Source of the DNA: Rhizobiales bacterium GAS188
Lineage (GTDB): Bacteria; Pseudomonadota; Alphaproteobacteria; Rhizobiales; Beijerinckiaceae
Length of the DNA: 64,000 bases
Direction: 5' to 3'
Assembly: GCA_900104855.1 (NCBI GenBank)
Contig: FNSS01000001.1
Coordinates: 5,890,001 to 5,954,000, forward strand
A program made the position numbers and the translations under genes. Shown here one piece after another: positions 1 to 64,000 of the stretch. Position 1 is the first letter of the stretch; each line of letters begins with the position of its first letter. Under the pieces are notes generated by a model. It was not told the DNA's origin and did not search any database. It saw nothing but the letters and a program-made list of their open reading frames with translations.

Positions 1-500
1 ACCGTGAAAGTCACGGCCGACATGAGCGCTTGGCTCAAGCCGACCGCAAACTCGATCGGTGCTTCCGTCGCAACCCTCAGGTCTTCGGCAATCCGATATT
101 CCGGATTCTCATGATCGCCCTGGATGAGGTTGAGCTGGAAATAACGCCCCTTGGCGAGCCAATAATCGGCAATGTGCCTGGTCATCCAGGCGCGCCAACT
201 TCGTTGCATCGCCATGCGGCAGCGCACGATCGACAGCACGGCCAAGACGCCGGCCACGACCAGCCCCGGAAATATGTAGCCCTGGAAGAATGCGGCTACG
301 GAATCCTTTTTCTCCAAGGCGTCGAAGAAGACCCTGTTCCACCTGGTGACACCGTAATGAATGCCAACGTTGAAACAGACGAGAATGAAGAGAGTGACGC
401 TCAAGAGCCACGCCGAACGCTGGCCATTGCGACCCCAAAACTGCAGGCCTAGTTCCCAAAATCGACGCAGCAGATACCGCCGCGATTCACCTTCGCTCAT
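1..500 (-). CDS. ABC transporter permease/ATPase, YddA/SbmA type (partial)
   Basis: Only the N-terminal 166 residues lie in the window; the gene continues past the left edge. The minus-strand frame opens at an ATG at 500, with an in-frame GTG slightly upstream as an alternative. Two hydrophobic stretches (about residues 29-50 and 73-93) are followed by a segment with the motif GDHENPEYRIAED, typical of the fused membrane domain/ATPase proteins of the YddA-ABCD group, which relate to SbmA/BacA peptide importers. The ATPase half is outside the window, so the substrate cannot be inferred. It would sit in the inner membrane. The gene runs in the same direction as the DUF3618 gene about 200 bases upstream. 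The family call comes from recalled sequence patterns. Confidence 0.75.
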   Translation of the reverse strand, partial: MSEGESRRYLLRRFWELGLQFWGRNGQRSAWLLSVTLFILVCFNVGIHYGVTRWNRVFFDALEKKDSVAAFFQGYIFPGLVVAGVLAVLSIVRCRMAMQRSWRAWMTRHIADYWLAKGRYFQLNLIQGDHENPEYRIAEDLRVATEAPIEFAVGLSQALMSAVTFT

Positions 501-702
501 CGAGTTGACGTCGTTCTCGGTGTCCACCTTCGCATCCTCGATCTGTCGATCGGTTGTCGACAATAACAGGGCAAGGGCTCGCTGCGAGAGCCGCGAGCCA
601 TGCAACAACAGCGCATGGCTTGCGGTCGCCGGGGTCTGTTCCGACGCTCACAAGCCAGGAAAGCAAGCCGCGCACCAACGGGGAGGTCGGCTGGAGCCCC
701 TG

Positions 703-1302
703 TTAGTCAGCCAATTTGGGGAGCAGCGCCTGGAGCGCGGCTACGAGCAGCAGTTGAGCGGCAGATACGAGAATCGGGCGAGCGGCCGGGGGACCGGGAA
801 TCTTGGTCAGCCAATCGTCCAGGGTGCGCTCCATTGCGCCACTCAACTGTTGGGCGCCCGACGTGACCTGCGCTTTAGCGTGATTCATGACCTCCTCGCT
901 TTTCGCCCTGGCGCGGTCTCGAAAGACTTTCGTCGCCGATTCCGCCAAGGAACTCACCATATTCGTAATCCGTCCAGGCGGCCGAGGTTCCCGATCTTCG
1001 CCGGGTGGATTTGGTGTGAGATCGATGTCGCGATTATAGGCTTTCGTGCGACGGACAGCTGAATATGCCAAAAATCCCAACCCTGCTCCGATGAGGACGG
1101 TGGGGATCGGATGACGGCGGGCGGCGATATCCAAGACCTTCTCTGCGGTCATGTCCTTCAAGCCGCTGCTCTGGGTCCACTCATCAAGCAAGTGGGAGGG
1201 AGTGAGATTGCCGCGCAGCTTATCGATTGTGACACCAAGTCTTTGCCTGACGCGATTTGCGTCGTCCGCGAGTTGGGAAGCCGAGAGCGTCTGCCGCGTC
1301 AT
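703..1302 (-). CDS. DUF3618 domain-containing protein
   Basis: A 199-residue protein whose N-terminus (about residues 10-40, with RVRQRLGVTIDKLRGNLTP) matches the DUF3618 pattern: a short amphipathic helix found in membrane-associated envelope or stress proteins of Alphaproteobacteria. A hydrophobic Gly/Ala-rich segment lies at about residues 65-82 and a second at the C-terminus (about 176-195), so membrane association is likely. The start is one base after the stop of the holin-like gene, so the two are translationally linked. DUF3618, holin-X-like and CsbD/YqjD genes often occur together. The biochemical role is unknown; envelope stress tolerance is inferred from context only. Confidence 0.8.
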   Translation of the reverse strand: MTRQTLSASQLADDANRVRQRLGVTIDKLRGNLTPSHLLDEWTQSSGLKDMTAEKVLDIAARRHPIPTVLIGAGLGFLAYSAVRRTKAYNRDIDLTPNPPGEDREPRPPGRITNMVSSLAESATKVFRDRARAKSEEVMNHAKAQVTSGAQQLSGAMERTLDDWLTKIPGPPAARPILVSAAQLLLVAALQALLPKLAD

Positions 1303-1303
1303 T

Positions 1304-1684
1304 TCAACTGCTCCTGATCAGCGATGACAGCTGATCCAAGCTGCGGACCGGGACCAATCGAGCCGGCTTGAGCGCCCGCATGCCGAAGAAGAGGAGAATG
1401 CCTCCGACCACCATCGTCGCGGCCGCTACAATGAAGCACGCCCCGTCAGGCGGCATCCCGAGCCTGACAAGCAGAGCCGCCGCGCCTGCCAGTAGAATGA
1501 AGACGCTCGCCAGCGTGATGGCGAAGCCACCGGCGAGAAACGCCAGGCCGGACGCCGCTTTCGCCGAGGCCTCGCTCAACTCCGCCCTGATCAGACGACT
1601 TTCGATCGAGATCAGGTCGGAGACCTGGCTCAGAAGATCTGCCGCCAACTGGCGGGTCGACGTCGATTGAGGTGCGTAAGTCAT
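1304..1684 (-). CDS. Phage holin family protein (holin-X / DUF1469-like)
   Basis: A 126-residue protein with an N-terminal amphipathic region and two strong transmembrane helices (about residues 46-73 and 81-102) joined by a short loop. This is the layout of the Actinobacterial Holin-X superfamily. Despite the name, chromosomal members are not lysis proteins; they usually sit beside DUF3618 and YqjD/ElaB genes, as here. The downstream DUF3618 gene begins one base after this stop, and the CsbD-like gene lies 55 bases upstream, suggesting one minus-strand transcription unit. No phage structural genes are nearby, which argues against a prophage role. Confidence 0.8.
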   Translation of the reverse strand: MTYAPQSTSTRQLAADLLSQVSDLISIESRLIRAELSEASAKAASGLAFLAGGFAITLASVFILLAGAAALLVRLGMPPDGACFIVAAATMVVGGILLFFGMRALKPARLVPVRSLDQLSSLIRSS

Positions 1685-1739
1685 GCGCCGATCCTCCGTG
1701 CCACAGCGCTTTCGACGTGTTGGGTCGGCAATGGACGGT

Positions 1740-2270
1740 TCAAGTCATCTTGCCGATCAGAACGCCCACCCCGATCGCTATTGCGACCGCACTCAATGGA
1801 TTTTTCTGAATACGCGCTTCGAACTCAGCCTCGAGTGACACGAGCCTGTCCTGGGCCACAGCAGCAGATTGAGTGATATTGTCGCCGGCCGTTCCGACGA
1901 CGTCCATGACCTGGTCGCGCGTAGAGGTCGCTTGGTTCTGAACGAGCAGACCGACCGTTTGCGTCAACTTCGCCAGATCGTCCCGCAAGGCGGCGAAATC
2001 GCTGTTTGCCAGTCCGTCGACCGCGGTCTTGGTGCCTTGACTCACGGCGTCCCTGGTCTTCGCTATGGTTTCGGATGCGCCTTTGGCAATGTCGGAGGCG
2101 CCGCTTGCGATGGCGTCCCTGGCATGCCCGTAGGCACTCTGCACATTGCCGGCGGCCTGATCGTAAAGGCCCTGACCGGTGGTCCGCTTGTCCTTCAAGG
2201 TGCGACCGGCAATCTCTTCCACCTGACCAATGGTCTTGCGCGCTGCGCCCTCGGCATTGTCTGTGTTCAT
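1740..2270 (-). CDS. CsbD-like / YqjD-ElaB-like membrane-anchored protein
   Basis: A 176-residue protein. The N-terminal 50 residues (Ala/Gly/Lys-rich, with TIGQVEEIAGRTLKD) follow the CsbD pattern. The middle is a helical Ala/Thr/Asp-rich stretch resembling the DUF883 coiled region. The C-terminus ends with NPLSAVAIAIGVGVLIG, the glycine-rich anchor that attaches YqjD/ElaB proteins to the inner membrane. The combination suggests a fusion of a general-stress CsbD domain with a YqjD-type anchor; in enterobacteria such anchors tether stationary-phase ribosomes, but that activity is not shown for this protein. It leads the minus-strand cluster with the holin-like and DUF3618 genes. Confidence 0.78.
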   Translation of the reverse strand: MNTDNAEGAARKTIGQVEEIAGRTLKDKRTTGQGLYDQAAGNVQSAYGHARDAIASGASDIAKGASETIAKTRDAVSQGTKTAVDGLANSDFAALRDDLAKLTQTVGLLVQNQATSTRDQVMDVVGTAGDNITQSAAVAQDRLVSLEAEFEARIQKNPLSAVAIAIGVGVLIGKMT

Positions 2271-2491
2271 CGTCCTGTCCTCCGAATTCGGTGATCAAAG
2301 GATTACGCAGAAGTCCTGATAAAGTTCGAGGTTTGGACATTTTAATTGCGCCCGCGTTTGTAGGGCTTGCTCCCCGATTAAATTTCCGACCGCAAGTAAA
2401 ACCGATATTGGTCGGACCTGATCTGGTCCGCGTCGGAACTTTCCAGCATCCACCATGTTGTACTGGTTGCGGGTGCGAGCGAGGACTTCCG

Positions 2492-3085
2492 ATGAAACTT
2501 CCTGCGGTGGCGATTATCCTTTTGTCCGCGACAGTGCCAGCAATCGCTTTCCCGATCACCGTGTGGAACGCGCGGAGCAACCGCGCCGCCCATGAAATAA
2601 TCAGCTCCAAGCCTCGAACCTTGGCTGCTCTCACGGAGGCGAGTTCGCCGCGCTTGCATGTCCGCGTGGTCCTGCCCGATCTGCGAGTGGCGGGGGCAGA
2701 GGAGGAGAACGTCTCGGTCGCCCGCGCGACGGATCTCACTTCGGTCTCACCGAGATCGATGCAGGAGCCGGGAGTCGACACGCCGAGCGGAGCTCCCGCC
2801 CATCCCGCTGGCCTGTCGCCGGTTTACCCGACGCCGCGTCTCGAAGCGGTACCGGCGCCCGGCAACCCCAAGAAATTGGTGTCGAATAAGACACGAGGCG
2901 CGGCAGCGAAAGCGATGCATGCAATGACCAAGCCTCGGCCGAGTGAGCTGAGGCCGGACAGCGGCCAGCGCAAGAGTGCGCGCGGCCATGCGTCGGCGCC
3001 GAGGCTTCGCAAGGTGGCAAAAGGCCCGCAGCTCCATCGCGAGGTCACGGCGCGCATCCATGGGCCGCAAAACCGATGGCCATGA
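2492..3085 (+). CDS. Hypothetical secreted basic protein
   Basis: A 197-residue protein not recognised as any family. The start at 2492 is chosen because it gives a classical Sec signal peptide (short basic N-terminus, hydrophobic core of about residues 5-19, cleavage near Ala-Phe) and has a GAGG-type ribosome site just upstream. The frame stays open farther upstream but overlaps the CsbD-like gene on the other strand. The mature part is Pro/Arg/Ala-rich and increasingly basic toward the C-terminus, with low-complexity character, so an envelope or nucleic-acid-binding role is possible but unsupported. The stop codon lies inside a small tandem repeat. Confidence 0.5.
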   Translation: MKLPAVAIILLSATVPAIAFPITVWNARSNRAAHEIISSKPRTLAALTEASSPRLHVRVVLPDLRVAGAEEENVSVARATDLTSVSPRSMQEPGVDTPSGAPAHPAGLSPVYPTPRLEAVPAPGNPKKLVSNKTRGAAAKAMHAMTKPRPSELRPDSGQRKSARGHASAPRLRKVAKGPQLHREVTARIHGPQNRWP

Positions 3086-3117
3086 AAGCGCATCATGAAA
3101 GCGCATCATGAAGCGCG
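3081..3117 (+). repeat. 13-bp tandem repeat, two complete units plus a partial third
   Basis: The unit CATGAAAGCGCAT occurs at 3081-3093 and 3094-3106, followed by a partial third copy starting at 3107. The first unit contains the stop codon of the upstream secreted-protein gene. It looks like replication slippage; no function is evident. Confidence 0.8.
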
Positions 3118-3412
3118 CGTTGATGTCACGCGCGTCGAGCCCCCGATGCTGTGATCATTTGCGCTTGCGGCTCAAGCCTATACGACGGCGCGCATCGGCA
3201 GCAGGATCGGAATCTACTCATGCGGGCCGCGGCTCTTTGTGCGCGCCGCGCCGGTCCCTGAGCAACAAACAGCTGCGAAGCTCCTCGGCGCCGAGGACAA
3301 TGCACGGTGCTGACGAGGCCAAGCGCAGGCATCCGAGGAACAAACAGCGGATCTGCGAGTTGATGAGGCAATCTTCCGCAATTTAGGATACTCAACAACT
3401 TAGGATACGTAC

Positions 3413-4018
3413 ATGGACAACGATCGCATTACCAGCAGCGCCAGGGAAATCTTGAGCTTCGCAGAGAGCGAGACCGGCAAGCTCATTGGCAGCGACAAGA
3501 AGCGACGTTTGCCCATTGGCTTGATGGCTGCAGTCGCCATGGGTGCAGTGACGACGATCGGTTCGATTGCGCCCTCGACGGCTCAGGTCGCGAGCGTCAA
3601 ACTCGGCATTGACCATTCCCTGATCGACAATGTCGCTTGGCAGGGGCACCGCGGCTTTGGCGGGAGCCGTGCGGGCGCAGGCGGTATCGGTGTCGGCCGC
3701 TTCGGCGGCTTCCGCGGCGGCTACGCCAGGCGCGGCGGCAATGGATGGAGCCGGGGTGGCGGAGTCGCCGCAGGTATTGCCGGCGTTGCGGCAGGCGCGA
3801 TCATCGGCGGAGCATTGGCCGGGCAGGCATATCCCGGATACGATTACCGTGGATACGGATACCAGGATGCACCGGATCCCGGCTACGCATATGCTCAACC
3901 TGCGCCGGCCTATGCGGGTGGTGGCTCGGTGGCATACTGCGAGAGCCAATTTCGATCCTATAACCCTGTCACTGGGACCTATCTCGGATTTGACGGGCTC
4001 GAACATCCTTGCCCGTGA
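3413..4018 (+). CDS. BA14K family protein
   Basis: A 201-residue protein. A short N-terminal segment is followed by a hydrophobic signal/anchor (about residues 31-58, ending STAQVA), a long Gly/Arg/Tyr-rich linker (about 78-170) and a C-terminal motif (residues 173-201) with CESQFRSYNPVTGTYLG and a terminal HPCP. That is the BA14K signature, first described for a Brucella immunoreactive, lectin-like surface protein. The first 13 residues (MDNDRITSSAREI) resemble the opening of CsbD proteins, probably by chance. The signal region is closely paralogous to the protein at 24356-24766. Export to the periplasm or surface is inferred. Confidence 0.82.
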   Translation: MDNDRITSSAREILSFAESETGKLIGSDKKRRLPIGLMAAVAMGAVTTIGSIAPSTAQVASVKLGIDHSLIDNVAWQGHRGFGGSRAGAGGIGVGRFGGFRGGYARRGGNGWSRGGGVAAGIAGVAAGAIIGGALAGQAYPGYDYRGYGYQDAPDPGYAYAQPAPAYAGGGSVAYCESQFRSYNPVTGTYLGFDGLEHPCP

Positions 4019-4143
4019 CGGAGAGCGCCCGGAAAGACTAAGGACGTCTCGGCGATGTATTGGATCAGCGCGCCGGTCGGGTCGGTGAGGATCGGACCCT
4101 TCCTCACAGACGCAAAGACAATGACCACGCAAACGGAAATTCC

Positions 4144-4503
4144 ATGTTATTGATCGAGAAGCGCGTCAGCAGGTTCGCGACCGCTCTGTCCACAACCGCC
4201 GGATTCTGCGCGATCATGGCGACGGTCATGGTGGGCGCCCTCATGGGCGTCGCCAGCAGGTTCGGCGACAATTGGGCATTGCTGTTCAACACCTATCTCT
4301 CGCTGGTGGCGATCGTCATCGCGGCGAGCATCTTGATCGCTCAACGCCGCGACACTGCTGCAATTCAGGCGAAGCTCGATCACATCATGATTTCAAGTGA
4401 GTCCGACAACCGCCTGGTCGGAATCGACCTGAGATCGTCACGCGAAATCGATGCCGTGCGTAGCGAGCATCGCGACGTCGTGTCCGATGATAAGCGGGCC
4501 TAG
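4144..4503 (+). CDS. Low-affinity iron permease family protein
   Basis: A 119-residue membrane protein. Two hydrophobic helices (about residues 14-37 and 45-63) are followed by QRRDTAAIQAKLDHI, which matches the conserved 'NRDTxAIQxKLDE' segment of the low-affinity iron permease family (PF04120). Family members are small inner-membrane proteins annotated by similarity to a fungal iron transporter; direct transport by bacterial members is not established. The ATG at 4144 is preferred because the conserved region begins soon after it; an upstream in-frame ATG at 4060 would add an unrelated charged leader. The C-terminal 35 residues are polar and extend past the usual domain. Confidence 0.7.
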   Translation: MLLIEKRVSRFATALSTTAGFCAIMATVMVGALMGVASRFGDNWALLFNTYLSLVAIVIAASILIAQRRDTAAIQAKLDHIMISSESDNRLVGIDLRSSREIDAVRSEHRDVVSDDKRA

Positions 4504-4606
4504 CCGATGATCGTGGATCGCCCTCGTTCGGGAGCGTGGTCTCGGCCGGCTGAGGTAGAATCCGAAACTGTTAGGGGTGACGCCGGTGGCGCTAACCGTT
4601 TCGAGC

Positions 4607-5767
4607 TTACTGCGACGATGCGCCCACGGTATCCGCCATATAGGCGCCGCGCGCGCCCATAGGCTCCGGTTGGCCTATGGTCGTATCGCGCAACGTCTGA
4701 TGCTCGGCTTCGGCATTGAGCATTGCCCCGACAAGTACGATGAGCGCACTCAGCCAGAACCAGAGCAAGAGTACGATGACCGCGCCGAGAGAGCCGTACA
4801 TCGCGTCATAGGCCCCAAATTTGGACACGTAATAAGAGAAGGCCGCCGAAGCGACGAGCCAAAAGGTGGTGGCGAACACCGCACCCCAACTGACCCATTT
4901 CCATCTCGGTTCCCTGCGGCTTGGAGCAAATCGATATAGAACTGCGAGCCCGATCATCATCAGGACGGCGAGGATTGGCCACCGCGCCAGGCCAAGGGCG
5001 AGGCGCGCGCTCTCTCCGATGGGGAAGAGGGCAAGCACAACCGGGATGACCGCGAGAGCGACCACGACGGCACCCGCGACTATGAGCGCGCCGATGGTCA
5101 AGAACAGCGCCACGATTTGCTGGTCAATGAACCCGCGCTTTTCTTCCTCCTCATTGGCGATATTGAGCCCGGTCATGAGCGCGGACATCCCGGCGCGCGC
5201 GCTCCAAAGAGCGATGAGCACGCCGATGATCAATGCCAGGCTGAGCCTGCTTGGGGCCTTGTCCACGAGACCGCTCAAGGCGTCGATCAACAGCTTGGCG
5301 GCTTCGGGCGGCAAGAACGCGGATAGCTCGATGGCGGTTTGGCGAACGGTGTGAGGGTCGGCGACCAGTGCATAGGTGGACACGAATGCGGCGAGGGCCG
5401 GGAAGACCGCAAGCATGGCGTAGAATGCAACCCCAGCAGCCACCAAGGCGAGATTGTCTGCGCCCACCCGGCGCCAGACCCGGACCATGACATCCTTCCA
5501 GCCGCGCAGAGAAATCTGCCAGGGGCTCTCGGCCTGTCGGCCGCGATCATGTTCGCTCGCCGCCTTCCCCGGTGCGATATCGTCTGCCTTGTGAGGTTCG
5601 CCAATGCTGCGACGAGGGGTGGGAATAGGCTTCTTCGAATGATCAAGTCCCTGGATCGCCAAGCTCGGAAGACTGTGCTCGCCGATTGGCGGCGCGCGGC
5701 GGAAGACCGTACGTGACGCTGTCGGAACGTCGCCACTGCGGGAAAGGCGTGATAACATCGGGATCAC
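4607..5767 (-). CDS. YihY/BrkB family inner-membrane protein
   Basis: A 386-residue protein. After an unusually long polar N-terminus (about 80 residues) comes the family entry motif around residues 84-120 (RGWKDVMVRVWRR, then VAAGVAFYAMLAVFPALAA), followed by six hydrophobic helices, with GAVIVLLLWFWLSALIVLVG near the end. This matches BrkB/YihY proteins, once annotated as ribonuclease BN; their true function is unresolved, although Bordetella BrkB was linked to serum resistance. The C-terminal 35 residues are polar and probably cytoplasmic. The long N-terminus may mean a start near residue 80, but no better-placed ribosome site was found. Confidence 0.88.
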   Translation of the reverse strand: MIPMLSRLSRSGDVPTASRTVFRRAPPIGEHSLPSLAIQGLDHSKKPIPTPRRSIGEPHKADDIAPGKAASEHDRGRQAESPWQISLRGWKDVMVRVWRRVGADNLALVAAGVAFYAMLAVFPALAAFVSTYALVADPHTVRQTAIELSAFLPPEAAKLLIDALSGLVDKAPSRLSLALIIGVLIALWSARAGMSALMTGLNIANEEEEKRGFIDQQIVALFLTIGALIVAGAVVVALAVIPVVLALFPIGESARLALGLARWPILAVLMMIGLAVLYRFAPSRREPRWKWVSWGAVFATTFWLVASAAFSYYVSKFGAYDAMYGSLGAVIVLLLWFWLSALIVLVGAMLNAEAEHQTLRDTTIGQPEPMGARGAYMADTVGASSQ

Positions 5768-6331
5768 GCTTGCCGGCGAGAGGCAAAGCTCCGCCTAGGC
5801 ACGATGTAGACGGCTAACGTGTTTCCGGCGCCGCTCATTTTTCGTTCCTTCGGATGATCAGCCCAGCGGACCATCAACATCAGGCCCTTGTGCTCTCTGG
5901 GCCGGCACGCTGCTTTGGCGAGTAATAGTGCGGAGGTCGAAAACACTATTGTTCGACGCGCTCATGGTCTCGGCTTTCCCATCGCCGCGATCATTTTGGT
6001 GGCGACCCCGAGATACGGGGTTTCGCCAAAGGCGGACGCCAATTCCGACGTGGCGACACGCCCGTTGCGCCGGAAAAGACGCGCATGAGGAGTCAGCGGG
6101 CCGATCAAGGACCCGACAATCTGACCATAGCTGACGGGAGGTCGCCGAAGCAGCCTCGGAAACTACTCAGCGGCTACGATAGCATGTCGCGGATCAGATG
6201 GGGCCGGCGGTGATCCCAACACGAATAGCCGCCAGAATGGAGGTTGCCCTGTCCTTTTTCATGATGGCGGCGCGGTGGCTTTCAACCGAGGGCGTCACTA
6301 CCGAACGTTCTTGGCGCTATCAGACAATTGC
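5768..6331. other. Intergenic region without a supported gene
   Basis: Between the BrkB-like gene and the 3' end of the Nramp gene. Several short open frames exist on both strands, but none has a credible ribosome site or a recognisable protein. No hairpin or repeat stood out. Confidence 0.5.
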
Positions 6332-7660
6332 TCACCAAGTTGCAAACATGATCGCCACCGCCACTGCCATCGTCCCCGTACATAACCACCCCATCGCCCA
6401 CAGCACCCGCGGCAACACGAAACGGCCCATCACGTCGGGGCGCATTGCCATGAGCATGATGATCACCATCAGCGGCACCGCGACAATACCGTTGATCACC
6501 GCCGACCAGAACAGAGCCTTGATTGGGTCGAGCCCGACAAAGTTGATGACAATTCCGATCAGGGTGGACACCGCAATCGTGCCGTAGAACGCCCTAGCGT
6601 CGAGCGGCTTGCGGTCGAGGCCGGTTGTCCAACCAAGCGCCTCGCCGAGCGCGTAGGCGCCAGAACCGGCGAGCACTGGGACCGCGAGCAGGCCGATGCC
6701 GATGATGCCGGCGGCGAAGAGTGCGAAGGTGAACACCCCCGCGATCGGCCGAAGTGCCTCGGCTGCTTGCGCAGAGGTCTGGATGTCGGTGATGCCGTGT
6801 GCGTTCAATGTCGCCGCCGTGCTGACTATAATGAACAGGCTGATCACGTTCGAGTAGCCCATGCCGATATATGTGTCGAAGCGCATGCGCGCGATCTCCG
6901 CCGGTGCCTCCTCGGGAGCTTCGAGCAGCGCGTGCGCCGAAGGGTCAACCCGTTCATCTTCGGCCTCCTGAGAGGATTGCCAGAAGAAGCAGTAGGGCGT
7001 GATTGTCGTGCCGAGCACCGCGACCACTGTGACGACGTAGTCCGTGCTCAGCGAAAAATTCGGCACGAAGGTCCGATACAGGACGAGCCGCCAGGGCACG
7101 TCAACCACCAGCGCCACTGCCACGTAGGCGAGCAGCACAAAACTGGTCCATTTCAGGATGGAGACGTAGCGTTCGTAGCGGGAGTACACCTCCAGCCAAG
7201 TGCAGCCGACGGCAAAGCCGGCGACGTAGAGGCCGATCGGGCCGCCGATCAGCAGGTTGAGTGCCGCGGCCATTGCGCCGAGATCAGCGCCGAGGTTGAT
7301 GATGTTCGCCAGGAGCAGCAGCCCAACGATCGCGTAAAGCAGCCAGGGCGAGTAGTGCGCGCGGATGTTGCCGGCGATGCCCTGGCCGGTCACGCGGCCC
7401 ATGCGCGCGCTGATTTCCTGGATCGCCGCCATCAGCGGGAAGCAGAACAGCATCACCCAGCACATCGAGTAGCCGAACTGCGCGCCGGTCTGTGAGTAGG
7501 TGGCGATACCGCTTGGATCGTCGTCGGAAGCGCCGGTGATCAACCCGGGGCCGAGTCGGCTGAGCAGCCCCTTGCGCGCTGATCCCCGGGGAGCGCGGTG
7601 CCGGGCGATGCGCGCCGCCACGACTGGAATTGTGTCAGAGGCAGCTTTTACGTCCGTCAT
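6332..7660 (-). CDS. Nramp-family divalent metal transporter (non-canonical motifs)
   Basis: A 442-residue polytopic membrane protein of the Nramp/SLC11 family. The start at 7660 (MTDVKAASD) is chosen because residues upstream of it lack family similarity. TM1 carries DDDPSGIATYSQ (residues 46-57), where canonical Mn/Fe transporters have DPGN. TM6 reads TTITPYCFFWQ (about residues 218-228) instead of the canonical MPHN-type sequence, so the metal-coordinating Met is absent. Loss of that sulfur ligand relaxes selectivity against Mg/Ca in studied Nramps, and a related clade carries Mg, so the substrate here need not be Mn or Fe. It stands alone; no MntR/Fur site was recognised. Confidence 0.87.
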   Translation of the reverse strand: MTDVKAASDTIPVVAARIARHRAPRGSARKGLLSRLGPGLITGASDDDPSGIATYSQTGAQFGYSMCWVMLFCFPLMAAIQEISARMGRVTGQGIAGNIRAHYSPWLLYAIVGLLLLANIINLGADLGAMAAALNLLIGGPIGLYVAGFAVGCTWLEVYSRYERYVSILKWTSFVLLAYVAVALVVDVPWRLVLYRTFVPNFSLSTDYVVTVVAVLGTTITPYCFFWQSSQEAEDERVDPSAHALLEAPEEAPAEIARMRFDTYIGMGYSNVISLFIIVSTAATLNAHGITDIQTSAQAAEALRPIAGVFTFALFAAGIIGIGLLAVPVLAGSGAYALGEALGWTTGLDRKPLDARAFYGTIAVSTLIGIVINFVGLDPIKALFWSAVINGIVAVPLMVIIMLMAMRPDVMGRFVLPRVLWAMGWLCTGTMAVAVAIMFATW

Positions 7661-7883
7661 TGCTCCCGGCCCTGCTTGGGCTTCCTTAATCGCCGCATGC
7701 TGAGCCTCGCCGCAGTGATCGAAAGCCACTGGTAGCACACACGGCCAAAGCCGTCTTGGAACGTCCGCCACCCTGGTCGCCGTTACCGTTGAGCGCTGGG
7801 TCGGAAACTGAGCGGGCTCAAGATCCCGGCGCCGAGACCTATCTCCCCGAAAATGCACGGCCTCCTATACCAAGTCCATATGT

Positions 7884-8040
7884 TCATGACCCGTGGGCCC
7901 AGCGTTCGGATGGACGTGATGAGCCAGAGTCAATCACCAACTTGTTCCAGTTGAAACAACAATGATCGACGATGTCTTTGTAGGAAGGGAAGACCCGGTT
8001 TGAGAGCCAGTTGTCTCGCACATATTGGGTCAGCCTCACG
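7884..8040 (-). pseudogene. IS630-family transposase, 3' remnant
   Basis: The minus-strand frame contains YVRDNWLSNRVFPSYKDIV followed by DHCCFNWNKLVIDSG and ends SERWAHGS. This is a slightly decayed version of the C-terminus of IS630-type DDE transposases (usual pattern: RDNWLSNRVF, HCCxAWNxL, GLRDWAHRS). The upstream part of the frame is unrelated and the catalytic DDE residues are missing, so only the last 50 or so codons survive. No terminal inverted repeats were identified. Confidence 0.7.
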
Positions 8041-8043
8041 GGT

Positions 8044-8416
8044 GCATGTCCGTCAATATCCACGAGCATGCAGACGAAATCGGGGTGGGCTCCGGGGCCG
8101 GACGTGCGGGTTCTGGGCGCCAAACGGGACGCAGGTTGCTTGGTGATCTCGGCGATTGGGCCGGAGATAGCCGAGAGCGACTGACACGTCGACACAGGCG
8201 GTATTCTCGACATCTTCAAGACCTGCCCATGCAAGGTGCCGTCGTGTCCGTGATAGTCATGGTGCGCTACCCAAATGAAACACTATCGCCGCCAACGCGA
8301 CCACGGCGACCGCGGCAGCCACTAAGCCAACAGTCAGGATCGCGAGGCGCAGCATCCGCATGTCGTGTCTGCGGTCATTCACGGCCGAACCATAAGCCAA
8401 GCGGCGGCGCGCATGG
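8044..8416. other. Intergenic region, no supported gene
   Basis: Lies between the IS630 remnant and a small hypothetical gene. Only short overlapping frames without similarity or ribosome sites are present; it is probably degraded sequence of the same accessory region. Confidence 0.45.
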
Positions 8417-8716
8417 TCACCTAACGGGACACGCCAGCAACGGCTGGAGGATCATGCGAGGGGCAAACGTGGCGGCGAGCGCAACGACCGTTTGAATTTG
8501 CCTTGACTGCTCTTGGCCCGTGTCGCGCGCGTGGGTTTCCGAGCCTTCTAGGCGTGCCACCGCCTTGCAAAGGGCGTCGATCCCGGCCGCCTCAAATACA
8601 GCATCGACTTCGAGGAGATAGCTCATCCACATCGGATGGAACTTGAACGCCGCCTCCTCGAAGTAACCGTCCCTGACACACAGCGCACGCGCTGCCAATT
8701 CTCGCGGGCTCGCCAT
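8417..8716 (-). CDS. Small hypothetical protein
   Basis: A 99-residue protein that I do not recognise. The ATG at 8716 has a strong purine-rich site (GAGAGGGAC) about ten bases upstream, which supports it as a real gene. The sequence is mixed alpha-helical and soluble-looking with a hydrophobic C-terminal third (about residues 74-97, VVALAATFAPRMILQPLLAC); it has no signal peptide and no clear motif. Neighbours are an IS630 remnant and empty sequence, so context gives no hint of function. Confidence 0.5.
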   Translation of the reverse strand: MASPRELAARALCVRDGYFEEAAFKFHPMWMSYLLEVDAVFEAAGIDALCKAVARLEGSETHARDTGQEQSRQIQTVVALAATFAPRMILQPLLACPVR

Positions 8717-9508
8717 GGGTCACCGTCCCTCTCGACGGTCTTTCACTAGGCCAGCTAGCGAGCCTACGGGATCACGCCGATGACCAGATACGTGTAATCG
8801 GGCTGTAGGTTCCCTGACGCCGAATTTGCAGACAAAGGTCACCCAGGGAAGCCTCCCGGACACGCCAGAGCGCCCTGGGAAAAATCCAGAATGAACAGCC
8901 AAGCACATCATGCCCATAGCGTCCCCTGCGGACGTTCATCTCACACGCGCCCAGGTGCGCATTGGTGCGTTGCGAGGCCTGACAGAGACGGGGTCGGGAG
9001 GGCCACCGGGGAATGCGCTTATCGACCGATTGCGTTGAAGAACTCCTTTTTCGTCGTCGGCTCCAAATTCACAGGGCCGTGGGCACGACACCGGAAAAAG
9101 GATGTGGGGGACCATAGGATATAACGATGAAGCGCCAAGTGACCGCCGTAGGTTGATCGCGGTGGCATTGAACGCCGATCTTCGCTCACGACGTCGTTCG
9201 GACGGCTTTCCGGGACGCGCCAATTTCGGAGTTTCTCAATAGTATCGACCCTTTCGGGTCATTCGTCGCGGAGAGTCCTATGAAGCGAACTGGCCCAGAG
9301 TTGCCACTCGTACAACTCGCTTGAACGTCCGAAGCGGGGCAGCCCCTGCAAAGTTGCAGTCTGGACGAGCAGACCAAAGGTCGGAGATATATGCGAAGAC
9401 TAAGAAATGGATTCGTTGAGCCACTTGCCTGACCGCGCTATGCTCTATCCGACGTTGCGCCAAGTGCTGGCCGCCGCCTCGGAAGAGGCGGACACCAAAG
9501 GGGCGCCC
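8717..9508. other. Intergenic region, no supported gene
   Basis: About 800 bases with short open frames on both strands, none with a convincing start or familiar product. The last 40 bases hold the leader of the DUF4399 gene. Confidence 0.45.
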
Positions 9509-9937
9509 ATGTCGAGCGTGATACGTATTTGTTGCGTTGTGACCGCCATGCTCTGCACTCTCGGTCTGGCGCTGGCGACCCCGTCGGCGCCTGGCGCCGT
9601 AGTCTATTTCATAGGCTTGAAGGACGGCGACACCGTCAAGAGCCCGTTCGTCGTGCGTTTCGGCCTGTCCGGCATGGGCATTGCGCCGGCCGGCGTAGAG
9701 AACCAACCCAACACTGGCCACCATCACCTGCTCATCAATGCCAAACTCGAGGACGACGAGCTCAAGCAGCCCATCCCGATGGATGAAAATCACCTGCATT
9801 ACGGCAAGGGGCAAACCGAAGCCGTCCTGAACCTGCCTGCGGGGACCTACACGCTGCAGCTCGTGCTTGGCGACTGGACGCACCTACCTCACGAGCCGCC
9901 AGTCCTGTCCGACCGGATCACCATAAAAGTAGAATAA
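9509..9937 (+). CDS. DUF4399 domain-containing periplasmic protein
   Basis: A 142-residue exported protein. The ATG at 9509 is chosen because it begins a clear signal peptide (hydrophobic core about residues 5-21, cleavage after ALA near residue 23) and is preceded by AAAGGGG; the frame is open upstream but gives no signal. The mature domain contains VYFIGLKDGDTVKSPFVVRF, GHHHLLIN (about residues 71-78), a second His pair (HLHYGKGQTE) and LVLGDWTHLPHEPPVLSD, which together are the DUF4399 signature. The conserved histidines suggest metal binding, but no function is established. Confidence 0.85.
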   Translation: MSSVIRICCVVTAMLCTLGLALATPSAPGAVVYFIGLKDGDTVKSPFVVRFGLSGMGIAPAGVENQPNTGHHHLLINAKLEDDELKQPIPMDENHLHYGKGQTEAVLNLPAGTYTLQLVLGDWTHLPHEPPVLSDRITIKVE

Positions 9938-10143
9938 CGCGAGGACGTCCGGCAGGAGCAACCGCTCCATGCTCAGCTTCCCACTGGAACGTGCCTAGCA
10001 GTGACTCAGTCGATTGAGCCGTATCCCTTCGGTGAAGTTCGGTGAAGGCCATCTGGACGGCCACGGAGCAATTCCGGGATAGTTGGGACGGAGTGTTGAC
10101 ACGATGATCGTGTCCACGAAGCGGCTGATGGACACGATCGCTA
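9938..10143. other. Spacer before the IS66 remnant
   Basis: Contains the imperfect direct repeat TGTTGACACGATGATCGTGTCC / GATGGACACGATCGCTAATG-like words near 10095-10145 but no gene. It may include decayed insertion-sequence end DNA; no terminal inverted repeat could be confirmed. Confidence 0.3.
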
Positions 10144-10401
10144 ATGTTGGCCTCGGAGGGGGAAGGAAAAGCGGCAGACCGAGGTGATCGCCGGCGGCAT
10201 TGGTCGTCGGAGGACAAGCGGCGGATCGTTGCGGAGACATTCGAGCCGGGGGCTTCGATATCGATGATGGTCGCGCGGCGTCATGACCTGAACGCCAACA
10301 TGCTGTTCACTTGGCGCCGTGAAGCCCATGCCGCGACTGCGGCTCAAGTTCCCATTCTGTTCGCGTCGGGGATGTCAAGACGCGGTAGTGGGCCGGTTTG
10401 A
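10144..10401 (+). pseudogene. IS66-type transposase accessory ORF (TnpA-like), truncated
   Basis: The frame encodes RRRHWSSEDKRRIVAETFEP, then GASISMMVARRHDLNANMLF and TWRRE: the helix-turn-helix region of IS66 TnpA proteins (usual pattern WSxExKRRIVAE, GASVSxVARRHDVNANxLFxWRR). It stops about 85 residues in, shorter than the usual 110-140, and the companion TnpB and TnpC genes are absent, so this is a remnant. The N-terminal 18 residues are not family-like. It marks past transposition in the accessory region. Confidence 0.7.
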
Positions 10402-10459
10402 ATAAGGCAGGCGGATTTCGCCTCTGGCGCCCTTGCTCGCCTGGCGGCATATTAGCAGC

Positions 10460-10657
10460 ATGGCTGAAAAGCACCCGTTCACGATCAATATCGAGCTGCA
10501 CGTTGAAGAGCGTGTGCGCCGCTACGGCTGGAGCATTTGCGAAAATGGGATACCGCGCGATCATTCGAAAGAATCTTTCTCGACAATGCGCGAAGCTCAG
10601 GCCGATGCGGACAAGGTCATGCAAAGGCTCATCACCAACTGGCGGATCGGCAAATGA
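10460..10657 (+). CDS. Small conserved hypothetical protein
   Basis: A 65-residue soluble protein with NIELHVEERVRRYGWSICE followed by SKESFSTMREAQADADKVMQ. Short proteins with this 'YxWSICExGxxRxxSxxxFxTxREAxxDA' layout are frequent in Bradyrhizobium-like genomes and lack a defined function. The ATG at 10460 follows an in-frame alternative nine codons upstream and best fits the conserved part. It ends 30 bases before the next small gene on the same strand, so the two may be cotranscribed. Confidence 0.6.
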   Translation: MAEKHPFTINIELHVEERVRRYGWSICENGIPRDHSKESFSTMREAQADADKVMQRLITNWRIGK

Positions 10658-10687
10658 CCAAGACCCCTCCGATCGGCATTTTGTTCC

Positions 10688-10921
10688 ATGGTGACGCGGT
10701 ATCAGATTGAATTCATCCGGTTGGCGCCCCACCACAGCGACCCGGTTGTCGTCGAGACGATCATCATAGAGGCAGCGAGCCTTCGAGAGGCAGAAGCCAG
10801 GGCTCACGCCCATTTCGAGGACATCAACGTGCAAGAGATGGCCGATGGTTTCGGCATTCTGCAGGATCGTCACACCGGCGAAATTCTCCGGTGGATACGC
10901 GGAAATATTCAATTGCCCTGA
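10688..10921 (+). CDS. Small hypothetical protein
   Basis: A 77-residue acidic soluble protein (contains SLREAEARAHAHFEDINVQE and GFGILQDRHTGEILRWI). I do not recognise the family. The repeated helix with REAEARA echoes the upstream 65-residue protein's REAQADA helix, so both may be small proteins of one general fold type. It starts 30 bases after that gene. No signal peptide or membrane segment is present. Confidence 0.5.
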   Translation: MVTRYQIEFIRLAPHHSDPVVVETIIIEAASLREAEARAHAHFEDINVQEMADGFGILQDRHTGEILRWIRGNIQLP

Positions 10922-11819
10922 TCGTCCAAGCCGGCCAGCCGAAGCACAGGGCGAAGCTGATATTAACAGGGTCGCAAGGCGTGTTTGAGACGAGCCCGAA
11001 TTATCCTCGAAGCCGTTCACCTCGCGATGATCGCCCAACAGAGGCGAAGACAAGTGCCTGAAAGGAGGATGCCCCCCGCCCTTTCGGAGCGGGACAAGTG
11101 GGCTTGATGCAGATCCTATGGAAACATGTCGGCTTTCGCATCGTTCCCGTGGAAAGGCCCTTGGCACCCTGCTGCGGCCTGCAATAGTCCTCCTCGGCCG
11201 TGCCCACTTGGGCCCCCAGGTTGATCGCGGCAGGGCCGCCCCTCGGTCATTCAGAGCGCCGGCGGAGCTCTCTCCGGTTGAGAAGCGCTCGTCCCATCAG
11301 ATTATGGTTCGAGACCTTCGCCGAGCCCTTCCCATTGGCACGGGCCATGCTGCGCGCGGCGTGGAGACGGCAGGGTGTGCCGCTATGAGGCGACAGAGCC
11401 CTCGCCGACGCGCAAACCGGCGAGGGTCTCTTCGTTGAAGGAATGGCCCAATCGGCCTGAGCCAGTCTCTGTCGGCCGCTGCCAGCCGCGCGAGGGCAGC
11501 TGATGCGGCCAGCGGCGGCGGCCGAGGCGATGAAGAAGGCCGGAGGAATTGTCCTGGGGTTTCCAATTCTTGGCATTTGGTCGATTAGGACAGGTCGCTG
11601 ATCCTATGCTGCGATCTGGACCTCGATTTCCCTGACCAAGCGCGGCCGCCTTCAGCGGCCATCCTAAAGGCTTGAACAATGTCCCGGCGCGTCAAACAGC
11701 TCATAAGCACCCGCCGATGACAAGACGCTCGTGGAGGCGGTGGAGGCAGCATGAGCAGCGCCCTGGCGCTGGCCTTGGTGAGCGTGCCGGCGTTCACGCG
11801 ATGTTGCCCTGGGATATTT
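10922..11819. other. About 900 bases without a supported gene
   Basis: Open frames are present on both strands but overlap each other, are Arg/Ala/Ser-rich and lack ribosome sites. No RNA gene, insertion-sequence end or terminator was recognised. Confidence 0.4.
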
Positions 11820-12071
11820 CTATGCACCATAGTTAGTCGGGGTGTCTCGCTTTTCCCTATCCGTGGGCCTGTCATCAGGCCCCCTGCCGGGCTCTTCCTT
11901 GCCATCGGCCTCGTCACCTTGCACATAAGCATTCGCATGCGCTCGATTGAACTTTGCTCGGGAGCCTGCGATCGCGGCCACTGCAAGCCTCTTAGCATTA
12001 GTCGAGCCGTCGAGAATAACCTTGGCCAGGCCGTGAAGCGGCTTCGTGATCGATTGTGGATTTTTGGCCAT
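11820..12071 (-). CDS. Small hypothetical protein
   Basis: An 83-residue protein starting MAKNPQSITKPLHGLAKVIL, with a good ribosome site (CCAGGAGCAGGTT before the ATG). The first 45 residues look like a folded helical segment; the rest is very charged (GDEADGKEEPGRGPDDRPTD) and probably disordered. The family is not recognised. The clear ribosome site and biased composition are the only support. Confidence 0.4.
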   Translation of the reverse strand: MAKNPQSITKPLHGLAKVILDGSTNAKRLAVAAIAGSRAKFNRAHANAYVQGDEADGKEEPGRGPDDRPTDREKRDTPTNYGA

Positions 12072-12714
12072 AACCTGCTCCTGGCCGTGAGGGCAGCAGC
12101 GCTAAAGCGTTTCGCAGCCACCGTTGCTTTAGGTAAGCCTGCCGCTGCGGTGATGCATTAACCATACTGGCTCATTCTCTCAGCCATGCGCAATGGGTGG
12201 ACAAGGCGTGTCGAAAGCCGGTCAGGACGACAGCTTGAGGAGGGCAGCGGTAACGGCGGCTCGGCACGCACCTCGGATGCAGCCCTGCCCTCGCGCAAGC
12301 CCAGATAGAGGCGCAGAAGTCCGTTGCCATACTAGCCAATCGGCCTAGGGTAATTAGATCACCGGCTGCGGCACTTCCAAGCGCCGACGAATGAGAGAGG
12401 CTTAGTCGTTCCCGCCGTTGAGGCAGGGGAGTGCCGTCATGGTCGAATACTTGCATCCGCCTACCTTGGAATTCGTGCAGAGGATGTCGCTGCAGGAACT
12501 CGTGCGCGGCCTCCTGGAAGGCTCGGGTGAAACCGAAGAGATCGCCGGGTTCGGGAACGAAGTCCTGCGTCGCGTTCCATCCTGTTCTTGCATCGCGGTC
12601 TGTCGCTTTCCGATATCGCGCTCGGGCACGCCATGCTGGAGACGGCAAGCGCCCGGGGGATCGGCAGCGCTTGCGCTTGCCTGACGGCTGCCGCTGCCTG
12701 GGATCGCCCCGACA
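12072..12714. other. Intergenic region upstream of the TRAP operon 3' end
   Basis: Open frames exist on both strands (for example from 12418 on the plus strand), but composition and lack of recognisable domains do not allow a gene call. No terminator hairpin was found just after the DctM stop at 12715. Confidence 0.35.
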
Positions 12715-14070
12715 CTATTTGCTCGGCGCTCCCATCACGGCATCAGGGATCCATGTGGCGATACCCGGAAGGACACACAGGAGCACGATCGCGACGAGCA
12801 TGAGGGCGACGAAAGGCAATGTCCCGAAGATCACATCCTTGAGCGAGATATCGGGCGCGATATTGCGGATGACGAACAGGTTGAGCCCGACCGGGGGGTG
12901 AATCAATCCCATCTCCATGACGATGGTCATGACGATCCCGAACCAGACGAGATCGAAGCCCGCTGCCTTGAGAGGTGGCAGGATGATCGGAGCCGTCATC
13001 AGGATGATGGAGACCGGAGGCAAGAAGAAGCCGAGCATCATCACCAGGACGAGAAGCGCCGCGAGCAGGACCCAGCGCGACAGATGCAAGGACACGATGG
13101 CCTCGGCCGCCGCCTGGCTGATGTGCAGATAGCTCATCACATAGGAATAGAGCAGCGACATGCCGATGATCAGCATCAGCATCGTCGATTCCCGTAAAGT
13201 CGCCGACAAGATCGGCCCGACGTCGCGCGGCTTCCAGACACCGTAGACCACGGCGATGAGCAGAAGGGCGAGCACCGCGCCGAGCCCGGCCGTCTCGGAC
13301 GGTGTCGCATAGCCGCCGTAGAGAGCCACCATGACCCCGGTCAACAAGATGATGAAAGGCAGCACCTTCGGCACCAGCGCCAGCTTGTCGCGCATCGAGA
13401 GCAGGTCCGCCTCGAGAATGGCCGAGGCCGGCCCGCCGGCTTCCAGCGCGCGCCGCGCTTGCGCATGCTCCCTGCGGAAGCGGGCAGCTGCGTAACCAGC
13501 GAATAGCGCGACGAGCAGGAAGCCGGCTCCGATGCCGGCGAGAAAGAGCCGGCCGAGCGACTGCTCCGCGGCGACCGCATACAGGATCATGGTGATCGAG
13601 GGCGGCAGCAGAATGCCGAGCGTTCCGCCGGCCGCGATGATGCCGGCCGCGAAGCCGCCGGAATAGCCGTGCTTCTGCATCTCCGGGATGCCGGCCGAGC
13701 CGATCGCCGAGCAAGTCGCGGGCGAGGAGCCGGCCATCGCGGCAAACAACGCGCAGGCGAAGACATTGGCGATGCCGAGCCCACCGGGAATGCGATGCAT
13801 CCAGGCATGCATTGCGCCATAGAGATCGCGCCCGGCAGGTGATCGGCCGATAGCCGCTCCCTTCAGAATGAAGAGTGGGATCGAGAGCAACGTTATCGAG
13901 GACATCTCCTCATAGACGTTCTGCGTCACGGTATCGAGCGAGGCGAGCGGCATGAACAAGGCCATGAACAAGATGGCCACTGCGCCGAGCGCAAGGGCGA
14001 TCGGCATGCCGAGGAACATCGCGAAGAGCGTCGATCCCGCATAGAGAAAGCCGACGGAAGTCGTGCTCAT
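12715..14070 (-). CDS. dctM: TRAP transporter large permease (DctM)
   Basis: A 451-residue protein with about twelve hydrophobic helices, the transport-channel subunit of a tripartite ATP-independent periplasmic transporter. Family motifs include MFLGMPIALALG near the N-terminus, GGLGIANVFACALFAAMAGS, and LGILLPPSITMILYA in the middle. The start at 14070 is set by the four-base ATGA overlap with the stop of dctQ, and by the loss of family similarity farther upstream. It works with the small permease and the periplasmic binding protein encoded just upstream, using a sodium or proton gradient to take up an organic acid. It is the last gene of the operon. Confidence 0.93.
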   Translation of the reverse strand: MSTTSVGFLYAGSTLFAMFLGMPIALALGAVAILFMALFMPLASLDTVTQNVYEEMSSITLLSIPLFILKGAAIGRSPAGRDLYGAMHAWMHRIPGGLGIANVFACALFAAMAGSSPATCSAIGSAGIPEMQKHGYSGGFAAGIIAAGGTLGILLPPSITMILYAVAAEQSLGRLFLAGIGAGFLLVALFAGYAAARFRREHAQARRALEAGGPASAILEADLLSMRDKLALVPKVLPFIILLTGVMVALYGGYATPSETAGLGAVLALLLIAVVYGVWKPRDVGPILSATLRESTMLMLIIGMSLLYSYVMSYLHISQAAAEAIVSLHLSRWVLLAALLVLVMMLGFFLPPVSIILMTAPIILPPLKAAGFDLVWFGIVMTIVMEMGLIHPPVGLNLFVIRNIAPDISLKDVIFGTLPFVALMLVAIVLLCVLPGIATWIPDAVMGAPSK

Positions 14071-14627
14071 CGATGCCGATCTCGCCGCGGGGCCGCGCAG
14101 ACCTGCAAGAAGATCTGCACGGCGAGCAGCGTCATGCCGGCCGCCATCAGCGCGTAAGGAATCCAGAGTGGCGGACCCCAGGTCGAGTTCGATATCTGAT
14201 CGTCGACCCATGCTTCGCGCGTGAGCGTCCAGCTCTTCCAGGCGAAGAACGCGCAGAACAGCAAGCCCGTGAGGTCGCAAAGCAGGAGGCGCAGGCGGTT
14301 CGCCCTATCGGAGAGCAGCGCCGCGATCGCATCGATGGCGATATGGCCGCGGCGAGCCTGCACCGCAGCCGCGGAAAAAAAGATCGCTCCGACGAGGAGG
14401 AATATCGCAGCCTCATCCTGCCAATCGGTCGCGATCCTGAGCCAATAGCGCGCGAAGACGCTGTAGGAGAGGATGAGGCTCGCCGCGACGAAGGCCAGCC
14501 CGCCCAGGGCGACGATCAGCCGATTGATGTCGCGCATGACACGCCCGATCGTGCCAACCGTCCCTCGCAGCGGCTCCGGCGCGGCGACCTCGGCGTCTTG
14601 CTGGGAGAGCTCGCGGCCTGCGCTCAC
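14067..14627 (-). CDS. dctQ: TRAP transporter small permease (DctQ)
   Basis: A 186-residue protein with four predicted transmembrane helices, beginning about residue 35. It contains YSVFARYWLRIATDWQDEAA, the typical DctQ 'RYxxxxxxxWxEE' region, and GHIAIDAI. The GTG at 14627 is chosen because it overlaps the dctP stop (GTGA) and gives a normal length; an internal ATG at about residue 31 is an alternative. It bridges the binding protein and the DctM channel in the inner membrane. It overlaps dctM by four bases, so translation of the three genes is coupled. Confidence 0.9.
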   Translation of the reverse strand: MSAGRELSQQDAEVAAPEPLRGTVGTIGRVMRDINRLIVALGGLAFVAASLILSYSVFARYWLRIATDWQDEAAIFLLVGAIFFSAAAVQARRGHIAIDAIAALLSDRANRLRLLLCDLTGLLFCAFFAWKSWTLTREAWVDDQISNSTWGPPLWIPYALMAAGMTLLAVQIFLQVCAAPRRDRHR

Positions 14628-15643
14628 ACGATCGTCTCGGCGAGCTTCAGAAGCTCGGCGCAGCTTTCCGATCTCGCCGCATAATCCTTCCAGGCGGTGT
14701 CGCGGGCGATATCGCGCCAACGGTTCAGCGATGCCTCGTCGAGCGCCACGACCTTGGCGCCAGCCTTCGAGAAGGTCTTCTCGACCTTCTCGTCATCGGC
14801 TTGCGCACCGGCGGTGCCGAAGGCCTCGAGCTCCGCGCCGATCTCCATGATGGCGTTCTGCTGGTCCTTCGGCAGCCCATCGAATATCGCCTTCGACATC
14901 ATCAGCGGCTCCATCATGAACCAGAACGAGCGGCCGCGGCTCGAGGTCAGGGATTTCGACAGCTCCTCGAGACGGAAGGAGATCAGGCTCGTCGAGGAGG
15001 TCAGCACGGCGTCGCAGGCGCCCGTCTGCATGGCGGCGTAGCTTTCATTCGACGGGATGTTCAGCGTCGCCGCGCCGGCTGCCTTGAGCATGAGGTCCAT
15101 CTCGCGCGAACCGCCGCGTATCTTCATCCCTTTCGCATCCTCCGGGTTTACGAGGGGTGTGGTGCGGCTCGCCGCGCCGCCTGCCTGCCAGACCCAGCTG
15201 GGCATGATGATCCCCTTCTCTTCCAGGAGTGCGGTGAGGCGCCTGCCTACCGCCGAGTTCTTCCATTGCGCGCCTTGCTGATAGGTCGTGACCAGGCAAG
15301 GCATCAGGCCGATATTGGTCTCCGCCACCTCGCCGCCCGCATAAGGCAAAGGATAGAAGCTCATATCGAGGGCGCCTTTGCGCATCGCCGAGAATTGCGA
15401 ATTCGTCTTCATCAAGGACGAATTGGGATAGACTTGAACCGTGAGCCCGCCGTTGGTACGCTTCTCGAGCTCGAGCCCGAACTTCCGGCACAGCCGATCG
15501 CGGAAGTCGCCTTCATCGATGCTGCCGCCGGGGAATTGGTGGGAAAGCTTCAGCACCGTCGCGGCGCTGGCGGCGCCGCGGAGGCCAAGCAGCGCGGGTG
15601 CGGCAAGCGTGCCAGCGAGTACATGACGTCGTGTGATGTTCAT
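14624..15643 (-). CDS. dctP: TRAP transporter solute-binding protein (DctP family)
   Basis: A 339-residue periplasmic binding protein. The ATG at 15643 follows GGGAGGTGCTATCG, a strong ribosome site, and opens a twin-arginine-type leader (TRRHVLAGTLAAPALLG, Ala-rich cleavage near residue 28). The mature part shows the DctP layout: LKLSHQFPGG at the start, SSLMKTNSQFSAMRKGALDM, then RGGSREMDLMLKAAGA and the ligand-contact Arg region. Substrates for such proteins are usually carboxylates, but the specific ligand cannot be read from sequence. It is the first gene of the dctPQM operon. The frame stays open upstream because it runs into a SWIB fragment. Confidence 0.92.
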   Translation of the reverse strand: MNITRRHVLAGTLAAPALLGLRGAASAATVLKLSHQFPGGSIDEGDFRDRLCRKFGLELEKRTNGGLTVQVYPNSSLMKTNSQFSAMRKGALDMSFYPLPYAGGEVAETNIGLMPCLVTTYQQGAQWKNSAVGRRLTALLEEKGIIMPSWVWQAGGAASRTTPLVNPEDAKGMKIRGGSREMDLMLKAAGAATLNIPSNESYAAMQTGACDAVLTSSTSLISFRLEELSKSLTSSRGRSFWFMMEPLMMSKAIFDGLPKDQQNAIMEIGAELEAFGTAGAQADDEKVEKTFSKAGAKVVALDEASLNRWRDIARDTAWKDYAARSESCAELLKLAETIV

Positions 15644-15865
15644 CGATAGCACCTCCCAAGCATTGTCGTGATGCGGTTTGAGCCGATATTCCCATGAACC
15701 GGTATCGAGCCTCAGATTGGGCCGTTTCGGCTTTTCCAGCAAGGCTGAGGGCCGGCCGCCATGCGAAAGGCGCTCTGCATGAGCCAAAATGCTCCGCGGC
15801 ACGCCGGGCGCGTCGCTTCGGGGGCGATGAAGTGGAAGCGTGGCTCGTAGAGAGGTTACTTCAAA

Positions 15866-16012
15866 TGCAGCAAGGTGCTTGTTCAATTCGAATATCGTCA
15901 CCTTCGGCTTTCCGAAAATCTTCGCGAGCTTGTCGTCTGCCAGGATTTCGCGCTTGTTGGCAGGGTTCTGCAGGTGGTGCTTCTTGATGTAAGCCCACAT
16001 CTTGCTAACCAC
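15866..16012 (-). pseudogene. SWIB/MDM2 domain protein fragment
   Basis: The minus-strand frame just upstream of dctP reads VSKMWAYIKKHHLQNPANKR, then EILADDKLAKIFGKPKVTIF and ELNKHLA: the C-terminal two thirds of a SWIB domain, as in small chlamydial/rhizobial DNA-associated SWIB proteins. The usual Lys/Ala-rich N-terminus and the first helix are missing, an in-frame stop lies two codons upstream, and the frame runs on past the normal C-terminus toward dctP. It is therefore a 5'-truncated remnant, although an internally started short protein cannot be excluded. Confidence 0.7.
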
Positions 16013-16647
16013 TTAGCCTCGGGCGAGCGGTCATGTCTGTCCTCCCGAGCGCTCAGGCTTGCCGGCAACCCCGCTCTTGGGCAAAAAGGCGCTGAATTCG
16101 TTCGACGAGAGATGGTGGGCCTGAGCGAGACTCCGCCAAGCTTGGCGCACTGCATCCCAGGGAAGCTACCCACTCCGGCCTACCTCGAAAGAGCGCAAGG
16201 CTTTTGAACCCGTCTCGGCCGGCCGCGCCCGCATTCAGCGCGCCGTCAGGGGGGCTCTCGATGACGGCTCGCTGACGAGAGTTTTGGTCGTGCCCCCTCC
16301 GATAGGCCATTCGATTATTGATTTTATGCACGCCTCGGAAGGAAGAAAAGAATCCAATTATTTCAAAACTTTGCGGGAGAGCGTGGAGCCGGTGTGGCAG
16401 GCCGAAGTTTGTGACCGACTGCGATCGCGGTCACAAGTCCATGCGGGCAAGGGCTTCGCAATTCCAGCCCGATGCCGATGTCGAACGCCGGCCATCCGTC
16501 CGATTTTTGAGAGTTTCCCGGGGCTTGACAGTGGAAGGAACACCGGACCGTATGCGCGTTCGTTAAAGGTTGACCCAGTCAGCGAAAGGCCTCCACGACC
16601 CGTCGAAACAGCGAGCGCATGAGCCGACTGGCGAGAAAGGCTGTGTC
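16013..16647. other. Intergenic region, no supported gene
   Basis: Divergent region between the SWIB fragment and the Pro/Ala-rich gene. Short frames occur on both strands without family resemblance; it should contain the promoter for the 16648-20484 gene pair, but no consensus promoter could be singled out. Confidence 0.4.
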
Positions 16648-19206
16648 ATGCTTCGCAACCTGGCTGCTAGGGCAATCAGGGTGCTCGGATTGTGGGGCGC
16701 GATCCTCGTACCCTACGCAATTGTGGTTTATACATACACCGATTTGACTTCCAATAAGCAACTACAAGCAACACTCGGACAAATACTGTCCGGCGACGAG
16801 CGCAGCCAGAGCGCAGCAAGCCGGGATTTCCGAGCCTCCACTTCCGCCTCTTCCCGGGATGCGGCCCCCATGGCCGCGGAGCCCCCCGCGGGCGCCCCAT
16901 GGCATCCCGACGAGCTGGTCGTTTCGTCGATCGGACCGAAAGCGCGCTCAGCCGGGGAGGCAAGTTCCGAGGGGCCTGCACCAGTTGTGGCTGAGGTCAC
17001 GGCACAGCCGGCACCTCCCTCACCACCGCCAGCGCCTCAGCCCGCGCCGGTTGCCACCGCATCATCGATACCGGAAGCGACCCCCGAGCCCGTCGGACCG
17101 AAAGCGCGCCCGGCGGGCGAGGCAAATTCCGAGGGGCCTGCACCGGTTGTGGCTGAGGTAACGCCGCAGCCGGCTCCTCCCTCGCCGCCGCCGGCTACGC
17201 CTCAGCCCTCGCTGGTTGCCACGGCATCATCAACACCGCAAGCGACCCCCGAGCCAGTCGGACCGAAAGCACGCGCGGCTGGGGAGGCAAGTTCGGAGGG
17301 GCCTGCACCGGTTGTGGCTGAGGTCACGGGACAGCCGGCACCTCCCTCGCCACCGCCAGCTACGCCTCAGCCTTCGCCGATTGCGACGGCATCCCCAACG
17401 CCGGAAGCAAGCCCTGAGGCCGTCGCGGGACTGGGAGCCCGCTCAACTGGCGAGGCAAGTTCGGAGGGGCCTGCGCCGGTTGTCGCCAATGTCGCGGCGC
17501 AGCCGGCTCCTGCATCGCCGCCGCCTCAGCCTTCGCCGATTGTAACCTCATCGCCAACGCCGGAAGCCGAGGGTGCCGCGGAACCGAAAGCCGGCTCGAC
17601 CGGCGAGGCCAGTTCCGAGGTGACAGCGCCGGCTGTGGCTGACGTGGTGCCGCAGACGGCTCCTGCATCGCCGCCGGAAACGTTACAGCCTGCGTCGATC
17701 GTGACCTTGTCGCCGACGCCGGGGGCCGAAGCCGCCGCGGAACCGAAAGCCCCCTCGACTGGTGAGGCAAGTCCTGAGACGCCTGCGCAGATCGCGGCCG
17801 ATGTGGCGCCGCAGACAGCTCCTGCATCGCCGCTGCTAGAGACGCCACAGCCTGCGCCGATCGTGACCGTATCGCCAACGCCGGAAGCCGAGGCCGCCGC
17901 GGTATCGATAGCCCCCTCGACTGGCAAGGCAATTTCGGAGGGGCCTTCACCGGCCGTGGCCGATGTAACGGCGCAGCCGGCTCCTGCATCGCCGCCGCCA
18001 GAGACGCCACAGCCTGCGCCGATCGTGACCGCGTCACCGACGCCGGGGGCCGAAGCCACCGCGGTACCGAAAACCCTCTCAATTGGTGAGGCAAGCGCAG
18101 AGGCGCCTGCGCCGGCCGTGCCCGATGTGGTGCCGCACACGGCTCCTCCCTCGCCAGCGACAGCTACGCCTCAGCCTTTGCCGGTTGCGACGGCAGCATC
18201 ACCGCCGGCAGCGATCCCGGAGGCCGCCGCGGGACCCAAAGCGCGCGCAACTGGCGAGGCAAGTTCGGTGGAGCCCGCACCGGCCGTGGCCGATGTAACG
18301 GCGCAGCCGGCTCCTCCCTCACCACCATCGGCTGCGCCTCTGCCCTTGCCGGTTGCGTCGGCATTATCACCGCCGAAAGCGATCCCGGAGGCCGTCGAAC
18401 CGAAGCCTCGCTCAACCGGCGAGGCTATTTTCGAGGGGCCTGCAACAGTTGTGGCCGATCTGGCGACGCCACAAGCGCCCGCATCGGTGCCGCCGGTGAC
18501 GCCCTCGCCTCCGCAGACCTTCGGGCAAGCAACACCCGAGACACCGATTGAGCGGGCGAAACAGCCGGCTGCCCAGCTCATCGTCGGTCAGGCGTCGTCC
18601 CGCGGAGCGGGCGAGGCGTTCCCGTTGAACATTTCACTCAGTAACGCCCCCGCAGGCGCGACGATAGGGATCAATGGGCTTGCGGCTGGGTCGACATTGA
18701 CCGTGGGTCGCGCTTCGGGAGCCGGCGGCTGGCGATTGATGGCGACGGAGCTGCGCGACGCCTTGGTACGACCGCCTCAAGGTTTTGTCGGTGCGATGGA
18801 ACTCGGACTTGAGCTGCGACTCGCCAACGACAACGTTGCCGATCTCAAGACGCTGCGCCTCGAATGGGTGGCACCCGCAGTGGCACAAGCGACGAGACCT
18901 GCTTTCGTTGTCCGACACATGGGCTCCGACGAGGTCGCGGCGCTGGTCAAACGGGGCGAGGGTTTCATCGCGAGCGGTGATTTCGCCTCGGCGCGTTTGG
19001 TGCTGCAGCGCGCCGCCGAAGCCGGTGAGGCGCAAGCGGCTTTGCTGTTGGCTGGGACCTACGATCCGATCGCGCTGGAGAAGCTCGGACTCCAAGGCCC
19101 GACGGCGGACATCGAGAAGGCCCGGACTTGGTACGAACGGGCGCGGGAGCTGGGATCGGCCGCAGCGCCCGGACGGTTGCAGTTGCTCGCAGGTCGCGAC
19201 CGATGA
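16648..19206 (+). CDS. Membrane-anchored Pro/Ala-rich repeat protein with C-terminal Sel1/TPR-like region
   Basis: An 852-residue protein. The ATG at 16648 (after GAGAAAGG) opens a short basic N-terminus and a single membrane helix (about residues 11-29). Residues about 95-630 are ten imperfect repeats of roughly 54 residues, each with a GEASSEGPAP-like start and Pro-rich 'PAPPSPPP' core: a long disordered stalk. The C-terminal 220 residues fold differently: a beta-rich part (FPLNISLSNAPAGATIGING) and then a helical pair (VKRGEGFIASGDFASARLVL, KARTWYERARELGSAAAPGR) resembling Sel1/TPR repeats. This layout suggests a periplasmic scaffold reaching across or along the wall. It precedes a TAXI binding-protein gene by 115 bases; cooperation is inferred. 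Confidence 0.75.
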   Translation: MLRNLAARAIRVLGLWGAILVPYAIVVYTYTDLTSNKQLQATLGQILSGDERSQSAASRDFRASTSASSRDAAPMAAEPPAGAPWHPDELVVSSIGPKARSAGEASSEGPAPVVAEVTAQPAPPSPPPAPQPAPVATASSIPEATPEPVGPKARPAGEANSEGPAPVVAEVTPQPAPPSPPPATPQPSLVATASSTPQATPEPVGPKARAAGEASSEGPAPVVAEVTGQPAPPSPPPATPQPSPIATASPTPEASPEAVAGLGARSTGEASSEGPAPVVANVAAQPAPASPPPQPSPIVTSSPTPEAEGAAEPKAGSTGEASSEVTAPAVADVVPQTAPASPPETLQPASIVTLSPTPGAEAAAEPKAPSTGEASPETPAQIAADVAPQTAPASPLLETPQPAPIVTVSPTPEAEAAAVSIAPSTGKAISEGPSPAVADVTAQPAPASPPPETPQPAPIVTASPTPGAEATAVPKTLSIGEASAEAPAPAVPDVVPHTAPPSPATATPQPLPVATAASPPAAIPEAAAGPKARATGEASSVEPAPAVADVTAQPAPPSPPSAAPLPLPVASALSPPKAIPEAVEPKPRSTGEAIFEGPATVVADLATPQAPASVPPVTPSPPQTFGQATPETPIERAKQPAAQLIVGQASSRGAGEAFPLNISLSNAPAGATIGINGLAAGSTLTVGRASGAGGWRLMATELRDALVRPPQGFVGAMELGLELRLANDNVADLKTLRLEWVAPAVAQATRPAFVVRHMGSDEVAALVKRGEGFIASGDFASARLVLQRAAEAGEAQAALLLAGTYDPIALEKLGLQGPTADIEKARTWYERARELGSAAAPGRLQLLAGRDR
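16930..18540 (+). repeat. Ten imperfect ~160-bp coding tandem repeats
   Basis: Inside the 852-residue protein gene. Units begin at or near (V/I)GPKAR or AEPKA and run about 54 codons. The first three units are most alike, units 4-7 share an 'IVTxSPTPxAEAA' ending, and units 8-10 drift. The gradual change suggests stepwise duplication with divergence. Copy number may vary between strains. Confidence 0.85.
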
Positions 19207-19320
19207 GGCAACGACTGGCCGGCGGCGGAACTGCCCGAAACGGCTTCGCAGCGGTCGTGAAGTTGTTCGCGCCGCGAACATTCCGTTTCCGGAAACACAG
19301 ATCGCATGTGAGAGGTTGGC

Positions 19321-20484
19321 ATGGGACGGAATAACGGGCGGCTTTTCGCGATCGCCGTGATGCTGGTGTCGTTTCTCGGTGTCGGCTGGGCGGCCGAAAC
19401 CGAAGTGGATCCCGGTACGGTCAGCGAAGGGCTCAAAGCGATATTTCGCTACGGGAACGGTAGGCTGGAAACTTCGGCCCGTCTCAACGCCAATACGGTC
19501 ACGTTGATATCGGGAACGATCGGCGGGACCTACGTGCAGATCGGGGCTGATCTCGAATCGGTCCTTGACGACGGTGAAAACCTGCGGGTCCTATCCATTG
19601 TCGGGCGCGGTTCGGTTCAGAGCGTCGCCGACATCCTGTACCTCAGGGGGGTCGATCTCGGGATTGTCCGCTCGGACACGCTCGATTATCTAGAGAAGAA
19701 AGGATTCGCCAACAACATCAAGAGCAGGTTTGCGTACATCACGAAGCTCTACAACGAGGAGGTGCACGTCGTGGCGTCGAAGAGCGTCCACAGCCTCGCG
19801 GATCTGGAAGGCAAGAAGGTATCAATCGACCTGCCGAACGGCGGCACGTTCGTAACTGCGATCGCCATTTTCGAGCGACTCGGGATCCATCCGAATTTCG
19901 CATACGTCGAACAGCGCATCGCCTACGACAAACTGTCGAAAGGTGAGCTTGACGCCGTCGTCGCCGTGCAGGGCCAACCCTCGAAGGCCACCACGCAAAT
20001 CAAGGATCCCAACTTGCACCTTGTTCCCATCGAATATGCAAAATCGCTGCAGACGGACTATCTGCCGGCACAGCTCACATCGGACAACTATCCAAATCTC
20101 ATCGACAAAGGTGAACTTGTTGATACGGTCGCGGTGCCGGCGGTGCTGGCGGTCTTCAATTGGCCGGGTAACACGGAACGCTATCGCAGGCTCGCGCATT
20201 TTGTCGACGCGTTCTTCGGCAAGATCGGCCAGTTGCAGCAGCCGCCGTTCCATCCGAAGTGGAAGGAAGTGGCGCTCAACGCACCTTTGCCCGGATGGAT
20301 CCGTTTCCGACCCGCACAGGAATGGCTCGAGCGCAACAGCAATGCCACTGCGACAAGCGAGGTCCGCAACAGATTCGAACAGTTCCTGAGCCAGAATCAG
20401 GCGCGCTCCCTCGGTTCGGAAGATCGCGAAGCCTTGTTCCGCCAGTTCCTTGAATGGCAGAAGACCCGCCCCGTTGCACGTTGA
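19321..20484 (+). CDS. TAXI family TRAP transporter solute-binding protein
   Basis: A 387-residue exported protein: signal peptide at residues 1-24 (AVMLVSFLGVGWA, cleavage before AET), then LISGTIGGTYVQIGADLESV, the TAXI 'GTxGGTYxxxG' motif, and DIVR/SDTLDYL-type and HVVASKSVHSLADLEGKKVS segments typical of the family. TAXI proteins usually feed a fused DctQM permease; none is adjacent, so this is an orphan binding protein that may serve a distant permease or act in sensing. It lies 115 bases downstream of the repeat-rich Sel1-like gene on the same strand, an arrangement also recalled from other rhizobial genomes. Confidence 0.88.
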   Translation: MGRNNGRLFAIAVMLVSFLGVGWAAETEVDPGTVSEGLKAIFRYGNGRLETSARLNANTVTLISGTIGGTYVQIGADLESVLDDGENLRVLSIVGRGSVQSVADILYLRGVDLGIVRSDTLDYLEKKGFANNIKSRFAYITKLYNEEVHVVASKSVHSLADLEGKKVSIDLPNGGTFVTAIAIFERLGIHPNFAYVEQRIAYDKLSKGELDAVVAVQGQPSKATTQIKDPNLHLVPIEYAKSLQTDYLPAQLTSDNYPNLIDKGELVDTVAVPAVLAVFNWPGNTERYRRLAHFVDAFFGKIGQLQQPPFHPKWKEVALNAPLPGWIRFRPAQEWLERNSNATATSEVRNRFEQFLSQNQARSLGSEDREALFRQFLEWQKTRPVAR

Positions 20485-20603
20485 GTACAATGGATGGCGT
20501 CTCCCGGCGGCATTGTCACGGAGCGTGTTCCTGCTGTTATCACTTGCTTGGGTCGAAATGAGTGATTGCAATAAATTATAGGGTGCGCCCGGGCACCCGC
20601 AGG

Positions 20604-20852
20604 TTAGGCCTCTCGAATGAGACACTCGACCTCGGTGGGCAGCTCTCCGAAGCCCGCGAGATGGGCTAAATGCGCGTGCCTAGCAAAAATCCTGATTTTG
20701 TCGCTGTAGGTAATCCGCGCTTCGCGTTGGCACCCCGCGCATGTGAACCGGGCTGCAGACTTGAACCAACTGCCCTTCTTACTAAACTTCAGGCCGCAAT
20801 GCGCACATTCAAATGTGAGAAGCGCGTCGACCAACTTGGAAGAGAGTGTCAT
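20604..20852 (-). CDS. Small zinc-ribbon-like hypothetical protein
   Basis: An 82-residue protein with two CxxC pairs (CAHC at about residues 16-19 and CAGC at about 38-41), spaced as in a zinc ribbon, set in FECAHCGLKFSKKGSWFKSA and RFTCAGCQREARITYSDK. The knuckles suggest structural zinc and possibly nucleic-acid binding, but the family is not known. A G-rich run abuts the ATG instead of sitting at the usual distance. There are no same-strand neighbours close enough for an operon. Confidence 0.55.
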   Translation of the reverse strand: MTLSSKLVDALLTFECAHCGLKFSKKGSWFKSAARFTCAGCQREARITYSDKIRIFARHAHLAHLAGFGELPTEVECLIREA

Positions 20853-21441
20853 GCCCCCTGGATGGCACGAGGGCGCGCATCAGGAACAGATTCGGAATCT
20901 ACCTATGCCAGGGGGGCTTGGGCAACGCCTCGGCGGGATGGTGGCCGGCCGCGCCCCAAACAAAATGCCCGGCGCTCTTGCGAGACGGGGCAGGGTGATC
21001 CGTGTCACTGAAAGCCAGCAACGAGGGTCACACGTTACTGCGCATCAGGCTTAGCCGCCTCGCCGCGCCGGGCGCAAGGTGGCTGCGCCAGCGTCTCGCA
21101 GCGGGCGCTCGCCCGGAACGTTTGTGGCGCTTGCGGCATTAAGGGGGCAAGCCGCGGCCGATTTGCCCCCCAGAGCAGCCGCGGCCAGGGCCTCGCTGAG
21201 ATTAAGCCTCTCCAGCGGGGCCCGCCTTTTCTCTTGATGTGTGTTAGCGTCGCGCCGGCCACGCCATCCTCACCCGGTGCCGGTGGGCAGGGCCCCGCTG
21301 ACGTTTGCGCGTCGGCGGGGCCTGTCGTTTCCAGGGCCCGAGTGCATCCTTGAGACGAGCCACACGGCGGTTGGGGAAGGCGCGAGCGGCGCCCGCCCTT
21401 CAGATGCGCGGCGGTGGGAATGTTCCGCGCCTTGGAAGCGC
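20853..21441. other. Intergenic region with a terminator-like repeat
   Basis: No gene is supported. It contains the first of three similar hairpin sequences (20961-20993; see separate entry) and G+C-rich stretches near 21200-21320 with several short inverted repeats. Confidence 0.4.
20961..20993 (-). terminator. Terminator-like hairpin, copy 1
   Basis: On the minus strand a G+C-rich imperfect stem with a TCTCGCAAGAG-type centre is followed by a short T-rich tract (complement of CAAAA). Two similar copies occur at 21621-21653 and 23426-23458. No minus-strand gene ends here, so terminator function is uncertain; it may instead be a dispersed repeat. Confidence 0.35.
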
Positions 21442-21597
21442 TCACGGCCACCATCTGACGATCAGCATCAGCCCGACCACGAGGGCGGCGACGCCAAGAG
21501 CGATGGCGAGCCGGCGCCAGTCGGGCTGGCCGGGCTGGCGGCGCCAACCAGGCCGACCGCGCCAACCGGGCCGCCCCGGCGAAGGTTGATCCGACAT
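21442..21597 (-). CDS. Small single-span membrane protein
   Basis: A 51-residue candidate: a Pro/Gly/Arg/Trp-rich N-terminal half with the tandem RPGWRGRPGWRRQPGQP, then one hydrophobic helix (LAIALGVAALVVGLMLIV) ending RWWP. The ATG at 21597 is one choice; the frame is open for 47 more codons upstream. The arrangement of a basic linker plus one C-terminal helix is coherent, but the ribosome site is weak and no family is known. Confidence 0.4.
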   Translation of the reverse strand: MSDQPSPGRPGWRGRPGWRRQPGQPDWRRLAIALGVAALVVGLMLIVRWWP

Positions 21598-21620
21598 GCC
21601 GGCAGTATAGCCCGTGCCCA

Positions 21621-21653
21621 ACAAAAAGCCCTGCGCTCTTTCGAGGCCGGGGT
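21621..21653 (-). terminator. Terminator-like hairpin, copy 2
   Basis: A second copy of the AAAAAGCC(C)-GCGCTCTTTCGAGGC-GGGG pattern. Read on the minus strand it is a GC stem with a CGAAAGAG centre followed by five T. It lies just upstream of the 51-residue membrane protein start, not after a gene. Confidence 0.35.
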
Positions 21654-21903
21654 GCGGTAGCGTGACGGCCGGGCTGTCAGCTGGAAGCAATCGTGGGTCG
21701 ATTTTGATACCGGCGTCGAGATATTTGACAAGTTCCAAGAGCTATTCCCAGCGAATCCTAGTTCCGAATTGGGCCTGTTCAAACGCGCTGAAGGTGATGA
21801 GCACGTTTACGTCCTCACGCCCGGAGCCTGTCGCTACTGAACCCCCGAAGGACGGGCGTGAGGCTGAGAAAGGGGTCCCATATGACCGGATTTCGAGGTC
21901 AGC

Positions 21904-22017
21904 GTGACCGCGCCGCGCCCTGCTCATGTTCAGGCGATCCAATCTGCGCTCGAGGCGGCCGGCGTCGAGTTCATCGTCGAGAATGGCGGCGGGCCGCGAG
22001 TCAGGTTGCGGAAATGA
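21904..22017 (+). pseudogene. XRE-family regulator, C-terminal tail fragment
   Basis: The plus-strand frame from a GTG at 21904 reads QSALEAAGVEFIVENGGGPR then VRLRK-stop. That is the standard C-terminal end of small XRE/Cro regulators in Alphaproteobacteria ('RRALEAAGVEFIAENGGGPGVRL'). The helix-turn-helix is missing, so about 37 codons remain. The stop overlaps the ATG of the next tiny frame (ATGA). Confidence 0.6.
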
Positions 22018-22136
22018 GCGCCAAGGGCTGGTGGACGTTCTTTGCTTTCAGCTCAATTGTGATCGCGGTCTTCGCATGCTGGTTCGAAGATCGGACGCGG
22101 CCCAAGCCGCCAGGGCTAAGGAATGGCGGGAACTAG
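22014..22136 (+). CDS. Tiny membrane protein, possible
   Basis: A 40-residue frame (MSAKGWWTFFAFSSIVIAVF...) with one hydrophobic helix at about residues 6-23 followed by a polar tail. It overlaps the stop of the XRE tail fragment by ATGA. It may be an authentic small membrane protein but has no recognised homologue; support is limited to the clean signal-anchor pattern. Confidence 0.3.
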   Translation: MSAKGWWTFFAFSSIVIAVFACWFEDRTRPKPPGLRNGGN

Positions 22137-22212
22137 CAAGCCACCAACGCGTTTGACCAGCGTATGCGGCTTTTCGCTCTTTTGCGACAGACCTGCATAC
22201 GGGACACCCCGC

Positions 22213-22392
22213 ATGATCTCGCAAGAGGCTTGGAACACGTGGCTGTCGGTCGCCGCCATCGTTCTTATTGCCGGCGCCGCTCTCTACGTTACCTATCGCA
22301 TAGCCAAGCTCACCGATCCTCAACTCCATGATTTTGAGGAAGTACTGGGCGATTGGCCCGCTCTTGGCACTCGCGCGAGTGAGGACAAGTGA
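22213..22392 (+). CDS. Small single-span membrane protein
   Basis: A 59-residue protein. An N-terminal hydrophobic helix (WLSVAAIVLIAGAALYVTYR) is followed by an acidic cytoplasmic tail (KLTDPQLHDFEEVLGDWPAL). No family is known. It is followed nine bases later by another small gene on the same strand, suggesting a two-gene unit. Confidence 0.45.
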   Translation: MISQEAWNTWLSVAAIVLIAGAALYVTYRIAKLTDPQLHDFEEVLGDWPALGTRASEDK

Positions 22393-22401
22393 GTTTGAGA
22401 A

Positions 22402-22623
22402 ATGACCGACAAGAAATCAACTACCCAACTTGCCCACGAGGCGCAGGCGAACAAAGCCTTCGCGAAGACCAAAGATGAAGACCAGCGCAAGGGCGTTGTC
22501 TTTGCGGAAGAGGCGAAGCGCACGGCGTCGAATACCGCGAAGACGGCAAAGTTACGGGCCTTGCGGGAAGCGAGCGAAGTCGCAACCGAGCCGGAGCCGA
22601 AGGGCGGAAAGCGAGAGCACTGA
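22402..22623 (+). CDS. Small charged hypothetical protein
   Basis: A 73-residue Lys/Ala/Glu-rich helical protein starting MTDKKSTTQLAHEAQANKAF, with a likely coiled middle and basic C-terminus. Similar short lysine-rich proteins are common in Bradyrhizobium-type genomes without a known role. It starts nine bases after the preceding small membrane-protein gene. Confidence 0.5.
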   Translation: MTDKKSTTQLAHEAQANKAFAKTKDEDQRKGVVFAEEAKRTASNTAKTAKLRALREASEVATEPEPKGGKREH

Positions 22624-23509
22624 CGGCCGAGCCTCTGGCGAATAGCTGCGGCAGTCTTGGCGTGCGCATCGGCCGGCATGATCGTCGGGCAACTGTGTTG
22701 AGGAGCCAAAGCGCCTCCGACCGCGCGTCCAGCGCTTGGGCAGCGATGAGCCGCCCTCGACTCAGCCGCCCTTGCAGAGGCTGTTTAGGCCGTCATTGTG
22801 CGATGTGGAGGCAATGGACTGTTGGCGCGTTGAAGTTCCGACCTGTGGGACGGCCCATTGCCGACGAATTCACGATCGAGAGCGGACCGCCGAGGCCATC
22901 ACGGTGCCGCACGTAGCGCACGACCATTGCTACACATTTCACGTCGAGGAAGAGGTGAACCGAAGGATGTTGCGCGTCGGCTTGGGCAGAGAATCGGAAG
23001 GCGTCCTTGCTTAGCACCGCGTTCGAGACGGCGGCTCGCGCCTTCGCCGAGCGTGAGGCAGAAAGGCGGCCTGATCGATTGAGGGGTGCGACTAGGTATT
23101 TTCCGATCCTAGCGTCACGCGTCCGCTGCCAGATATTGTCGCAATGGCGCACGGCTTGACGAAAGCAGCATATGATGGACTTCGGCGACTTGCCCATGGA
23201 GGTGAAGGTCGAAGTGCTCAGCGCGATCATCTCTCGCGGATGATCAGGGCGGGTATCCAAACGCTCGATCAGTTTGGAGCGATTGATCGCCGAGCCGTGG
23301 AACAGGTTTGGCAGGAGGCATGCTTGATGGAAGGTATCGATCGCTGCACCATTCCTAGCCGATTGATGGGAATGAAAAACGAATCCGCCTTTCTCGTGCA
23401 TTGAACCCAAAGCCTCGGAGCGCACCACAAAAAGCCCGCGCTCTTTCGAGGCGGGGCTGCCATTTGCCTAGCGACAGGCAATGTCGAGCAACATAGCTGG
23501 AGAACGGGA
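22624..23509. other. About 890 bases without a confident gene
   Basis: Several overlapping frames occur, including a long minus-strand frame (22793-23428), but their composition is irregular and no domain is seen. It holds the third terminator-like hairpin copy at 23426-23458. Confidence 0.4.
23426..23458 (-). terminator. Terminator-like hairpin, copy 3
   Basis: Minus-strand sequence GCCCCGCCTCGAAAGAGCGC-GGGC followed by TTTTTG. The stem is imperfect in the middle. It matches copies at 20961 and 21621. A T tract on the minus side only suggests intrinsic termination of leftward transcripts, although no leftward gene ends here. Confidence 0.4.
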
Positions 23510-23698
23510 ATGCGTTTCTTAATTGCTATGATCGTGATCATTTACTTCGTCGGCGTTGGCGTCGCGCTATCGCCAACTATTCAGGGCAAATGGAGTGGTG
23601 CTTCAGCGTCGGACCTCGTCACAAGCGTTGCGCAGGAGCTGCCCAATGCGATGGCTTGGCCGGTAAGAGCCTACCGGAGCACAACCGAACGTGGCTGA
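23510..23698 (+). CDS. Small conserved membrane-anchored hypothetical protein
   Basis: A 62-residue protein with an N-terminal hydrophobic segment (MRFLIAMIVIIYFVGVGVAL) and an exported-looking tail ending VAQELPNAMAWPVRAYRSTT. Short proteins with this exact layout (SPTIQxKWS, ELPxAxAWPVRxYRS) recur in Bradyrhizobiaceae in my recollection. The ATG has GGAGAACGGGA upstream, a good ribosome site. Function is unknown. Confidence 0.6.
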   Translation: MRFLIAMIVIIYFVGVGVALSPTIQGKWSGASASDLVTSVAQELPNAMAWPVRAYRSTTERG

Positions 23699-24355
23699 AC
23701 GCTGTATCTGGTCCGTGTGCTGGCGGCCATGCGCCGCACGATCCGGATAAATCAGTGGTCATCGCGCATCGCTAGCTCGCGCATTGCCGTTGCCACGGCG
23801 CGCCGGGGGAGGCCGCAGACGGCGTCGGCGCTGGTCTGGCGGGTCCGCCGGGCAGGGTGACGATGATCGAGCCGCTCTCTACAGCGTGAGGGCGACAGAC
23901 ACCGAGGTCGTCCTCGCGTGCTGCGTCGGCTCGGCGAGGCCGCTGGTGGCGGGGTGAAACGGTGCATTGGAAGTTCGGGGACCAGAGAGCCACGAACTTC
24001 CCCTGCGTCAAGCTCTCATTCGCGGAGTGCCGGCCGCACGAGAACGCAGATTTCGGGATGGGTTGCGGAATTGAGCCGCTACGGGCTTAGGGAGGCCGCT
24101 GACGGGCGGGTGGTGCCAGTGACACACGTCGCGATGCGCCAGGCGGCTGATACGCCGCCCAAGGCTCGGCCTTAGACCGGGCGTCTTGCACGGCCGGTGT
24201 GTGATGGCAGGCGGAGCGCCGTCGGCGGGCGCTGCGCGGCGGCAGACCGGCTTAGCGGCTCTGGGTGGCAGCGAGGGGCGGCAAGGGGAATTCGGGGAAC
24301 AAAACGCCGCATCTAGGAGTTGTGTAGCTAATCCAATGCCACCAAGGAGCTAGAT
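23699..24355. other. Intergenic region, no supported gene
   Basis: About 650 bases with short G+C-rich frames on both strands. No RNA gene or insertion sequence recognised. Its right end must contain the promoter of the Gly/Tyr-rich exported protein gene. Confidence 0.4.
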
Positions 24356-24766
24356 ATGGACCAAGTTCGCATACGACTTTCCCTAAGCGGCATGATGGCC
24401 GCTGTTGCTTTGGGCGCGATGGCGACGGTCGCCTCTACCGCGCCGTCTATAGCTCAGGTCGCAGGCGCCCAATCCGGCGTGGCCGGGCATTCGCTGGTTG
24501 AAAATGTGCAATATGTGGCGCGCCGCGGCGTTGTAGTTGGCCGTGGCTACCGGGGAGGATACCGAGGAGCCTACGTTGGGCGCGGGGGATACGGCTATCG
24601 TCGCGGATACGGCTATGGCGCTGGAGCAGGTGTCGCCGGTGCCGCGGTTGGTGCCGCGATCCTCGGCGGTGCATTGGCCGCCCCCTACTACCAACAGCAG
24701 CCCTACGGCTATTACCGCCAGCCCCATGGCTACGCACCGGGCTATTACGGAGACGACGGGTATTGA
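24356..24766 (+). CDS. Exported Gly/Tyr-rich protein, paralogue of the BA14K protein leader
   Basis: A 136-residue exported protein. The signal region GMMAAVALGAMATVASTAPS, followed by IAQVAG, closely parallels GLMAAVAMGAVTTIGSIAPS plus TAQVAS in the BA14K protein at 3413-4018, and the next block (SLVENVQY versus SLIDNVAW) is also related. The rest is a Gly/Arg/Tyr-rich domain with a short hydrophobic Ala/Gly segment (about residues 88-108) and a Tyr/Gln/Pro tail. The C-terminal BA14K cysteine motif is absent, so it shares leader and linker only. A strong terminator follows 20 bases after the stop. Confidence 0.7.
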   Translation: MDQVRIRLSLSGMMAAVALGAMATVASTAPSIAQVAGAQSGVAGHSLVENVQYVARRGVVVGRGYRGGYRGAYVGRGGYGYRRGYGYGAGAGVAGAAVGAAILGGALAAPYYQQQPYGYYRQPHGYAPGYYGDDGY

Positions 24767-24788
24767 CCCCAACGGGACTTGACGAGGG

Positions 24789-24819
24789 AGCCCTCTCCCC
24801 ATGTTGGAGAGGGCTTTTC
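24789..24819 (+). terminator. Rho-independent terminator
   Basis: Perfect 10-bp stem AGCCCTCTCC / GGAGAGGGCT with a 7-base loop, followed by TTTC. It lies 23 bases after the stop of the Gly/Tyr-rich protein gene. Confidence 0.85.
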
Positions 24820-25513
24820 AAATGGGCACTCGCCGGGTCGCGCGCGAGCGGAACGCTCCGGCTGGAACTTTCCGCATGACCTTGCCCTGTGGAACAGTTC
24901 GAGAAATTCGACTCGCGGGCGAATGACTTCGTGACGTGCGATCCGCCGTGCCATCGATGCACCGGAGGTTGTTCTTGAAGGCGTCGGCCTGCGCGGCGGC
25001 GCCACCCGGTCGACGCGCACGGCGTCTAGGTGTGCGCGGACGCTGGCGTCAAATACGTGCAGACGCGCCGCCTCAGCGGAGCCGACGTCGTTGCGCGGTC
25101 CGGGCGCGTCTAACGGCATCGTCGCCTCCATGAGTTCGCTTCATCTGGCGACCGGGTCTCAACTCCGAGGACAAATGATGACGAGCCAGCGGTGCTCATG
25201 ATCAATACGCGCGGCGAGCGAGGCGGGTTGGATTCCGTCGGTGTCGCTCGTGCCGAGAACAGGTCAAGTGCGTCCAAGTAGTCCTTGTGGCTGCTGACAT
25301 ATCTCGCCGAGAATCAAGCCCTCTTTTGCCGGTCTCTTCCTGGCCTCTTGCGAAGGGTCGATTCGTCTCACTTATTCAGCGCGAAAGTGCTCCTGGAAAA
25401 GGCGTGCAATCGCCCAATCTTCTAGACAACCTCGGAAAATTGCTTTTGTTTATAAAGGTTCATATTTGATCTTCAGACACTCAGGCTATTGAAAAGACCG
25501 AAACAACCCTGGT
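24820..25513. other. Intergenic region left of the tRNA fragment
   Basis: No gene is supported. Short frames occur on both strands; from about 25380 the DNA becomes A+T-rich compared with its surroundings, consistent with an element end. Confidence 0.45.
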
Positions 25514-25554
25514 ATCATAATCCGCGTTTCGGGGGTTCGAGTCCCTCCTCCGAC
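25514..25554 (+). other. tRNA 3'-half with CAT anticodon (probable att site)
   Basis: ATCATAATCCGCG is an anticodon loop and 3' stem with CAT (Met-like, or lysidine-type Ile). It is followed by a variable region, a well-paired T arm (GGGGG-TTCGAGT-CCCTC) and part of the acceptor strand. No D arm or 5' acceptor strand lies upstream, the 5' anticodon stem does not pair, and no CCA follows. So it is a partial copy whose homology starts at the anticodon loop, as expected for an integration-site duplicate rather than a working tRNA. Confidence 0.65.
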
Positions 25555-25557
25555 TCG

Positions 25558-25601
25558 AACCACCACGCGGTGCTGGTCAGTACCAAATCCGCGTGGTGGT
25601 T
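25558..25601. repeat. 13-bp perfect inverted repeat
   Basis: AACCACCACGCGG (25558-25570) and its exact complement (25589-25601) flank an 18-base loop. It lies directly after the tRNA fragment and 54 bases past the recombinase stop. No T tract follows on either strand. It could be a recombinase arm site or a factor-dependent terminator. Confidence 0.75.
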
Positions 25602-25654
25602 GATCGCAAAGCATATTCGCTGACCCAGACAATTTGCTCGGTCAAAAGACCATT

Positions 25655-26942
25655 TTACGCTGCGATTTTCGGTGTCGCCGGTTTGGCCGTGGGTTTGTTT
25701 GAGTACTGCTTGGCTGCAGATTCGCCGTCCAACAAGCTGGCAATCCTGCCGGCAACTTGATTTGCAGCTACGATCAACGCTGCATCCAAGTGGACATAGC
25801 CCTGGGTCACACCCCGCGCCGTGTGGCCGAGCAGGCCCGCGATCGTCAATTCAGAAAAGCCAAGGTGGCCGGCGACGCTCGCGAAGGTATGTCTGAGGAC
25901 GTGCGGTGTTACGCCCTCCAACTCGGCCTTTGCGCATACCCGGTCGAGGACACGCACGATCCCGATGAAATGGCCATCGCCCCAATCGGCAGGAAAGACG
26001 AAGGGCGAGTCGTCCCGCGCCAGTTGCGCTTCGATGCAGTCCGCCGCGATTTCTCCGAGCACGCGAATCTGCGCACCGCTCTTTGTGTCGGGGAAGCAGA
26101 TGCATTGCTCTTTCCGGCTGAACCACCGCCGCTCGAGCCCGAGGGCTTCCATCCGCCGAAACCCAGTTAGCAGCATGAGGCGGATAGCCGCTAGGCGTCG
26201 GATGTTCGCCGTTGGCGACGGCCTCACGCATCACCTTGCCGAGATGCCGGAGCTCGTCGTCGCTCAGCCGCCGTGTTCGCCTCTCGTCAGCAAGCTGACG
26301 AACGCCTTTCGCTGGATTTCCAGAGAGAATGTTCAGCCGCACAGCATGGCCGAGCAGGCTTCGCAGAGTTCCAACCGTGCGGCTAGCGACGCCAGCGCCG
26401 CCTATAGTCCTTCCACCGCGACCCTTTCGACCGCGAGCCGATTTGCCCGCCGCAATGTCGGCCTGCATCCCTTCAATATCACGCAGAGTAAGACCGCTCA
26501 CTGTACGCAACCCCAGCAGCGGCTTGATGTGGGTTTCGATCCGGCTACGATCCATCTGGAGCGTCGATGACTTGATCGGCCGACGATTGCGACCAAGGAT
26601 GCGAGCGCTCTCGGCTTCTTGTAGATACCAGTCGCAGACCTCGCTGACGGTCATGCCGGCGCGGGCCGCATGACGGTCGGCTGAAGGGTCTTCGCCTTCT
26701 GCGACGGCGGTCAGTTTCTTGCGCGCTATGTCGCGAGCGGCCTCTGGCGTCAGAGCGCCATGTTGACCGAGCACAAGACGTCGGGTCCGACCCTCGGCGT
26801 TGCGATACTGGATCATAAAGCTCTTCACACCGGAAGGCTTCACCCGAATCCCGAAACCCCTCAACTCGCCATCCCAGGCGAATACGTCACGGTCGGGCTC
26901 CGGCTGGAGCGCATCGACAGTGCGTTTCGTGATCTTGGCCAT
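25655..26942 (-). pseudogene. Tyrosine recombinase/integrase with one-base frameshift
   Basis: The first frame (from the ATG at 26942) gives the N-terminal arm-binding domain (WDGELRGFGIRVKPSGVKSF, YRNAEGRTRRLVLGQHGALT) and SAM-like core-binding domain. The reading then shifts at about 26194, where CC in place of C moves it to the second frame, which carries the catalytic domain: LLTGFRRMEALGL (Arg), VTPHVLRHTFASV (HxxR) and LLGHTARGVTQGYVHLD (Tyr). Joined, it would be about 425 residues, normal for a phage/island P4-type integrase, with all catalytic residues present. It is inactive as read unless the indel is a base error. It lies between two different tRNA 3'-halves. Confidence 0.85.
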
Positions 26943-27148
26943 AATCGGCTCCTGCTCTATCGTTCCATGATTGTTCCAATTCTGCTTCCCCGGCTTTCCG
27001 GGCGGAGGCCGGGGAAGCAGGGGGGAAGCACGAGAAGGAAAGTGGCCGGCTAGGCCAAGGATACGGAAGTGTGGGTGGCAAGCTTTTTAGAATAGTGACT
27101 TAGCGTGCTATGACGTGCAAAAGGAAACTCTGGCGAAAATGCACTGGA

Positions 27149-27197
27149 GACCTTGCCAAGGTTGGGGTCGTGGGTTCGAATCCCATCGCCCGCTCCA
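27149..27197 (+). other. tRNA-Gly(GCC) 3'-half (probable att site)
   Basis: GACC-TTGCCAA-GGTTG is an anticodon arm with GCC. It is followed by a variable region, a perfect T arm (GTGGG-TTCGAAT-CCCAT) and CGCCCGCTCCA, with the terminal CCA encoded. The 5' acceptor strand and D arm are absent upstream, where unrelated sequence begins. It is therefore the 3' half only, separated from its 5' half by an element to the left. The recombinase start lies 206 bases to the left. Confidence 0.75.
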
Positions 27198-27295
27198 AAT
27201 TTTCTCGTGGAATTCAGTTGCTTAGAGCGGTCCCAGAAGGGCCGCTTCCGGCGTTCCCCACGCAGGCGCGAAAACCCGGGAAGCAGTAGCGGTCG

Positions 27296-28534
27296 TCAGG
27301 CGCGCGCCGGCACCGGAGCGCGCACCACGGTGTCGTTGATCGGGAAGTGCAGCATCGCCGCCATCAGCCCGGCGGCGACCGTTGCTCCCCATACCAATGA
27401 ATAGGAACCGGTCACGTCGAAGACGAAGCCGCCGAGCCATGCGCCCAGGAACGAGCCGACCTGATGGCTGAGGAAGCAGACCCCGAACAGTGTTCCCAAA
27501 TGCCGCGTGCCGAAGACCTTCGCCACCAATCCGCTCGTCAGCGGCACGGCCCCGAGCCATGCCAATCCCATCACTGCCGCGAAGATGACGACCGAGGTGC
27601 TGGTCGTCGGCAGAAGAAAGAAGGCCCCGATCGCGACGCTTCTGACGAGGTAGAGCCAACCAAGCACATGTTGCTGGCGGAAGCGTCCGCCCAGCCAGCC
27701 GCAGGCCCAGCTTCCCGCCATGTTGAAGAGGCCGATCAGGGCGAGCGCCGTCGCCCCCAATCCCATCGGCATATGGCAGAGGGCGAGATACCCCGGCAGA
27801 TGCGTTGCGATGAAGGCAAGCTGAAAGCCGCAGGCGAAGAAGCCGACCGTGAGGAGACGATAGCCACGGTGCCGGCAGGCCTGGGCCAGGACCTCGCTGA
27901 GCGAAGACACCGGCGGTTCCGGTAGCGGCGAGCCGCCCGAATCCCGACGGTCGAGCAGGATCCCGAGCGGGGCCGCCACGAGCATCAGGAGCGCCAGCAC
28001 GAGGAGCGACGCGGACACGCCGGAATTCGCCGTGATCGTCTGCGCCAAGGGAACCAGGAGGACCTGGCCGAGCGAGCCGCCGGCACTCGCAAGGCCCATC
28101 GCCATGCTGCGCTTCTCGGCAGTCGCTGCGCGGCCGACCGCCGTCATGACGACGCCGAAGCTGGTGCAGCTGATGCCGATGCCGACCAGGAGGCCCATGC
28201 CGACGACGAGCATCATTCCCGACGGCGCCACGGCCGCGAGCACCAGGCCGGCCGCGAAGGTGATCGCGCCGAAGGCGACGACCGGCGCCGAGCCATAGCG
28301 ATCGGCGGCTGCGCCCGCGAAAGGCTGCGCCACTCCCCATACGAGATTGTGGAGAGCGATCGCGAAGGCGATGAGGGTGACCGGCACGCCGCGGTCGAAG
28401 GAGAACGGCCCGATGAACAGTCCGAAGGTCTGCCGGATGCCCATCGCGGCACTCATGATGAGCGCCCCCGACACGATAACGAGCGTCGCCTTGTTCCGGA
28501 AAGCGACGAAATATCGTCCATCTGCCGCCGACAT
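27296..28534 (-). CDS. MFS transporter
   Basis: A 412-residue protein with twelve hydrophobic segments. The ATG at 28534 follows AAGGAGGGCCGG. The N-half carries GIRQTFGLFIGPFSFDRGV and VWGVAQPFAGAAADRYG (the MFS loop 2-3 'GxxxDRxG' motif); the C-half repeats the pattern (FNMAGSWACGWLGGRF). This resembles the monocarboxylate/oxalate-formate-like subgroup, so an organic acid or aromatic acid is a plausible substrate; that is inference. A GcvA-like LysR gene lies 81 bases upstream on the same strand, so the pair is likely coregulated. Confidence 0.88.
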   Translation of the reverse strand: MSAADGRYFVAFRNKATLVIVSGALIMSAAMGIRQTFGLFIGPFSFDRGVPVTLIAFAIALHNLVWGVAQPFAGAAADRYGSAPVVAFGAITFAAGLVLAAVAPSGMMLVVGMGLLVGIGISCTSFGVVMTAVGRAATAEKRSMAMGLASAGGSLGQVLLVPLAQTITANSGVSASLLVLALLMLVAAPLGILLDRRDSGGSPLPEPPVSSLSEVLAQACRHRGYRLLTVGFFACGFQLAFIATHLPGYLALCHMPMGLGATALALIGLFNMAGSWACGWLGGRFRQQHVLGWLYLVRSVAIGAFFLLPTTSTSVVIFAAVMGLAWLGAVPLTSGLVAKVFGTRHLGTLFGVCFLSHQVGSFLGAWLGGFVFDVTGSYSLVWGATVAAGLMAAMLHFPINDTVVRAPVPARA

Positions 28535-28615
28535 CGTCCGGCCCTCCTTGCCTAACAGTGGCAATGAGCGGTCGAAGCGGCAAAGGAGAAGATTTTGACG
28601 ACAGATGAAGGATCT

Positions 28616-29551
28616 TCACCTGGCTGCGGTCAGCCGCCCGGCGCCGGCGGCTGCCATGTGCTCGAAGGCTTCCGCCTCTCCGAGCAGCCAGCGCTTGAAG
28701 CCGAGGAGGTCGGGCCGGTGGTCCGCACCCTCCGAGCTCACCAGCCAGTAGGCGGTCTCGGCGACGATCGCCGGGCTGATTTCGACCAATGCCTGCGAGG
28801 CGAGATCGCGATCGACGAGCGGCCGTCTCCCCATCGCCACGCCAAGGCCCATGATGGCGGCCTCGAAGGCGAGTTGGATCGCATCGAAGCGCAAGCCCCT
28901 TGCGATCTCGATTCCGTCGGTGCCGGTCCTGTCCAACCAGGCCTGCCAGTCTTCGCTCGCAAGCGTGACATGGATGAGTGTCGCCCGGCGAAGGTCGATG
29001 TTCCCCTCGTCATCGACCAGGGTATCGCGATAGGCCGGGCTGCACACCGGCACCAGGACTTCGCCGAACAGCCGCGTCCATGCGGCTCCGGCGACCGTCG
29101 CCCGGCTCATCCTGATGGCGAAATCGAAGCCGTCGACGGGGAAGCCGACTTGCCGCCGCGACGTGTCGACGCTGACGCTGATATTCGGCCAGCGAGTGTT
29201 GAAGTTATGCAAGCGCGGCAGCAGCCACCTCGATGCGAGCGTCGGAGCGCAGCTGACGGCGATGGTGCGATTTGCCCGGTTATGCGGCAGGCGCTGCGTG
29301 CCGATGGCGATCAGGGACAGCGCCTCGGAAACATAGGGCAGGTAATCCGCACCCTCCGGCGTCAGCGAGAGCTTGCGGGGCTCGCGGACGAAGAGCTCGA
29401 CACCCAGAGCCCGCTCCAGCGCGACGATCCCGTGACTGACCGCGCTCGGCGTCACGTTCAATTCCGCAGCAGCGAGCTTGAAACTCTGATGCCTCCCGGC
29501 CGCCTCGAAGAAGCGAAGCGATGAGAGGGGTGGTAGACGAAGCGGCATCAC
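28616..29551 (-). CDS. LysR-type transcriptional regulator, GcvA-like
   Basis: A 311-residue regulator. The N-terminal winged helix-turn-helix (about residues 8-66) contains LSSLRFFEAAGRHQSFKLAA, then AELNVTPSAVSHGIVALERA, the GcvA-subgroup form. The rest is the two-lobed effector domain with PNISVSVDTSRRQV and DGFDFAIRMSR. It lies directly upstream of an MFS transporter gene in the same direction (81-base gap) and probably controls it together with itself. The effector is unknown. Its 5' end faces a composite hairpin repeat. Confidence 0.9.
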   Translation of the reverse strand: MMPLRLPPLSSLRFFEAAGRHQSFKLAAAELNVTPSAVSHGIVALERALGVELFVREPRKLSLTPEGADYLPYVSEALSLIAIGTQRLPHNRANRTIAVSCAPTLASRWLLPRLHNFNTRWPNISVSVDTSRRQVGFPVDGFDFAIRMSRATVAGAAWTRLFGEVLVPVCSPAYRDTLVDDEGNIDLRRATLIHVTLASEDWQAWLDRTGTDGIEIARGLRFDAIQLAFEAAIMGLGVAMGRRPLVDRDLASQALVEISPAIVAETAYWLVSSEGADHRPDLLGFKRWLLGEAEAFEHMAAAGAGRLTAAR

Positions 29552-29632
29552 ATGTTCTCGAGAGCAACCGGCCGCATCATACCGGGCTCGGGCGGTGGCC
29601 GCGAGTGCCCCCCACCCGTACCCTCCCCACCA

Positions 29633-29695
29633 CGAAGCCGGCTGGAAGCCGGCGGTCCAATCTTGCCTTGGACCGCCGGCTTCCAGCCGGCTTCG
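29633..29695. repeat. 63-bp long-hairpin repeat, copy 1
   Basis: Arms of about 27 bases (CGAAGCCGGCTGGAAGCCGG... and its complement) flank a short centre ATCTTGCCT. Near-identical copies lie at 32269-32331 and 61396-61458. Each is embedded in pyrimidine-rich flanks with CCCCCACCCGTACCCTCCCC-type words. RNA from either strand would form a very stable stem. Confidence 0.9.
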
Positions 29696-29777
29696 TTGCG
29701 GAGGGAGGCGATCAGCGCTGGCCGCATCCCTCCCCCACGGGTAACCCGTACCCTCCCCGCGTCCGTCGCGCCGATCG

Positions 29778-31955
29778 TCAGATCACCGCAAAGCCCACGG
29801 CCTTGGATGCCGAATGAACCACCGCACCGTTGCTGTTGACGATGGCGCGGTCATAGGCCCGCAAGGTCACCGTGTAGCCGCAGCGATCGAGCTTCGTGGT
29901 GTTGAGGCTCCATGCCTCGCTGGGCGTCGCCCCTTGATCGGCGAGCGAGCCGTAGCTCCGGCATGGCGGCACGCATTGCGTCCCGTGCGTGTGTGTCGAA
30001 GGCTCCGGGTCCAGCGTCCAGGTCCAGAAATACGGATTGGTGGCGCGCAGATGGCCGGTGAGCACCCCGCCCTGGGGATAACTGTGGCAGTCGCCGCCAT
30101 CGATGATGAGATCGACGTCGAAGCTCGTATCGATCACGGTGTTCGGCGTCGGGCTGGTGGTGAAGCCGCGATTGCTGACGATGATCGTCACCGTGTTGGT
30201 GTAGTGGATGACGCTCGCCGCCGTGATCGGGTAATCGGTCGTATAGGCCAGCCGCAGATCATAGGGGCCATCGGCGACTGCGAGCGTGTTCCAGCTTGCG
30301 AGCTGGCTGTAGATCTCGAACTTCAGCGCGGCCGGATCCTCCTCGAACAGGTACCAGCCGTCCAGGCTGGTATAGGTCACGTTGGTCTGGAAGAAGGGCG
30401 GGTTGGTGGGATCGGACAGCGTGAAGGTGAACGCCCCGCTCATCACCGGCAGCCAGCTCCCGGCCCCGTGCGGCGAGAACTGGACCTGGTAGTACACCGT
30501 CCCCGGCACGAAGTTCGAGATGCGTCCGCCGACCGTCGTCGCCCCGGCGAATGGCCGGTCCATGGCAGGCTGGGCGCAGTTCGCCGGGTTGAGCACGCCG
30601 GATGACGGCAAGGCGAGGAACGTCGTCGGGCTGATATTCATGAGGCTGACGCCGCCGACATAATAGAGATATCCGATCAAGCCTTGCGAAGCCTGGCCCG
30701 GCCGTATCTGCATCGCGACGTCGAGCCGGTTGCCCCAGAAATTCAGCGCGTTCGGGTCGACCGTCGAGGGCGGCGTCGACCATGACAGGACTGCCCGCAG
30801 CCGCACGATGTTCGGATTGCCGCAGGCCGTCAGCTGCGCCGAGAAATTGGAAGGCAGCATCACCACATAGGACAGCCCGTCCGGCGGGATTGCGCCGATG
30901 TCGTGCACCTGCACGGCCGCGGTGCCGAGATAGGTCGCGTAGCTGCCGCTGTCGTCCCAATCGGCCCAGAACGCCACATACTCGGTCGATCCCGATTGGC
31001 AGAGGTTGCCGCCATAGCCGTTCGGCCGCTTGATCCGGATCACGGCGCCGAGCGTATCGGTATCCGTGTTCAAACCCGCGCACACCACCTCCTCGAAGCT
31101 GGTATCGCCGCCGGGCGGTTCTTCGGTCCCGAACAGAATCTCGAGGAGCTCCTCGAGATCGATCCCGAGCTCGCCGAGCTTGGCGAGATCTTGCTGGGCC
31201 GCCACCTTGTCGGCAGATTGACCACCGGCGACGAGAGGCTGGATCACCGGGTAGAGCGTCCTGTGATCTGGGATTTTGCGCTTGCGATTCTCCGGCAGGA
31301 GCGCATGCAGCGGCACGGGCATGAGCGGGCCGGCCGCCAGAGTTTGTTGGACGTCGACCTGGTCCAGCACCCAGGCGGGGAGCTGCGCCACACCGGCCTC
31401 GATCAGCTTCTCCAGGACCAGCACTTCCGGCTGGATCTGGATATGCGCGTCGATCGCATTGCCGAAGATCGGCACGGCGTTCGGGTTGAGCGAGGGGATT
31501 GCGTTCCACGACAGGACGGCGCGGATATGCGGCAGCACCGGGCTGTTGCAGAGCTTGCGATGCGTCGCGTCGTCGAGGGAGAGATGCACCATGTATTGGA
31601 TGGGATGCGGCGGGTCCGGCGCCACGTCCGGAATGTCATGCGCGGTGAAGCTCGCAAGGCCGACATCGGTGAGCCCCGCGCCCCAATCGACGAAGAAGCG
31701 CACATATTCGCTCGATCCCGCAAAGCAGAGACCGCCTTGATAGCCGCTGGTCTGCTTGACGCTGACGACCGCCAGCAGCTGGCGAAGCGCCGGGTTGAAG
31801 CCGACGCAGGTGACCTCCTCCCAGAACGTGTCGCCCTCGAAGCCGATGGCTTTCTTGAACAGCAGGTTCGCCAAAAGGTTGTGGCGTGCCGCCAGGTGCT
31901 CCCGCGAATGCTGAGGCCCTCTCGGCTTGGGGTGTGGTTTCGCTGTCTTTGCCAT
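29778..31955 (-). CDS. 725-residue protein with a duplicated uncharacterised domain
   Basis: No family was recognised. The protein has no signal peptide; it starts with a basic segment (MAKTAKPHPKPRGPQHSREH). Residues about 44-176 and 287-419 are two copies of one domain: each has FxEEVxCxGxN, a GxxGGLC/GGNLC loop, GSxEYVxF..DW, then HDI, LRAVLSW and a GNxxDxxxQIxP ending. Between them is a helical linker (about 190-275). The C-terminal 300 residues are beta-rich and Cys-poor except for CVPPCRSYG near 670; they resemble extracellular or carbohydrate-type modules but match none that I know. It stands alone, flanked by hairpin repeats. Confidence 0.8.
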   Translation of the reverse strand: MAKTAKPHPKPRGPQHSREHLAARHNLLANLLFKKAIGFEGDTFWEEVTCVGFNPALRQLLAVVSVKQTSGYQGGLCFAGSSEYVRFFVDWGAGLTDVGLASFTAHDIPDVAPDPPHPIQYMVHLSLDDATHRKLCNSPVLPHIRAVLSWNAIPSLNPNAVPIFGNAIDAHIQIQPEVLVLEKLIEAGVAQLPAWVLDQVDVQQTLAAGPLMPVPLHALLPENRKRKIPDHRTLYPVIQPLVAGGQSADKVAAQQDLAKLGELGIDLEELLEILFGTEEPPGGDTSFEEVVCAGLNTDTDTLGAVIRIKRPNGYGGNLCQSGSTEYVAFWADWDDSGSYATYLGTAAVQVHDIGAIPPDGLSYVVMLPSNFSAQLTACGNPNIVRLRAVLSWSTPPSTVDPNALNFWGNRLDVAMQIRPGQASQGLIGYLYYVGGVSLMNISPTTFLALPSSGVLNPANCAQPAMDRPFAGATTVGGRISNFVPGTVYYQVQFSPHGAGSWLPVMSGAFTFTLSDPTNPPFFQTNVTYTSLDGWYLFEEDPAALKFEIYSQLASWNTLAVADGPYDLRLAYTTDYPITAASVIHYTNTVTIIVSNRGFTTSPTPNTVIDTSFDVDLIIDGGDCHSYPQGGVLTGHLRATNPYFWTWTLDPEPSTHTHGTQCVPPCRSYGSLADQGATPSEAWSLNTTKLDRCGYTVTLRAYDRAIVNSNGAVVHSASKAVGFAVI

Positions 31956-32412
31956 GACCTGTTTCCTTCAGCCTGATGCGACTGGAAAAGGCGGTTCCGG
32001 GCCGGCCCGGCACTTACGGCAAACGAAGTCGGAATGGATCGAGTCTTGACGGATCGAAGTTTTGACGAATCAAGATCAAGAAGATTTGTCTGAAATTGTT
32101 CTGACGTCGGCCTGGTGAATGCTCAAATACGACGCTAAAATCTGACTTATTCCGAACGAAATAGTAGAAGTTCGTTGACCAACATATGGCTCCAATAGTT
32201 AGCCGACAGTTGATGGAATCCGATCAATTTGCGTGAATACGCTTGGTCGCGGCATAATACTCAAAGTACGAAGCCGGCTGGAAGCCGGCGGTCCAATCTT
32301 CCCTTGGACCGCCGGCTTCCAGCCGGCTTCGTGGTGGGGAGGGAGGGAGGCGATCAGTACGGGTGGGGGGCGTTTCGTTCCGTGCGCCGGGGGTGGCTGG
32401 CTTCCGCAAAGG
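31956..32412. other. Intergenic region with hairpin repeat
   Basis: Upstream region of the 725-residue protein gene; A+T-rich near 32045-32220, as expected for its promoter, though no -35/-10 pair is certain. It contains the second 63-bp hairpin at 32269-32331. No gene is seen. Confidence 0.5.
32269..32331. repeat. 63-bp long-hairpin repeat, copy 2
   Basis: Same 27-base arms as the copy at 29633-29695, with centre ATCTTCCCT. Together with copy 1 it brackets the 725-residue protein gene. Confidence 0.9.
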
Positions 32413-33312
32413 TCACTTTTGCGCCTTGCCTTCGAAATGTCGGCGATAGGGCGTGAGCCTTGCCGCAAGCATGTCGAGCACCGCACGGATGCGGACCGTG
32501 CGCCGCAGATCCGGATGCGTCAGCAGGAAGAGCGCCGATGCCATTTCGGGGACAGGGGGCAACACGCGCCTGAGCGTCGTGTCGGTATCGCCGAGATAAC
32601 AGGGCAGGGGCGCAACCCCCATGCCGGCCCGCGCCGCGGCGAGGAGGCCCATGAGCGTGCTCGAGCGGTGCACGATGCGGTCTGGCTCGACATGCTCGGC
32701 GATCCAGCGCGCCGAGCCCAGATGCGCGAGGCTGTCATCGGGCGTCAGCCAGTCGAGCGCGAGCGGATCGATATCCGTCCGGCCTTTCAGATAATCGGCC
32801 GTGGCGTAAGCGGCTGTCGCGACGCCGGCCAATCGCCTGGCGACCAGGCCCTCCGGCACGCTCGCGGCGGGGCGAAGCGCGATATCGGCATCGCGCCGGG
32901 TGAGGGTGAAGAAGGCGTTGGTCGTCACCAATTCGACGACGATGCCGGGATGCACATGGCGCAGCTCCGCCAGGATCGGCACCAGGAGATCGAGCAAGGT
33001 CTCGGCCGTCGTCAGCCGCACGATGCCGGTCAAGCGGATGTCCTGGCCGGCGAGCCGCCGCTCGAGCTCGCCGAGCTCCGTCACGACCCGCGAGGCGACC
33101 GCGATCGCCTCCTCGCCGGCTGGCGTCGGCGTGTAGCCCGTCCGGCTGCGCTCGAAGAGGCGTGCGCCGAGGCGCTGCTCCAGGGCGCCGAGCCGACGCC
33201 AGGCGCTCGCATGGTTGACCAGGATCCGCCGTGCCGCGCCCGCCAGCGAGCCCGCCTCGGCCAGCGCCGTCAGCAGCCGCAGATCCTCGATGGTCATGGT
33301 GTTGTGTTCCAA
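32413..33312 (-). CDS. LysR-type transcriptional regulator
   Basis: A 299-residue regulator with a winged helix-turn-helix in the first 60 residues (MTIEDLRLLTALAEAGSLAG, AARRILVNHASAWRRLGALE) and a LysR substrate domain (RLTTAETLLDLLVPILAELR, DADIALRP, GMGVAPLPCYL). The start may be the ATG at 33312 or the in-frame ATG at 33297; the second aligns better with relatives. It is divergent from the glutathione transferase gene at 33686, with a palindromic repeat between them, and so is a candidate regulator of that gene. Confidence 0.9.
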   Translation of the reverse strand: MEHNTMTIEDLRLLTALAEAGSLAGAARRILVNHASAWRRLGALEQRLGARLFERSRTGYTPTPAGEEAIAVASRVVTELGELERRLAGQDIRLTGIVRLTTAETLLDLLVPILAELRHVHPGIVVELVTTNAFFTLTRRDADIALRPAASVPEGLVARRLAGVATAAYATADYLKGRTDIDPLALDWLTPDDSLAHLGSARWIAEHVEPDRIVHRSSTLMGLLAAARAGMGVAPLPCYLGDTDTTLRRVLPPVPEMASALFLLTHPDLRRTVRIRAVLDMLAARLTPYRRHFEGKAQK

Positions 33313-33352
33313 GGTGTTACCGAGTTCCGCTGAAGGTGGAGGCGCCGGCGCC

Positions 33353-33571
33353 CACCTCTCCCCTTGCGGGAGAGGTCGGAGCCGGAGCGAAGCGAGGGCT
33401 CCGGGTGAGGGGGGCAGCGCCGGCGCTCGTAAGCTCCTTCACCTTGCCTCACCTCGGCAAATGGCTGCTCTGCCCCTTTGCGAGGGCGGCAGCATCTGCC
33501 CCCCTCACCCGGATCACTCCCTGCGGTCGTGATCCGACCTCTCCCGCAAGGGGAGAGGTGGGCGCCGGCGC
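33353..33571. repeat. Paired CTCTCCC-type palindromic repeats
   Basis: CACCTCTCCCCTTGCGGGAG and its complement bound this stretch at both ends, with GGAGCGAAGCGAGGGCTCC and 'GGGTGAGGGGGG' words between. It is a variant of the dispersed CTTCTCCCGC/GGATGAGGG family found at many intergenic sites to the right. It occupies the divergent region between the LysR and glutathione transferase genes. Confidence 0.8.
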
Positions 33572-33685
33572 GGGGCCCAGATGAGTTTGTTCCCAACGCA
33601 AAGTCATCTTGCATCCATATCATATTTTCTTGTGCCGGCGCAGGCGCCATTTCCGACACGTGCCTCACGGAAGGAGACCGTATCC

Positions 33686-34381
33686 ATGACCCAGCCCGCA
33701 CTTCACCTCGTCAGCCACCATCTCTGCCCTTATGTGCAGCGCGCCGCGATTGCGCTGATGGAAAAGGGCGTGCCGTTCGAGCGGCAGATGATCGATCTTT
33801 CCGACAAGCCCGAATGGTTCAAGGCGATCTCGCCGCTCGGCAAGGTGCCGCTCTTGCGTGTCGCGAGGCCCGGCCGGGACGACGCCGTGCTGTTCGAGAG
33901 CAATGTGATCTGCGAATATATCGACGAGACGCAATCGGGTCCAAGACTGCATCCGGCCGACCCGTTGGAGCGGGCCCGGCATCGCGCCTGGATGGAATTC
34001 GGCTCGGCGATCTTGTCCGACATCTGGGGCCTCGAGACGGCGAAAGAGCCTGAGCTTCTGGAAGCGAAGCGCAAGGCGACGGCGGAGAAATTCGCGCGGG
34101 TCGAGGAGGCTCTCGGCAAGGGCGCTCATTTAGGCCCCTATTTCGCCGGCGAGCGTTTCAGCCTCGTCGATGCCGTGTTCGGGCCGGTCTTCCGCTATTT
34201 CGACCTGTTCGACACGCTGGCCAACCTGCAGGTTTTCGCCGGCACTCCCAAAGTTTGCGCCTGGCGGGCGGCGTTGGCGGAGCGGCCGAGCGTGCGGCTC
34301 GCCGTCGAGCCGGATTATGGCGAGCGCCTGCGTGCCTTCCTGGTCCGGCACGACGCGCATCTCCTCAAGCTCGCCGCATGA
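33686..34381 (+). CDS. Glutathione S-transferase family protein
   Basis: A 231-residue protein. The ATG at 33686 follows AAGGAGACCG. Residues 1-80 are a thioredoxin-like domain with SHHLCPYVQRAAIALMEKGV (Cys14-Pro in the active-site turn), PLGKVPLL (cis-Pro) and ESNVICEYIDE (gamma-glutamyl binding Glu-Ser). The rest is the all-helical C-terminal domain with FSLVDAVFGPVFRYFD (N-capping box region). It resembles the omega/beta-type bacterial enzymes, conjugating or reducing electrophiles with glutathione in the cytoplasm. It is divergent from a LysR regulator. Confidence 0.9.
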   Translation: MTQPALHLVSHHLCPYVQRAAIALMEKGVPFERQMIDLSDKPEWFKAISPLGKVPLLRVARPGRDDAVLFESNVICEYIDETQSGPRLHPADPLERARHRAWMEFGSAILSDIWGLETAKEPELLEAKRKATAEKFARVEEALGKGAHLGPYFAGERFSLVDAVFGPVFRYFDLFDTLANLQVFAGTPKVCAWRAALAERPSVRLAVEPDYGERLRAFLVRHDAHLLKLAA

Positions 34382-34400
34382 AGGCGCGCGCAATAGGACC

Positions 34401-34463
34401 GCGACCATCCTGGTCGCCCTTCTTCCCAGGGCCGCGCGGTGGGACCGCGACCGTCCCGGTCGC
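34401..34463 (+). repeat. Two near-identical hairpins upstream of the SMR gene
   Basis: GCGACC-ATCCT-GGTCGC (34401-34417) and GCGACC-GTCCC-GGTCGC (34447-34463), each preceded by GGACC and followed by CCCTT. They lie 100-160 bases before the SMR start. The loops lack the ACGR motif of the guanidine-II riboswitch, so no riboswitch is claimed. Confidence 0.7.
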
Positions 34464-34562
34464 CCTTTCTCTCGCGGCCCCGCCGGTCTCGCGGGTTGCA
34501 AGAGCGGGCGAGGACCCCCGCGGTCCCAGGGCGCGGACGTCCGCCTTCCCGGAGGAGGCAGG

Positions 34563-34892
34563 ATGAGCCCGTCTCTCGCCTGGGGCGCCCTGGTGATCGC
34601 CGGCCTCCTCGATGTCGCCTGGGCGATCTCGATGAAATATGCGCAAGGCTATACGCGCCTCGGCTGGAGCCTCACCTCGCTCGTGCTGCTCGCAGCCTTC
34701 GTGTTCCTGCTCGGGCGCGCCCTCGAGGCCCTGCCGGTCGGGACCGCCTATGCGGTGTGGACCGGAATTGGCGCCGTCGGCACCGTGCTCATGGGCGTCG
34801 TGCTGTTCGGCGAGTCGCTCGACCCGATCCGCATCGGCGGCATCGTCTGCGTCATGGCCGGCATCGTGGCGCTCAAGCTCGCGCCGGTGTAG
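34563..34892 (+). CDS. Small multidrug resistance (SMR/SugE-like) protein with Asp at the catalytic site
   Basis: A 109-residue protein with four transmembrane helices, the size and layout of EmrE/SugE dimeric exporters. The ATG at 34563 follows GGAGGAGGCAGG. TM1 reads AGLLDVAWAISMKYAQGYTR. The aligned residue in nearly all SMR proteins is Glu (Glu14 of EmrE), which binds both proton and substrate; here it is Asp17. The SugE-like 'WAxxxKYxxGxT' pattern suggests guanidinium or quaternary amine export, but the Asp makes that uncertain. Two hairpins lie upstream; the next gene is on the far side of a palindromic repeat. Confidence 0.88.
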   Translation: MSPSLAWGALVIAGLLDVAWAISMKYAQGYTRLGWSLTSLVLLAAFVFLLGRALEALPVGTAYAVWTGIGAVGTVLMGVVLFGESLDPIRIGGIVCVMAGIVALKLAPV

Positions 34893-34898
34893 CGCCTA

Positions 34899-35040
34899 AC
34901 CCTCTCCCGCCACTTGAGGCGGGAGAGGGTGGCGAGACGCAGTCGAGCCGGGTGAGGGACGCCGGTGAAGCGCTCAACCGCCCCTCATCCGCCTCGCAAG
35001 GGCTCGGCACCTTCTCCCGCGAAAGGGCGGGAGAAGGTAA
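34899..35040. repeat. CTTCTCCCGC/GGATGAGGG dispersed repeat
   Basis: Composite of short inverted GC stems (CCCTCTCCCGCCACTTGAGG with its complement, and CCTTCTCCCGC with GCGGGAGAAGG) joined by GGTGAGGGACGCCGGTGAAG words. It lies after the SMR gene and could serve as a bidirectional terminator. Confidence 0.85.
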
Positions 35041-35218
35041 AGCGCCCAAAGCCTATGCATCTTGCCCAGTATCGTTGCCGGCAATGAACATGTCTTATTC
35101 CTGAAATATCTGCCGATTAATGAGGCAGTCTGCCGTCTTGTTCGAATCGGGCCCTTATGAGATCGTCTCTCTCGAGCAAGCTGAAGCGTCGAGGTGAGAT
35201 TTTCGGGGACCAACTGCG

Positions 35219-35923
35219 ATGATCATCGGCGTCCTGAATCAGAAGGGCGGCGTCGGCAAGACGACCGTCGCCATCAATCTCGCGGCGACGCTTGCAGGTT
35301 CAGGCCCCCGCGTGCTTCTGGTCGACGCCGATCCGCAGGGGAGCGCGCTCGCCTGGTCGAGCACGCGCGAGCGGCAGCCGCTCTTTGCCGTGGTGGGCAT
35401 GGCCAAACCGAGCCTGCATCGCGAGCTTCCGGGCCTCGCCAAGGATTACGACTATGTGCTGATCGACGGCGCGCCGCGCGTCAACGATCTCGGGCGGGCC
35501 GCGATCCTCGCGAGCGACCTCGTGCTGATCCCGGTGCAGCCCTCGCCCTATGATGTGTGGGCGGCGGCCGACACGGTCGAGCTGATCCGCGAGGCGCGGC
35601 AGTACAAGCCAAACCTCAAGGCCGCCTTCGTCATCAACCGCATGATCGCCCGAACCGCGATCGGCCGCGACGCTGCGACGGCGCTCGCCCAGTTCGACGA
35701 TGTGCCGGTGCTCGCCGCCATGCTGGTCCAGCGCGTCATCTATGCGGAGAGCGCCGCCAAGGGCCTCGCCGTGATCGAGGCCGCGCCTTCGAGCGACGCC
35801 GCGCGCGAGCTGGCCGAGCTGGCGAAGCAGGTGCTGGGCGAGCAGGAGAAATCGAGCAAGGTCGTTGCGAGGAAGGCTTTGGCGAGCAAGTCGCTGTCTG
35901 GAAGGAAAGGGAAGGCCGCATGA
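35219..35923 (+). CDS. parA: ParA family ATPase
   Basis: A 234-residue ATPase. It has the deviant Walker A KGGVGKTT (residues 9-16), LLVDADPQGSALAWS (Walker A' Asp), DYVLIDGAPR (Walker B) and a basic C-terminal tail (KVVARKALASKSLSGRKGKA). It is the short ParA type, lacking an N-terminal helix-turn-helix, seen on plasmids, integrated elements and in protein-positioning systems. No ParB or parS was recognised; instead it overlaps (ATGA) a 125-residue protein of unknown type. A chromosomal orphan ParA pair that positions a protein cargo, or a plasmid relic, are both possible. Confidence 0.9.
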   Translation: MIIGVLNQKGGVGKTTVAINLAATLAGSGPRVLLVDADPQGSALAWSSTRERQPLFAVVGMAKPSLHRELPGLAKDYDYVLIDGAPRVNDLGRAAILASDLVLIPVQPSPYDVWAAADTVELIREARQYKPNLKAAFVINRMIARTAIGRDAATALAQFDDVPVLAAMLVQRVIYAESAAKGLAVIEAAPSSDAARELAELAKQVLGEQEKSSKVVARKALASKSLSGRKGKAA

Positions 35924-36297
35924 CGAAGAAGACCGTGCCGTTCAAGATGCCGGCGAAGCCCACGCCCCGTCCCGGAGACAAGCGACCGGATCTCCCTCCC
36001 AATGGAAAACCAGCCGCCCCGATCTCGCTGCAGGCGAGGCGCGAGGCCGCTCATGCCGTTCCCGTTGAGCCGGACCAATGGGTGCAGCACCGCGACGGCG
36101 TCGTCGAAGCCGACCCCATGTCCATCAAGCTCACGACACGACCCTACGCGCCGGCAGCGCCGTGGAGCCTCATGATCGACCTTTCGGCCGAGCGGGACCT
36201 GCGGGATGTCATGGCTCTCGCGCTCCTCGTGCCGCCGATGCTGGGGTGGTACTGGGTGTTCAACGTGATGAACCGGTATTGGGGCCAATTCGGGTGA
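35920..36297 (+). CDS. ParA-linked small membrane protein
   Basis: A 125-residue protein whose ATG overlaps the parA stop by four bases, so the two are translationally coupled. The first 60 residues are basic and Pro-rich (MTKKTVPFKMPAKPTPRPGD) and probably disordered. The C-terminal part (APWSLMIDLSAERDLRDVMA then LALLVPPMLGWYWVFNVMNR) ends in one hydrophobic helix. This looks like a membrane-anchored partner or cargo adapter for ParA; that is inferred from position only. A degraded copy of its last 50 codons lies 600 bases downstream. Confidence 0.65.
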   Translation: MTKKTVPFKMPAKPTPRPGDKRPDLPPNGKPAAPISLQARREAAHAVPVEPDQWVQHRDGVVEADPMSIKLTTRPYAPAAPWSLMIDLSAERDLRDVMALALLVPPMLGWYWVFNVMNRYWGQFG

Positions 36298-36303
36298 GCC
36301 GCG

Positions 36304-36400
36304 TTCCTTTCCTTCTCCCGCGCTTGCGGGAGAAGGTGCCGAGCTCTTGCGAGGCGGATGAGGGACGCCGTTGAAGCGCTCCACCATGCCTCATCCGCTT
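36304..36400. repeat. CTTCTCCCGC/GGATGAGGG dispersed repeat
   Basis: CCTTCTCCCGCGCTTGCGGG with GAGAAGG completing the stem, followed by GAGGCGGATGAGGGACGCCG. Same family as 34899-35040. Confidence 0.8.
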
Positions 36401-36421
36401 GAGGCGGCAACGGCACGACCC

Positions 36422-36844
36422 ATGCTCACAAAAATGCGAACCGTCCTCGCCCTCGTCGTGACGATGTCCTCAGGCGGACCCGTGATCGCGATCGAAAAAT
36501 GCCCCGTCAACGACATCGATTCAGAGAAGGCCGGGTCCTACGCGAAGGCGGTCGAAGCCGCCCTGCGCAAGGCGCCGAATTGCGAACGGGCGTACAGAAT
36601 GCTCGAAGCCTGCCAGCTCGGTTCGACCGCGGACAATGCGCTCTCCGTTACCGTGCAATCGAAATGCGAGCCGATGTTCATTGACAAGGCCGATGCCGCC
36701 ACAAAGAAGGCCTACAAAAGGGCACAGCTCCGCTGCGACAAGATCGCGGAGAGAAATTCGGGCACGATGTACCAATCCTTTGCGGCAGTCTGTCTGGCCG
36801 GCGCCGCGCGCGACTTCGCCCGCAAATATTCCGGCGCGAAGTAG
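36422..36844 (+). CDS. Hypothetical periplasmic protein, Cys-containing
   Basis: A 140-residue protein (start ATG at 36422, with another ATG four codons later). A signal peptide covers about residues 1-27 (VLALVVTMSSGGPVIA). The mature part is helical, with four or five cysteines in spaced positions (EKCPVND, APNCERAYRMLEACQLGS, QSKCEP, QLRCDK, AAVCLAGA), which probably form disulfides. No family was recognised. It sits between the ParA-linked gene and its degraded duplicate, and so may be a gene caught in a local duplication. Confidence 0.6.
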   Translation: MLTKMRTVLALVVTMSSGGPVIAIEKCPVNDIDSEKAGSYAKAVEAALRKAPNCERAYRMLEACQLGSTADNALSVTVQSKCEPMFIDKADAATKKAYKRAQLRCDKIAERNSGTMYQSFAAVCLAGAARDFARKYSGAK

Positions 36845-36879
36845 CTATACCCGCTTTTCGATCTCAGCCCCTTTTCGAT

Positions 36880-37041
36880 TGGATGCGCGGGCCGGCAGCG
36901 CCGTGGAGCTTCACGATCGACCTTTCGGCCGAACGGGATCTCCAGGACGTCATGGCTCTTGCGATTCTCGTTCCGCCGATATTGGGGTGGTACTGGGTGT
37001 TCAATGTGATGATACCGGTATTGGGGCCAATTCGGGTGAGC
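36880..37041 (+). pseudogene. Degenerate duplicate of the ParA-linked gene 3' end
   Basis: Encodes RGPAAPWSFTIDLSAERDLQ then DVMALAILVPPILGWYWVFN, matching residues about 75-120 of the 35920-36297 protein, with scattered synonymous and nonsynonymous changes and a small indel near the end (GATGATACCGG versus GATGAACCGG). No start region is present, so only the 3' part was copied. Confidence 0.85.
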
Positions 37042-37061
37042 GGTCTCAATCGGCGCTGGCG

Positions 37062-37205
37062 CGCTTTCCTTCTCCCGCTCTTGGGCGGGAGAAGGTGCCC
37101 GAACGCAGTGAGGGCGGATGAGGGACGCCGTTGAAGTGCTCCACGGCCCCTCATCCGCCTCGGCTTCGCCTCGGTACGTTCTCCCGCGAAGGGCGCGAGA
37201 AGGTG
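37062..37205. repeat. CTTCTCCCGC/GGATGAGGG dispersed repeat
   Basis: Two GC stems (CCTTCTCCCGCTCTTGGGCG plus GGAGAAGG; CGTTCTCCCGCGAAGGGCGC plus GAGAAGG) around GGATGAGGGACGCCGTTGAA and CCCTCATCCGCC. Confidence 0.85.
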
Positions 37206-37277
37206 ATTCCTATGAGGCGACTTTCAGATATTGCAGTTAGGGCGCCCGTCGCTTATTTTGGTGACAAAGGAGACGCC

Positions 37278-37716
37278 ATGACCGCTCAGGTGCTCCGGTT
37301 CATTGAACTTTCGGATAGGGACCGGAAGCGGGCCAAGTCGCCGCCCAAACTGGCCAAGGGCGATGACGTCGAGGTTCGCATCAGGCACCGAGCCGGCAAG
37401 GAGCGCACCGTGCCCCTGCCGCCGCGGGCGGCCGCGCTCGTCGAAGCTCTGCTCGATCACCTGCTCCGCGGTGAGCGTGTCGCCGTTCTCGGGGAGGATC
37501 AGGAACTGACGCCGAACGAGGCGGCCAGCATCCTCGGCATGTCCCGGCCTCTGATCGTTCATCGTATGGATGTGGGCGACCTGCCGTTTCGCTATGTCGG
37601 CAAGCACCGCAGGACCAGGCTGAAGGATGTGCTTGGCGAAGATCGACACGCAGCAGGCAGCGCTTGCCGAGCTGGCCGAAGACACCGAATCGCTCATGAA
37701 CGAGCATGGCCTTTAG
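37278..37716 (+). pseudogene. Excisionase-type antitoxin with one-base frameshift
   Basis: The ATG at 37278 follows AAAGGAG. The protein (about 145 residues when corrected) carries a helix-turn-helix of the excisionase/antitoxin type (ELTPNEAASILGMSRPLIVH, then DLPFRYVGKHRRTRLKDVL). After codon 120 an extra G at 37635-37636 throws the frame; the other frame continues AKIDTQQAALAELAEDTESL and ends MNEHGL-stop at 37716, the normal antitoxin tail that binds the PIN toxin. The stop overlaps the ATG of a PIN toxin fragment, the usual arrangement of these pairs. Confidence 0.75.
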
Positions 37717-37804
37717 CCTGCTAATCGCCGTCTACGACGCCTGCGTTCTCTATCCCTTCCACCTTCGCAATCTGCTTATTCTTGCTCGAAGCCATGGCTG
37801 CTGA
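37706..37804 (+). pseudogene. PIN-domain toxin, 5' fragment cut by the defence cassette
   Basis: The frame from the ATG at 37706 reads MAFSLLIAVYDACVLYPFHL then RNLLI, the exact N-terminus of a PIN RNase toxin family (VYDAxVLYPxxLRxLL, with the first catalytic Asp). After about 25 codons it runs into unrelated sequence, the complement of the DUF499 gene end, and stops at 37804. The C-terminal 130 residues, with the remaining acidic residues, are not seen at the other side of the cassette. So the toxin is inactivated, and its end marks the junction near 37770. Confidence 0.75.
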
Positions 37805-40800
37805 ACTTCAGGGTCCGGCTATTCTCAGTGACAGTCCGAACGACATTGTCAGGGGCGCCCGAAGGAATTTGCGCCGAAATCTCCAGTGTCACAGTGACCT
37901 CAGAGCCAACCAGCCCCGCCAGGTGGGCGATGACTTCATTTGCGATTTGCCCTGCATCACGACCGACTCTGGTCGCGTCCGGGAACGTGAACGTCCCGTG
38001 GAAACGCTTCGGTCTGGATGCGGCTGCCGGATGCCCTTTCGCCCCTTCCTCCGCGACACCACCCGCAGTCGCAGAGCTATCGCGTAGCAATATCGTATCG
38101 CTCTCTCCTTCGGCTCGTGCAGGCGGCTTAGCGTTCGCCTCCGCCTCCAACTGTTTTTGCGCAATATCAGGTTTGACAAGCAGGTCGGATCGGCTATCGG
38201 CGGATACAGCAACAACCTGCCCGCACCGCAATCCGCGATATCGCCCATTCGCCTCGTCGTAGCCTTCGGCGAACGCAAATGAGTCCTTGCCCCAGGTCAG
38301 CAACCCGAGTCCATCTCGAACAGCCTGGAATAAAACCTCGGGCTCCTTCAGCCGGGGCAAATAGAGGTAGCGGGCGAAGTCCTCGACTAATTGCTTGATG
38401 GGTACATGATCGCCGCGCCAAAGCGGCACGCGGTCAAGCTCCATGCGTAACCGGGTCCCCGCGAACCCGGTAAGCAACAATTCGTCGTTGCGAAGCTTCT
38501 TGCCGGCACGGACGGCCAGCGCGTCCTGCCCGGAAAGCCGCAGTGCCTGCCACTCGACAGGCGATTGCGGAGACGCCTGTACCGGGACCAGCAGCCACTG
38601 ATAGGTTTCAGGCACACGCGCCGTGACGACACCATCAGCGGCGGTCTTCTGCGTCTCTGCCTGTTTCACCTGCTGAGGATCGAGATTGAGAGTGACTTTC
38701 TCGTCCAGGATCGACTCCCATGCGAGATAGCGGCGAGCAGCCTCGTCGAGATCCTGCAGGCGCGTTTTGTCTGCTGCGAGAAACACGAGCGTGTTGCGGT
38801 AGAGGCGCGGTGTGTTACCCCGCGACTCGAACATCGTTTTGGCCACGACCTCTGCGGCGCAGCCTGGCTCCTTGCTGTAGGGGTGATCGACCCCGAGCAC
38901 GACCAGTCGCGCATCGAGATCGTCGGGCACGTCCTGCCCCGACTGCGGCATCGGGTGGATGCGGCTGAAATCCCCCTTGCGCTCCAAATCCTTGCGCAGG
39001 CGTCGATCGAGCTCGTGCACCACCTTGTCCGGATCACGCTTGAGCTGCTCGGCGCGATCCTCCGCCAGCTTGGTCACTGTAGGCTGCGTAGAGTACCAAT
39101 AGCGCGGCCCGTCCTGGTAGAGGTAGGTGGCGGCGCCGGCCAGACGCCGCAGCGCATCTCCAAAGACCGCCGGCGACTCGCTCGGCATGACACAGCCGAG
39201 CTTCACGCGCCGGTCTTCCAGGCCTCGATGTGCCGCCTGGGTAAGCGGGGCCGAGCCCAGATAGATGGCGCGCGCCACGCGCCGGCTTGCCGCGAATTTG
39301 CCAAGGTTCGGCACCTCGGCATCCAGTCGAAGCGGGAGCGAGCTTGGGCCGTCCACATCCTTCTCGATCACCGGCACCCAATTGTCCGAGAGATAGCGCG
39401 TCAACTCGAATTGCACCCGCGGATCGTCGATCGAAATATTCGCCGGCAAGATGAGCGGGTTCCGGTCGCCTTTCTCCCACAGGCTGTGAATCACGGCCGC
39501 CATCAGGCGCAACACGCCCCGGGTACGCTGGAACTTCACCAGCGTCGACCAATCCGTGTAGAGGCGGTCGAAGATCTCCGGATGGATCGGATAAGCCGCC
39601 TTGATCCGCTTCTCATAGTCGGCGTCGCGGCACTCGGGCGGGAACTCCTGATGCTGCGTCCGATAAAGGTCTGCGAAGGCGCGTGCCACCACGTCGCGAT
39701 CCTTGAATTGCGCCGGATCGGTCATCGGCTCGAACAACCGGCGGCGCACGATCTCGAAACCCTCCTCGGCGCTCGCGGGTCGCCACGAAGACTCCACGCG
39801 GCCGACCACGTTCCGGAGCCGATCGAGAGCCTCGCGACCGCGCTGGCCGCCTACCTCGACATCGTCGGCCTGGGTATGCGGCGACCCCGCGGTGTCCGAG
39901 GCGGGAAGGCTGATCACCAGCAGACAGTTCTTCGCGAGCTTCGCCGACTCGGTCAGCACCTGGGCAAAGCTGAATTGTGTCTCGAAGCCGCCCGCCGGCA
40001 GGTCACTCTGATCGTGGAGTTGGCGCGCATAGGCGACCCACTCATCGATCAAGATCAGACATGGTCCGTACTCGGTGAACAGTTCACGCAGCACATCGCC
40101 AGGGCTGGTGGCCTTTTCATCGTCGGCCTTTATCCGGGCGAAGGCCTTCTTGCCGCCGAGCTGCCAGGCGAGCTCACCCCATAGCGTGCGCACGACGGTG
40201 CCGTCCGGTTTGGTGGACGGATTGCCGGGTGAGATCTTGTTGCCGACCAGCACCACGCGCTTGGCGGTCGGCAGCTGATTTGCTCCGGCCTCCTGCATGA
40301 CAGCGTCGATACCCGCCAGCTCCGTGGGCAAAATGCCGGAAAACAGATGGTAGAGAGCCAGCATCGAGTGCGTCTTGCCGCCACCGAAATTGGTCTGCAG
40401 CTGCACGACCGGGTCTCCACCCTCGCCAGCGAGACGCCGCACGGCGCCAACCAGCATCCCTCTCAGACTGTCGGTCAGATAAGTACGGCGAAAGAACTCG
40501 ACCGGGTTCTTGTACTCGGCAGTGCCTTCGCCGAGATGCACCTGCCACAGATCGGCTGCGAACTCGGCCTGCTGATAGCGGCCGCTCGCCACGTCCTTAT
40601 GCGGCGTCACCACCTCGCGCCAGGGCTTGAGGTTGCCGGTAGCTTGGCTCTCGATGGCGGTGCCGGCGCTCTTGCGCTTTTCGCCGCGCACCTGCTCGTC
40701 AAAGATGAGCCGCCTCAGCTCCATCTTCATCTTGCCGACCTCGTCGGCCTGTGGTGCGGAGACGGCGGTCAGGAGCCTCGAGACGGAGTCTAGGGCACGG

Positions 40801-41126
40801 TCGGCATCATCACCGGAGAACGGAGTCTGGTGCGCCCAACGATTGCGTGCATCGATCAGCTCGTTCACCAGGCTGCGTTCCGCCTTGCCCAGCGTCTTCC
40901 GAAAGACGTCACCCCAGGTCCGATCCATGATGACCAACTGCACCGCGACGTCCTGCATCGCGTCGCCCTTCCCGCCGCCCAGTCGAGTATCGTTGAGAAC
41001 CTCCTTCACCTCGGAAGCCCAGCGGTCGCCATGATAAGTTTTCAGTTCGCGCTCTACGAACGGACGAAGGCCCTCCTTGAGCAGCTCGAGCGCCCTGCCG
41101 ACGCGTTCATGGTTGCTGATCGCCAC
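37776..41126 (-). CDS. Defence-type ATPase: Swt1-like HEPN domain plus DUF499
   Basis: A 1116-residue protein. Residues 1-125 are a Swt1-family HEPN domain with IDARNRWAHQ (Arg94, His99), the RX4H signature of HEPN ribonucleases. A P-loop follows: NFGGGKTHS (Walker A, residues 246-254) and CLILIDEWVAYA (Walker B, Asp361-Glu362), both typical of DUF499 ATPases in DISARM/Hma-like phage-defence operons. The remaining 700 residues are largely uncharacterised and end with a Ser/His-rich tail. It is the last gene of the operon and overlaps the CBS-HEPN gene by 20 bases. Expected role: nucleotide-driven sensing or remodelling, with possible RNA cleavage during infection; inference. Confidence 0.85.
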   Translation of the reverse strand: MAISNHERVGRALELLKEGLRPFVERELKTYHGDRWASEVKEVLNDTRLGGGKGDAMQDVAVQLVIMDRTWGDVFRKTLGKAERSLVNELIDARNRWAHQTPFSGDDADRALDSVSRLLTAVSAPQADEVGKMKMELRRLIFDEQVRGEKRKSAGTAIESQATGNLKPWREVVTPHKDVASGRYQQAEFAADLWQVHLGEGTAEYKNPVEFFRRTYLTDSLRGMLVGAVRRLAGEGGDPVVQLQTNFGGGKTHSMLALYHLFSGILPTELAGIDAVMQEAGANQLPTAKRVVLVGNKISPGNPSTKPDGTVVRTLWGELAWQLGGKKAFARIKADDEKATSPGDVLRELFTEYGPCLILIDEWVAYARQLHDQSDLPAGGFETQFSFAQVLTESAKLAKNCLLVISLPASDTAGSPHTQADDVEVGGQRGREALDRLRNVVGRVESSWRPASAEEGFEIVRRRLFEPMTDPAQFKDRDVVARAFADLYRTQHQEFPPECRDADYEKRIKAAYPIHPEIFDRLYTDWSTLVKFQRTRGVLRLMAAVIHSLWEKGDRNPLILPANISIDDPRVQFELTRYLSDNWVPVIEKDVDGPSSLPLRLDAEVPNLGKFAASRRVARAIYLGSAPLTQAAHRGLEDRRVKLGCVMPSESPAVFGDALRRLAGAATYLYQDGPRYWYSTQPTVTKLAEDRAEQLKRDPDKVVHELDRRLRKDLERKGDFSRIHPMPQSGQDVPDDLDARLVVLGVDHPYSKEPGCAAEVVAKTMFESRGNTPRLYRNTLVFLAADKTRLQDLDEAARRYLAWESILDEKVTLNLDPQQVKQAETQKTAADGVVTARVPETYQWLLVPVQASPQSPVEWQALRLSGQDALAVRAGKKLRNDELLLTGFAGTRLRMELDRVPLWRGDHVPIKQLVEDFARYLYLPRLKEPEVLFQAVRDGLGLLTWGKDSFAFAEGYDEANGRYRGLRCGQVVAVSADSRSDLLVKPDIAQKQLEAEANAKPPARAEGESDTILLRDSSATAGGVAEEGAKGHPAAASRPKRFHGTFTFPDATRVGRDAGQIANEVIAHLAGLVGSEVTVTLEISAQIPSGAPDNVVRTVTENSRTLKFSSHGFEQE

Positions 41127-42006
41127 GGTCGCTCCTCTTACTATCGCCGTCTTTCGCGGGACCAGCCGGCTCGGTTGGCCAAGTCGCGAGCCGGCTGAGC
41201 CACTGATCCATCAGTCTCACAGTTTCGCAGACGTGGCACGCGGCCTCCCGAGTCGCGGCATAGTCATTCGCATGCGCAAGGTCATTTCGGAGTGCCTGGA
41301 CCTGAGCCAGGTCGCGGTCAAACGACTTCTTGCTCCATTGAAAATCCGGGCTGTTTTTGACGATCGTCACCTTGTCGCAGAATTCTGTGAACAGAAGCGA
41401 ATCGACAAACGCGTCTTGTGATTTAGCCTCGGCAACTTTGTTACGAACCTTGGATATTCGCTCTGCCGATAGACGGTTGATCCAATCCTCGGACTGGTCG
41501 AACTCGCTGCGGATGGCATGGGCCATGGTAATTTCAAGATGCGTAACCATCGCGAACAGAGCTGCGCGGACCGGGAGCCGTTGCAGATCCGATATGCTCA
41601 CCAGGCCGTTGATTTGCGGACCTGAGACTACGAGGCGGCACTTTTGCCGATCAGCGGTGCGGATAAAAGTCAAAAGGCTGGCATCCGCACCAATGAGGTT
41701 CTCTTCCGACAAGGGTCGCATTTGGTCTCGAACGAATCCCCGAGACTCGGCGCCATGAATGAATGGGACAAGCTCAACCAGACCAATGATTCGTTTCCGG
41801 ATTCCGTCGACACACTCGACAACGGGGAAGTAATCGAAACCGCCCTGGTTGCGCGCAACCACGACTGACATTTCTTCATCCGGACGGCACGTCTCGAAGG
41901 CATCCCGCGGCGTCTCGATGAGGCGAATGGGAAGCCCCTCCTGAAAGGTTGCGAGGGCAGCTGCGGCATTGTCCCCGGCTCCGGTGGCCCATCTCCTCGC
42001 GCTCAT
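41107..42006 (-). CDS. CBS-pair / HEPN-like protein of the defence operon
   Basis: A 299-residue soluble protein. The ATG at 42006 follows GGGAG and is preferred over an ATG at 42039. Residues about 25-160 look like paired CBS modules (RKRIIGLVELVPFI, INGLVSISDLQRLPVRAALF), which usually bind adenine nucleotides. The C-terminal half is helical and ends with ALRNDLAHANDYA, a second RX4H HEPN motif (Arg-Asn-Asp-Leu-Ala-His). A nucleotide-gated RNase is a reasonable hypothesis. It sits between the methyltransferase (39-base gap) and the HEPN-DUF499 ATPase (20-base overlap), so it belongs to the operon. I do not know this gene as a standard member of described systems. Confidence 0.7.
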   Translation of the reverse strand: MSARRWATGAGDNAAAALATFQEGLPIRLIETPRDAFETCRPDEEMSVVVARNQGGFDYFPVVECVDGIRKRIIGLVELVPFIHGAESRGFVRDQMRPLSEENLIGADASLLTFIRTADRQKCRLVVSGPQINGLVSISDLQRLPVRAALFAMVTHLEITMAHAIRSEFDQSEDWINRLSAERISKVRNKVAEAKSQDAFVDSLLFTEFCDKVTIVKNSPDFQWSKKSFDRDLAQVQALRNDLAHANDYAATREAACHVCETVRLMDQWLSRLATWPTEPAGPAKDGDSKRSDRGDQQP

Positions 42007-42045
42007 GGCGACTCCCGTTCGGACTTCCTTTGCATCCACGACGGA

Positions 42046-44926
<2,881 letters not shown>

Positions 44927-44930
<4 letters not shown>

Positions 44931-46639
44931 GCCGCTTCCACTTCTTGCGCTTCCAGATCGGCTGCCTCTCTTGCACCGGTCAGGCGCTTTATGACTTTCC
45001 AGAGCTCCGACTCGCGCCAGGTTAGGAAGGCTTCATAGTCATCAGTCCAGAATGGTGAGCTCGCGTCGGCGGGCAGACAATGCGATGCCAGTACATCGGC
45101 AAACGGAAAGTCGGGGGTCTTCCTGATGTCATTGAGGTAGTCCGAGGGCGCGCGGGCGCTAATCATTTGATTGGTGGTGCGATCGATCAGTGTGCGGTTC
45201 AACACACAGTCGCGTAAGCGCGGCAACCTAATGCCTTTCTCCGCTTCCAAATAATGCGATGGGAAAATGTGATGGTCGTCGATGCCCTCGTCCGTCATCA
45301 GCTTTGCAGTGATGACGGCCTTTGTGTGAAAATCGCGTGCGCCAGCTCCGCTGCCAAGGATGAGACATATCGTGCCGCGGTAGATTGAGCGTTGGCGCGG
45401 TGTAACGTCACGCAGCGCTTTCGGATCAAATCGGAACGTGCTCACGGTCTCGGGTAAGGTTCCGTCGCTCAGCCACGTTACGAGATCGGCGACATCCTTG
45501 GCTGATTGGCTGTTCGGAGCCTTTTCATAGGCTTGGCCAAACACGGCGCACCAGAACCACCGCTTGAGATTTTCCCGCCGCGCCCCGGCCTCGGCACTTT
45601 GGGTTAGGCCCAATTTAGCCAGCACGGCCGCCATAGGGGCAAGCATTGTTTGGTATGGTAGCCACTTGGGGAGAACGACCTTGCAATCGTCTCTGAGAAT
45701 TTCGAGCCCGGCGGCAAGCCCTGCAATGACTGGACTCCACCACTCTTGCATATGAGTTGTCGAAAGATTAAGTACATCGCCGCGTTTGCATGAAGGTGTC
45801 TTGCGGCAGGCAAGCGATATCGCCTGTAAGACGTAGTAAGGATCGACCTCAAATTCTTCGAGGATCGTATGTTCCGTGCGCGCCTTTTCCCAAAGCTCTC
45901 GCAAATTGATCTTTTGTGGCCAAAACCGCGCCGTCAACAACTCGAAGACACTAAGCTTGACGCCCGTTCGATTGAGTGTCTCAAAGATTGTGCATAAAGC
46001 ATCTGGCTCGGTTTCGTTTGAAAGCGTAACCACCGGAAATCGGTACTCATCGATCGTTTTGATCCACTTATCATTGATTTTCATCAGCGAATCCTGCATT
46101 TGAATTCGATCCGCCTCCGGCATCTTATTGGTGACTTGGAGCAACCACTTGAGAAAATCGCCCGCGCCGCCTCTGAGAATACTGAGAGGCAGAATTAGCT
46201 CTTTCGCCTGCAGATCGAAGCTCTCATGAGCCTTGACCCATTTGGTTGTCGCGCGCTCGTAGCTGATCACCTCCTCAAAGTCTGCGCCATCAATCAGTTC
46301 TCTCAGGTTGAGGTAATAGCGGTGTTCCCCGACACCAAAGAATGCTTGGTAGAGCGAGGTGAGCCGTTGCTGACCGTCGAGGACGAGAAAGGTGTGCTTA
46401 TAGCCGTCGAGCGCAGGCGACCCCTCGAACTCCCTCGCCGCAAAAGCACGCTTTTCGTCGCGAACACGGAGTATGCTTCCTGCCGGGTGGTCATTTGCAA
46501 TCGAGACTATCAGTTCCTGTGTGGCACTCGGCTCCCACACAAAGTCTCGCTGGAAGTCAGGTAGCGCCATCGTTCGGGAGTTGATCTCTCCGAGCAGTTC
46601 CTTGAGCGCCTTTGGGTTCGTGTCTTCGAATAGGCTCAT
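44927..46639 (-). CDS. DUF262/DUF1524 (GmrSD-like) protein
   Basis: A 570-residue protein. The N-terminal DUF262 domain contains [20 protein letters not shown] and [18 protein letters not shown] (DGQQR, residues 88-92), the nucleotide-binding ParB/GmrS-like motif. The C-terminal third has [16 protein letters not shown] and [15 protein letters not shown], the HNH-type DUF1524 nuclease motif. Such proteins are type IV modification-dependent restriction enzymes or phage-defence nucleases. It lies 27 bases after the helicase gene and overlaps the methyltransferase start (ATGA), so it is inside the operon, where it could cut foreign DNA lacking or bearing a given mark. It is intact. Confidence 0.88.
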
Positions 46640-46666
46640 GGGTTCACTCGACTTGCTTGAAATATC

Positions 46667-49600
46667 TCAGGAGGGGCTTTGCGCGCGTGCCAAAAACTCT
46701 GCAAAGCTATAGTTGACGCTCGTGACTCCGAAATCGGGCTCGCGTTGGAATGGTCGACGGACGTAGTGAACGCGATGATCGTCGCCGTCGAATTCGACGA
46801 CAGCTAGAATGAACTCCTCCGGTTTGTTGAGCGAGTAAAGAATTTCGTTTCGAGTGACGGTGATCGTGGCGGCGCCTGAGACCCGGCCCTTGACCTCGAT
46901 GAAGCGCAGGCGCCCGGTCCCCGGAATGCGGCTCTCGATGTCATAGCCAAGTTTCTCGAGTTCGCGGTCGGTCGGCTCGAAACCTAGTCCGCGTTCGATG
47001 TCCATCACGATTTGGCGGGCTCGCGCCGCGGCGGCCTGCGTGTCGCTGGACGTGGCGGTGGTGGACCCTTGCTGACCTGTCATTGCGGCGATCAGACCGG
47101 CCGGCACCACGAGCATCCCGCCGATTACCACGGGCGGCAGCGGGGAAATCTGGCGCTCGTGCTTGATCTCTTCCATGCGCTTTTCGAGACGTGCCTGAAG
47201 GGAATCGGCGCGCTTGCGTGCTTCGCCCGAGTTGAGCCGGGCATTCGGCTTTCCCGACTGCTCCTGCAGCTTCAGCTGCTCCGCCCGGTGATCCCAATAG
47301 CCGATCTCTTTCGTAAGCCGGTCTTTGACAGCGGCCTCGGTTTTGTCGAGCAGGGGAAGCTTGCGGGAACGGATTTCGGCGAGGTGCTCAGGCACCACTT
47401 GGCCGATGGCGTAGCTCAGTGCCTTCTGTTCGAGCCCTTGACCGACCCACTCGGCCTCGGGGCGCGCTAGAAACGCTTCAACATCCGGTTCATTTTTGGC
47501 GAGAGGCCGATAGTCGAGATATGGCGCATATTGAAGATGGCGCGGGTTGCCGGCGGTATCGATCTCGACATAGAGCATGCGCTTGGAGACGACACGGCGC
47601 TCGCCCGCGCGAGTCATGCCGGCGTCCTGAATGGCATGCTCAAGATAGAACAGCACGCGTGGGGTTTGTCCCTGATCACGCTCATCCACAAGCACGGTAC
47701 CTCGGCGCAGGAGGTCCCGCTGGCGCTCAAGTGTTAGGTCGATGACCGTGTCGAGCAGCGGGTGGCCGGGGCATACAAAGGCGGCCAGAGGCTGGCCCTG
47801 TGGGGCAACAAGCGATTTCTCGAAGGCAATGCGCTCGTAGCGCGGCAAGACCGGCTCCCCGATGCCGATCAGGCGATCACGATTGCGCACGGGGGCGGGG
47901 ACGTGCGTCACCTCGTAACGGCGGGGCTCGCGCTGCATTGCGTTGCCGCCGAGGCGCCGGAAGGCTTCGAGGAAAAAGGACTCGATGTAGTGCGGTTGCA
48001 GGCGGCGAGCCTCGGCGCGCTCCATGTCTTCGCGGATTCGATGAACGCGGCTGGCGTCCATCGAATCATGTGCAAGAGCATGCTCTTCCAGCAAATCTTG
48101 CAGCTGGCTGCGGTCGAGAGCGCTCTCCACGGCCTTCGTGAGCCGGGCCCGCACCTCGGGCAGATCGCCGTAGCGGATCGCTTCGATCAAAAGCTCACGA
48201 AGGGGGCGTCCTTCGAACATCAGCTTGCCGAGGACGTCGAACACCTGTCCGCCCAGAGCTTTGCGGGCCTGCTCGAGCTTCTCGAGTAATTTTCGATAGA
48301 CATCGCCCTCACGAGTCTCTTCGGCCACCAAATTCCAGAGATGGCACACCTCAGTCTGGCCGATGCGGTGAATGCGACCGAACCGCTGTTCGAGGCGGTT
48401 CGGATTCCATGGCAGATCGTAGTTCACCATCAAATGGGCACGCTGCAGATTGATGCCCTCGCCGGCGGCGTCGGTGGCGAGGAGAACCTGGACTTCGGGG
48501 TCGTGCCTGAAGGACTCCTGCGCCTTCATTCGCTCCTCGCGCCCCATGCCGCCATGAATCATGACGACAGCCTTTTGCGACCCAAAAGGGTTGTGATGCG
48601 GCCTTCCAAATAGTTCAAAGTATCGCGGTGCTCAGTAAAGAGGACCAATTTTTGCGATGGTGACGGAAGCGGTTTGGGGATCGCCGGCGTTCCCGAGTCG
48701 TAAGGGGTCTCCTCTTCGGCGAATTGGTTTGATATCGCTGCCGGCGTGAAGATCTCGGATAAGAGGCTCGCCAGCTCGCGCCATTTCTTGTCTTCGCCAC
48801 TGCGCCTGATCGAGAGCGCTAGCGCCTCGAGACGTCTCAGGGTCTCGATTTCCGTCCGAAGCTCCGCGATGCTGCGAGCTGCCGTGGCCTGATCGAGGAT
48901 TTCCTCCTCAGCAGCTTCGACCTCGCTGTCGGGAGCTTCTTCAAGGTCTTCCACATCCTCCGCGTCAAGCGCTGGCGCCGACGCAGCGAGGAATGGCGCG
49001 AACTCACCGCCGCGATGGAGAATCTCCAGCTCGCGCAGCCTGCTTTCCAGTCTTTCGCGGCGGCGGCGAAGTGATTGAAAGATCGCCTCCGGTGATGAGG
49101 CGAGGCGCCGCTGCAGGATGGTCAGTGCGAATCCAACGGTGCCGGCGCGCTTGTCATTTTCAAGAGCCTCAGCGCGATTGAACTCCTCGCGGACATAGTC
49201 AGTGACTTCCTTGTAGAGCCGGGCTTCGGCGTCGGACAACTTATATGGGACTGTGTAAGCGATACGCTCCGGGAAGAGTGGTGTGCCGTCGAACTTGAGC
49301 AGAGTCTCCTTGACCATGCGGCGCATGAGGTCCGAAACATCCTCGGCGTGAACGCCGTCACGGAAGCGACCCTCGAAGCGATCTCCGTCCAATAGGGCCA
49401 TGAAAAGCTGAAAGTCCTCTTCCTTTCCGTTGTGCGGTGTCGCCGACATCAGGAGGAAGTGCCGCGTGAGCCCCGAGAGCAGCTGTCCCAGCCTGTATCG
49501 TTTGGTGAATTTCACCTCGCCACCGAAAAACGTGGCGGACATCTTGTGCGCCTCGTCGCACACCACCAGATCCCAGCCGCAATCCGGCGCCTGCAGCTTC

Positions 49601-50250
49601 TGCTGCACATCCTCGTTTCGTGAGAGCTTGTCCAGCCGAGCGATGACGAGGTTGGTCTCGAGAAACCAGTTGCCGGTCCTGGCGGCCTCCAGCTTGTCGT
49701 TCGTGAGAATGTCGAACGGGAGATGGAACCGGCGATAGAGCTCGTCCTGCCACTGCTCGGCGAGGCTGCCCGGGCAGACTACAAGGCAACGTTGGAGGTC
49801 GCCGCGCGCGATCAGCTCCTTCATCAACAAGCCGGCCATGATCGTCTTGCCGGCGCCTGGGTCATCGGCCAGCAAGAATCTCAATGGCTGGCGGGGAAGC
49901 ATCGATTCATAAACGGCGGTGATCTGGTGAGGGAGCGGCTCCACCAATGAGGTGTGAACTGCGAGCACGGGGTCGAAGAGGTACGCAAGCCGAATCCGTT
50001 GCGCCTCGGAGACCAGGCGGAAGAGCCCGCCATCCCCATCGAAGCTCCAGGGGCGCCCCTGCTCGACAACCTCAATGCGAGGTTCGTCATGCCGATAGAG
50101 CAGCTCGTTCGCGACCTTGCCTTCGGGGGTCTTGTAGGTGAGTTCCAGCGCCTCGGACCCGTGCCACTGCACGTTGACGACAGTCACAAGCCCATTTGGC
50201 AGGACGCCCCGTACTGAGGCGCCCGGCTTGAGATCCTCCAAGTGGCTCAT
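46667..50250 (-). pseudogene. SNF2-type helicase with DUF3883, one-base frameshift
   Basis: Corrected, this is one protein of about 1190 residues. From the ATG at 50250 the first frame gives LADDPGAGKTIMAGLLMKEL (Walker A, about residue 132), VVCDEAHKMSATFFG (motif II) and LLMSATPHNGKEEDF (motif III), then stops at 48559 after an A4 run (48573-48576) that appears one base short. The second frame continues AVVMIHGGMGREERMKAQES, DAAGEGINLQRAHL (motif V) and RFGRIHRIGQ (motif VI), with a C-terminal DUF3883 domain (LGYDIESRI, RFIEVKGR). This is the DrmD/Hma-type helicase, first gene of the operon. Helicase motifs lie on both sides of the break. Confidence 0.88.
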
Positions 50251-50622
50251 CCTTCGACCCCCATCCCACGAACAGGGGGCCGCGTCTACGCATCCCTCCG
50301 CTTCATCTACAGGAATCCCATTATGGCCGAAGACGCTTGCCAAGTCTCGCCGCCACCAGCGCAGTGTCGAGGTGGAGCGGGGCAAGCGACCGACAGGGGA
50401 TCTGGTATGGGGCTCCCCCTCAACCCCGCTCCCCGCCGAGAAACCGCCGGAGAACCGCGAAGTGACGCCCTATGGCTGCGGCGGGGTGGATACCGATCGA
50501 ATAGGCGCCGAGCACGGCCGCGTCCGCGTCGCCAATGCCGGCGCGCATCCATCATAGCCTCGGAAAAGCCCAACTTCCTGTGATCATCCTCTCGCGATGA
50601 TAGCTGCGCGTCGGGACACGAG
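50251..50622. other. Cassette left-boundary candidate region
   Basis: Upstream of the helicase start; it should hold the operon promoter and the second junction of the inserted cassette. No remaining PIN toxin sequence was found. A 42-residue minus-strand frame (50420-50548, MRAGIGDADAAVLGAYSIGI...) has coherent composition but no known family. Confidence 0.4.
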
Positions 50623-50952
50623 ATGAACCTGGTCGTATTCGCCACGCTGAAGGGCGCGATGATAGCCATGCTCGGCCTGTCGACCCCGGTCGCGCCGCAG
50701 AGGAGCTGCATCTTCGTCATGCATCCGCTGCTCAATCTCGAGACCTATCGAGGCCCCGAGGGGCGGGTCATGCTGCCCGATCGTCCGACCGAATATCCGT
50801 GCTTCTATGTGAACGACAGGCGCGGCACGGTGATCCAGTTCGAGAACCAGAATGGCTGGCGGTTCGAGGTTCGGCTCGGTCGCAACGAGGAGGGGCGATG
50901 GTCGGCCAGGAAGGGCGCCGAGATGGTGTCGGGGCGGGCATTCGGGCCGTAG
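50623..50952 (+). CDS. Hypothetical protein
   Basis: A 109-residue protein with no recognised family. It contains PCFYVNDRRGTVIQFENQNG and GRNEEGRWSARKGAEMVSGR, mixed alpha/beta and soluble. The N-terminal 20 residues are mildly hydrophobic (LVVFATLKGAMIAMLGLSTP) and might be a poor signal peptide. A weak ribosome site (CGGGAC) precedes the ATG. It faces away from the defence operon and is followed at once by a dispersed palindromic repeat. Confidence 0.45.
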   Translation: MNLVVFATLKGAMIAMLGLSTPVAPQRSCIFVMHPLLNLETYRGPEGRVMLPDRPTEYPCFYVNDRRGTVIQFENQNGWRFEVRLGRNEEGRWSARKGAEMVSGRAFGP

Positions 50953-50960
50953 GGGATGTC

Positions 50961-51112
50961 TTCCTTCTCCCGCTCTTTCGCGGGAGAAGGTGGTCGAGCG
51001 TAGCGAGACCGGATGAGGGACAGTTGAGCACTTCACCGGCGTCCCTCATCCGCCCTCACTGCGTTCGGGCACCTTCTCCCGCCTCTTCGGGCGGGAGAAG
51101 GAAGAGAGGTGC
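50961..51112. repeat. CTTCTCCCGC/GGATGAGGG dispersed repeat, paired
   Basis: Two stems (CTTCTCCCGCTCTTTCGCGG plus GAGAAGG; CCTTCTCCCGCCTCTTCGGG plus CGGGAGAAGG) in opposite order around GGATGAGGGACAGTTGAGCA and CCCTCATCCGCCCTCACTGC. Confidence 0.85.
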
Positions 51113-51530
51113 CCCGCTCGCCACCACCGCCGCTGCGGATGAGGGCAACAGGCAACGACTCGCTCCGAGTCATTCGGGATGACTCGCGAGTCATTGACAG
51201 GACGCCGGCCCTGGCAGCAAGCTCGTTCGCCGCAACTCCGGCGATGCTGGCGATGCTGCGGTGCAACAAGGGCGAAGCCGGACAATGTCGTCTCCGCTGT
51301 AAATCGCCTGTATTTTACAGCGAACCGCGATGCCGCACCGCCTGTGCTTCGACCGAGGGCAGCAAGGCGTGGATGGCCGGGCTGACGCGGCCGCTTCGAA
51401 GAGGACATCGATATCGGATTCTAGGCCGGATGAGGGACAGTCGAGCGCTTCACCGGCGTCCCTCATCCGCCTCGACTGCGTCTCGGCACCTTCTCCCGCC
51501 CAAGAGCGGGAGAAGGAAGAGGTAGCCGGC
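51113..51530. other. Intergenic region with a further repeat copy
   Basis: No gene is supported between the paired repeat and the cytochrome stop. A half copy of the CTTCTCCCGC/GGATGAGGG element lies at 51423-51520, just past the cytochrome gene, and may act as its terminator. A partial GGCGTGGATGGCCGGGCT word (REP-like) lies at 51367-51384. Confidence 0.45.
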
Positions 51531-52037
51531 CTATTTCGCCGGCGGGATGAGCTTCAGCACGAAGGAGGTTGGCGTCTGGCTCGGGCCGAAGGGGCCGGGC
51601 ACCTTGTTCTTCACCGGCGGCAGGCTCTTCACGAAGGCGGCGATCGCCATGGCGTCGGATGGCGTCAGGTTGGCGAAGGCGCGCCAGGGCATGATCGGGG
51701 CAAGCTCCCTGCCATCGGGCCGCCGGCCGGTCTGGAGCGCGGTGACGATCTGCGCCTGCGTCCAGTTGCCGAGGCCGGTTTCGGCGTCGGGCGTCAGGTT
51801 GGGGCCGTGGAAGACGCCGAGGCCCGGGATCTCGAAGCCCACCTCCGATCCGCCGAGATAGCGCGTCGCATCCGGCTTGCCCATGAAATAGCCGGGCGTG
51901 TGGCAATCATTGCAGCCCGAGATGCCGACGAGATATTTGCCGCGGTCGAGCTGCTCGTCGCCCGCCAGCAACGGAGCAGTCGAGGCGAAGAGCATTGCGG
52001 CCGCTGCGAGCGCCAAGCGGATCGGGGAGCAAGACAT
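51531..52037 (-). CDS. c-type cytochrome (periplasmic)
   Basis: A 168-residue protein. The ATG at 52037 follows GGAGGCGCGC and begins a signal peptide (residues 1-26, Ala-rich, cleaved before GDEQ). One heme site, GCNDCHTPGYF (Cys42, Cys45, His46), lies near the mature N-terminus. LAPIMPWRAFANLTPSDAMA supplies a likely axial Met and the cytochrome fold. Single-heme cytochromes of this size often serve as electron acceptors for periplasmic dehydrogenases; no partner gene is adjacent. A dispersed repeat follows. Confidence 0.88.
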   Translation of the reverse strand: MSCSPIRLALAAAAMLFASTAPLLAGDEQLDRGKYLVGISGCNDCHTPGYFMGKPDATRYLGGSEVGFEIPGLGVFHGPNLTPDAETGLGNWTQAQIVTALQTGRRPDGRELAPIMPWRAFANLTPSDAMAIAAFVKSLPPVKNKVPGPFGPSQTPTSFVLKLIPPAK

Positions 52038-52126
52038 GCGCGCCTCCATGTTGATCGGGGTGCGGGTAGGCGTGCATTTTCGGTGGCTAAGGTCAATGAG
52101 CGCAAAGGGGGTATCCGCGAATGCGC

Positions 52127-52268
52127 GTCCCTTCTCCCGCTCTTTCGCGGGAGAAGGTGCCGAGGCGAAGCCGAGGCGGATGAGGGGCGGTTGAGCGCTT
52201 CACCGGCGTCCCTCATCCGCCCTCACTGCGTTCGGGCACCTTCTCCCGCCCAAGAGCGGGAGAAGGGA
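52127..52268. repeat. CTTCTCCCGC/GGATGAGGG dispersed repeat
   Basis: Opens with CCCTTCTCCCGCTCTTTCGC and closes with its complement GCGGGAGAAGGG, with GGCGGATGAGGGGCGGTTGA and CCCTCATCCGCCCTCACTGC between. It is among the most complete copies. Confidence 0.85.
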
Positions 52269-52702
52269 AGCGCACGCGTGGTGCGCCCTCACCGCATCAT
52301 CTCGCCGCCGTCGTCGACCACCTTCGCTTGCAGATCATCGGCGTGCCATACAAGCAAAAATCCGCTTCCGCCCTGATGCGCCGAAGCAGCCGGCGAAGAT
52401 GAAACAGCAACGCGTTGCGACGAATGATTGATTTGCGGCGCCGCACAACTTGGCGGCATGGCGAAAGAGTAACCAGTTGTAGATAAACGCCTGTTAGCGT
52501 CGAACGACTTTCTGCCGAACATCGGTTCGGAGGCATGAGGCCGCCAGGAAGTCCGGTCGAGCCCGATTGTCCCGAAATCCCACACCCGATCGTCTCGCGC
52601 AACGCAATCGCGGGCCGCATTCGCGTCGGCGAGGTTCTGGCGCCTTCACGGGAGCGGCACGCGAAACGGCGAGAGGCGGCCCACCCAGCATGAGGAGCGC
52701 GC
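52269..52702. other. Upstream region of the chemotaxis receptor gene
   Basis: No gene supported. It holds the promoter region for the receptor; an A+T-richer patch at 52430-52500 contains possible -10-like words, but none is certain. Confidence 0.4.
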
Positions 52703-54517
52703 ATGCGCCTTTCGATCGTCCGCCTCGTCACGATTTCGGGCCTGATCGCCGTCGTGAGCCTCCTCGCCATGGTGACCTCGAGCGGGCTCGCCATCCGCAA
52801 TCTGCGCATCGGCGGGCCGGCCTATGAGAAGATCGTCGAGGGGAAGGACCTGGTCGCCGATATCCTGCCGCCGCCCGTCTATGTGGTCGAGGCCTATCTC
52901 GAGGCGCAACTGGCGCGGGAGGAGCCGGGCAAGCTCGCGCTGCACCGGATGCGGCTCGCGGAGCTCCGCAAGCAATATGACGAGCGGCGCGCCTATTGGG
53001 CAGCTTCCGCCCTGCCGTCCGAGCTGAAGACCAAGATCACCGCGACCTCGGACCAATTGGTGCAGCTCTTCTGGAAGGAGCTCGATCGCAACTTCCTCAC
53101 CGCCATCGAACGGCACGACGCTGATGGGCTCGAGCGATCCGGCAAGGCGCTGCGCGCCATCTATGACCAGCATCGCGCCGTCATCGACGAGGTGGTGACG
53201 CAGGCGACCGCCTATCTCGACTTGGCCGAAGCGAACGCGCAACGCCAGAACGTGGTGCTGGTCTCGATCGCAGGCGTCACGGCGGTCCTGGTGCTGGCGA
53301 TGGCGATCGGCGCCATGTTCGGGCTGCGCCGCCGCGTGCTGAAGCCGCTGCAGGCGATCGCCACCTACATGACCGGGCTCGCCGCCGGCGACAATTCGCA
53401 ATCCGTGCCCTTCCTCGACCGCTTCGACGAGATCGGCGAGATGGCGAAATCGGTCGCGGTGTTCCGGGAGGCGGCGCTCGACCGGGTGCGGCGCGATGCC
53501 GAGCTCGAGCTCGAGCGGCAGCGCAACGAGGAGGCGCGCCGCAAATCCGAGGCGCAGGCCATCCTGCACGAGCGCAGCCTGGTGAAGGGATCGATCGGCG
53601 GCGCGCTCGCCCGTCTCGCCGACCATGACCTCTCGGCCCGCATCGATGCAGAGATGCCGGAAGCCTATGACCAGCTGCGCACCGATTTCGAATCCGCCAT
53701 CGCTCAGCTCGAAACCGCGATCACCGACGTCATCGGCGGCTCGCGCGCCATCGTCTCGGGCACGCAGGAGATCTCGGTCGCGGCCGACGACCTGTCGAAG
53801 CGCACCGAGATGCAGGCCGCAAGGCTCGAGGAGACCGCGGCGGCGCTCGAAGAGATCACCGCGACCGTGAAGCAGACGGCCGAAGGCGCCCAGCATGCGA
53901 GCCGCGCGGCGTCTGCCGCCAAGGCCGATGCCGAGAAGAGCAGCGCCATCGTGCAGGAGGCGATCGACGCCATGGGCCGCATCGAGCAATCCTCGCGCGG
54001 CATCACCCAGATCATCAGCGTGATCGACGAGATCGCCTTCCAGACCAATCTCCTCGCCTTGAATGCGGGCGTCGAAGCGGCGCGTGCCGGCGAAGCGGGC
54101 AGGGGTTTCGCCGTGGTCGCCACCGAAGTGCGGGCCCTGGCGCAGCGCTCCTCCGACGCCGCGAAGGAGATCAAGGCCCTGATCACCACCTCGACGGCGC
54201 AGATCGATGCCGGCGTCGGGCATGTAGCCCTGACCGGCGAAGCGCTGCAGCGCATCGTCGCGCAAGTCGCCGAGGTCGACCGGGGCGTCTCCGAGATCGC
54301 GGCCGGCGCCCGCCAGCAGGCGGCGAGCCTCAACGAGGTGAACACCACGGTCGGCCAGATGGACCAGGTGACCCAGCAGAACGCCGCCATGGTCGAGGAG
54401 ACGACCGCGGCGAGCCACAAGCTCAAGGAAGAGACGGAGCGGCTGATGCGCTCGGTCGAGCGCTTCCGGGTGGGCGAGGATGCGGGCGTCGGTGATGCAA
54501 GGGCGAGGGCGGCTTAG
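52703..54517 (+). CDS. Methyl-accepting chemotaxis protein
   Basis: A 604-residue receptor. The first helix (about residues 8-30) and second helix (about 189-210, VVLVSIAGVTAVLVLAMAIG) bracket a periplasmic helical sensor domain. After TM2 come a HAMP domain (VLKPLQAIATYMTGLAAGDN) and a second HAMP-like linker (HERSLVKGSIGGALARLADH). The signalling domain has the invariant tip EIAFQTNLLALNAGVEAARA near residue 441 and RGFAVVATEVRALAQRSSDA. No CheR-binding pentapeptide ends the protein. The ligand is unknown, and no other chemotaxis genes are in the window, so it is an orphan receptor. Confidence 0.93.
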   Translation: MRLSIVRLVTISGLIAVVSLLAMVTSSGLAIRNLRIGGPAYEKIVEGKDLVADILPPPVYVVEAYLEAQLAREEPGKLALHRMRLAELRKQYDERRAYWAASALPSELKTKITATSDQLVQLFWKELDRNFLTAIERHDADGLERSGKALRAIYDQHRAVIDEVVTQATAYLDLAEANAQRQNVVLVSIAGVTAVLVLAMAIGAMFGLRRRVLKPLQAIATYMTGLAAGDNSQSVPFLDRFDEIGEMAKSVAVFREAALDRVRRDAELELERQRNEEARRKSEAQAILHERSLVKGSIGGALARLADHDLSARIDAEMPEAYDQLRTDFESAIAQLETAITDVIGGSRAIVSGTQEISVAADDLSKRTEMQAARLEETAAALEEITATVKQTAEGAQHASRAASAAKADAEKSSAIVQEAIDAMGRIEQSSRGITQIISVIDEIAFQTNLLALNAGVEAARAGEAGRGFAVVATEVRALAQRSSDAAKEIKALITTSTAQIDAGVGHVALTGEALQRIVAQVAEVDRGVSEIAAGARQQAASLNEVNTTVGQMDQVTQQNAAMVEETTAASHKLKEETERLMRSVERFRVGEDAGVGDARARAA

Positions 54518-54523
54518 AGGCTC

Positions 54524-54752
54524 CTCCTTCTCCCGCCACTTGAGGCGGGAGAAGGTGCAAGTCTTGAATAAAAAGACTCTGCGTAGTGAGGGCGGATGAG
54601 GGGCGCCGGTGAAGCGCTCGACGGTCCTTAGGCCGGTGAAGCGCTCAACCGTCCCTCACCCGCCTCGACCATAGCTGTGAGCGAACGCTCTCAGCGTGCT
54701 TCGAGCTATGGTCTCGGCACCCTCTCCCGCCTCAAGTGGCGGGAGAGGGAGG
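54524..54752. repeat. CTTCTCCCGC/GGATGAGGG dispersed repeat, double
   Basis: Two stems (CCTTCTCCCGCCACTTGAGG with GGAGAAGG; CCCTCTCCCGCCTCAAGTGG with GGAGAGGG) at the ends, and a duplicated GGCGCCGGTGAAGCGCTCGA / TTAGGCCGGTGAAGCGCTCA internal segment. It separates the receptor from the DUF559 gene. Confidence 0.85.
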
Positions 54753-54758
54753 GCGCAT

Positions 54759-55115
54759 TTACTTCTCACCGATCGCAGCACGAATGCGCTCCAGCACGAT
54801 GTCTCCGCCCCCGATGACGAGATCGTTCGGGAAGCGCAGCACCCTGTAGCCTCGCTCATGCAGCTCGGCGTCGCGGCGAGCATCGTGCTGCTTCCGCGTT
54901 GGATCGTCATGAGGAGCCCCGTCGAGCTCCACCACCAGCATTTGCTCGACGCAGAGGAAATCCACCACATAATCGCCGATGGGCACCTGGCGCCTGAATT
55001 TCAGGCCGGCGAGGCCGGCGCCACGCAGCGAGCGCCACAACATGGCTTCGGCGCTCGTCATGTCGCGCCGCAACCGCCTGGCGAAGGCCAATTGCTCGTC
55101 AGGATGCCTGCGCAT
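54759..55115 (-). CDS. DUF559 domain-containing protein (endonuclease-like)
   Basis: A 118-residue protein with the DUF559 core: ARRLRRDMTSAEAMLWRSLR, GLKFRRQVPIGDYVVDFLCV, VVELDGAPHDD and ERGYRVLRFPNDLVI. DUF559 belongs to the PD-(D/E)xK nuclease superfamily (the Asp of GDYVVDF and Glu of VVELDG are the likely metal ligands), related to very-short-patch repair proteins. It is full length. Activity and substrate are unproven. It sits alone between two dispersed repeats. Confidence 0.92.
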   Translation of the reverse strand: MRRHPDEQLAFARRLRRDMTSAEAMLWRSLRGAGLAGLKFRRQVPIGDYVVDFLCVEQMLVVELDGAPHDDPTRKQHDARRDAELHERGYRVLRFPNDLVIGGGDIVLERIRAAIGEK

Positions 55116-55156
55116 GCTTCATGGTCGCGCAGATCGGCGTAGCGGCGCAAGGGGCC

Positions 55157-55330
55157 CTTTTCCTTCTCCCGCCACTTGAGGCGGGAGAAGGTGCCCGAAC
55201 GCAGTGAGGGCGGATGAGGGGCGCCGGTGAAGCGCTCGACGGCCCTTAGGCCGGTGAAGCGCTCGACCGTCCCTCATCCGCCTCGGCTTCGCCTCGGCAC
55301 CTTCTCCCGCCTCGAGTGGCGGGAGAGGGT
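55157..55330. repeat. CTTCTCCCGC/GGATGAGGG dispersed repeat, double
   Basis: Begins CCTTCTCCCGCCACTTGAGG with complement GGAGAAGG and ends CACCTTCTCCCGCCTCGAGT with GGCGGGAGAGGG, with the same duplicated GCGCTCGACGGCCCTTAGGC insert as 54524-54752. Confidence 0.85.
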
Positions 55331-55340
55331 TAAGCGAGCT

Positions 55341-56445
55341 CTACGCGATCGCAGGCTCCGGGACCTCCGCCTGCGCATAGGCGCGGCCGAAACGGTTGGC
55401 GAGGAAATCACCGAGCGCGATGTCCTCCTGGCGGACGAAACCCTGTTGCGGCAAGCGGCCCTGCGCCAGCATGTCGAGCACGGCGCAGATGCCCGACGCC
55501 GTGGTGATCTGGATGGCGCTGCGCAATTTGCCGCCGACGCGACGGCTGTAGATCTTGTGCGCGTAGGTCTCCTGCATCAGGCGTCCGCCCGCAAGGCCAC
55601 TCACAGTGACGAAGATCACCACCACATCCTGCAAGGTCGCGGGCAAGGCTTGTTCGAGGATGTCCTTGAGGAGCGCGCGACGATGGCGAAGGCCGAGATC
55701 GTTGAGCAGCGCCTTCATGATCGCCGCATGGCCTGGATAGCGGATGGTGCGGTAGTTCAGCTGGCGCACCTTGCCCTTGAGGCTGTCGCACAAGGTGCCG
55801 AGCCCGCCCGAAGTATTGAAGGCCTCATAGGTCACCCCCGTCGAGCGAGAACTCCTCGCGCTCCTCGAGCGCCGGCACCTCGACGAGCTCGCCATCGACG
55901 ATCGCCTGGCAGGGCTCGCAATATTCGTTGATGACGCCGTCCGTGCTCCAGGTGAGATTATAGGCGAGCGCATTCGAGGGGTATTGCGGCAGCGCGCCGA
56001 CCCGCAGCCGCACGCTCTCCGGCGCGTCGAAGTGCCGGGCGAGGTCGCTGGCGACGATCGAGACGAAGCCTGGAGCGAGGCCGCATTGCGGGATGAAGGC
56101 GCCCTTGGCGCTCTCGGCGATCTCGCGCACGCGACGGGTCGACGCCACATCCTCGGTGAGGTCGAGATAGTGCAATCCGGCGGTCGCTGCCGCCTCGGCG
56201 ATGCGCGTCGTGAGATGGAAGGGGGCGGCGCTCATCACGGCGAATTTGCCGGCGAGCGCGGCTTCGAGCGCTGCGGGCGCCGAGATGTCGAGACGCTGGG
56301 TCGTGATGCCGGCTGCGCCGTCGAGGGCGTCGAGCTGCGCCTGCGACTGGTCGATCACGGTGACCTCATAGTCCCGGGTCAGGGCGAGGAGATCCGCGAT
56401 GGTGGCGCCGATCTTGCCGGCTCCGATAACGGCGATCCGCTTCAT
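55341..56445 (-). pseudogene. Saccharopine dehydrogenase family protein with one-base frameshift
   Basis: The ATG at 56445 follows GGGAGGATGAG. The first frame gives a Rossmann fold (MKRIAVIGAGKIGATIADLL, YEVTVIDQSQAQLDAL), a catalytic-region segment (CGLAPGFVSIVASDLA) and DGVINEYCEPCQAI. It then shifts at the five-C run 55835-55839, one base too long. The second frame resumes VTYEAFNTSGGLGTLCDSLK and RTIRYPGHAAIMKALLNDLG to the stop at 55341. Joined length is about 367 residues, normal for the family (lysine or related amino-acid metabolism). It is divergent from an Lrp/AsnC regulator 156 bases away, which likely controls it. Confidence 0.85.
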
Positions 56446-56601
56446 CTCATCCTCCCAAGCATTCTTGATCCCAAGCATTCTTGCCGAGCGCGTGTGCGAC
56501 TGGTCTCCCCATAAAGATGGCATCAACGCCGTCGATTTGAAGCTATAGAACTGACGAATTCATATGGATTTTCCGGCAGATTGCCGTTAAGAATCGGCGT
56601 T

Positions 56602-57030
56602 ATGACGGATGCAGTCGATAAAGATCTGTTGATGCTGCTCGGCGAGAACGCCCGCGCCCCGACCAGCAAGCTGGCGCGTGCGCTTCGCCTGTCGCGCACC
56701 ACCGTGCAGAGCCGAATCGAGCGGCTCGAGCGGCAAGGCGTCATCGCCGGCTATACGGTGCGTCTCTCCGATGAGCACAAGAAGGGGCTGATCAAGGCGC
56801 ATATCCTGATCACCGCCCTGCCAAAGGTCACAAGCCGGGTCGAGGTCGAGCTGCGCAAGATCGTCGAGGTGCGCACCGTGCATTCGGTCAGCGGCACCTA
56901 CGACCTGATCGCCATCGTGTCCGCCCCTTCGATCCAGGAGCTCGACGCCGTCATCGACCGCATCGGCACGCTCGAAGGCGTCGAGCGCACCATGTCGTCG
57001 ATCATCTTGTCGACGCGGATCGATCGCTGA
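56602..57030 (+). CDS. Lrp/AsnC family transcriptional regulator
   Basis: A 142-residue regulator. The N-terminal helix-turn-helix (about residues 4-50) reads DKDLLMLLGENARAPTSKLA then RTTVQSRIERLERQGVI. The C-terminal RAM domain includes VHSVSGTYDLIAIVSAPS, the amino-acid effector and oligomer site. The ATG at 56602 is preferred over one seven codons upstream. It is divergent from the saccharopine-dehydrogenase-like gene with 156 bases between starts, the usual arrangement of a local amino-acid-responsive regulator and its target. The effector is unknown. Confidence 0.93.
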   Translation: MTDAVDKDLLMLLGENARAPTSKLARALRLSRTTVQSRIERLERQGVIAGYTVRLSDEHKKGLIKAHILITALPKVTSRVEVELRKIVEVRTVHSVSGTYDLIAIVSAPSIQELDAVIDRIGTLEGVERTMSSIILSTRIDR

Positions 57031-57176
57031 CTTCTCCTTCTCCCGCTCTTGGGCGGGAGAAGGTGCCCGAACGCAGTGAGGGCGGATGAGGGACGCCGGG
57101 GAAGCGCTCAACCGCCCTCATCCGCCTCGACTGCGTCTCGGCACCTTCTCCCGCGATAGAGCGGGAGAAGGTTAGC
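57031..57176. repeat. CTTCTCCCGC/GGATGAGGG dispersed repeat
   Basis: CTCCTTCTCCCGCTCTTGGG plus CGGGAGAAGG at the left, CACCTTCTCCCGCGATAGAG plus CGGGAGAAGG at the right. It fills the convergent space between the Lrp-type and aldo/keto reductase genes and touches both stops. Confidence 0.85.
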
Positions 57177-58098
57177 GCACTTCTGCCAGCGCCTCCCAGA
57201 ATTCCTGCGGCAGGTCGCGGCGCAGGAGCGCGAGGTTGTCGGCGACCTCCTGCGGCGATTGATGCCCGGCGACCACGCTGGCGACGGCCGGGTGATGCAG
57301 CGGGAACTGCAGAGCGGCGGCGGGGAGCGCGACCTCGTAGCGCCGGCAGACAGCCTCGATACGCCGCGTCCTTTCCAGCACCTCTTCGGGCGCCGGCCGG
57401 TAGAAGAAGCGCGCGCCCTCGACGGCGCCGGTCGCCAGGATGCCGGTGTTGAACGGCGAGGCGACCAGCACCGAGATGGCGTTCGCGGCGCAATAATCGA
57501 GGAAGGGCAGAGAGTCCTGCTGCAACAAGGTATAGCCGCCGGCCAGCATGAAGCAGTCGAAGCGACCGGTCTCGGCGAAGCGCAGGCAGACGCGCCAATC
57601 CTTCACGCCGACCCCGATGGCGCCGACCTTGCCGGCACGGCGCAGCTCCTCGAGCGCCGGAAGGGCGCCCGTCATGGCTTCGTCGAAACAGGCCTCGAAG
57701 CGCTCACCGAGCTGGTCGGGATCGACATCGTGGATCATGGCGATGTCGACCCGCTGCATGCGCAACCGCGTGAGGCTCGTCTCGATCGAGCGCGTGATGC
57801 CGTCGCGGCTGAAGTCGAAGCGCATCTCGCCGTCTTGCACATAGCGTCCGGCCTTGGTCGAGAGCACGAACTCCGATCGCTCGCGCCGCGCCAGCGCCTC
57901 CCCCAGGCGGATCTCGCTCTCGCCCGCCGCATAGAGCGCCGCCGTATCGAAATAGCGCAAACCCTCGTCCCAGCAGCGATCGATGACGGAAGCGACCCCA
58001 TCGGGGCCGGCCGCATTAGCGAGGCTGCCGCCGCCGATGCCGAGGCGCGACACCAGGATCTGCGTCTTGCCGATTGGCCGGCGTTCGTCAGGCTGCAT
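57172..58098 (-). CDS. Aldo/keto reductase
   Basis: A 308-residue (beta/alpha)8 NADPH enzyme. It shows DEGLRYFDTAALYAAGESEI (catalytic Asp and Tyr), STKAGRY (catalytic Lys), VDIAMIHDVDP (catalytic His) and the C-terminal cofactor loop region (HPAVASVVAGHQSPQEVADN). The pattern is closest to the D-threo-aldose/L-fucose dehydrogenase branch, so a sugar or aldehyde substrate is plausible. The start overlaps the end of the multicopper oxidase gene by 11 bases, so the two are cotranscribed, although their reactions have no obvious link. Confidence 0.9.
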   Translation of the reverse strand: MQPDERRPIGKTQILVSRLGIGGGSLANAAGPDGVASVIDRCWDEGLRYFDTAALYAAGESEIRLGEALARRERSEFVLSTKAGRYVQDGEMRFDFSRDGITRSIETSLTRLRMQRVDIAMIHDVDPDQLGERFEACFDEAMTGALPALEELRRAGKVGAIGVGVKDWRVCLRFAETGRFDCFMLAGGYTLLQQDSLPFLDYCAANAISVLVASPFNTGILATGAVEGARFFYRPAPEEVLERTRRIEAVCRRYEVALPAAALQFPLHHPAVASVVAGHQSPQEVADNLALLRRDLPQEFWEALAEVR

Positions 58099-59545
58099 AT
58101 TTGTAGTCGAGCTCCGTCATCATTCCCCCCGCCATGTGCCAGAGATTATGGCAGTGGAACAGCCAGCGCCCGAGATTATCGGCGTCGAAGGCGATCATGA
58201 CGGAGCCGAGCGCCGGCACCAGCACGGTGTCGCGCACCGCGCCCGCAAGCGGTTGGCCGTTGAGCGCGACCACCTGGAAGACATGGCCGTGCAGATGCAT
58301 CGCATGCGCCATCAGCGAGGCATTGCCGATCTCGAACAGCACGCGCTCGCCGCGATCGACCCTGATCGCCTTGCGGTCGGCCCAGAGCCGGTCATTGATG
58401 GTCCACAGGAACGGCGTCATGGTGCCGGCCAGCGCGATCTGGCGCTTGGTGTCGGGCTTCTTCACCGGCAACGGCGTCACGGCCTCGAGCCTCGCCTCGA
58501 GCGACAGATCGACCGGGGCGGCATTGTTCTCGGTCAACGACGAGATCCTGGCGATCGCGGCGCCAGGCGAAGCGAGCACGATCCCGGTGCGCTGGCGATC
58601 CCCCTCGCGCTGCGCCAGCACCGGCAGGCTCGTGCCCGGCGGCACATCGACGAGGATGTCGAGCCGCTGTCCCTGCGCCAGCGGGAAGCGCGAGCCCTCG
58701 ACCGGCTTCACCGGATTGCCGTCGGCCGCGATCACCTGTCCTTTCGCCTCGCCGAGATCGATCCAGAAGGCCGTGCCGCTCGCGCCGTTGATCACGCGCA
58801 GGCGCACCCGGCCACCGCGCTCGGTGCGCACGATTTCAGGGTCATCGAGGGTGCGGTCATTGGCGAGATAGGCGTCGTAGTCGATATGGTTGAGATAGAC
58901 ATCGCCGGCCGTGACCTGTCGCGCCGGCAGCGGAGTAGCGCTGTCGCAGAGGCCGGGCATCGCCATGCCGGAAGGGCGAAGGGACGTCACGCCGAGGATC
59001 GATGCCATCAGTTCCTCGGGATCCTTGAAGCTGAAATCATGCAGGAAGAGCGTGACCTCCTGCGCATCGAGCGCCAGATCCTCCGCCGTGCGGATGATCA
59101 AGGGGGCGGCGAGCAGCGCCTGTTCCTGCAGGCCGAGATGTGAATGCATCCAATGCGTGCCGGGGCGGGTGGCGAAATCGTAGAGATGGTTCTCGCCGTC
59201 CTCGATCGGGCCCTCATAGCCGGTCTCGACCACCCCATCCTGCATGGTCGGGGGCGTCTGGCCATGCCAATGCACGATGGTCGGCCCGCCGCTACGGTTC
59301 ATGAGATCGAACAGGAAGGGCTCATCGGGTCCGAGCACGAGGCCCTGGCGACCATCGGGCCCGCTGAGGCCGAAGACCGAGGCCGCCTTGCGGTTGACCT
59401 CGATCTGGCGCCGCTCGACGAGGAGGCGAGGCGCGAAGCACTGGGTCGCCGGCACCTGCGTGAGGCCGGCGCCCGGCGCCGCAATCCCGGCCGCCGCGAC
59501 CGCCGCGCCGCTGAGGAAACCGCGTCGGGAAAGAGTCAGCGACAT
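58088..59545 (-). CDS. Multicopper oxidase (laccase-type), Tat-exported
   Basis: A 485-residue enzyme. It opens with a twin-arginine leader (SRRGFLSGAAVAAAGIAAPG). All four copper motifs are present: HWHGQ (His92, His94), HWMHSHLGLQEQ (about 131-142), HAMHLHGHVFQV and HCHNLWHMAGGMM near the C-terminus. The three-domain length fits the CueO/bilirubin-oxidase group. It oxidises phenols or metal ions, with oxygen as acceptor, in the periplasm. It overlaps the aldo/keto reductase gene by 11 bases. No copper-resistance genes or CueR-type palindromes are nearby, so the role (copper, manganese or aromatics) is open. Confidence 0.93.
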   Translation of the reverse strand: MSLTLSRRGFLSGAAVAAAGIAAPGAGLTQVPATQCFAPRLLVERRQIEVNRKAASVFGLSGPDGRQGLVLGPDEPFLFDLMNRSGGPTIVHWHGQTPPTMQDGVVETGYEGPIEDGENHLYDFATRPGTHWMHSHLGLQEQALLAAPLIIRTAEDLALDAQEVTLFLHDFSFKDPEELMASILGVTSLRPSGMAMPGLCDSATPLPARQVTAGDVYLNHIDYDAYLANDRTLDDPEIVRTERGGRVRLRVINGASGTAFWIDLGEAKGQVIAADGNPVKPVEGSRFPLAQGQRLDILVDVPPGTSLPVLAQREGDRQRTGIVLASPGAAIARISSLTENNAAPVDLSLEARLEAVTPLPVKKPDTKRQIALAGTMTPFLWTINDRLWADRKAIRVDRGERVLFEIGNASLMAHAMHLHGHVFQVVALNGQPLAGAVRDTVLVPALGSVMIAFDADNLGRWLFHCHNLWHMAGGMMTELDYKYAA

Positions 59546-59686
59546 TCCCTTCCTTCGCCTTGCGCCGGGCCGGAACGGCCGGTTGAGCCCGTCATTTTAG
59601 CGCCTCGCGCCGCCGACGCGAAGGCACTCACACGATATTGAAGCACCCGATGGCCGCGGGTGGGCGATAAGCGCGACCCTAGCCGT

Positions 59687-59720
59687 CATGGCCGGGCTTG
59701 TCCCGGCCATCCACGCCTTC
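59687..59720 (+). repeat. MAGLVPAIH-type REP palindrome, copy 1
   Basis: GTCATGGCCGGGCTTGTCCC followed by GGCCATCCACGCC, a palindrome about GGGCTTGTCCCGGCC. When read through it encodes MAGLVPAIHA. Known as an abundant intergenic repeat in rhizobia; here it adjoins the GIY-YIG gene stop. Confidence 0.9.
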
Positions 59721-59721
59721 C

Positions 59722-60006
59722 TTAGGCCAGTGTTTCGTAGAGATCGCTCCACTCGGGATTGAAGCCATTGATCAGACGCACCTTCCAGGCGCGCGGCCAG
59801 TGCTTCATCGTCGACTCGCGCTGAATGGCATCGCGTATATCGGGATAATGCTCGTAATAAACCAGATGCTTCAATCCGTAGCGTTTCGTGAAGCCACGGT
59901 AGAGTCCCTCGCGATGCTGATAGACGCGGCGGGAGAGATCGCTCGTCACGCCTATATAGAGCGTTCCGTTGCGCCTGTTGGTCATGATGTAGATCCAGCC
60001 CCCCAT
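59722..60006 (-). CDS. GIY-YIG nuclease family protein
   Basis: A 94-residue protein. It contains GGWIYIMTNRRNGTLYIGVT (the GIY...YIG core), SRRVYQHREGLYRGFTKRYG (catalytic Arg and support) and LVYYEHYPDIRDAIQRESTM (Glu). This is the single-domain YhbQ/endonuclease-like form common in Alphaproteobacteria. The ATG at 60006 is preferred; an open frame 15 codons upstream runs through the REP palindrome and would add MAGLVPAIHA, which is repeat sequence. REP palindromes lie at both ends, an arrangement repeatedly seen for this family. Confidence 0.92.
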   Translation of the reverse strand: MGGWIYIMTNRRNGTLYIGVTSDLSRRVYQHREGLYRGFTKRYGLKHLVYYEHYPDIRDAIQRESTMKHWPRAWKVRLINGFNPEWSDLYETLA

Positions 60007-60019
60007 GGCCAAGGATAGC

Positions 60020-60210
60020 AAGGCGTGGATGGCCGGGACAAGCCCGGCCATGACGCAGTTGCTGTGGCGAGTACAATCAGGATCCGGTGGTCATTTTGCT
60101 CGGGCGAATGGACCCATCCCCGTCATGGCCGGGCTTGTCCCGGCCATCCACGCCTATGCTGGGATCGGACTTTCCCCGGACAGCTCAGGGACAAGCCCGG
60201 CCATGACGAG
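60020..60210. repeat. MAGLVPAIH-type REP palindromes, three copies
   Basis: Copies at 60020-60056 (inverted: GGCGTGGATGGCCGGGACAA), 60117-60154 (forward) and 60185-60210 (partial, inverted). Together with 59687-59720 they bracket the GIY-YIG gene in alternating orientation, and the last borders the DHOD-like gene stop. Confidence 0.9.
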
Positions 60211-60216
60211 CCCAAT

Positions 60217-61263
60217 TCACTTCGGCACGAAATTCCGCCAATGGTCGGTGCGCAGGGGCATCTCGGCAAAGCTCTTGCGCCGGTCGGCGGCGTGGCCGAT
60301 CAGGTCCTGCGCGTCGAGCGATTTTCCGGCAAGGAACGTGTCGAGCTCGGCGAGGCTCTGGGTGATGACCTCGAAGCCGCGCAGCATGACGGCCGAGGCG
60401 AAGCCGACGGCACTCGCACCCGCCAGCATCATCCTCGCCATGTCGAAGCCGTCGCGGGCCCCGTTGATGCCGATCAGCGGTCTGTCCTTGCCGAGCTTGG
60501 CGCGCGTCAAGGCGAGCCAATGGCAGGTCAGGGGCAGGTTCCAGAAGCCGCCGATGCCGAGGCTGGTGCCGAGCATGGGCTCCAGCGTCTCGAGGCTCGG
60601 GACCAGCCCGAGCAGGCGGCCGGCCATCACCACGCTGTCGGCGCCGGCCGCGAAGGCGGCTTCCGCGAGCTCGGGCACGCGTTCGCTCTGTCCGGTGATC
60701 TTGATCCAGAGCGGCAGCGAGACGGTGTCGCGGATGGTCGAGACGATGACGCCCACCCGCTCGGGCGACAGCTCGGTCGACACCGCGCCCTTGGCGGCTT
60801 CCTTCGCGTAAGGCGTGCCGATATTGAATTCGAGCACCCTCAGGCCCGCCTCTTCGACCCTGCGGGCGAGCGTCTTGGCGCTGTCGAGCTCGGCGAGGAT
60901 GAGGCTCGCCACCAGCAGGCAATCCTCTTGGCGGGCGAGGCGGTCGAGCCGCAGGCTCTGCTCCAGCCAGGCGTCGAAAGGCTGCGGCGTCAGGCCGGAG
61001 CGGGTCGCGAGCGTCACATGGGCGGGCGCCTCTCTGCCCCAGGGCACCGCCTCCCAATTGGCGTCGAGCGCCACATATTCGGCGCGCTGCAGCTGGTCCT
61101 TGGCGGCCGGCGACTCATTGGTGGATTTCACCACCACTGCGCCGGCGCCGGCGAGGATGGCGCGGCGCACGCCCGCCTCATCGATCATATGCTCGGCCGC
61201 CGCGGCGATCAGCGGGTTCTTGAGCGCGGTCCGCCCGATGCGTGTGTGCAGTCTCGAGGTCAT
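60217..61263 (-). CDS. Dihydroorotate dehydrogenase-like FMN protein
   Basis: A 348-residue TIM-barrel protein of the DHOD/PreA type. The ATG at 61263 is set by the family N-terminus (RIGRTALKNPLIAAAAEHMI). It has VLEFNIGTPYAKEAAKGAVS, PLWIKITGQSERVPELAEAA (FMN-phosphate Lys region), AAGADSVVMAGR, and LPLIGINGA-like and MLAGASAVGFASAVMLRGFE ends. No pyrimidine genes are near; its place in a cluster with BKACE and hydrolase genes suggests reduction of a catabolic intermediate rather than dihydroorotate. That is inference. An inserted 63-bp hairpin separates it from the BKACE gene. Confidence 0.88.
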   Translation of the reverse strand: MTSRLHTRIGRTALKNPLIAAAAEHMIDEAGVRRAILAGAGAVVVKSTNESPAAKDQLQRAEYVALDANWEAVPWGREAPAHVTLATRSGLTPQPFDAWLEQSLRLDRLARQEDCLLVASLILAELDSAKTLARRVEEAGLRVLEFNIGTPYAKEAAKGAVSTELSPERVGVIVSTIRDTVSLPLWIKITGQSERVPELAEAAFAAGADSVVMAGRLLGLVPSLETLEPMLGTSLGIGGFWNLPLTCHWLALTRAKLGKDRPLIGINGARDGFDMARMMLAGASAVGFASAVMLRGFEVITQSLAELDTFLAGKSLDAQDLIGHAADRRKSFAEMPLRTDHWRNFVPK

Positions 61264-61474
61264 GCTTAGGCACCGTCCGGGAACAATCGAATCGCATTTT
61301 GGCCGACAAGGCCCCCCACCCGTACCCTCCCCACCACTTCGTTGCCACTCCGTGGGGGGAGGGATTCGACCAGCGCTGATCGCCTCCCTCCGCCACGAAG
61401 CCGGCTGGAAGCCGGCGATCCAAGGGAAGATTGGACCGCCGGCTTCCAGCCGGCTTCGTGGCGGGGATGGCGCC
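61264..61474. other. Intergenic spacer with hairpin repeat
   Basis: Between the BKACE stop and the DHOD-like start. Contains the 63-bp hairpin (61396-61458) and flanking CCCCCACCCGTACCCTCCCC words, as at 29.6 kb. It probably reduces read-through between the two genes. Confidence 0.6.
61396..61458. repeat. 63-bp long-hairpin repeat, copy 3
   Basis: Arms as in the copies at 29633 and 32269, with centre ATCCAAGGGAAGATT, the inverted orientation of copy 2, and one arm change (GGCGATC for GGCGGTC). Confidence 0.9.
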
Positions 61475-62404
61475 TCAAAACTCGACGCGATCGCCGCCCT
61501 TGAGCTCGAGCGCCTCGCGCGCCTCGTCGGGGCTGGCGATGGCGAGGCCGAGCCCTTCGATGATCTGGCGCACATGGCGCACTTGCGCGGCGTTCGATTC
61601 GGCGAGCTTGCCGGGGCCGAGCCAGAGTGAGTCCTCGAGGCCGACGCGCACATTGCCGCCCATCGCGGCCGACATGGCGGCGATCGGCATCTGGTTGCGG
61701 CCGGCCCCCAGAACCGACCAGTGATAGGCGCTGCCGAACAGGCGGTCGGCCGTGCGCTTCATCTGCATCACATCCTCGGGATGGGCGCCGATGCCGCCCA
61801 GGATGCCGAACACGCTCTGCACGAAGAAGGGCGGCTTGACGAGGCCGCGATCGACGAAATGCGAGAGCGTGTAGAGATGACCGATATCGTAGCACTCGAT
61901 CTCGAAGCGCGTGCCGTTATCGGCGCAGGTCGTGAGGATCCTCTCGATATCGGCGAAGGTGTTCTTGAAGATGCGCTCCTTCGAGCCTTCGAGATAAGGC
62001 CGCTCCCAATCATGCTTGAAGTCCTGGAAGCGGGCGAGCATCGGGAACAGGCCGAAATTCATGGTGCCCATATTGAGCGAGGCGACCTCGGGCTTGAACA
62101 CCGCGACCGGCTTCAGGCGCTCCTCGATGGTCATGGTCGCAGCACCCCCCGTCGTGATGTTGACGACGCAGTTCGAGCGCTGCTTGATCACCTTGAGGAA
62201 GGGCGCGAAGCCCTCGATGCTCTGATCGGGGCGCCCATCCTTCGGGTCGCGCGCATGCAGATGCACGATGGCAGCGCCGGCTTCGGCCGCGCCGATCGCG
62301 GCTTCGCCGATCTCCTGCGCGGTGACCGGCAGATGCGGCGACATCGAGGGCGTGTGGATCGAGCCGGTGACGGCGCAGGTGATGATGACTTTACGAGCGG
62401 CCAT
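61475..62404 (-). CDS. BKACE family enzyme (3-keto-5-aminohexanoate cleavage-type, DUF849)
   Basis: A 309-residue TIM-barrel protein. The start at 62404 gives the family N-terminus KVIITCAVTGSIHTPSMSPH; a start seven codons upstream is possible. It has IVHLHARDPKDGRPDQ (zinc-binding His48, His50) and VNITTGGAATMTIEERLK. BKACE enzymes condense a beta-keto acid with acetyl-CoA and release acetoacetate plus a new CoA ester; Kce in lysine fermentation is one member. Here the cluster partners point to breakdown of a keto acid, but the substrate is not known. Confidence 0.92.
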   Translation of the reverse strand: MAARKVIITCAVTGSIHTPSMSPHLPVTAQEIGEAAIGAAEAGAAIVHLHARDPKDGRPDQSIEGFAPFLKVIKQRSNCVVNITTGGAATMTIEERLKPVAVFKPEVASLNMGTMNFGLFPMLARFQDFKHDWERPYLEGSKERIFKNTFADIERILTTCADNGTRFEIECYDIGHLYTLSHFVDRGLVKPPFFVQSVFGILGGIGAHPEDVMQMKRTADRLFGSAYHWSVLGAGRNQMPIAAMSAAMGGNVRVGLEDSLWLGPGKLAESNAAQVRHVRQIIEGLGLAIASPDEAREALELKGGDRVEF

Positions 62405-62468
62405 GGCGGACGCGATCCTTCCCAACAGATTCTATTGGCCGCCAGAATGAGGGCCGCCGGCCAGCGGA

Positions 62469-63410
62469 TCAAGCCGCCAGGTTGAGGAGCTGGGCTGCGT
62501 TCGAGGAGATCAGCTTCTTGATATCGGCCTTGGAGAATTGCAGGTCGAGCAGGATGTTGACGATCTGCCGGAAGCCCTCGACCGGGCGGGGTGCCTCGGT
62601 GAGGCCGAGATCCGAGCCGAGCACGGTGCGGTCGACGCCCGCGACCTTGATCAGATGGGCGAGATCGCTCGGCCCCCATTTATGGGCGCGCCCTTCGATG
62701 AACATGCAGATCGAGTGCTCCATATAGGCGCCGAGCGCGACCAGGCCCTTGATGTCGTCGTCGGAGCAGCCGATCACATAGGTCGGATGGTTGACCATCA
62801 TCTTCCTGACGCCGCGCCGCTTGCCTTCCTCGAACAGGACGAAGAGCTCGCCGACATGCAGATGGCCGCCGGCGAGGATGATGTCGCCTTGGGCGATGAT
62901 GTCGAGGATTTTCCTGGCATCGTCGGTGAGCGTCTTGTCGGGGCCGAGCACCGTCAGCGGGGTGGGCTCGAGCATGATCTGCGCGGTCTTGGGGAACATC
63001 TTGGCGTCGCCCGCATAGGCAGCGATGTGGTTTGCGGCCGAGAAGGTCGGCATCCAGACGATCTTGCCGCCGAGCTTGACGCAATGATCGACCGCATAGG
63101 GATTGACGCCGCCCGTCGCATTGTTGAGCGCGACGCCTGAGAACAGCTTCACCCCGGTTTCGGGATAGAGGCGCTCGAGGATCTGCGCATGCGCCATGCC
63201 GGGATAATAATGGTCCTTGTAGACGACGGCGGCGAATTTGAATTTGGCTGCGTCCATGAGCTGGTCGTAATGATCGAGGATGCGCGGCATGACGGAAGGG
63301 CCGCTATGGCAGTGGAGGTCGATGGCGCCCTCCAGCAGCGGATCGACCTCCGCGGCGCGCTTGGGATCGACGGCGGTCGATGCGCCGTTCTTCAGCGGTG
63401 ACGAGGCCAT
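62469..63410 (-). CDS. DUF6282-type amidohydrolase-like protein
   Basis: A 313-residue protein with EGAIDLHCHSGPSVMPRILD (metal-binding HxH, His33 and His35), AAVVYKDHYYPGM, then GGHLHVGELFVLFEEG and TVLGSDLGLTEAPRPVEGF (late Asp). These match the DUF6282/amidohydrolase-like layout, a metal-dependent TIM barrel that would hydrolyse a lactone or amide. It lies 64 bases upstream of the BKACE gene in the same direction and 42 bases after the HpaI-type aldolase, so the three form one operon. The substrate is unknown. Confidence 0.85.
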   Translation of the reverse strand: MASSPLKNGASTAVDPKRAAEVDPLLEGAIDLHCHSGPSVMPRILDHYDQLMDAAKFKFAAVVYKDHYYPGMAHAQILERLYPETGVKLFSGVALNNATGGVNPYAVDHCVKLGGKIVWMPTFSAANHIAAYAGDAKMFPKTAQIMLEPTPLTVLGPDKTLTDDARKILDIIAQGDIILAGGHLHVGELFVLFEEGKRRGVRKMMVNHPTYVIGCSDDDIKGLVALGAYMEHSICMFIEGRAHKWGPSDLAHLIKVAGVDRTVLGSDLGLTEAPRPVEGFRQIVNILLDLQFSKADIKKLISSNAAQLLNLAA

Positions 63411-63452
63411 GTCGGTTCTCCAGATGTTTGCAGATCTTGGCAGATGATAGGT

Positions 63453-64000
63453 TCAAGCCTCGCGCCGCGCGGCCTCAGGCGTCCGGAGCGCGGCGAAATC
63501 CGCCGCCACCCTGCCCGCGGCCTGGCGCATCAGGCCTTGGTCGGACGAGACGATGAAGGCGCTCGCTCCCATGGCGCGATAGGTCGCGGTCTCGGCGACC
63601 GAGCCGACCATGACGCAGACCGGCTTGCCGGCGGCGCGGGCGGCCTTGGCGATCTTTTCGGTCGCGGCGCGCACCGGGGCTGAATCCGCACTCGGCGCGC
63701 CGAGCGCGATCGTGAGATCCCCGCGCCCGATGAAGACGCCGTCGAGCCCCTCGACCGCGACGATCGCCTCGATTTCGTCGAGGGCCTCGGGATCCTCGAT
63801 CATGGCGATCACGGTCACGGCGGCATCCTGGGCGTCGACATGCGGCCAGGCGCCGAGCGCCCCATAACCGCCGGCGCGCGGCGAGTTCGAGAAGCCGCGC
63901 TTGCCGCCCCGATAGCGGCAGGCGGCGACGATGTCGCGCGCCTTGGCGGGGCTCGCCACATGCGGCACCAGCACACCGGTTGCGCCATCATCGAGCACGG
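63453..64000 (-). CDS. HpaI/HpcH-type aldolase (partial)
   Basis: The C-terminal 180 residues; the start lies past the right edge. The sequence has GATGVLVPHVASPAKARDIV, ARGG-like PRAGGYGALGAWPHV, VIAMIEDPEALDEIEAIVAV and GLDGVFIGRGDLTIALG, the class II pyruvate-type aldolase (HpaI/2,4-dihydroxyhept-2-enedioate aldolase) signature, with metal ligands Glu (MIED) and Asp (GRGD). It cleaves a 4-hydroxy-2-oxo acid to pyruvate or a related keto acid plus an aldehyde. It appears to open, or continue, the minus-strand catabolic operon. Confidence 0.9.
   Translation of the reverse strand, partial: VLDDGATGVLVPHVASPAKARDIVAACRYRGGKRGFSNSPRAGGYGALGAWPHVDAQDAAVTVIAMIEDPEALDEIEAIVAVEGLDGVFIGRGDLTIALGAPSADSAPVRAATEKIAKAARAAGKPVCVMVGSVAETATYRAMGASAFIVSSDQGLMRQAAGRVAADFAALRTPEAARREA

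What the first reader, a model, noticed from the sequence alone, without database searches (positions are those of the whole stretch)
37776..50250. Unusual phage-defence-type operon: SNF2-DUF3883 helicase, DUF262 nuclease, DUF1156 methylase, CBS-HEPN, HEPN-DUF499 ATPase
Five tightly packed or overlapping minus-strand genes. The helicase-methylase-ATPase core (DUF3883 helicase, DUF1156 methyltransferase, DUF499 ATPase) resembles DISARM-related systems, which I recall being named Hma. What is unusual is a GmrSD-like DUF262/DUF1524 nuclease between helicase and methylase, and a CBS-HEPN protein between methylase and ATPase. Together they suggest a layered system: DNA self-marking, a DNA nuclease, and two HEPN domains that could cleave RNA on infection. 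The exact five-gene set is not one I know from the literature.
Basis: partly seen in the sequence, partly recalled or inferred. Interest (0 to 1): 0.78.

Follow-up and report, generated by a model that had tools for sequence, protein, structure and literature searches.

The report
Hma defence operon with swappable inserts
This is a known kind of bacterial anti-virus operon (helicase, DNA methylase, ATPase) that also carries two extra nuclease-like genes between its core genes; related operons carry many different extras there, and this genome's own copy looks broken in two core genes.

Summary
The five minus-strand genes are real. The core is PADLOC's Hma, renamed "Type-1 BREX-related" in 2026. 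HmaA and HmaB each carry a frame break; relatives read the same junctions in one frame in 42 of 43 (HmaA) and 52 of 52 (HmaB). A control over 49 kb of host genes gave one weak candidate, so real decay is likelier than error, but not proven. The extras follow a pattern: among 85 related loci the helicase-methylase gap holds 200 bp or more in 44 of 47 measurable cases, the methylase-ATPase gap in 33 of 71, with varied genes that show no fit to the core tree. DUF262 relatives lie upstream of HmaB in five of 98 other Hma loci and downstream of HmaC in a sixth; distant CBS-HEPN relatives lie beside HmaB in two, one also with DUF262. Another CBS-HEPN heads a type I R-M operon. The exact five-gene order: 0 of 98. 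I file it as a new variant of a known kind: an R-M-like core with exchangeable effectors. Whether CBS-HEPN guards its neighbouring methylase, as PrrC guards EcoprrI, is the testable novelty.

The parts
48559..50250 (-). HmaA, first piece: SNF2/DEAD helicase N-terminal part (open frame runs to 50385; the profile match starts at residue 46, an M at 50250)
   Evidence: PADLOC HmaA PDLC00659 positions 1-539, E 3.5e-248; Pfam SNF2-rel_dom
46667..48562 (-). HmaA, second piece in another frame: rest of the helicase plus C-terminal NOV_C domain
   Evidence: PDLC00659 positions 544-1172, E 6.4e-260; Pfam Helicase_C 45-110 of 110 and NOV_C
48540..48600 (-). region of the HmaA frame break
   Evidence: frames change here; 42 of 43 measurable relatives read one frame across it
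44927..46639 (-). DUF262/GmrSD-like gene in slot 1 (between HmaA and HmaB)
   Evidence: Pfam GmrSD_N E 2.6e-31; DGQQR and C-terminal DDHH...N residues identical in 5 of 5 aligned sequences, window plus 4 relatives
43665..44930 (-). HmaB, first piece: DUF1156 and the N-terminal methyltransferase part
   Evidence: PDLC00660 positions 8-430, E 2.3e-222; Pfam DUF1156 E 9.3e-33
42046..43650 (-). HmaB, second piece in another frame; its translation holds DPPY
   Evidence: PDLC00660 positions 439-963, E 1e-239
43645..43700 (-). region of the HmaB frame break
   Evidence: frames change here; 52 of 52 measurable relatives read one frame across it
41107..42039 (-). CBS-HEPN gene in slot 2 (between HmaB and HmaC), with LRNDLAH (Rx4H) motif
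   Evidence: NCBIfam DS11 E 1.8e-4, below cut-off; hhalign to DS-11 family 98.2%, E 3.3e-14; R and H invariant in 6 of 6 aligned members
37776..41126 (-). HmaC: Swt1-type HEPN fused to DUF499 AAA+ ATPase
   Evidence: Pfam HEPN_Swt1 E 7.6e-38 and DUF499 E 4.4e-28; PADLOC HmaC, 1176.7 bits; RN-x-WAH and GGGKTH invariant in 6 of 6 aligned sequences

Best explanation
The locus is an Hma / Type-1 BREX-related (HEPN-DUF499) operon with one accessory effector in each of its two inter-gene slots. Shown by sequence: the core families, the two extra genes, the motifs of HmaC, DUF262 and CBS-HEPN, the frame breaks, and slot use in relatives. Inferred: HmaB marks self DNA; the HmaC ATPase and HmaA helicase-nuclease attack unmarked DNA; the GmrSD-like enzyme covers phages whose modified DNA escapes that; the HmaC HEPN and the CBS-HEPN are back-up RNases, the latter gated by an adenine nucleotide as proposed for DS-11. 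In this genome one frame change each in HmaA and HmaB probably silences the DNA-restricting core, while the other three genes stay open.
For: Family matches. HmaC relatives in 80 kept genome loci at 71-80% identity (best segment), in plasmids and in 13 viral-contig loci. Slot 1 holds 200 bp or more in 44 of 47, slot 2 in 33 of 71 measurable loci. Gap ORFs of 150 aa or more run with the operon in 106 of 119 cases. Chosen cargo matches PtuA/PtuB, AriA/AriB, AbiL, HEC-01, HEC-07, TmtA (over about the first 370 of 1402 residues), Schlafen, kinase, RloB and SAVED models. Five cargo families (24 rows) on the HmaC tree need 15 changes, shuffled labels 14.6 on average. DUF262 relatives in 6 of 98 other Hma loci, five upstream of HmaB; CBS-HEPN in 2 of 98, one beside DUF262. 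Frame breaks not shared. PMC12839542 describes embedded back-up effectors and cites an experimental study of HmaA defence; BrxU sits between brxC and pglX.
Against: No experiment. The CBS-HEPN relatives in Hma loci are distant (28% and 32%). The two AlphaFold models were poor (mean pLDDT 47.8 and 52.2) and were not used. Gap ORFs were called mechanically and some may not be genes; two gaps counted as filled are only 208 and 256 bp (L063, L019). Other, related NCBIfam anti-phage models for DUF1156 and DUF499 proteins fall far below their cut-offs (63.7 of 1000 and 182.5 of 1200 bits). The frame breaks could be assembly errors.
Confidence: 0.66

Rival explanations
1. Both frame breaks are sequencing or assembly errors and the five-gene operon is intact and working.
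For: Each gene has a single break, with almost no profile positions missing (539 to 544; 430 to 439). The other three genes are open. HmaA also falls into two ORFs in three relatives, L016, L019 and L063, so broken HmaA frames are seen elsewhere, for whatever cause.
Against: Across 43 places and 49.0 kb of host genes matched to relatives in one frame, one weak split candidate was seen, its first piece only 18 residues; rpoB is open. At one break per 49 kb, two or more in 12.5 kb has probability about 0.03. The control is small and none of its places lies in the window.
Confidence: 0.3
2. CBS-HEPN is a guard of the methylase or restriction complex: held silent by it and released, with a nucleotide signal, when a phage disables it, as PrrC is silenced by EcoprrI.
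For: CBS-HEPN lies directly beside a DNA methyltransferase gene in 4 of the 6 family members aligned: after HmaB (window), before HmaB (L043, L080), before HsdM of a type I operon (L207). PrrC precedent: passages of PMC2610378. DS-11 loses defence when its CBS or HEPN residues are changed (passages of PMC13092281).
Against: Adjacency only, and biased: the window, L043 and L080 come from Hma loci by design, so only L207, L208 and L008 were found independently, 1 of 3 beside a methylase gene. L208 and L008 show none next to them; three further archaeal hits were not looked at. If HmaB is truly broken, a released guard should harm this host.
Confidence: 0.25
3. The five genes form one obligate new system.
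For: Close packing and overlaps; the DUF262 plus CBS-HEPN pair recurs in L080.
Against: Exact order in 0 of 98 other Hma loci; no CBS-HEPN was found with DUF262 in L012, L028, L045, L069 and L044, and no DUF262 with CBS-HEPN in L043 (some of these loci are cut by contig ends). Three loci have both gaps empty: L003, L022, L024.
Confidence: 0.06
4. HmaA and HmaB are working split or programmed-frameshift genes.
For: The HmaA pieces meet in an ATGA overlap.
Against: Relatives are in one frame at these places (42 of 43; 52 of 52). The HmaA split falls inside the Helicase_C domain.
Confidence: 0.04

Closest known systems
Hma (PADLOC; PMC8565338) = Type-1 BR system (PMC12839542)
   Same: HmaA, HmaB and HmaC by profile; HEPN fused to the DUF499 ATPase; helicase with a C-terminal NOV_C domain
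   Different: Two extra genes between the core genes; HmaA and HmaB frame-broken in this genome
BREX with BrxU on pEFER (PMC8565348: abstract and one section seen)
   Same: A DUF262/DUF1524 enzyme inserted between core genes of a methylation-based system
   Different: BREX core, not DUF499; the window protein is very distant from the best PDB match 7p9k, a DUF262 protein that I recall to be BrxU (E 0.1)
DS-11 (PMC13092281: passages seen)
   Same: CBS plus HEPN in one protein, with an RN-x-x-x-H type motif
   Different: Far below the NCBIfam cut-off (20.7 against 260 bits); the first 123 positions of the DS-11 profile lie outside the aligned stretch; DS-11 is described as a one-protein system
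HEPN-CBS fusions and HEPN-DUF499 R-M operons noted in 2013 (PMC3710099: passages seen)
   Same: CBS fused to HEPN, proposed to respond to nucleotides; HEPN-DUF499 in operon with R-M parts
   Different: No CBS-HEPN placed inside such an operon in the passages seen
PrrC-EcoprrI (PMC2610378: passages seen)
   Same: RNase gene linked to an R-M operon; nucleotide-linked control
   Different: PrrC has an ABC ATPase, not CBS; silencing is reported there for PrrC only
DISARM
   Same: SNF2 helicase related to DrmD
   Different: DrmD cut-off not met; no DrmB or DrmC in the rows shown

Membership tests
Hma (PADLOC) | HmaA, HmaB and HmaC encoded together | tested here: met
   All three by profile, HmaA and HmaB in two pieces each
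Hma (PADLOC) | core genes in one open frame each | tested here: not met
   Frame breaks in HmaA and HmaB, not shared by relatives; bears on function here rather than on kinship
Type-1 BR system | DUF499 ATPase, DUF1156 N6-methyltransferase, Swi2/Snf2 helicase | tested here: met
   Pfam DUF499, DUF1156, SNF2; N6 specificity not testable (the PADLOC paper calls HmaB m5C)
Type-1 BR system | helicase with C-terminal nuclease domain, and no DUF3780 (Type-2 mark) | tested here: met
   NOV_C in the second HmaA piece; no DUF3780 match among the five genes. Nuclease activity itself not testable
Type-1 BR system | N-terminal TUDOR domain of the helicase | not tested
   no Pfam match there; no structure made
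GmrSD / BrxU type IV enzymes | DUF262 N-terminal domain with DGQQR, and C-terminal H-N-H-like stretch | tested here: met
   GmrSD_N match; residues identical in 5 of 5 aligned sequences; the C-terminus has no Pfam match and is called by motif
GmrSD / BrxU type IV enzymes | cleaves modified DNA only | not testable with these tools
   needs biochemistry
DS-11 | NCBIfam NF053863 above cut-off | tested here: not met
   20.7 against 260 bits; related at profile level only
HEPN RNases | Rx4-6H motif | tested here: met
   HmaC RNRWAH, CBS-HEPN RNDLAH
DISARM | DrmD over cut-off, with DrmA, DrmB and DrmC | tested here: not met
   DrmD 210.6 and 138.9 bits for the two pieces against 610; DrmA and DrmD models of PADLOC match the helicase far below HmaA; no DrmB or DrmC in the rows shown (25 of 32 and 25 of 49 for the helicase pieces)

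The most novel reading that the evidence does not exclude
Hma operons of this clade are a two-slot chassis: a conserved restriction core that carries interchangeable guard or back-up modules in fixed positions, inherited independently of the core. CBS-HEPN is one such module, a nucleotide-sensing RNase that watches the integrity of its neighbouring DNA methyltransferase, in Hma and in type I R-M operons alike.
Probability: 0.23. Interest if true: 0.65.

Novelty: new variant of a known kind. Interest (0 to 1): 0.45.

Why it matters
Hma/BR operons are common: passages of PMC8565338 give 1,638 instances and presence in 26 phyla. Their mechanism is still mostly inferred in the sections I read, although PMC12839542 cites an experimental study of the HmaA helicase. 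The slot pattern offers a direct way to find new effectors, by reading what sits between HmaA and HmaB. The CBS-HEPN beside methylase genes gives a concrete, cheap test of whether a nucleotide-gated RNase guards a DNA-restriction complex. For this genome, the message is sobering: the locus is probably not a working restriction system as it stands.

Tried and rejected
DISARM membership: rejected on the DrmD cut-off. Fixed five-gene system: rejected, because the extras vary independently. Programmed frameshift as a family trait: rejected. AlphaFold models of CBS-HEPN and DUF262: confidence too low, so no fold search was run. A first frame-break control with scattered stretches gave only 2 matched places; I replaced it by one with stretches round rpoB added. 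CBS-HEPN searches: 1 of 60 relatives, the own genome; 4 plasmid records, all archaeal and distant; none in viral contigs; 3 of 398 genomes of the phylum, own included. DUF262 in viral contigs: 2 weak hits. The DS11 family search flagged 379 of 398 genomes; only 6 passed the cut-off. I take most of the rest for other CBS proteins, because the matches listed cover the CBS part, but I did not check them. Promoter and terminator scan upstream: nothing. PDB searches: nothing for CBS-HEPN, only weak chance-like hits for HmaC, RapA for the helicase.

Dropped rows and partial use: L001, L002 and L008 were left out of the slot survey, as they are not independent Hma loci. The 13 viral-contig loci were searched for the two extras and listed, but not put into the slot counts. 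Of 153 gap ORFs, 51 chosen representatives went to the whole-set family scans, which list only the 25 commonest families. Searches scanned 10 proteins, nine of them from those 153 and one the L080 CBS-HEPN gene; searches took a few more. Tree labels: 24 rows in five cargo families. L045 carries both an AbiL-like pair and DUF262 and was labelled DUF262; L037, with a Schlafen relative in slot 2, was not labelled.
Full report
What is there. Seven open frames on the minus strand make five genes: a helicase in two frames, a DUF262 gene, a methylase in two frames, a CBS-HEPN gene, and a HEPN-DUF499 ATPase. PADLOC profiles name the core as HmaA, HmaB and HmaC with very strong scores. Pfam gives SNF2, Helicase_C, NOV_C, GmrSD_N, DUF1156, HEPN_Swt1 and DUF499. 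The window lies in an unnamed 9.09-Mb genome in three contigs. One SNF2-domain place was found in that genome and no second full HmaB, only a 43-residue relic.

Frame breaks. HmaA stops at profile position 539 in one frame and resumes at 544 in another; HmaB stops at 430 and resumes at 439. In relatives the same junctions are read in one frame: 42 of 43 measurable for HmaA (the exception is L016), 52 of 52 for HmaB. HmaA falls into two ORFs in L016, L019 and L063, so breaks in this gene are not unheard of. The control found 43 places with 49.0 kb of host genes matched in one frame over more than 80% of the query, and one weak split. This makes two chance errors in 12.5 kb unlikely (about 0.03) but not excluded. 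The other three genes are open, with their key residues: RN-x-WAH and GGGKTH in HmaC, DGQQR and DDHH in DUF262, LRNDLAH in CBS-HEPN.

Relatives. With five plasmid loci this gives 85. The gap between HmaA and HmaB could be measured in 47 and held 200 bp or more in 44; the gap between HmaB and HmaC in 71, with 33 filled. At a 300-bp threshold the numbers are 42 of 47 and 33 of 71. With an ORF of at least 150 aa on the operon's strand they are 39 of 47 and 22 of 71. Three loci have both gaps empty: L003, L022, L024.

Cargo. Gap ORFs of at least 100 aa, with the window's two extras, fall into 25 families of two or more members and 65 singletons. One of the 25 is confined to a single locus and two hold antisense ORFs only; one is the DUF262 family. 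Chosen representatives match Septu PtuA and PtuB, TmtA (first quarter of the protein), AbiL/AriA-type ATPases, HEC-01, HEC-07, PDC-S01, PDC-S02, PD-T4-6-like kinase, an AriA/AriB-like pair, Schlafen AlbA_2 with HATPase, RloB, SAVED, Uma2 and HepT. Gap ORFs of 150 aa or more run with the operon in 106 of 119 cases. On the HmaC tree (86 rows, FastTree) the five labelled slot-1 families, 24 rows, need 15 changes; 300 shuffles gave 14.6 on average, 221 of them 15 or fewer. Cargo therefore shows no inheritance with the core in this small sample. [quoted passage not shown]

The two window extras. DUF262 relatives lie in the gap upstream of HmaB in L012, L028, L045 and L069 (67-71% identity) and upstream of HmaB in L080 (69%); a sixth, strong by profile, lies downstream of HmaC in L044: 6 of 98 other Hma loci (85 plus 13 viral-contig loci). 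A more distant DUF262 protein lies in L077 (E 6.7e-9). CBS-HEPN relatives (28% and 32% identity) lie directly upstream of HmaB in L043 and L080: 2 of 98. In L080 the order is DUF262, CBS-HEPN, HmaB, two ORFs, HmaC; the first of those two ORFs belongs to the HEC-01-like family of L041. HmaA was not within the stretch fetched for L080. A closer relative (40-42%) in another genome overlaps the start of HsdM in a type I operon with HsdS and HsdR. The window family and the DS-11 family match over 196 columns, but the window protein is far below the DS-11 cut-off.

Mechanism. Inference from families: HmaB marks self; the HmaC ATPase and HmaA helicase-nuclease destroy unmarked DNA (model of PMC12839542, of which I read sections 28-31 and 35 and passages). 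The DUF262 enzyme would add type IV restriction, as BrxU does inside a BREX locus (abstract and section 16 of PMC8565348). The HEPN domains would be last-resort RNases; DS-11 loses defence when its CBS or HEPN residues are changed (passages of PMC13092281). My addition is the guard idea for CBS-HEPN, from its place beside methylase genes in 4 of 6 aligned family members, by analogy with PrrC (passages of PMC2610378). Three of those four come from Hma loci by design; of the three members found independently, one lies beside a methylase gene. The guard idea is not shown.

Novelty. The core is known, and embedded effectors in BR loci, GmrSD-family enzymes and HEPN among them, are in print (PMC12839542). 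HEPN-CBS fusions were noted in 2013 (passages of PMC3710099). I did not find the five-gene order, a slot-by-slot account, or CBS-HEPN in Hma operons in the listings and passages. In PMC12839542 the word CBS does not occur in the main text; its supplements, which it says list neighbourhoods, were not read and may hold this arrangement. I therefore file this as a new variant of a known kind.

Limits. One clade, chosen by similarity; many contigs end inside the operon; gap ORFs were called mechanically; no structure of use; no experiment.

Noticed in passing
L013, L015, L081 and L042: HmaB is only about 41-51% identical to the window's while HmaC is 72-78% identical, which suggests that the methylase gene itself has been swapped in some operons.
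   Followed up: no
L192:4910-9986: In a viral-contig locus the HmaB gene appears in two parts about 2 kb apart with three ORFs in between, as if cargo had entered the methylase gene itself.
   Followed up: no
L207:1675-10462: A CBS-HEPN homologue heads a type I R-M operon (HsdM, HsdS, HsdR), overlapping the HsdM start.
   Followed up: partly
G000:C1:6791966-6792094 (outside the window): A 43-residue HmaB C-terminal relic with a stop codon elsewhere in the same genome, a possible remnant of another Hma locus.
   Followed up: no
L057, gap between HmaB and HmaC, 857-10001: Slot 2 of this Myxococcota locus holds about 9 kb with five long ORFs.
   Followed up: no
window 37131-37724 (+) and 35219-35923 (+): A protein with a weak helix-turn-helix match (below Pfam's cut-off) converges on HmaC, and a ParA/VirC1-like ATPase lies nearby; possibly part of a mobile or plasmid-derived region.
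   Followed up: no
window about 34.9-37.2 kb and 50.7-52.3 kb: Similar peptide fragments seem to recur in spurious ORFs of intergenic stretches, which would suggest a dispersed repeat family flanking the operon (by eye; no repeat search was run).
   Followed up: no
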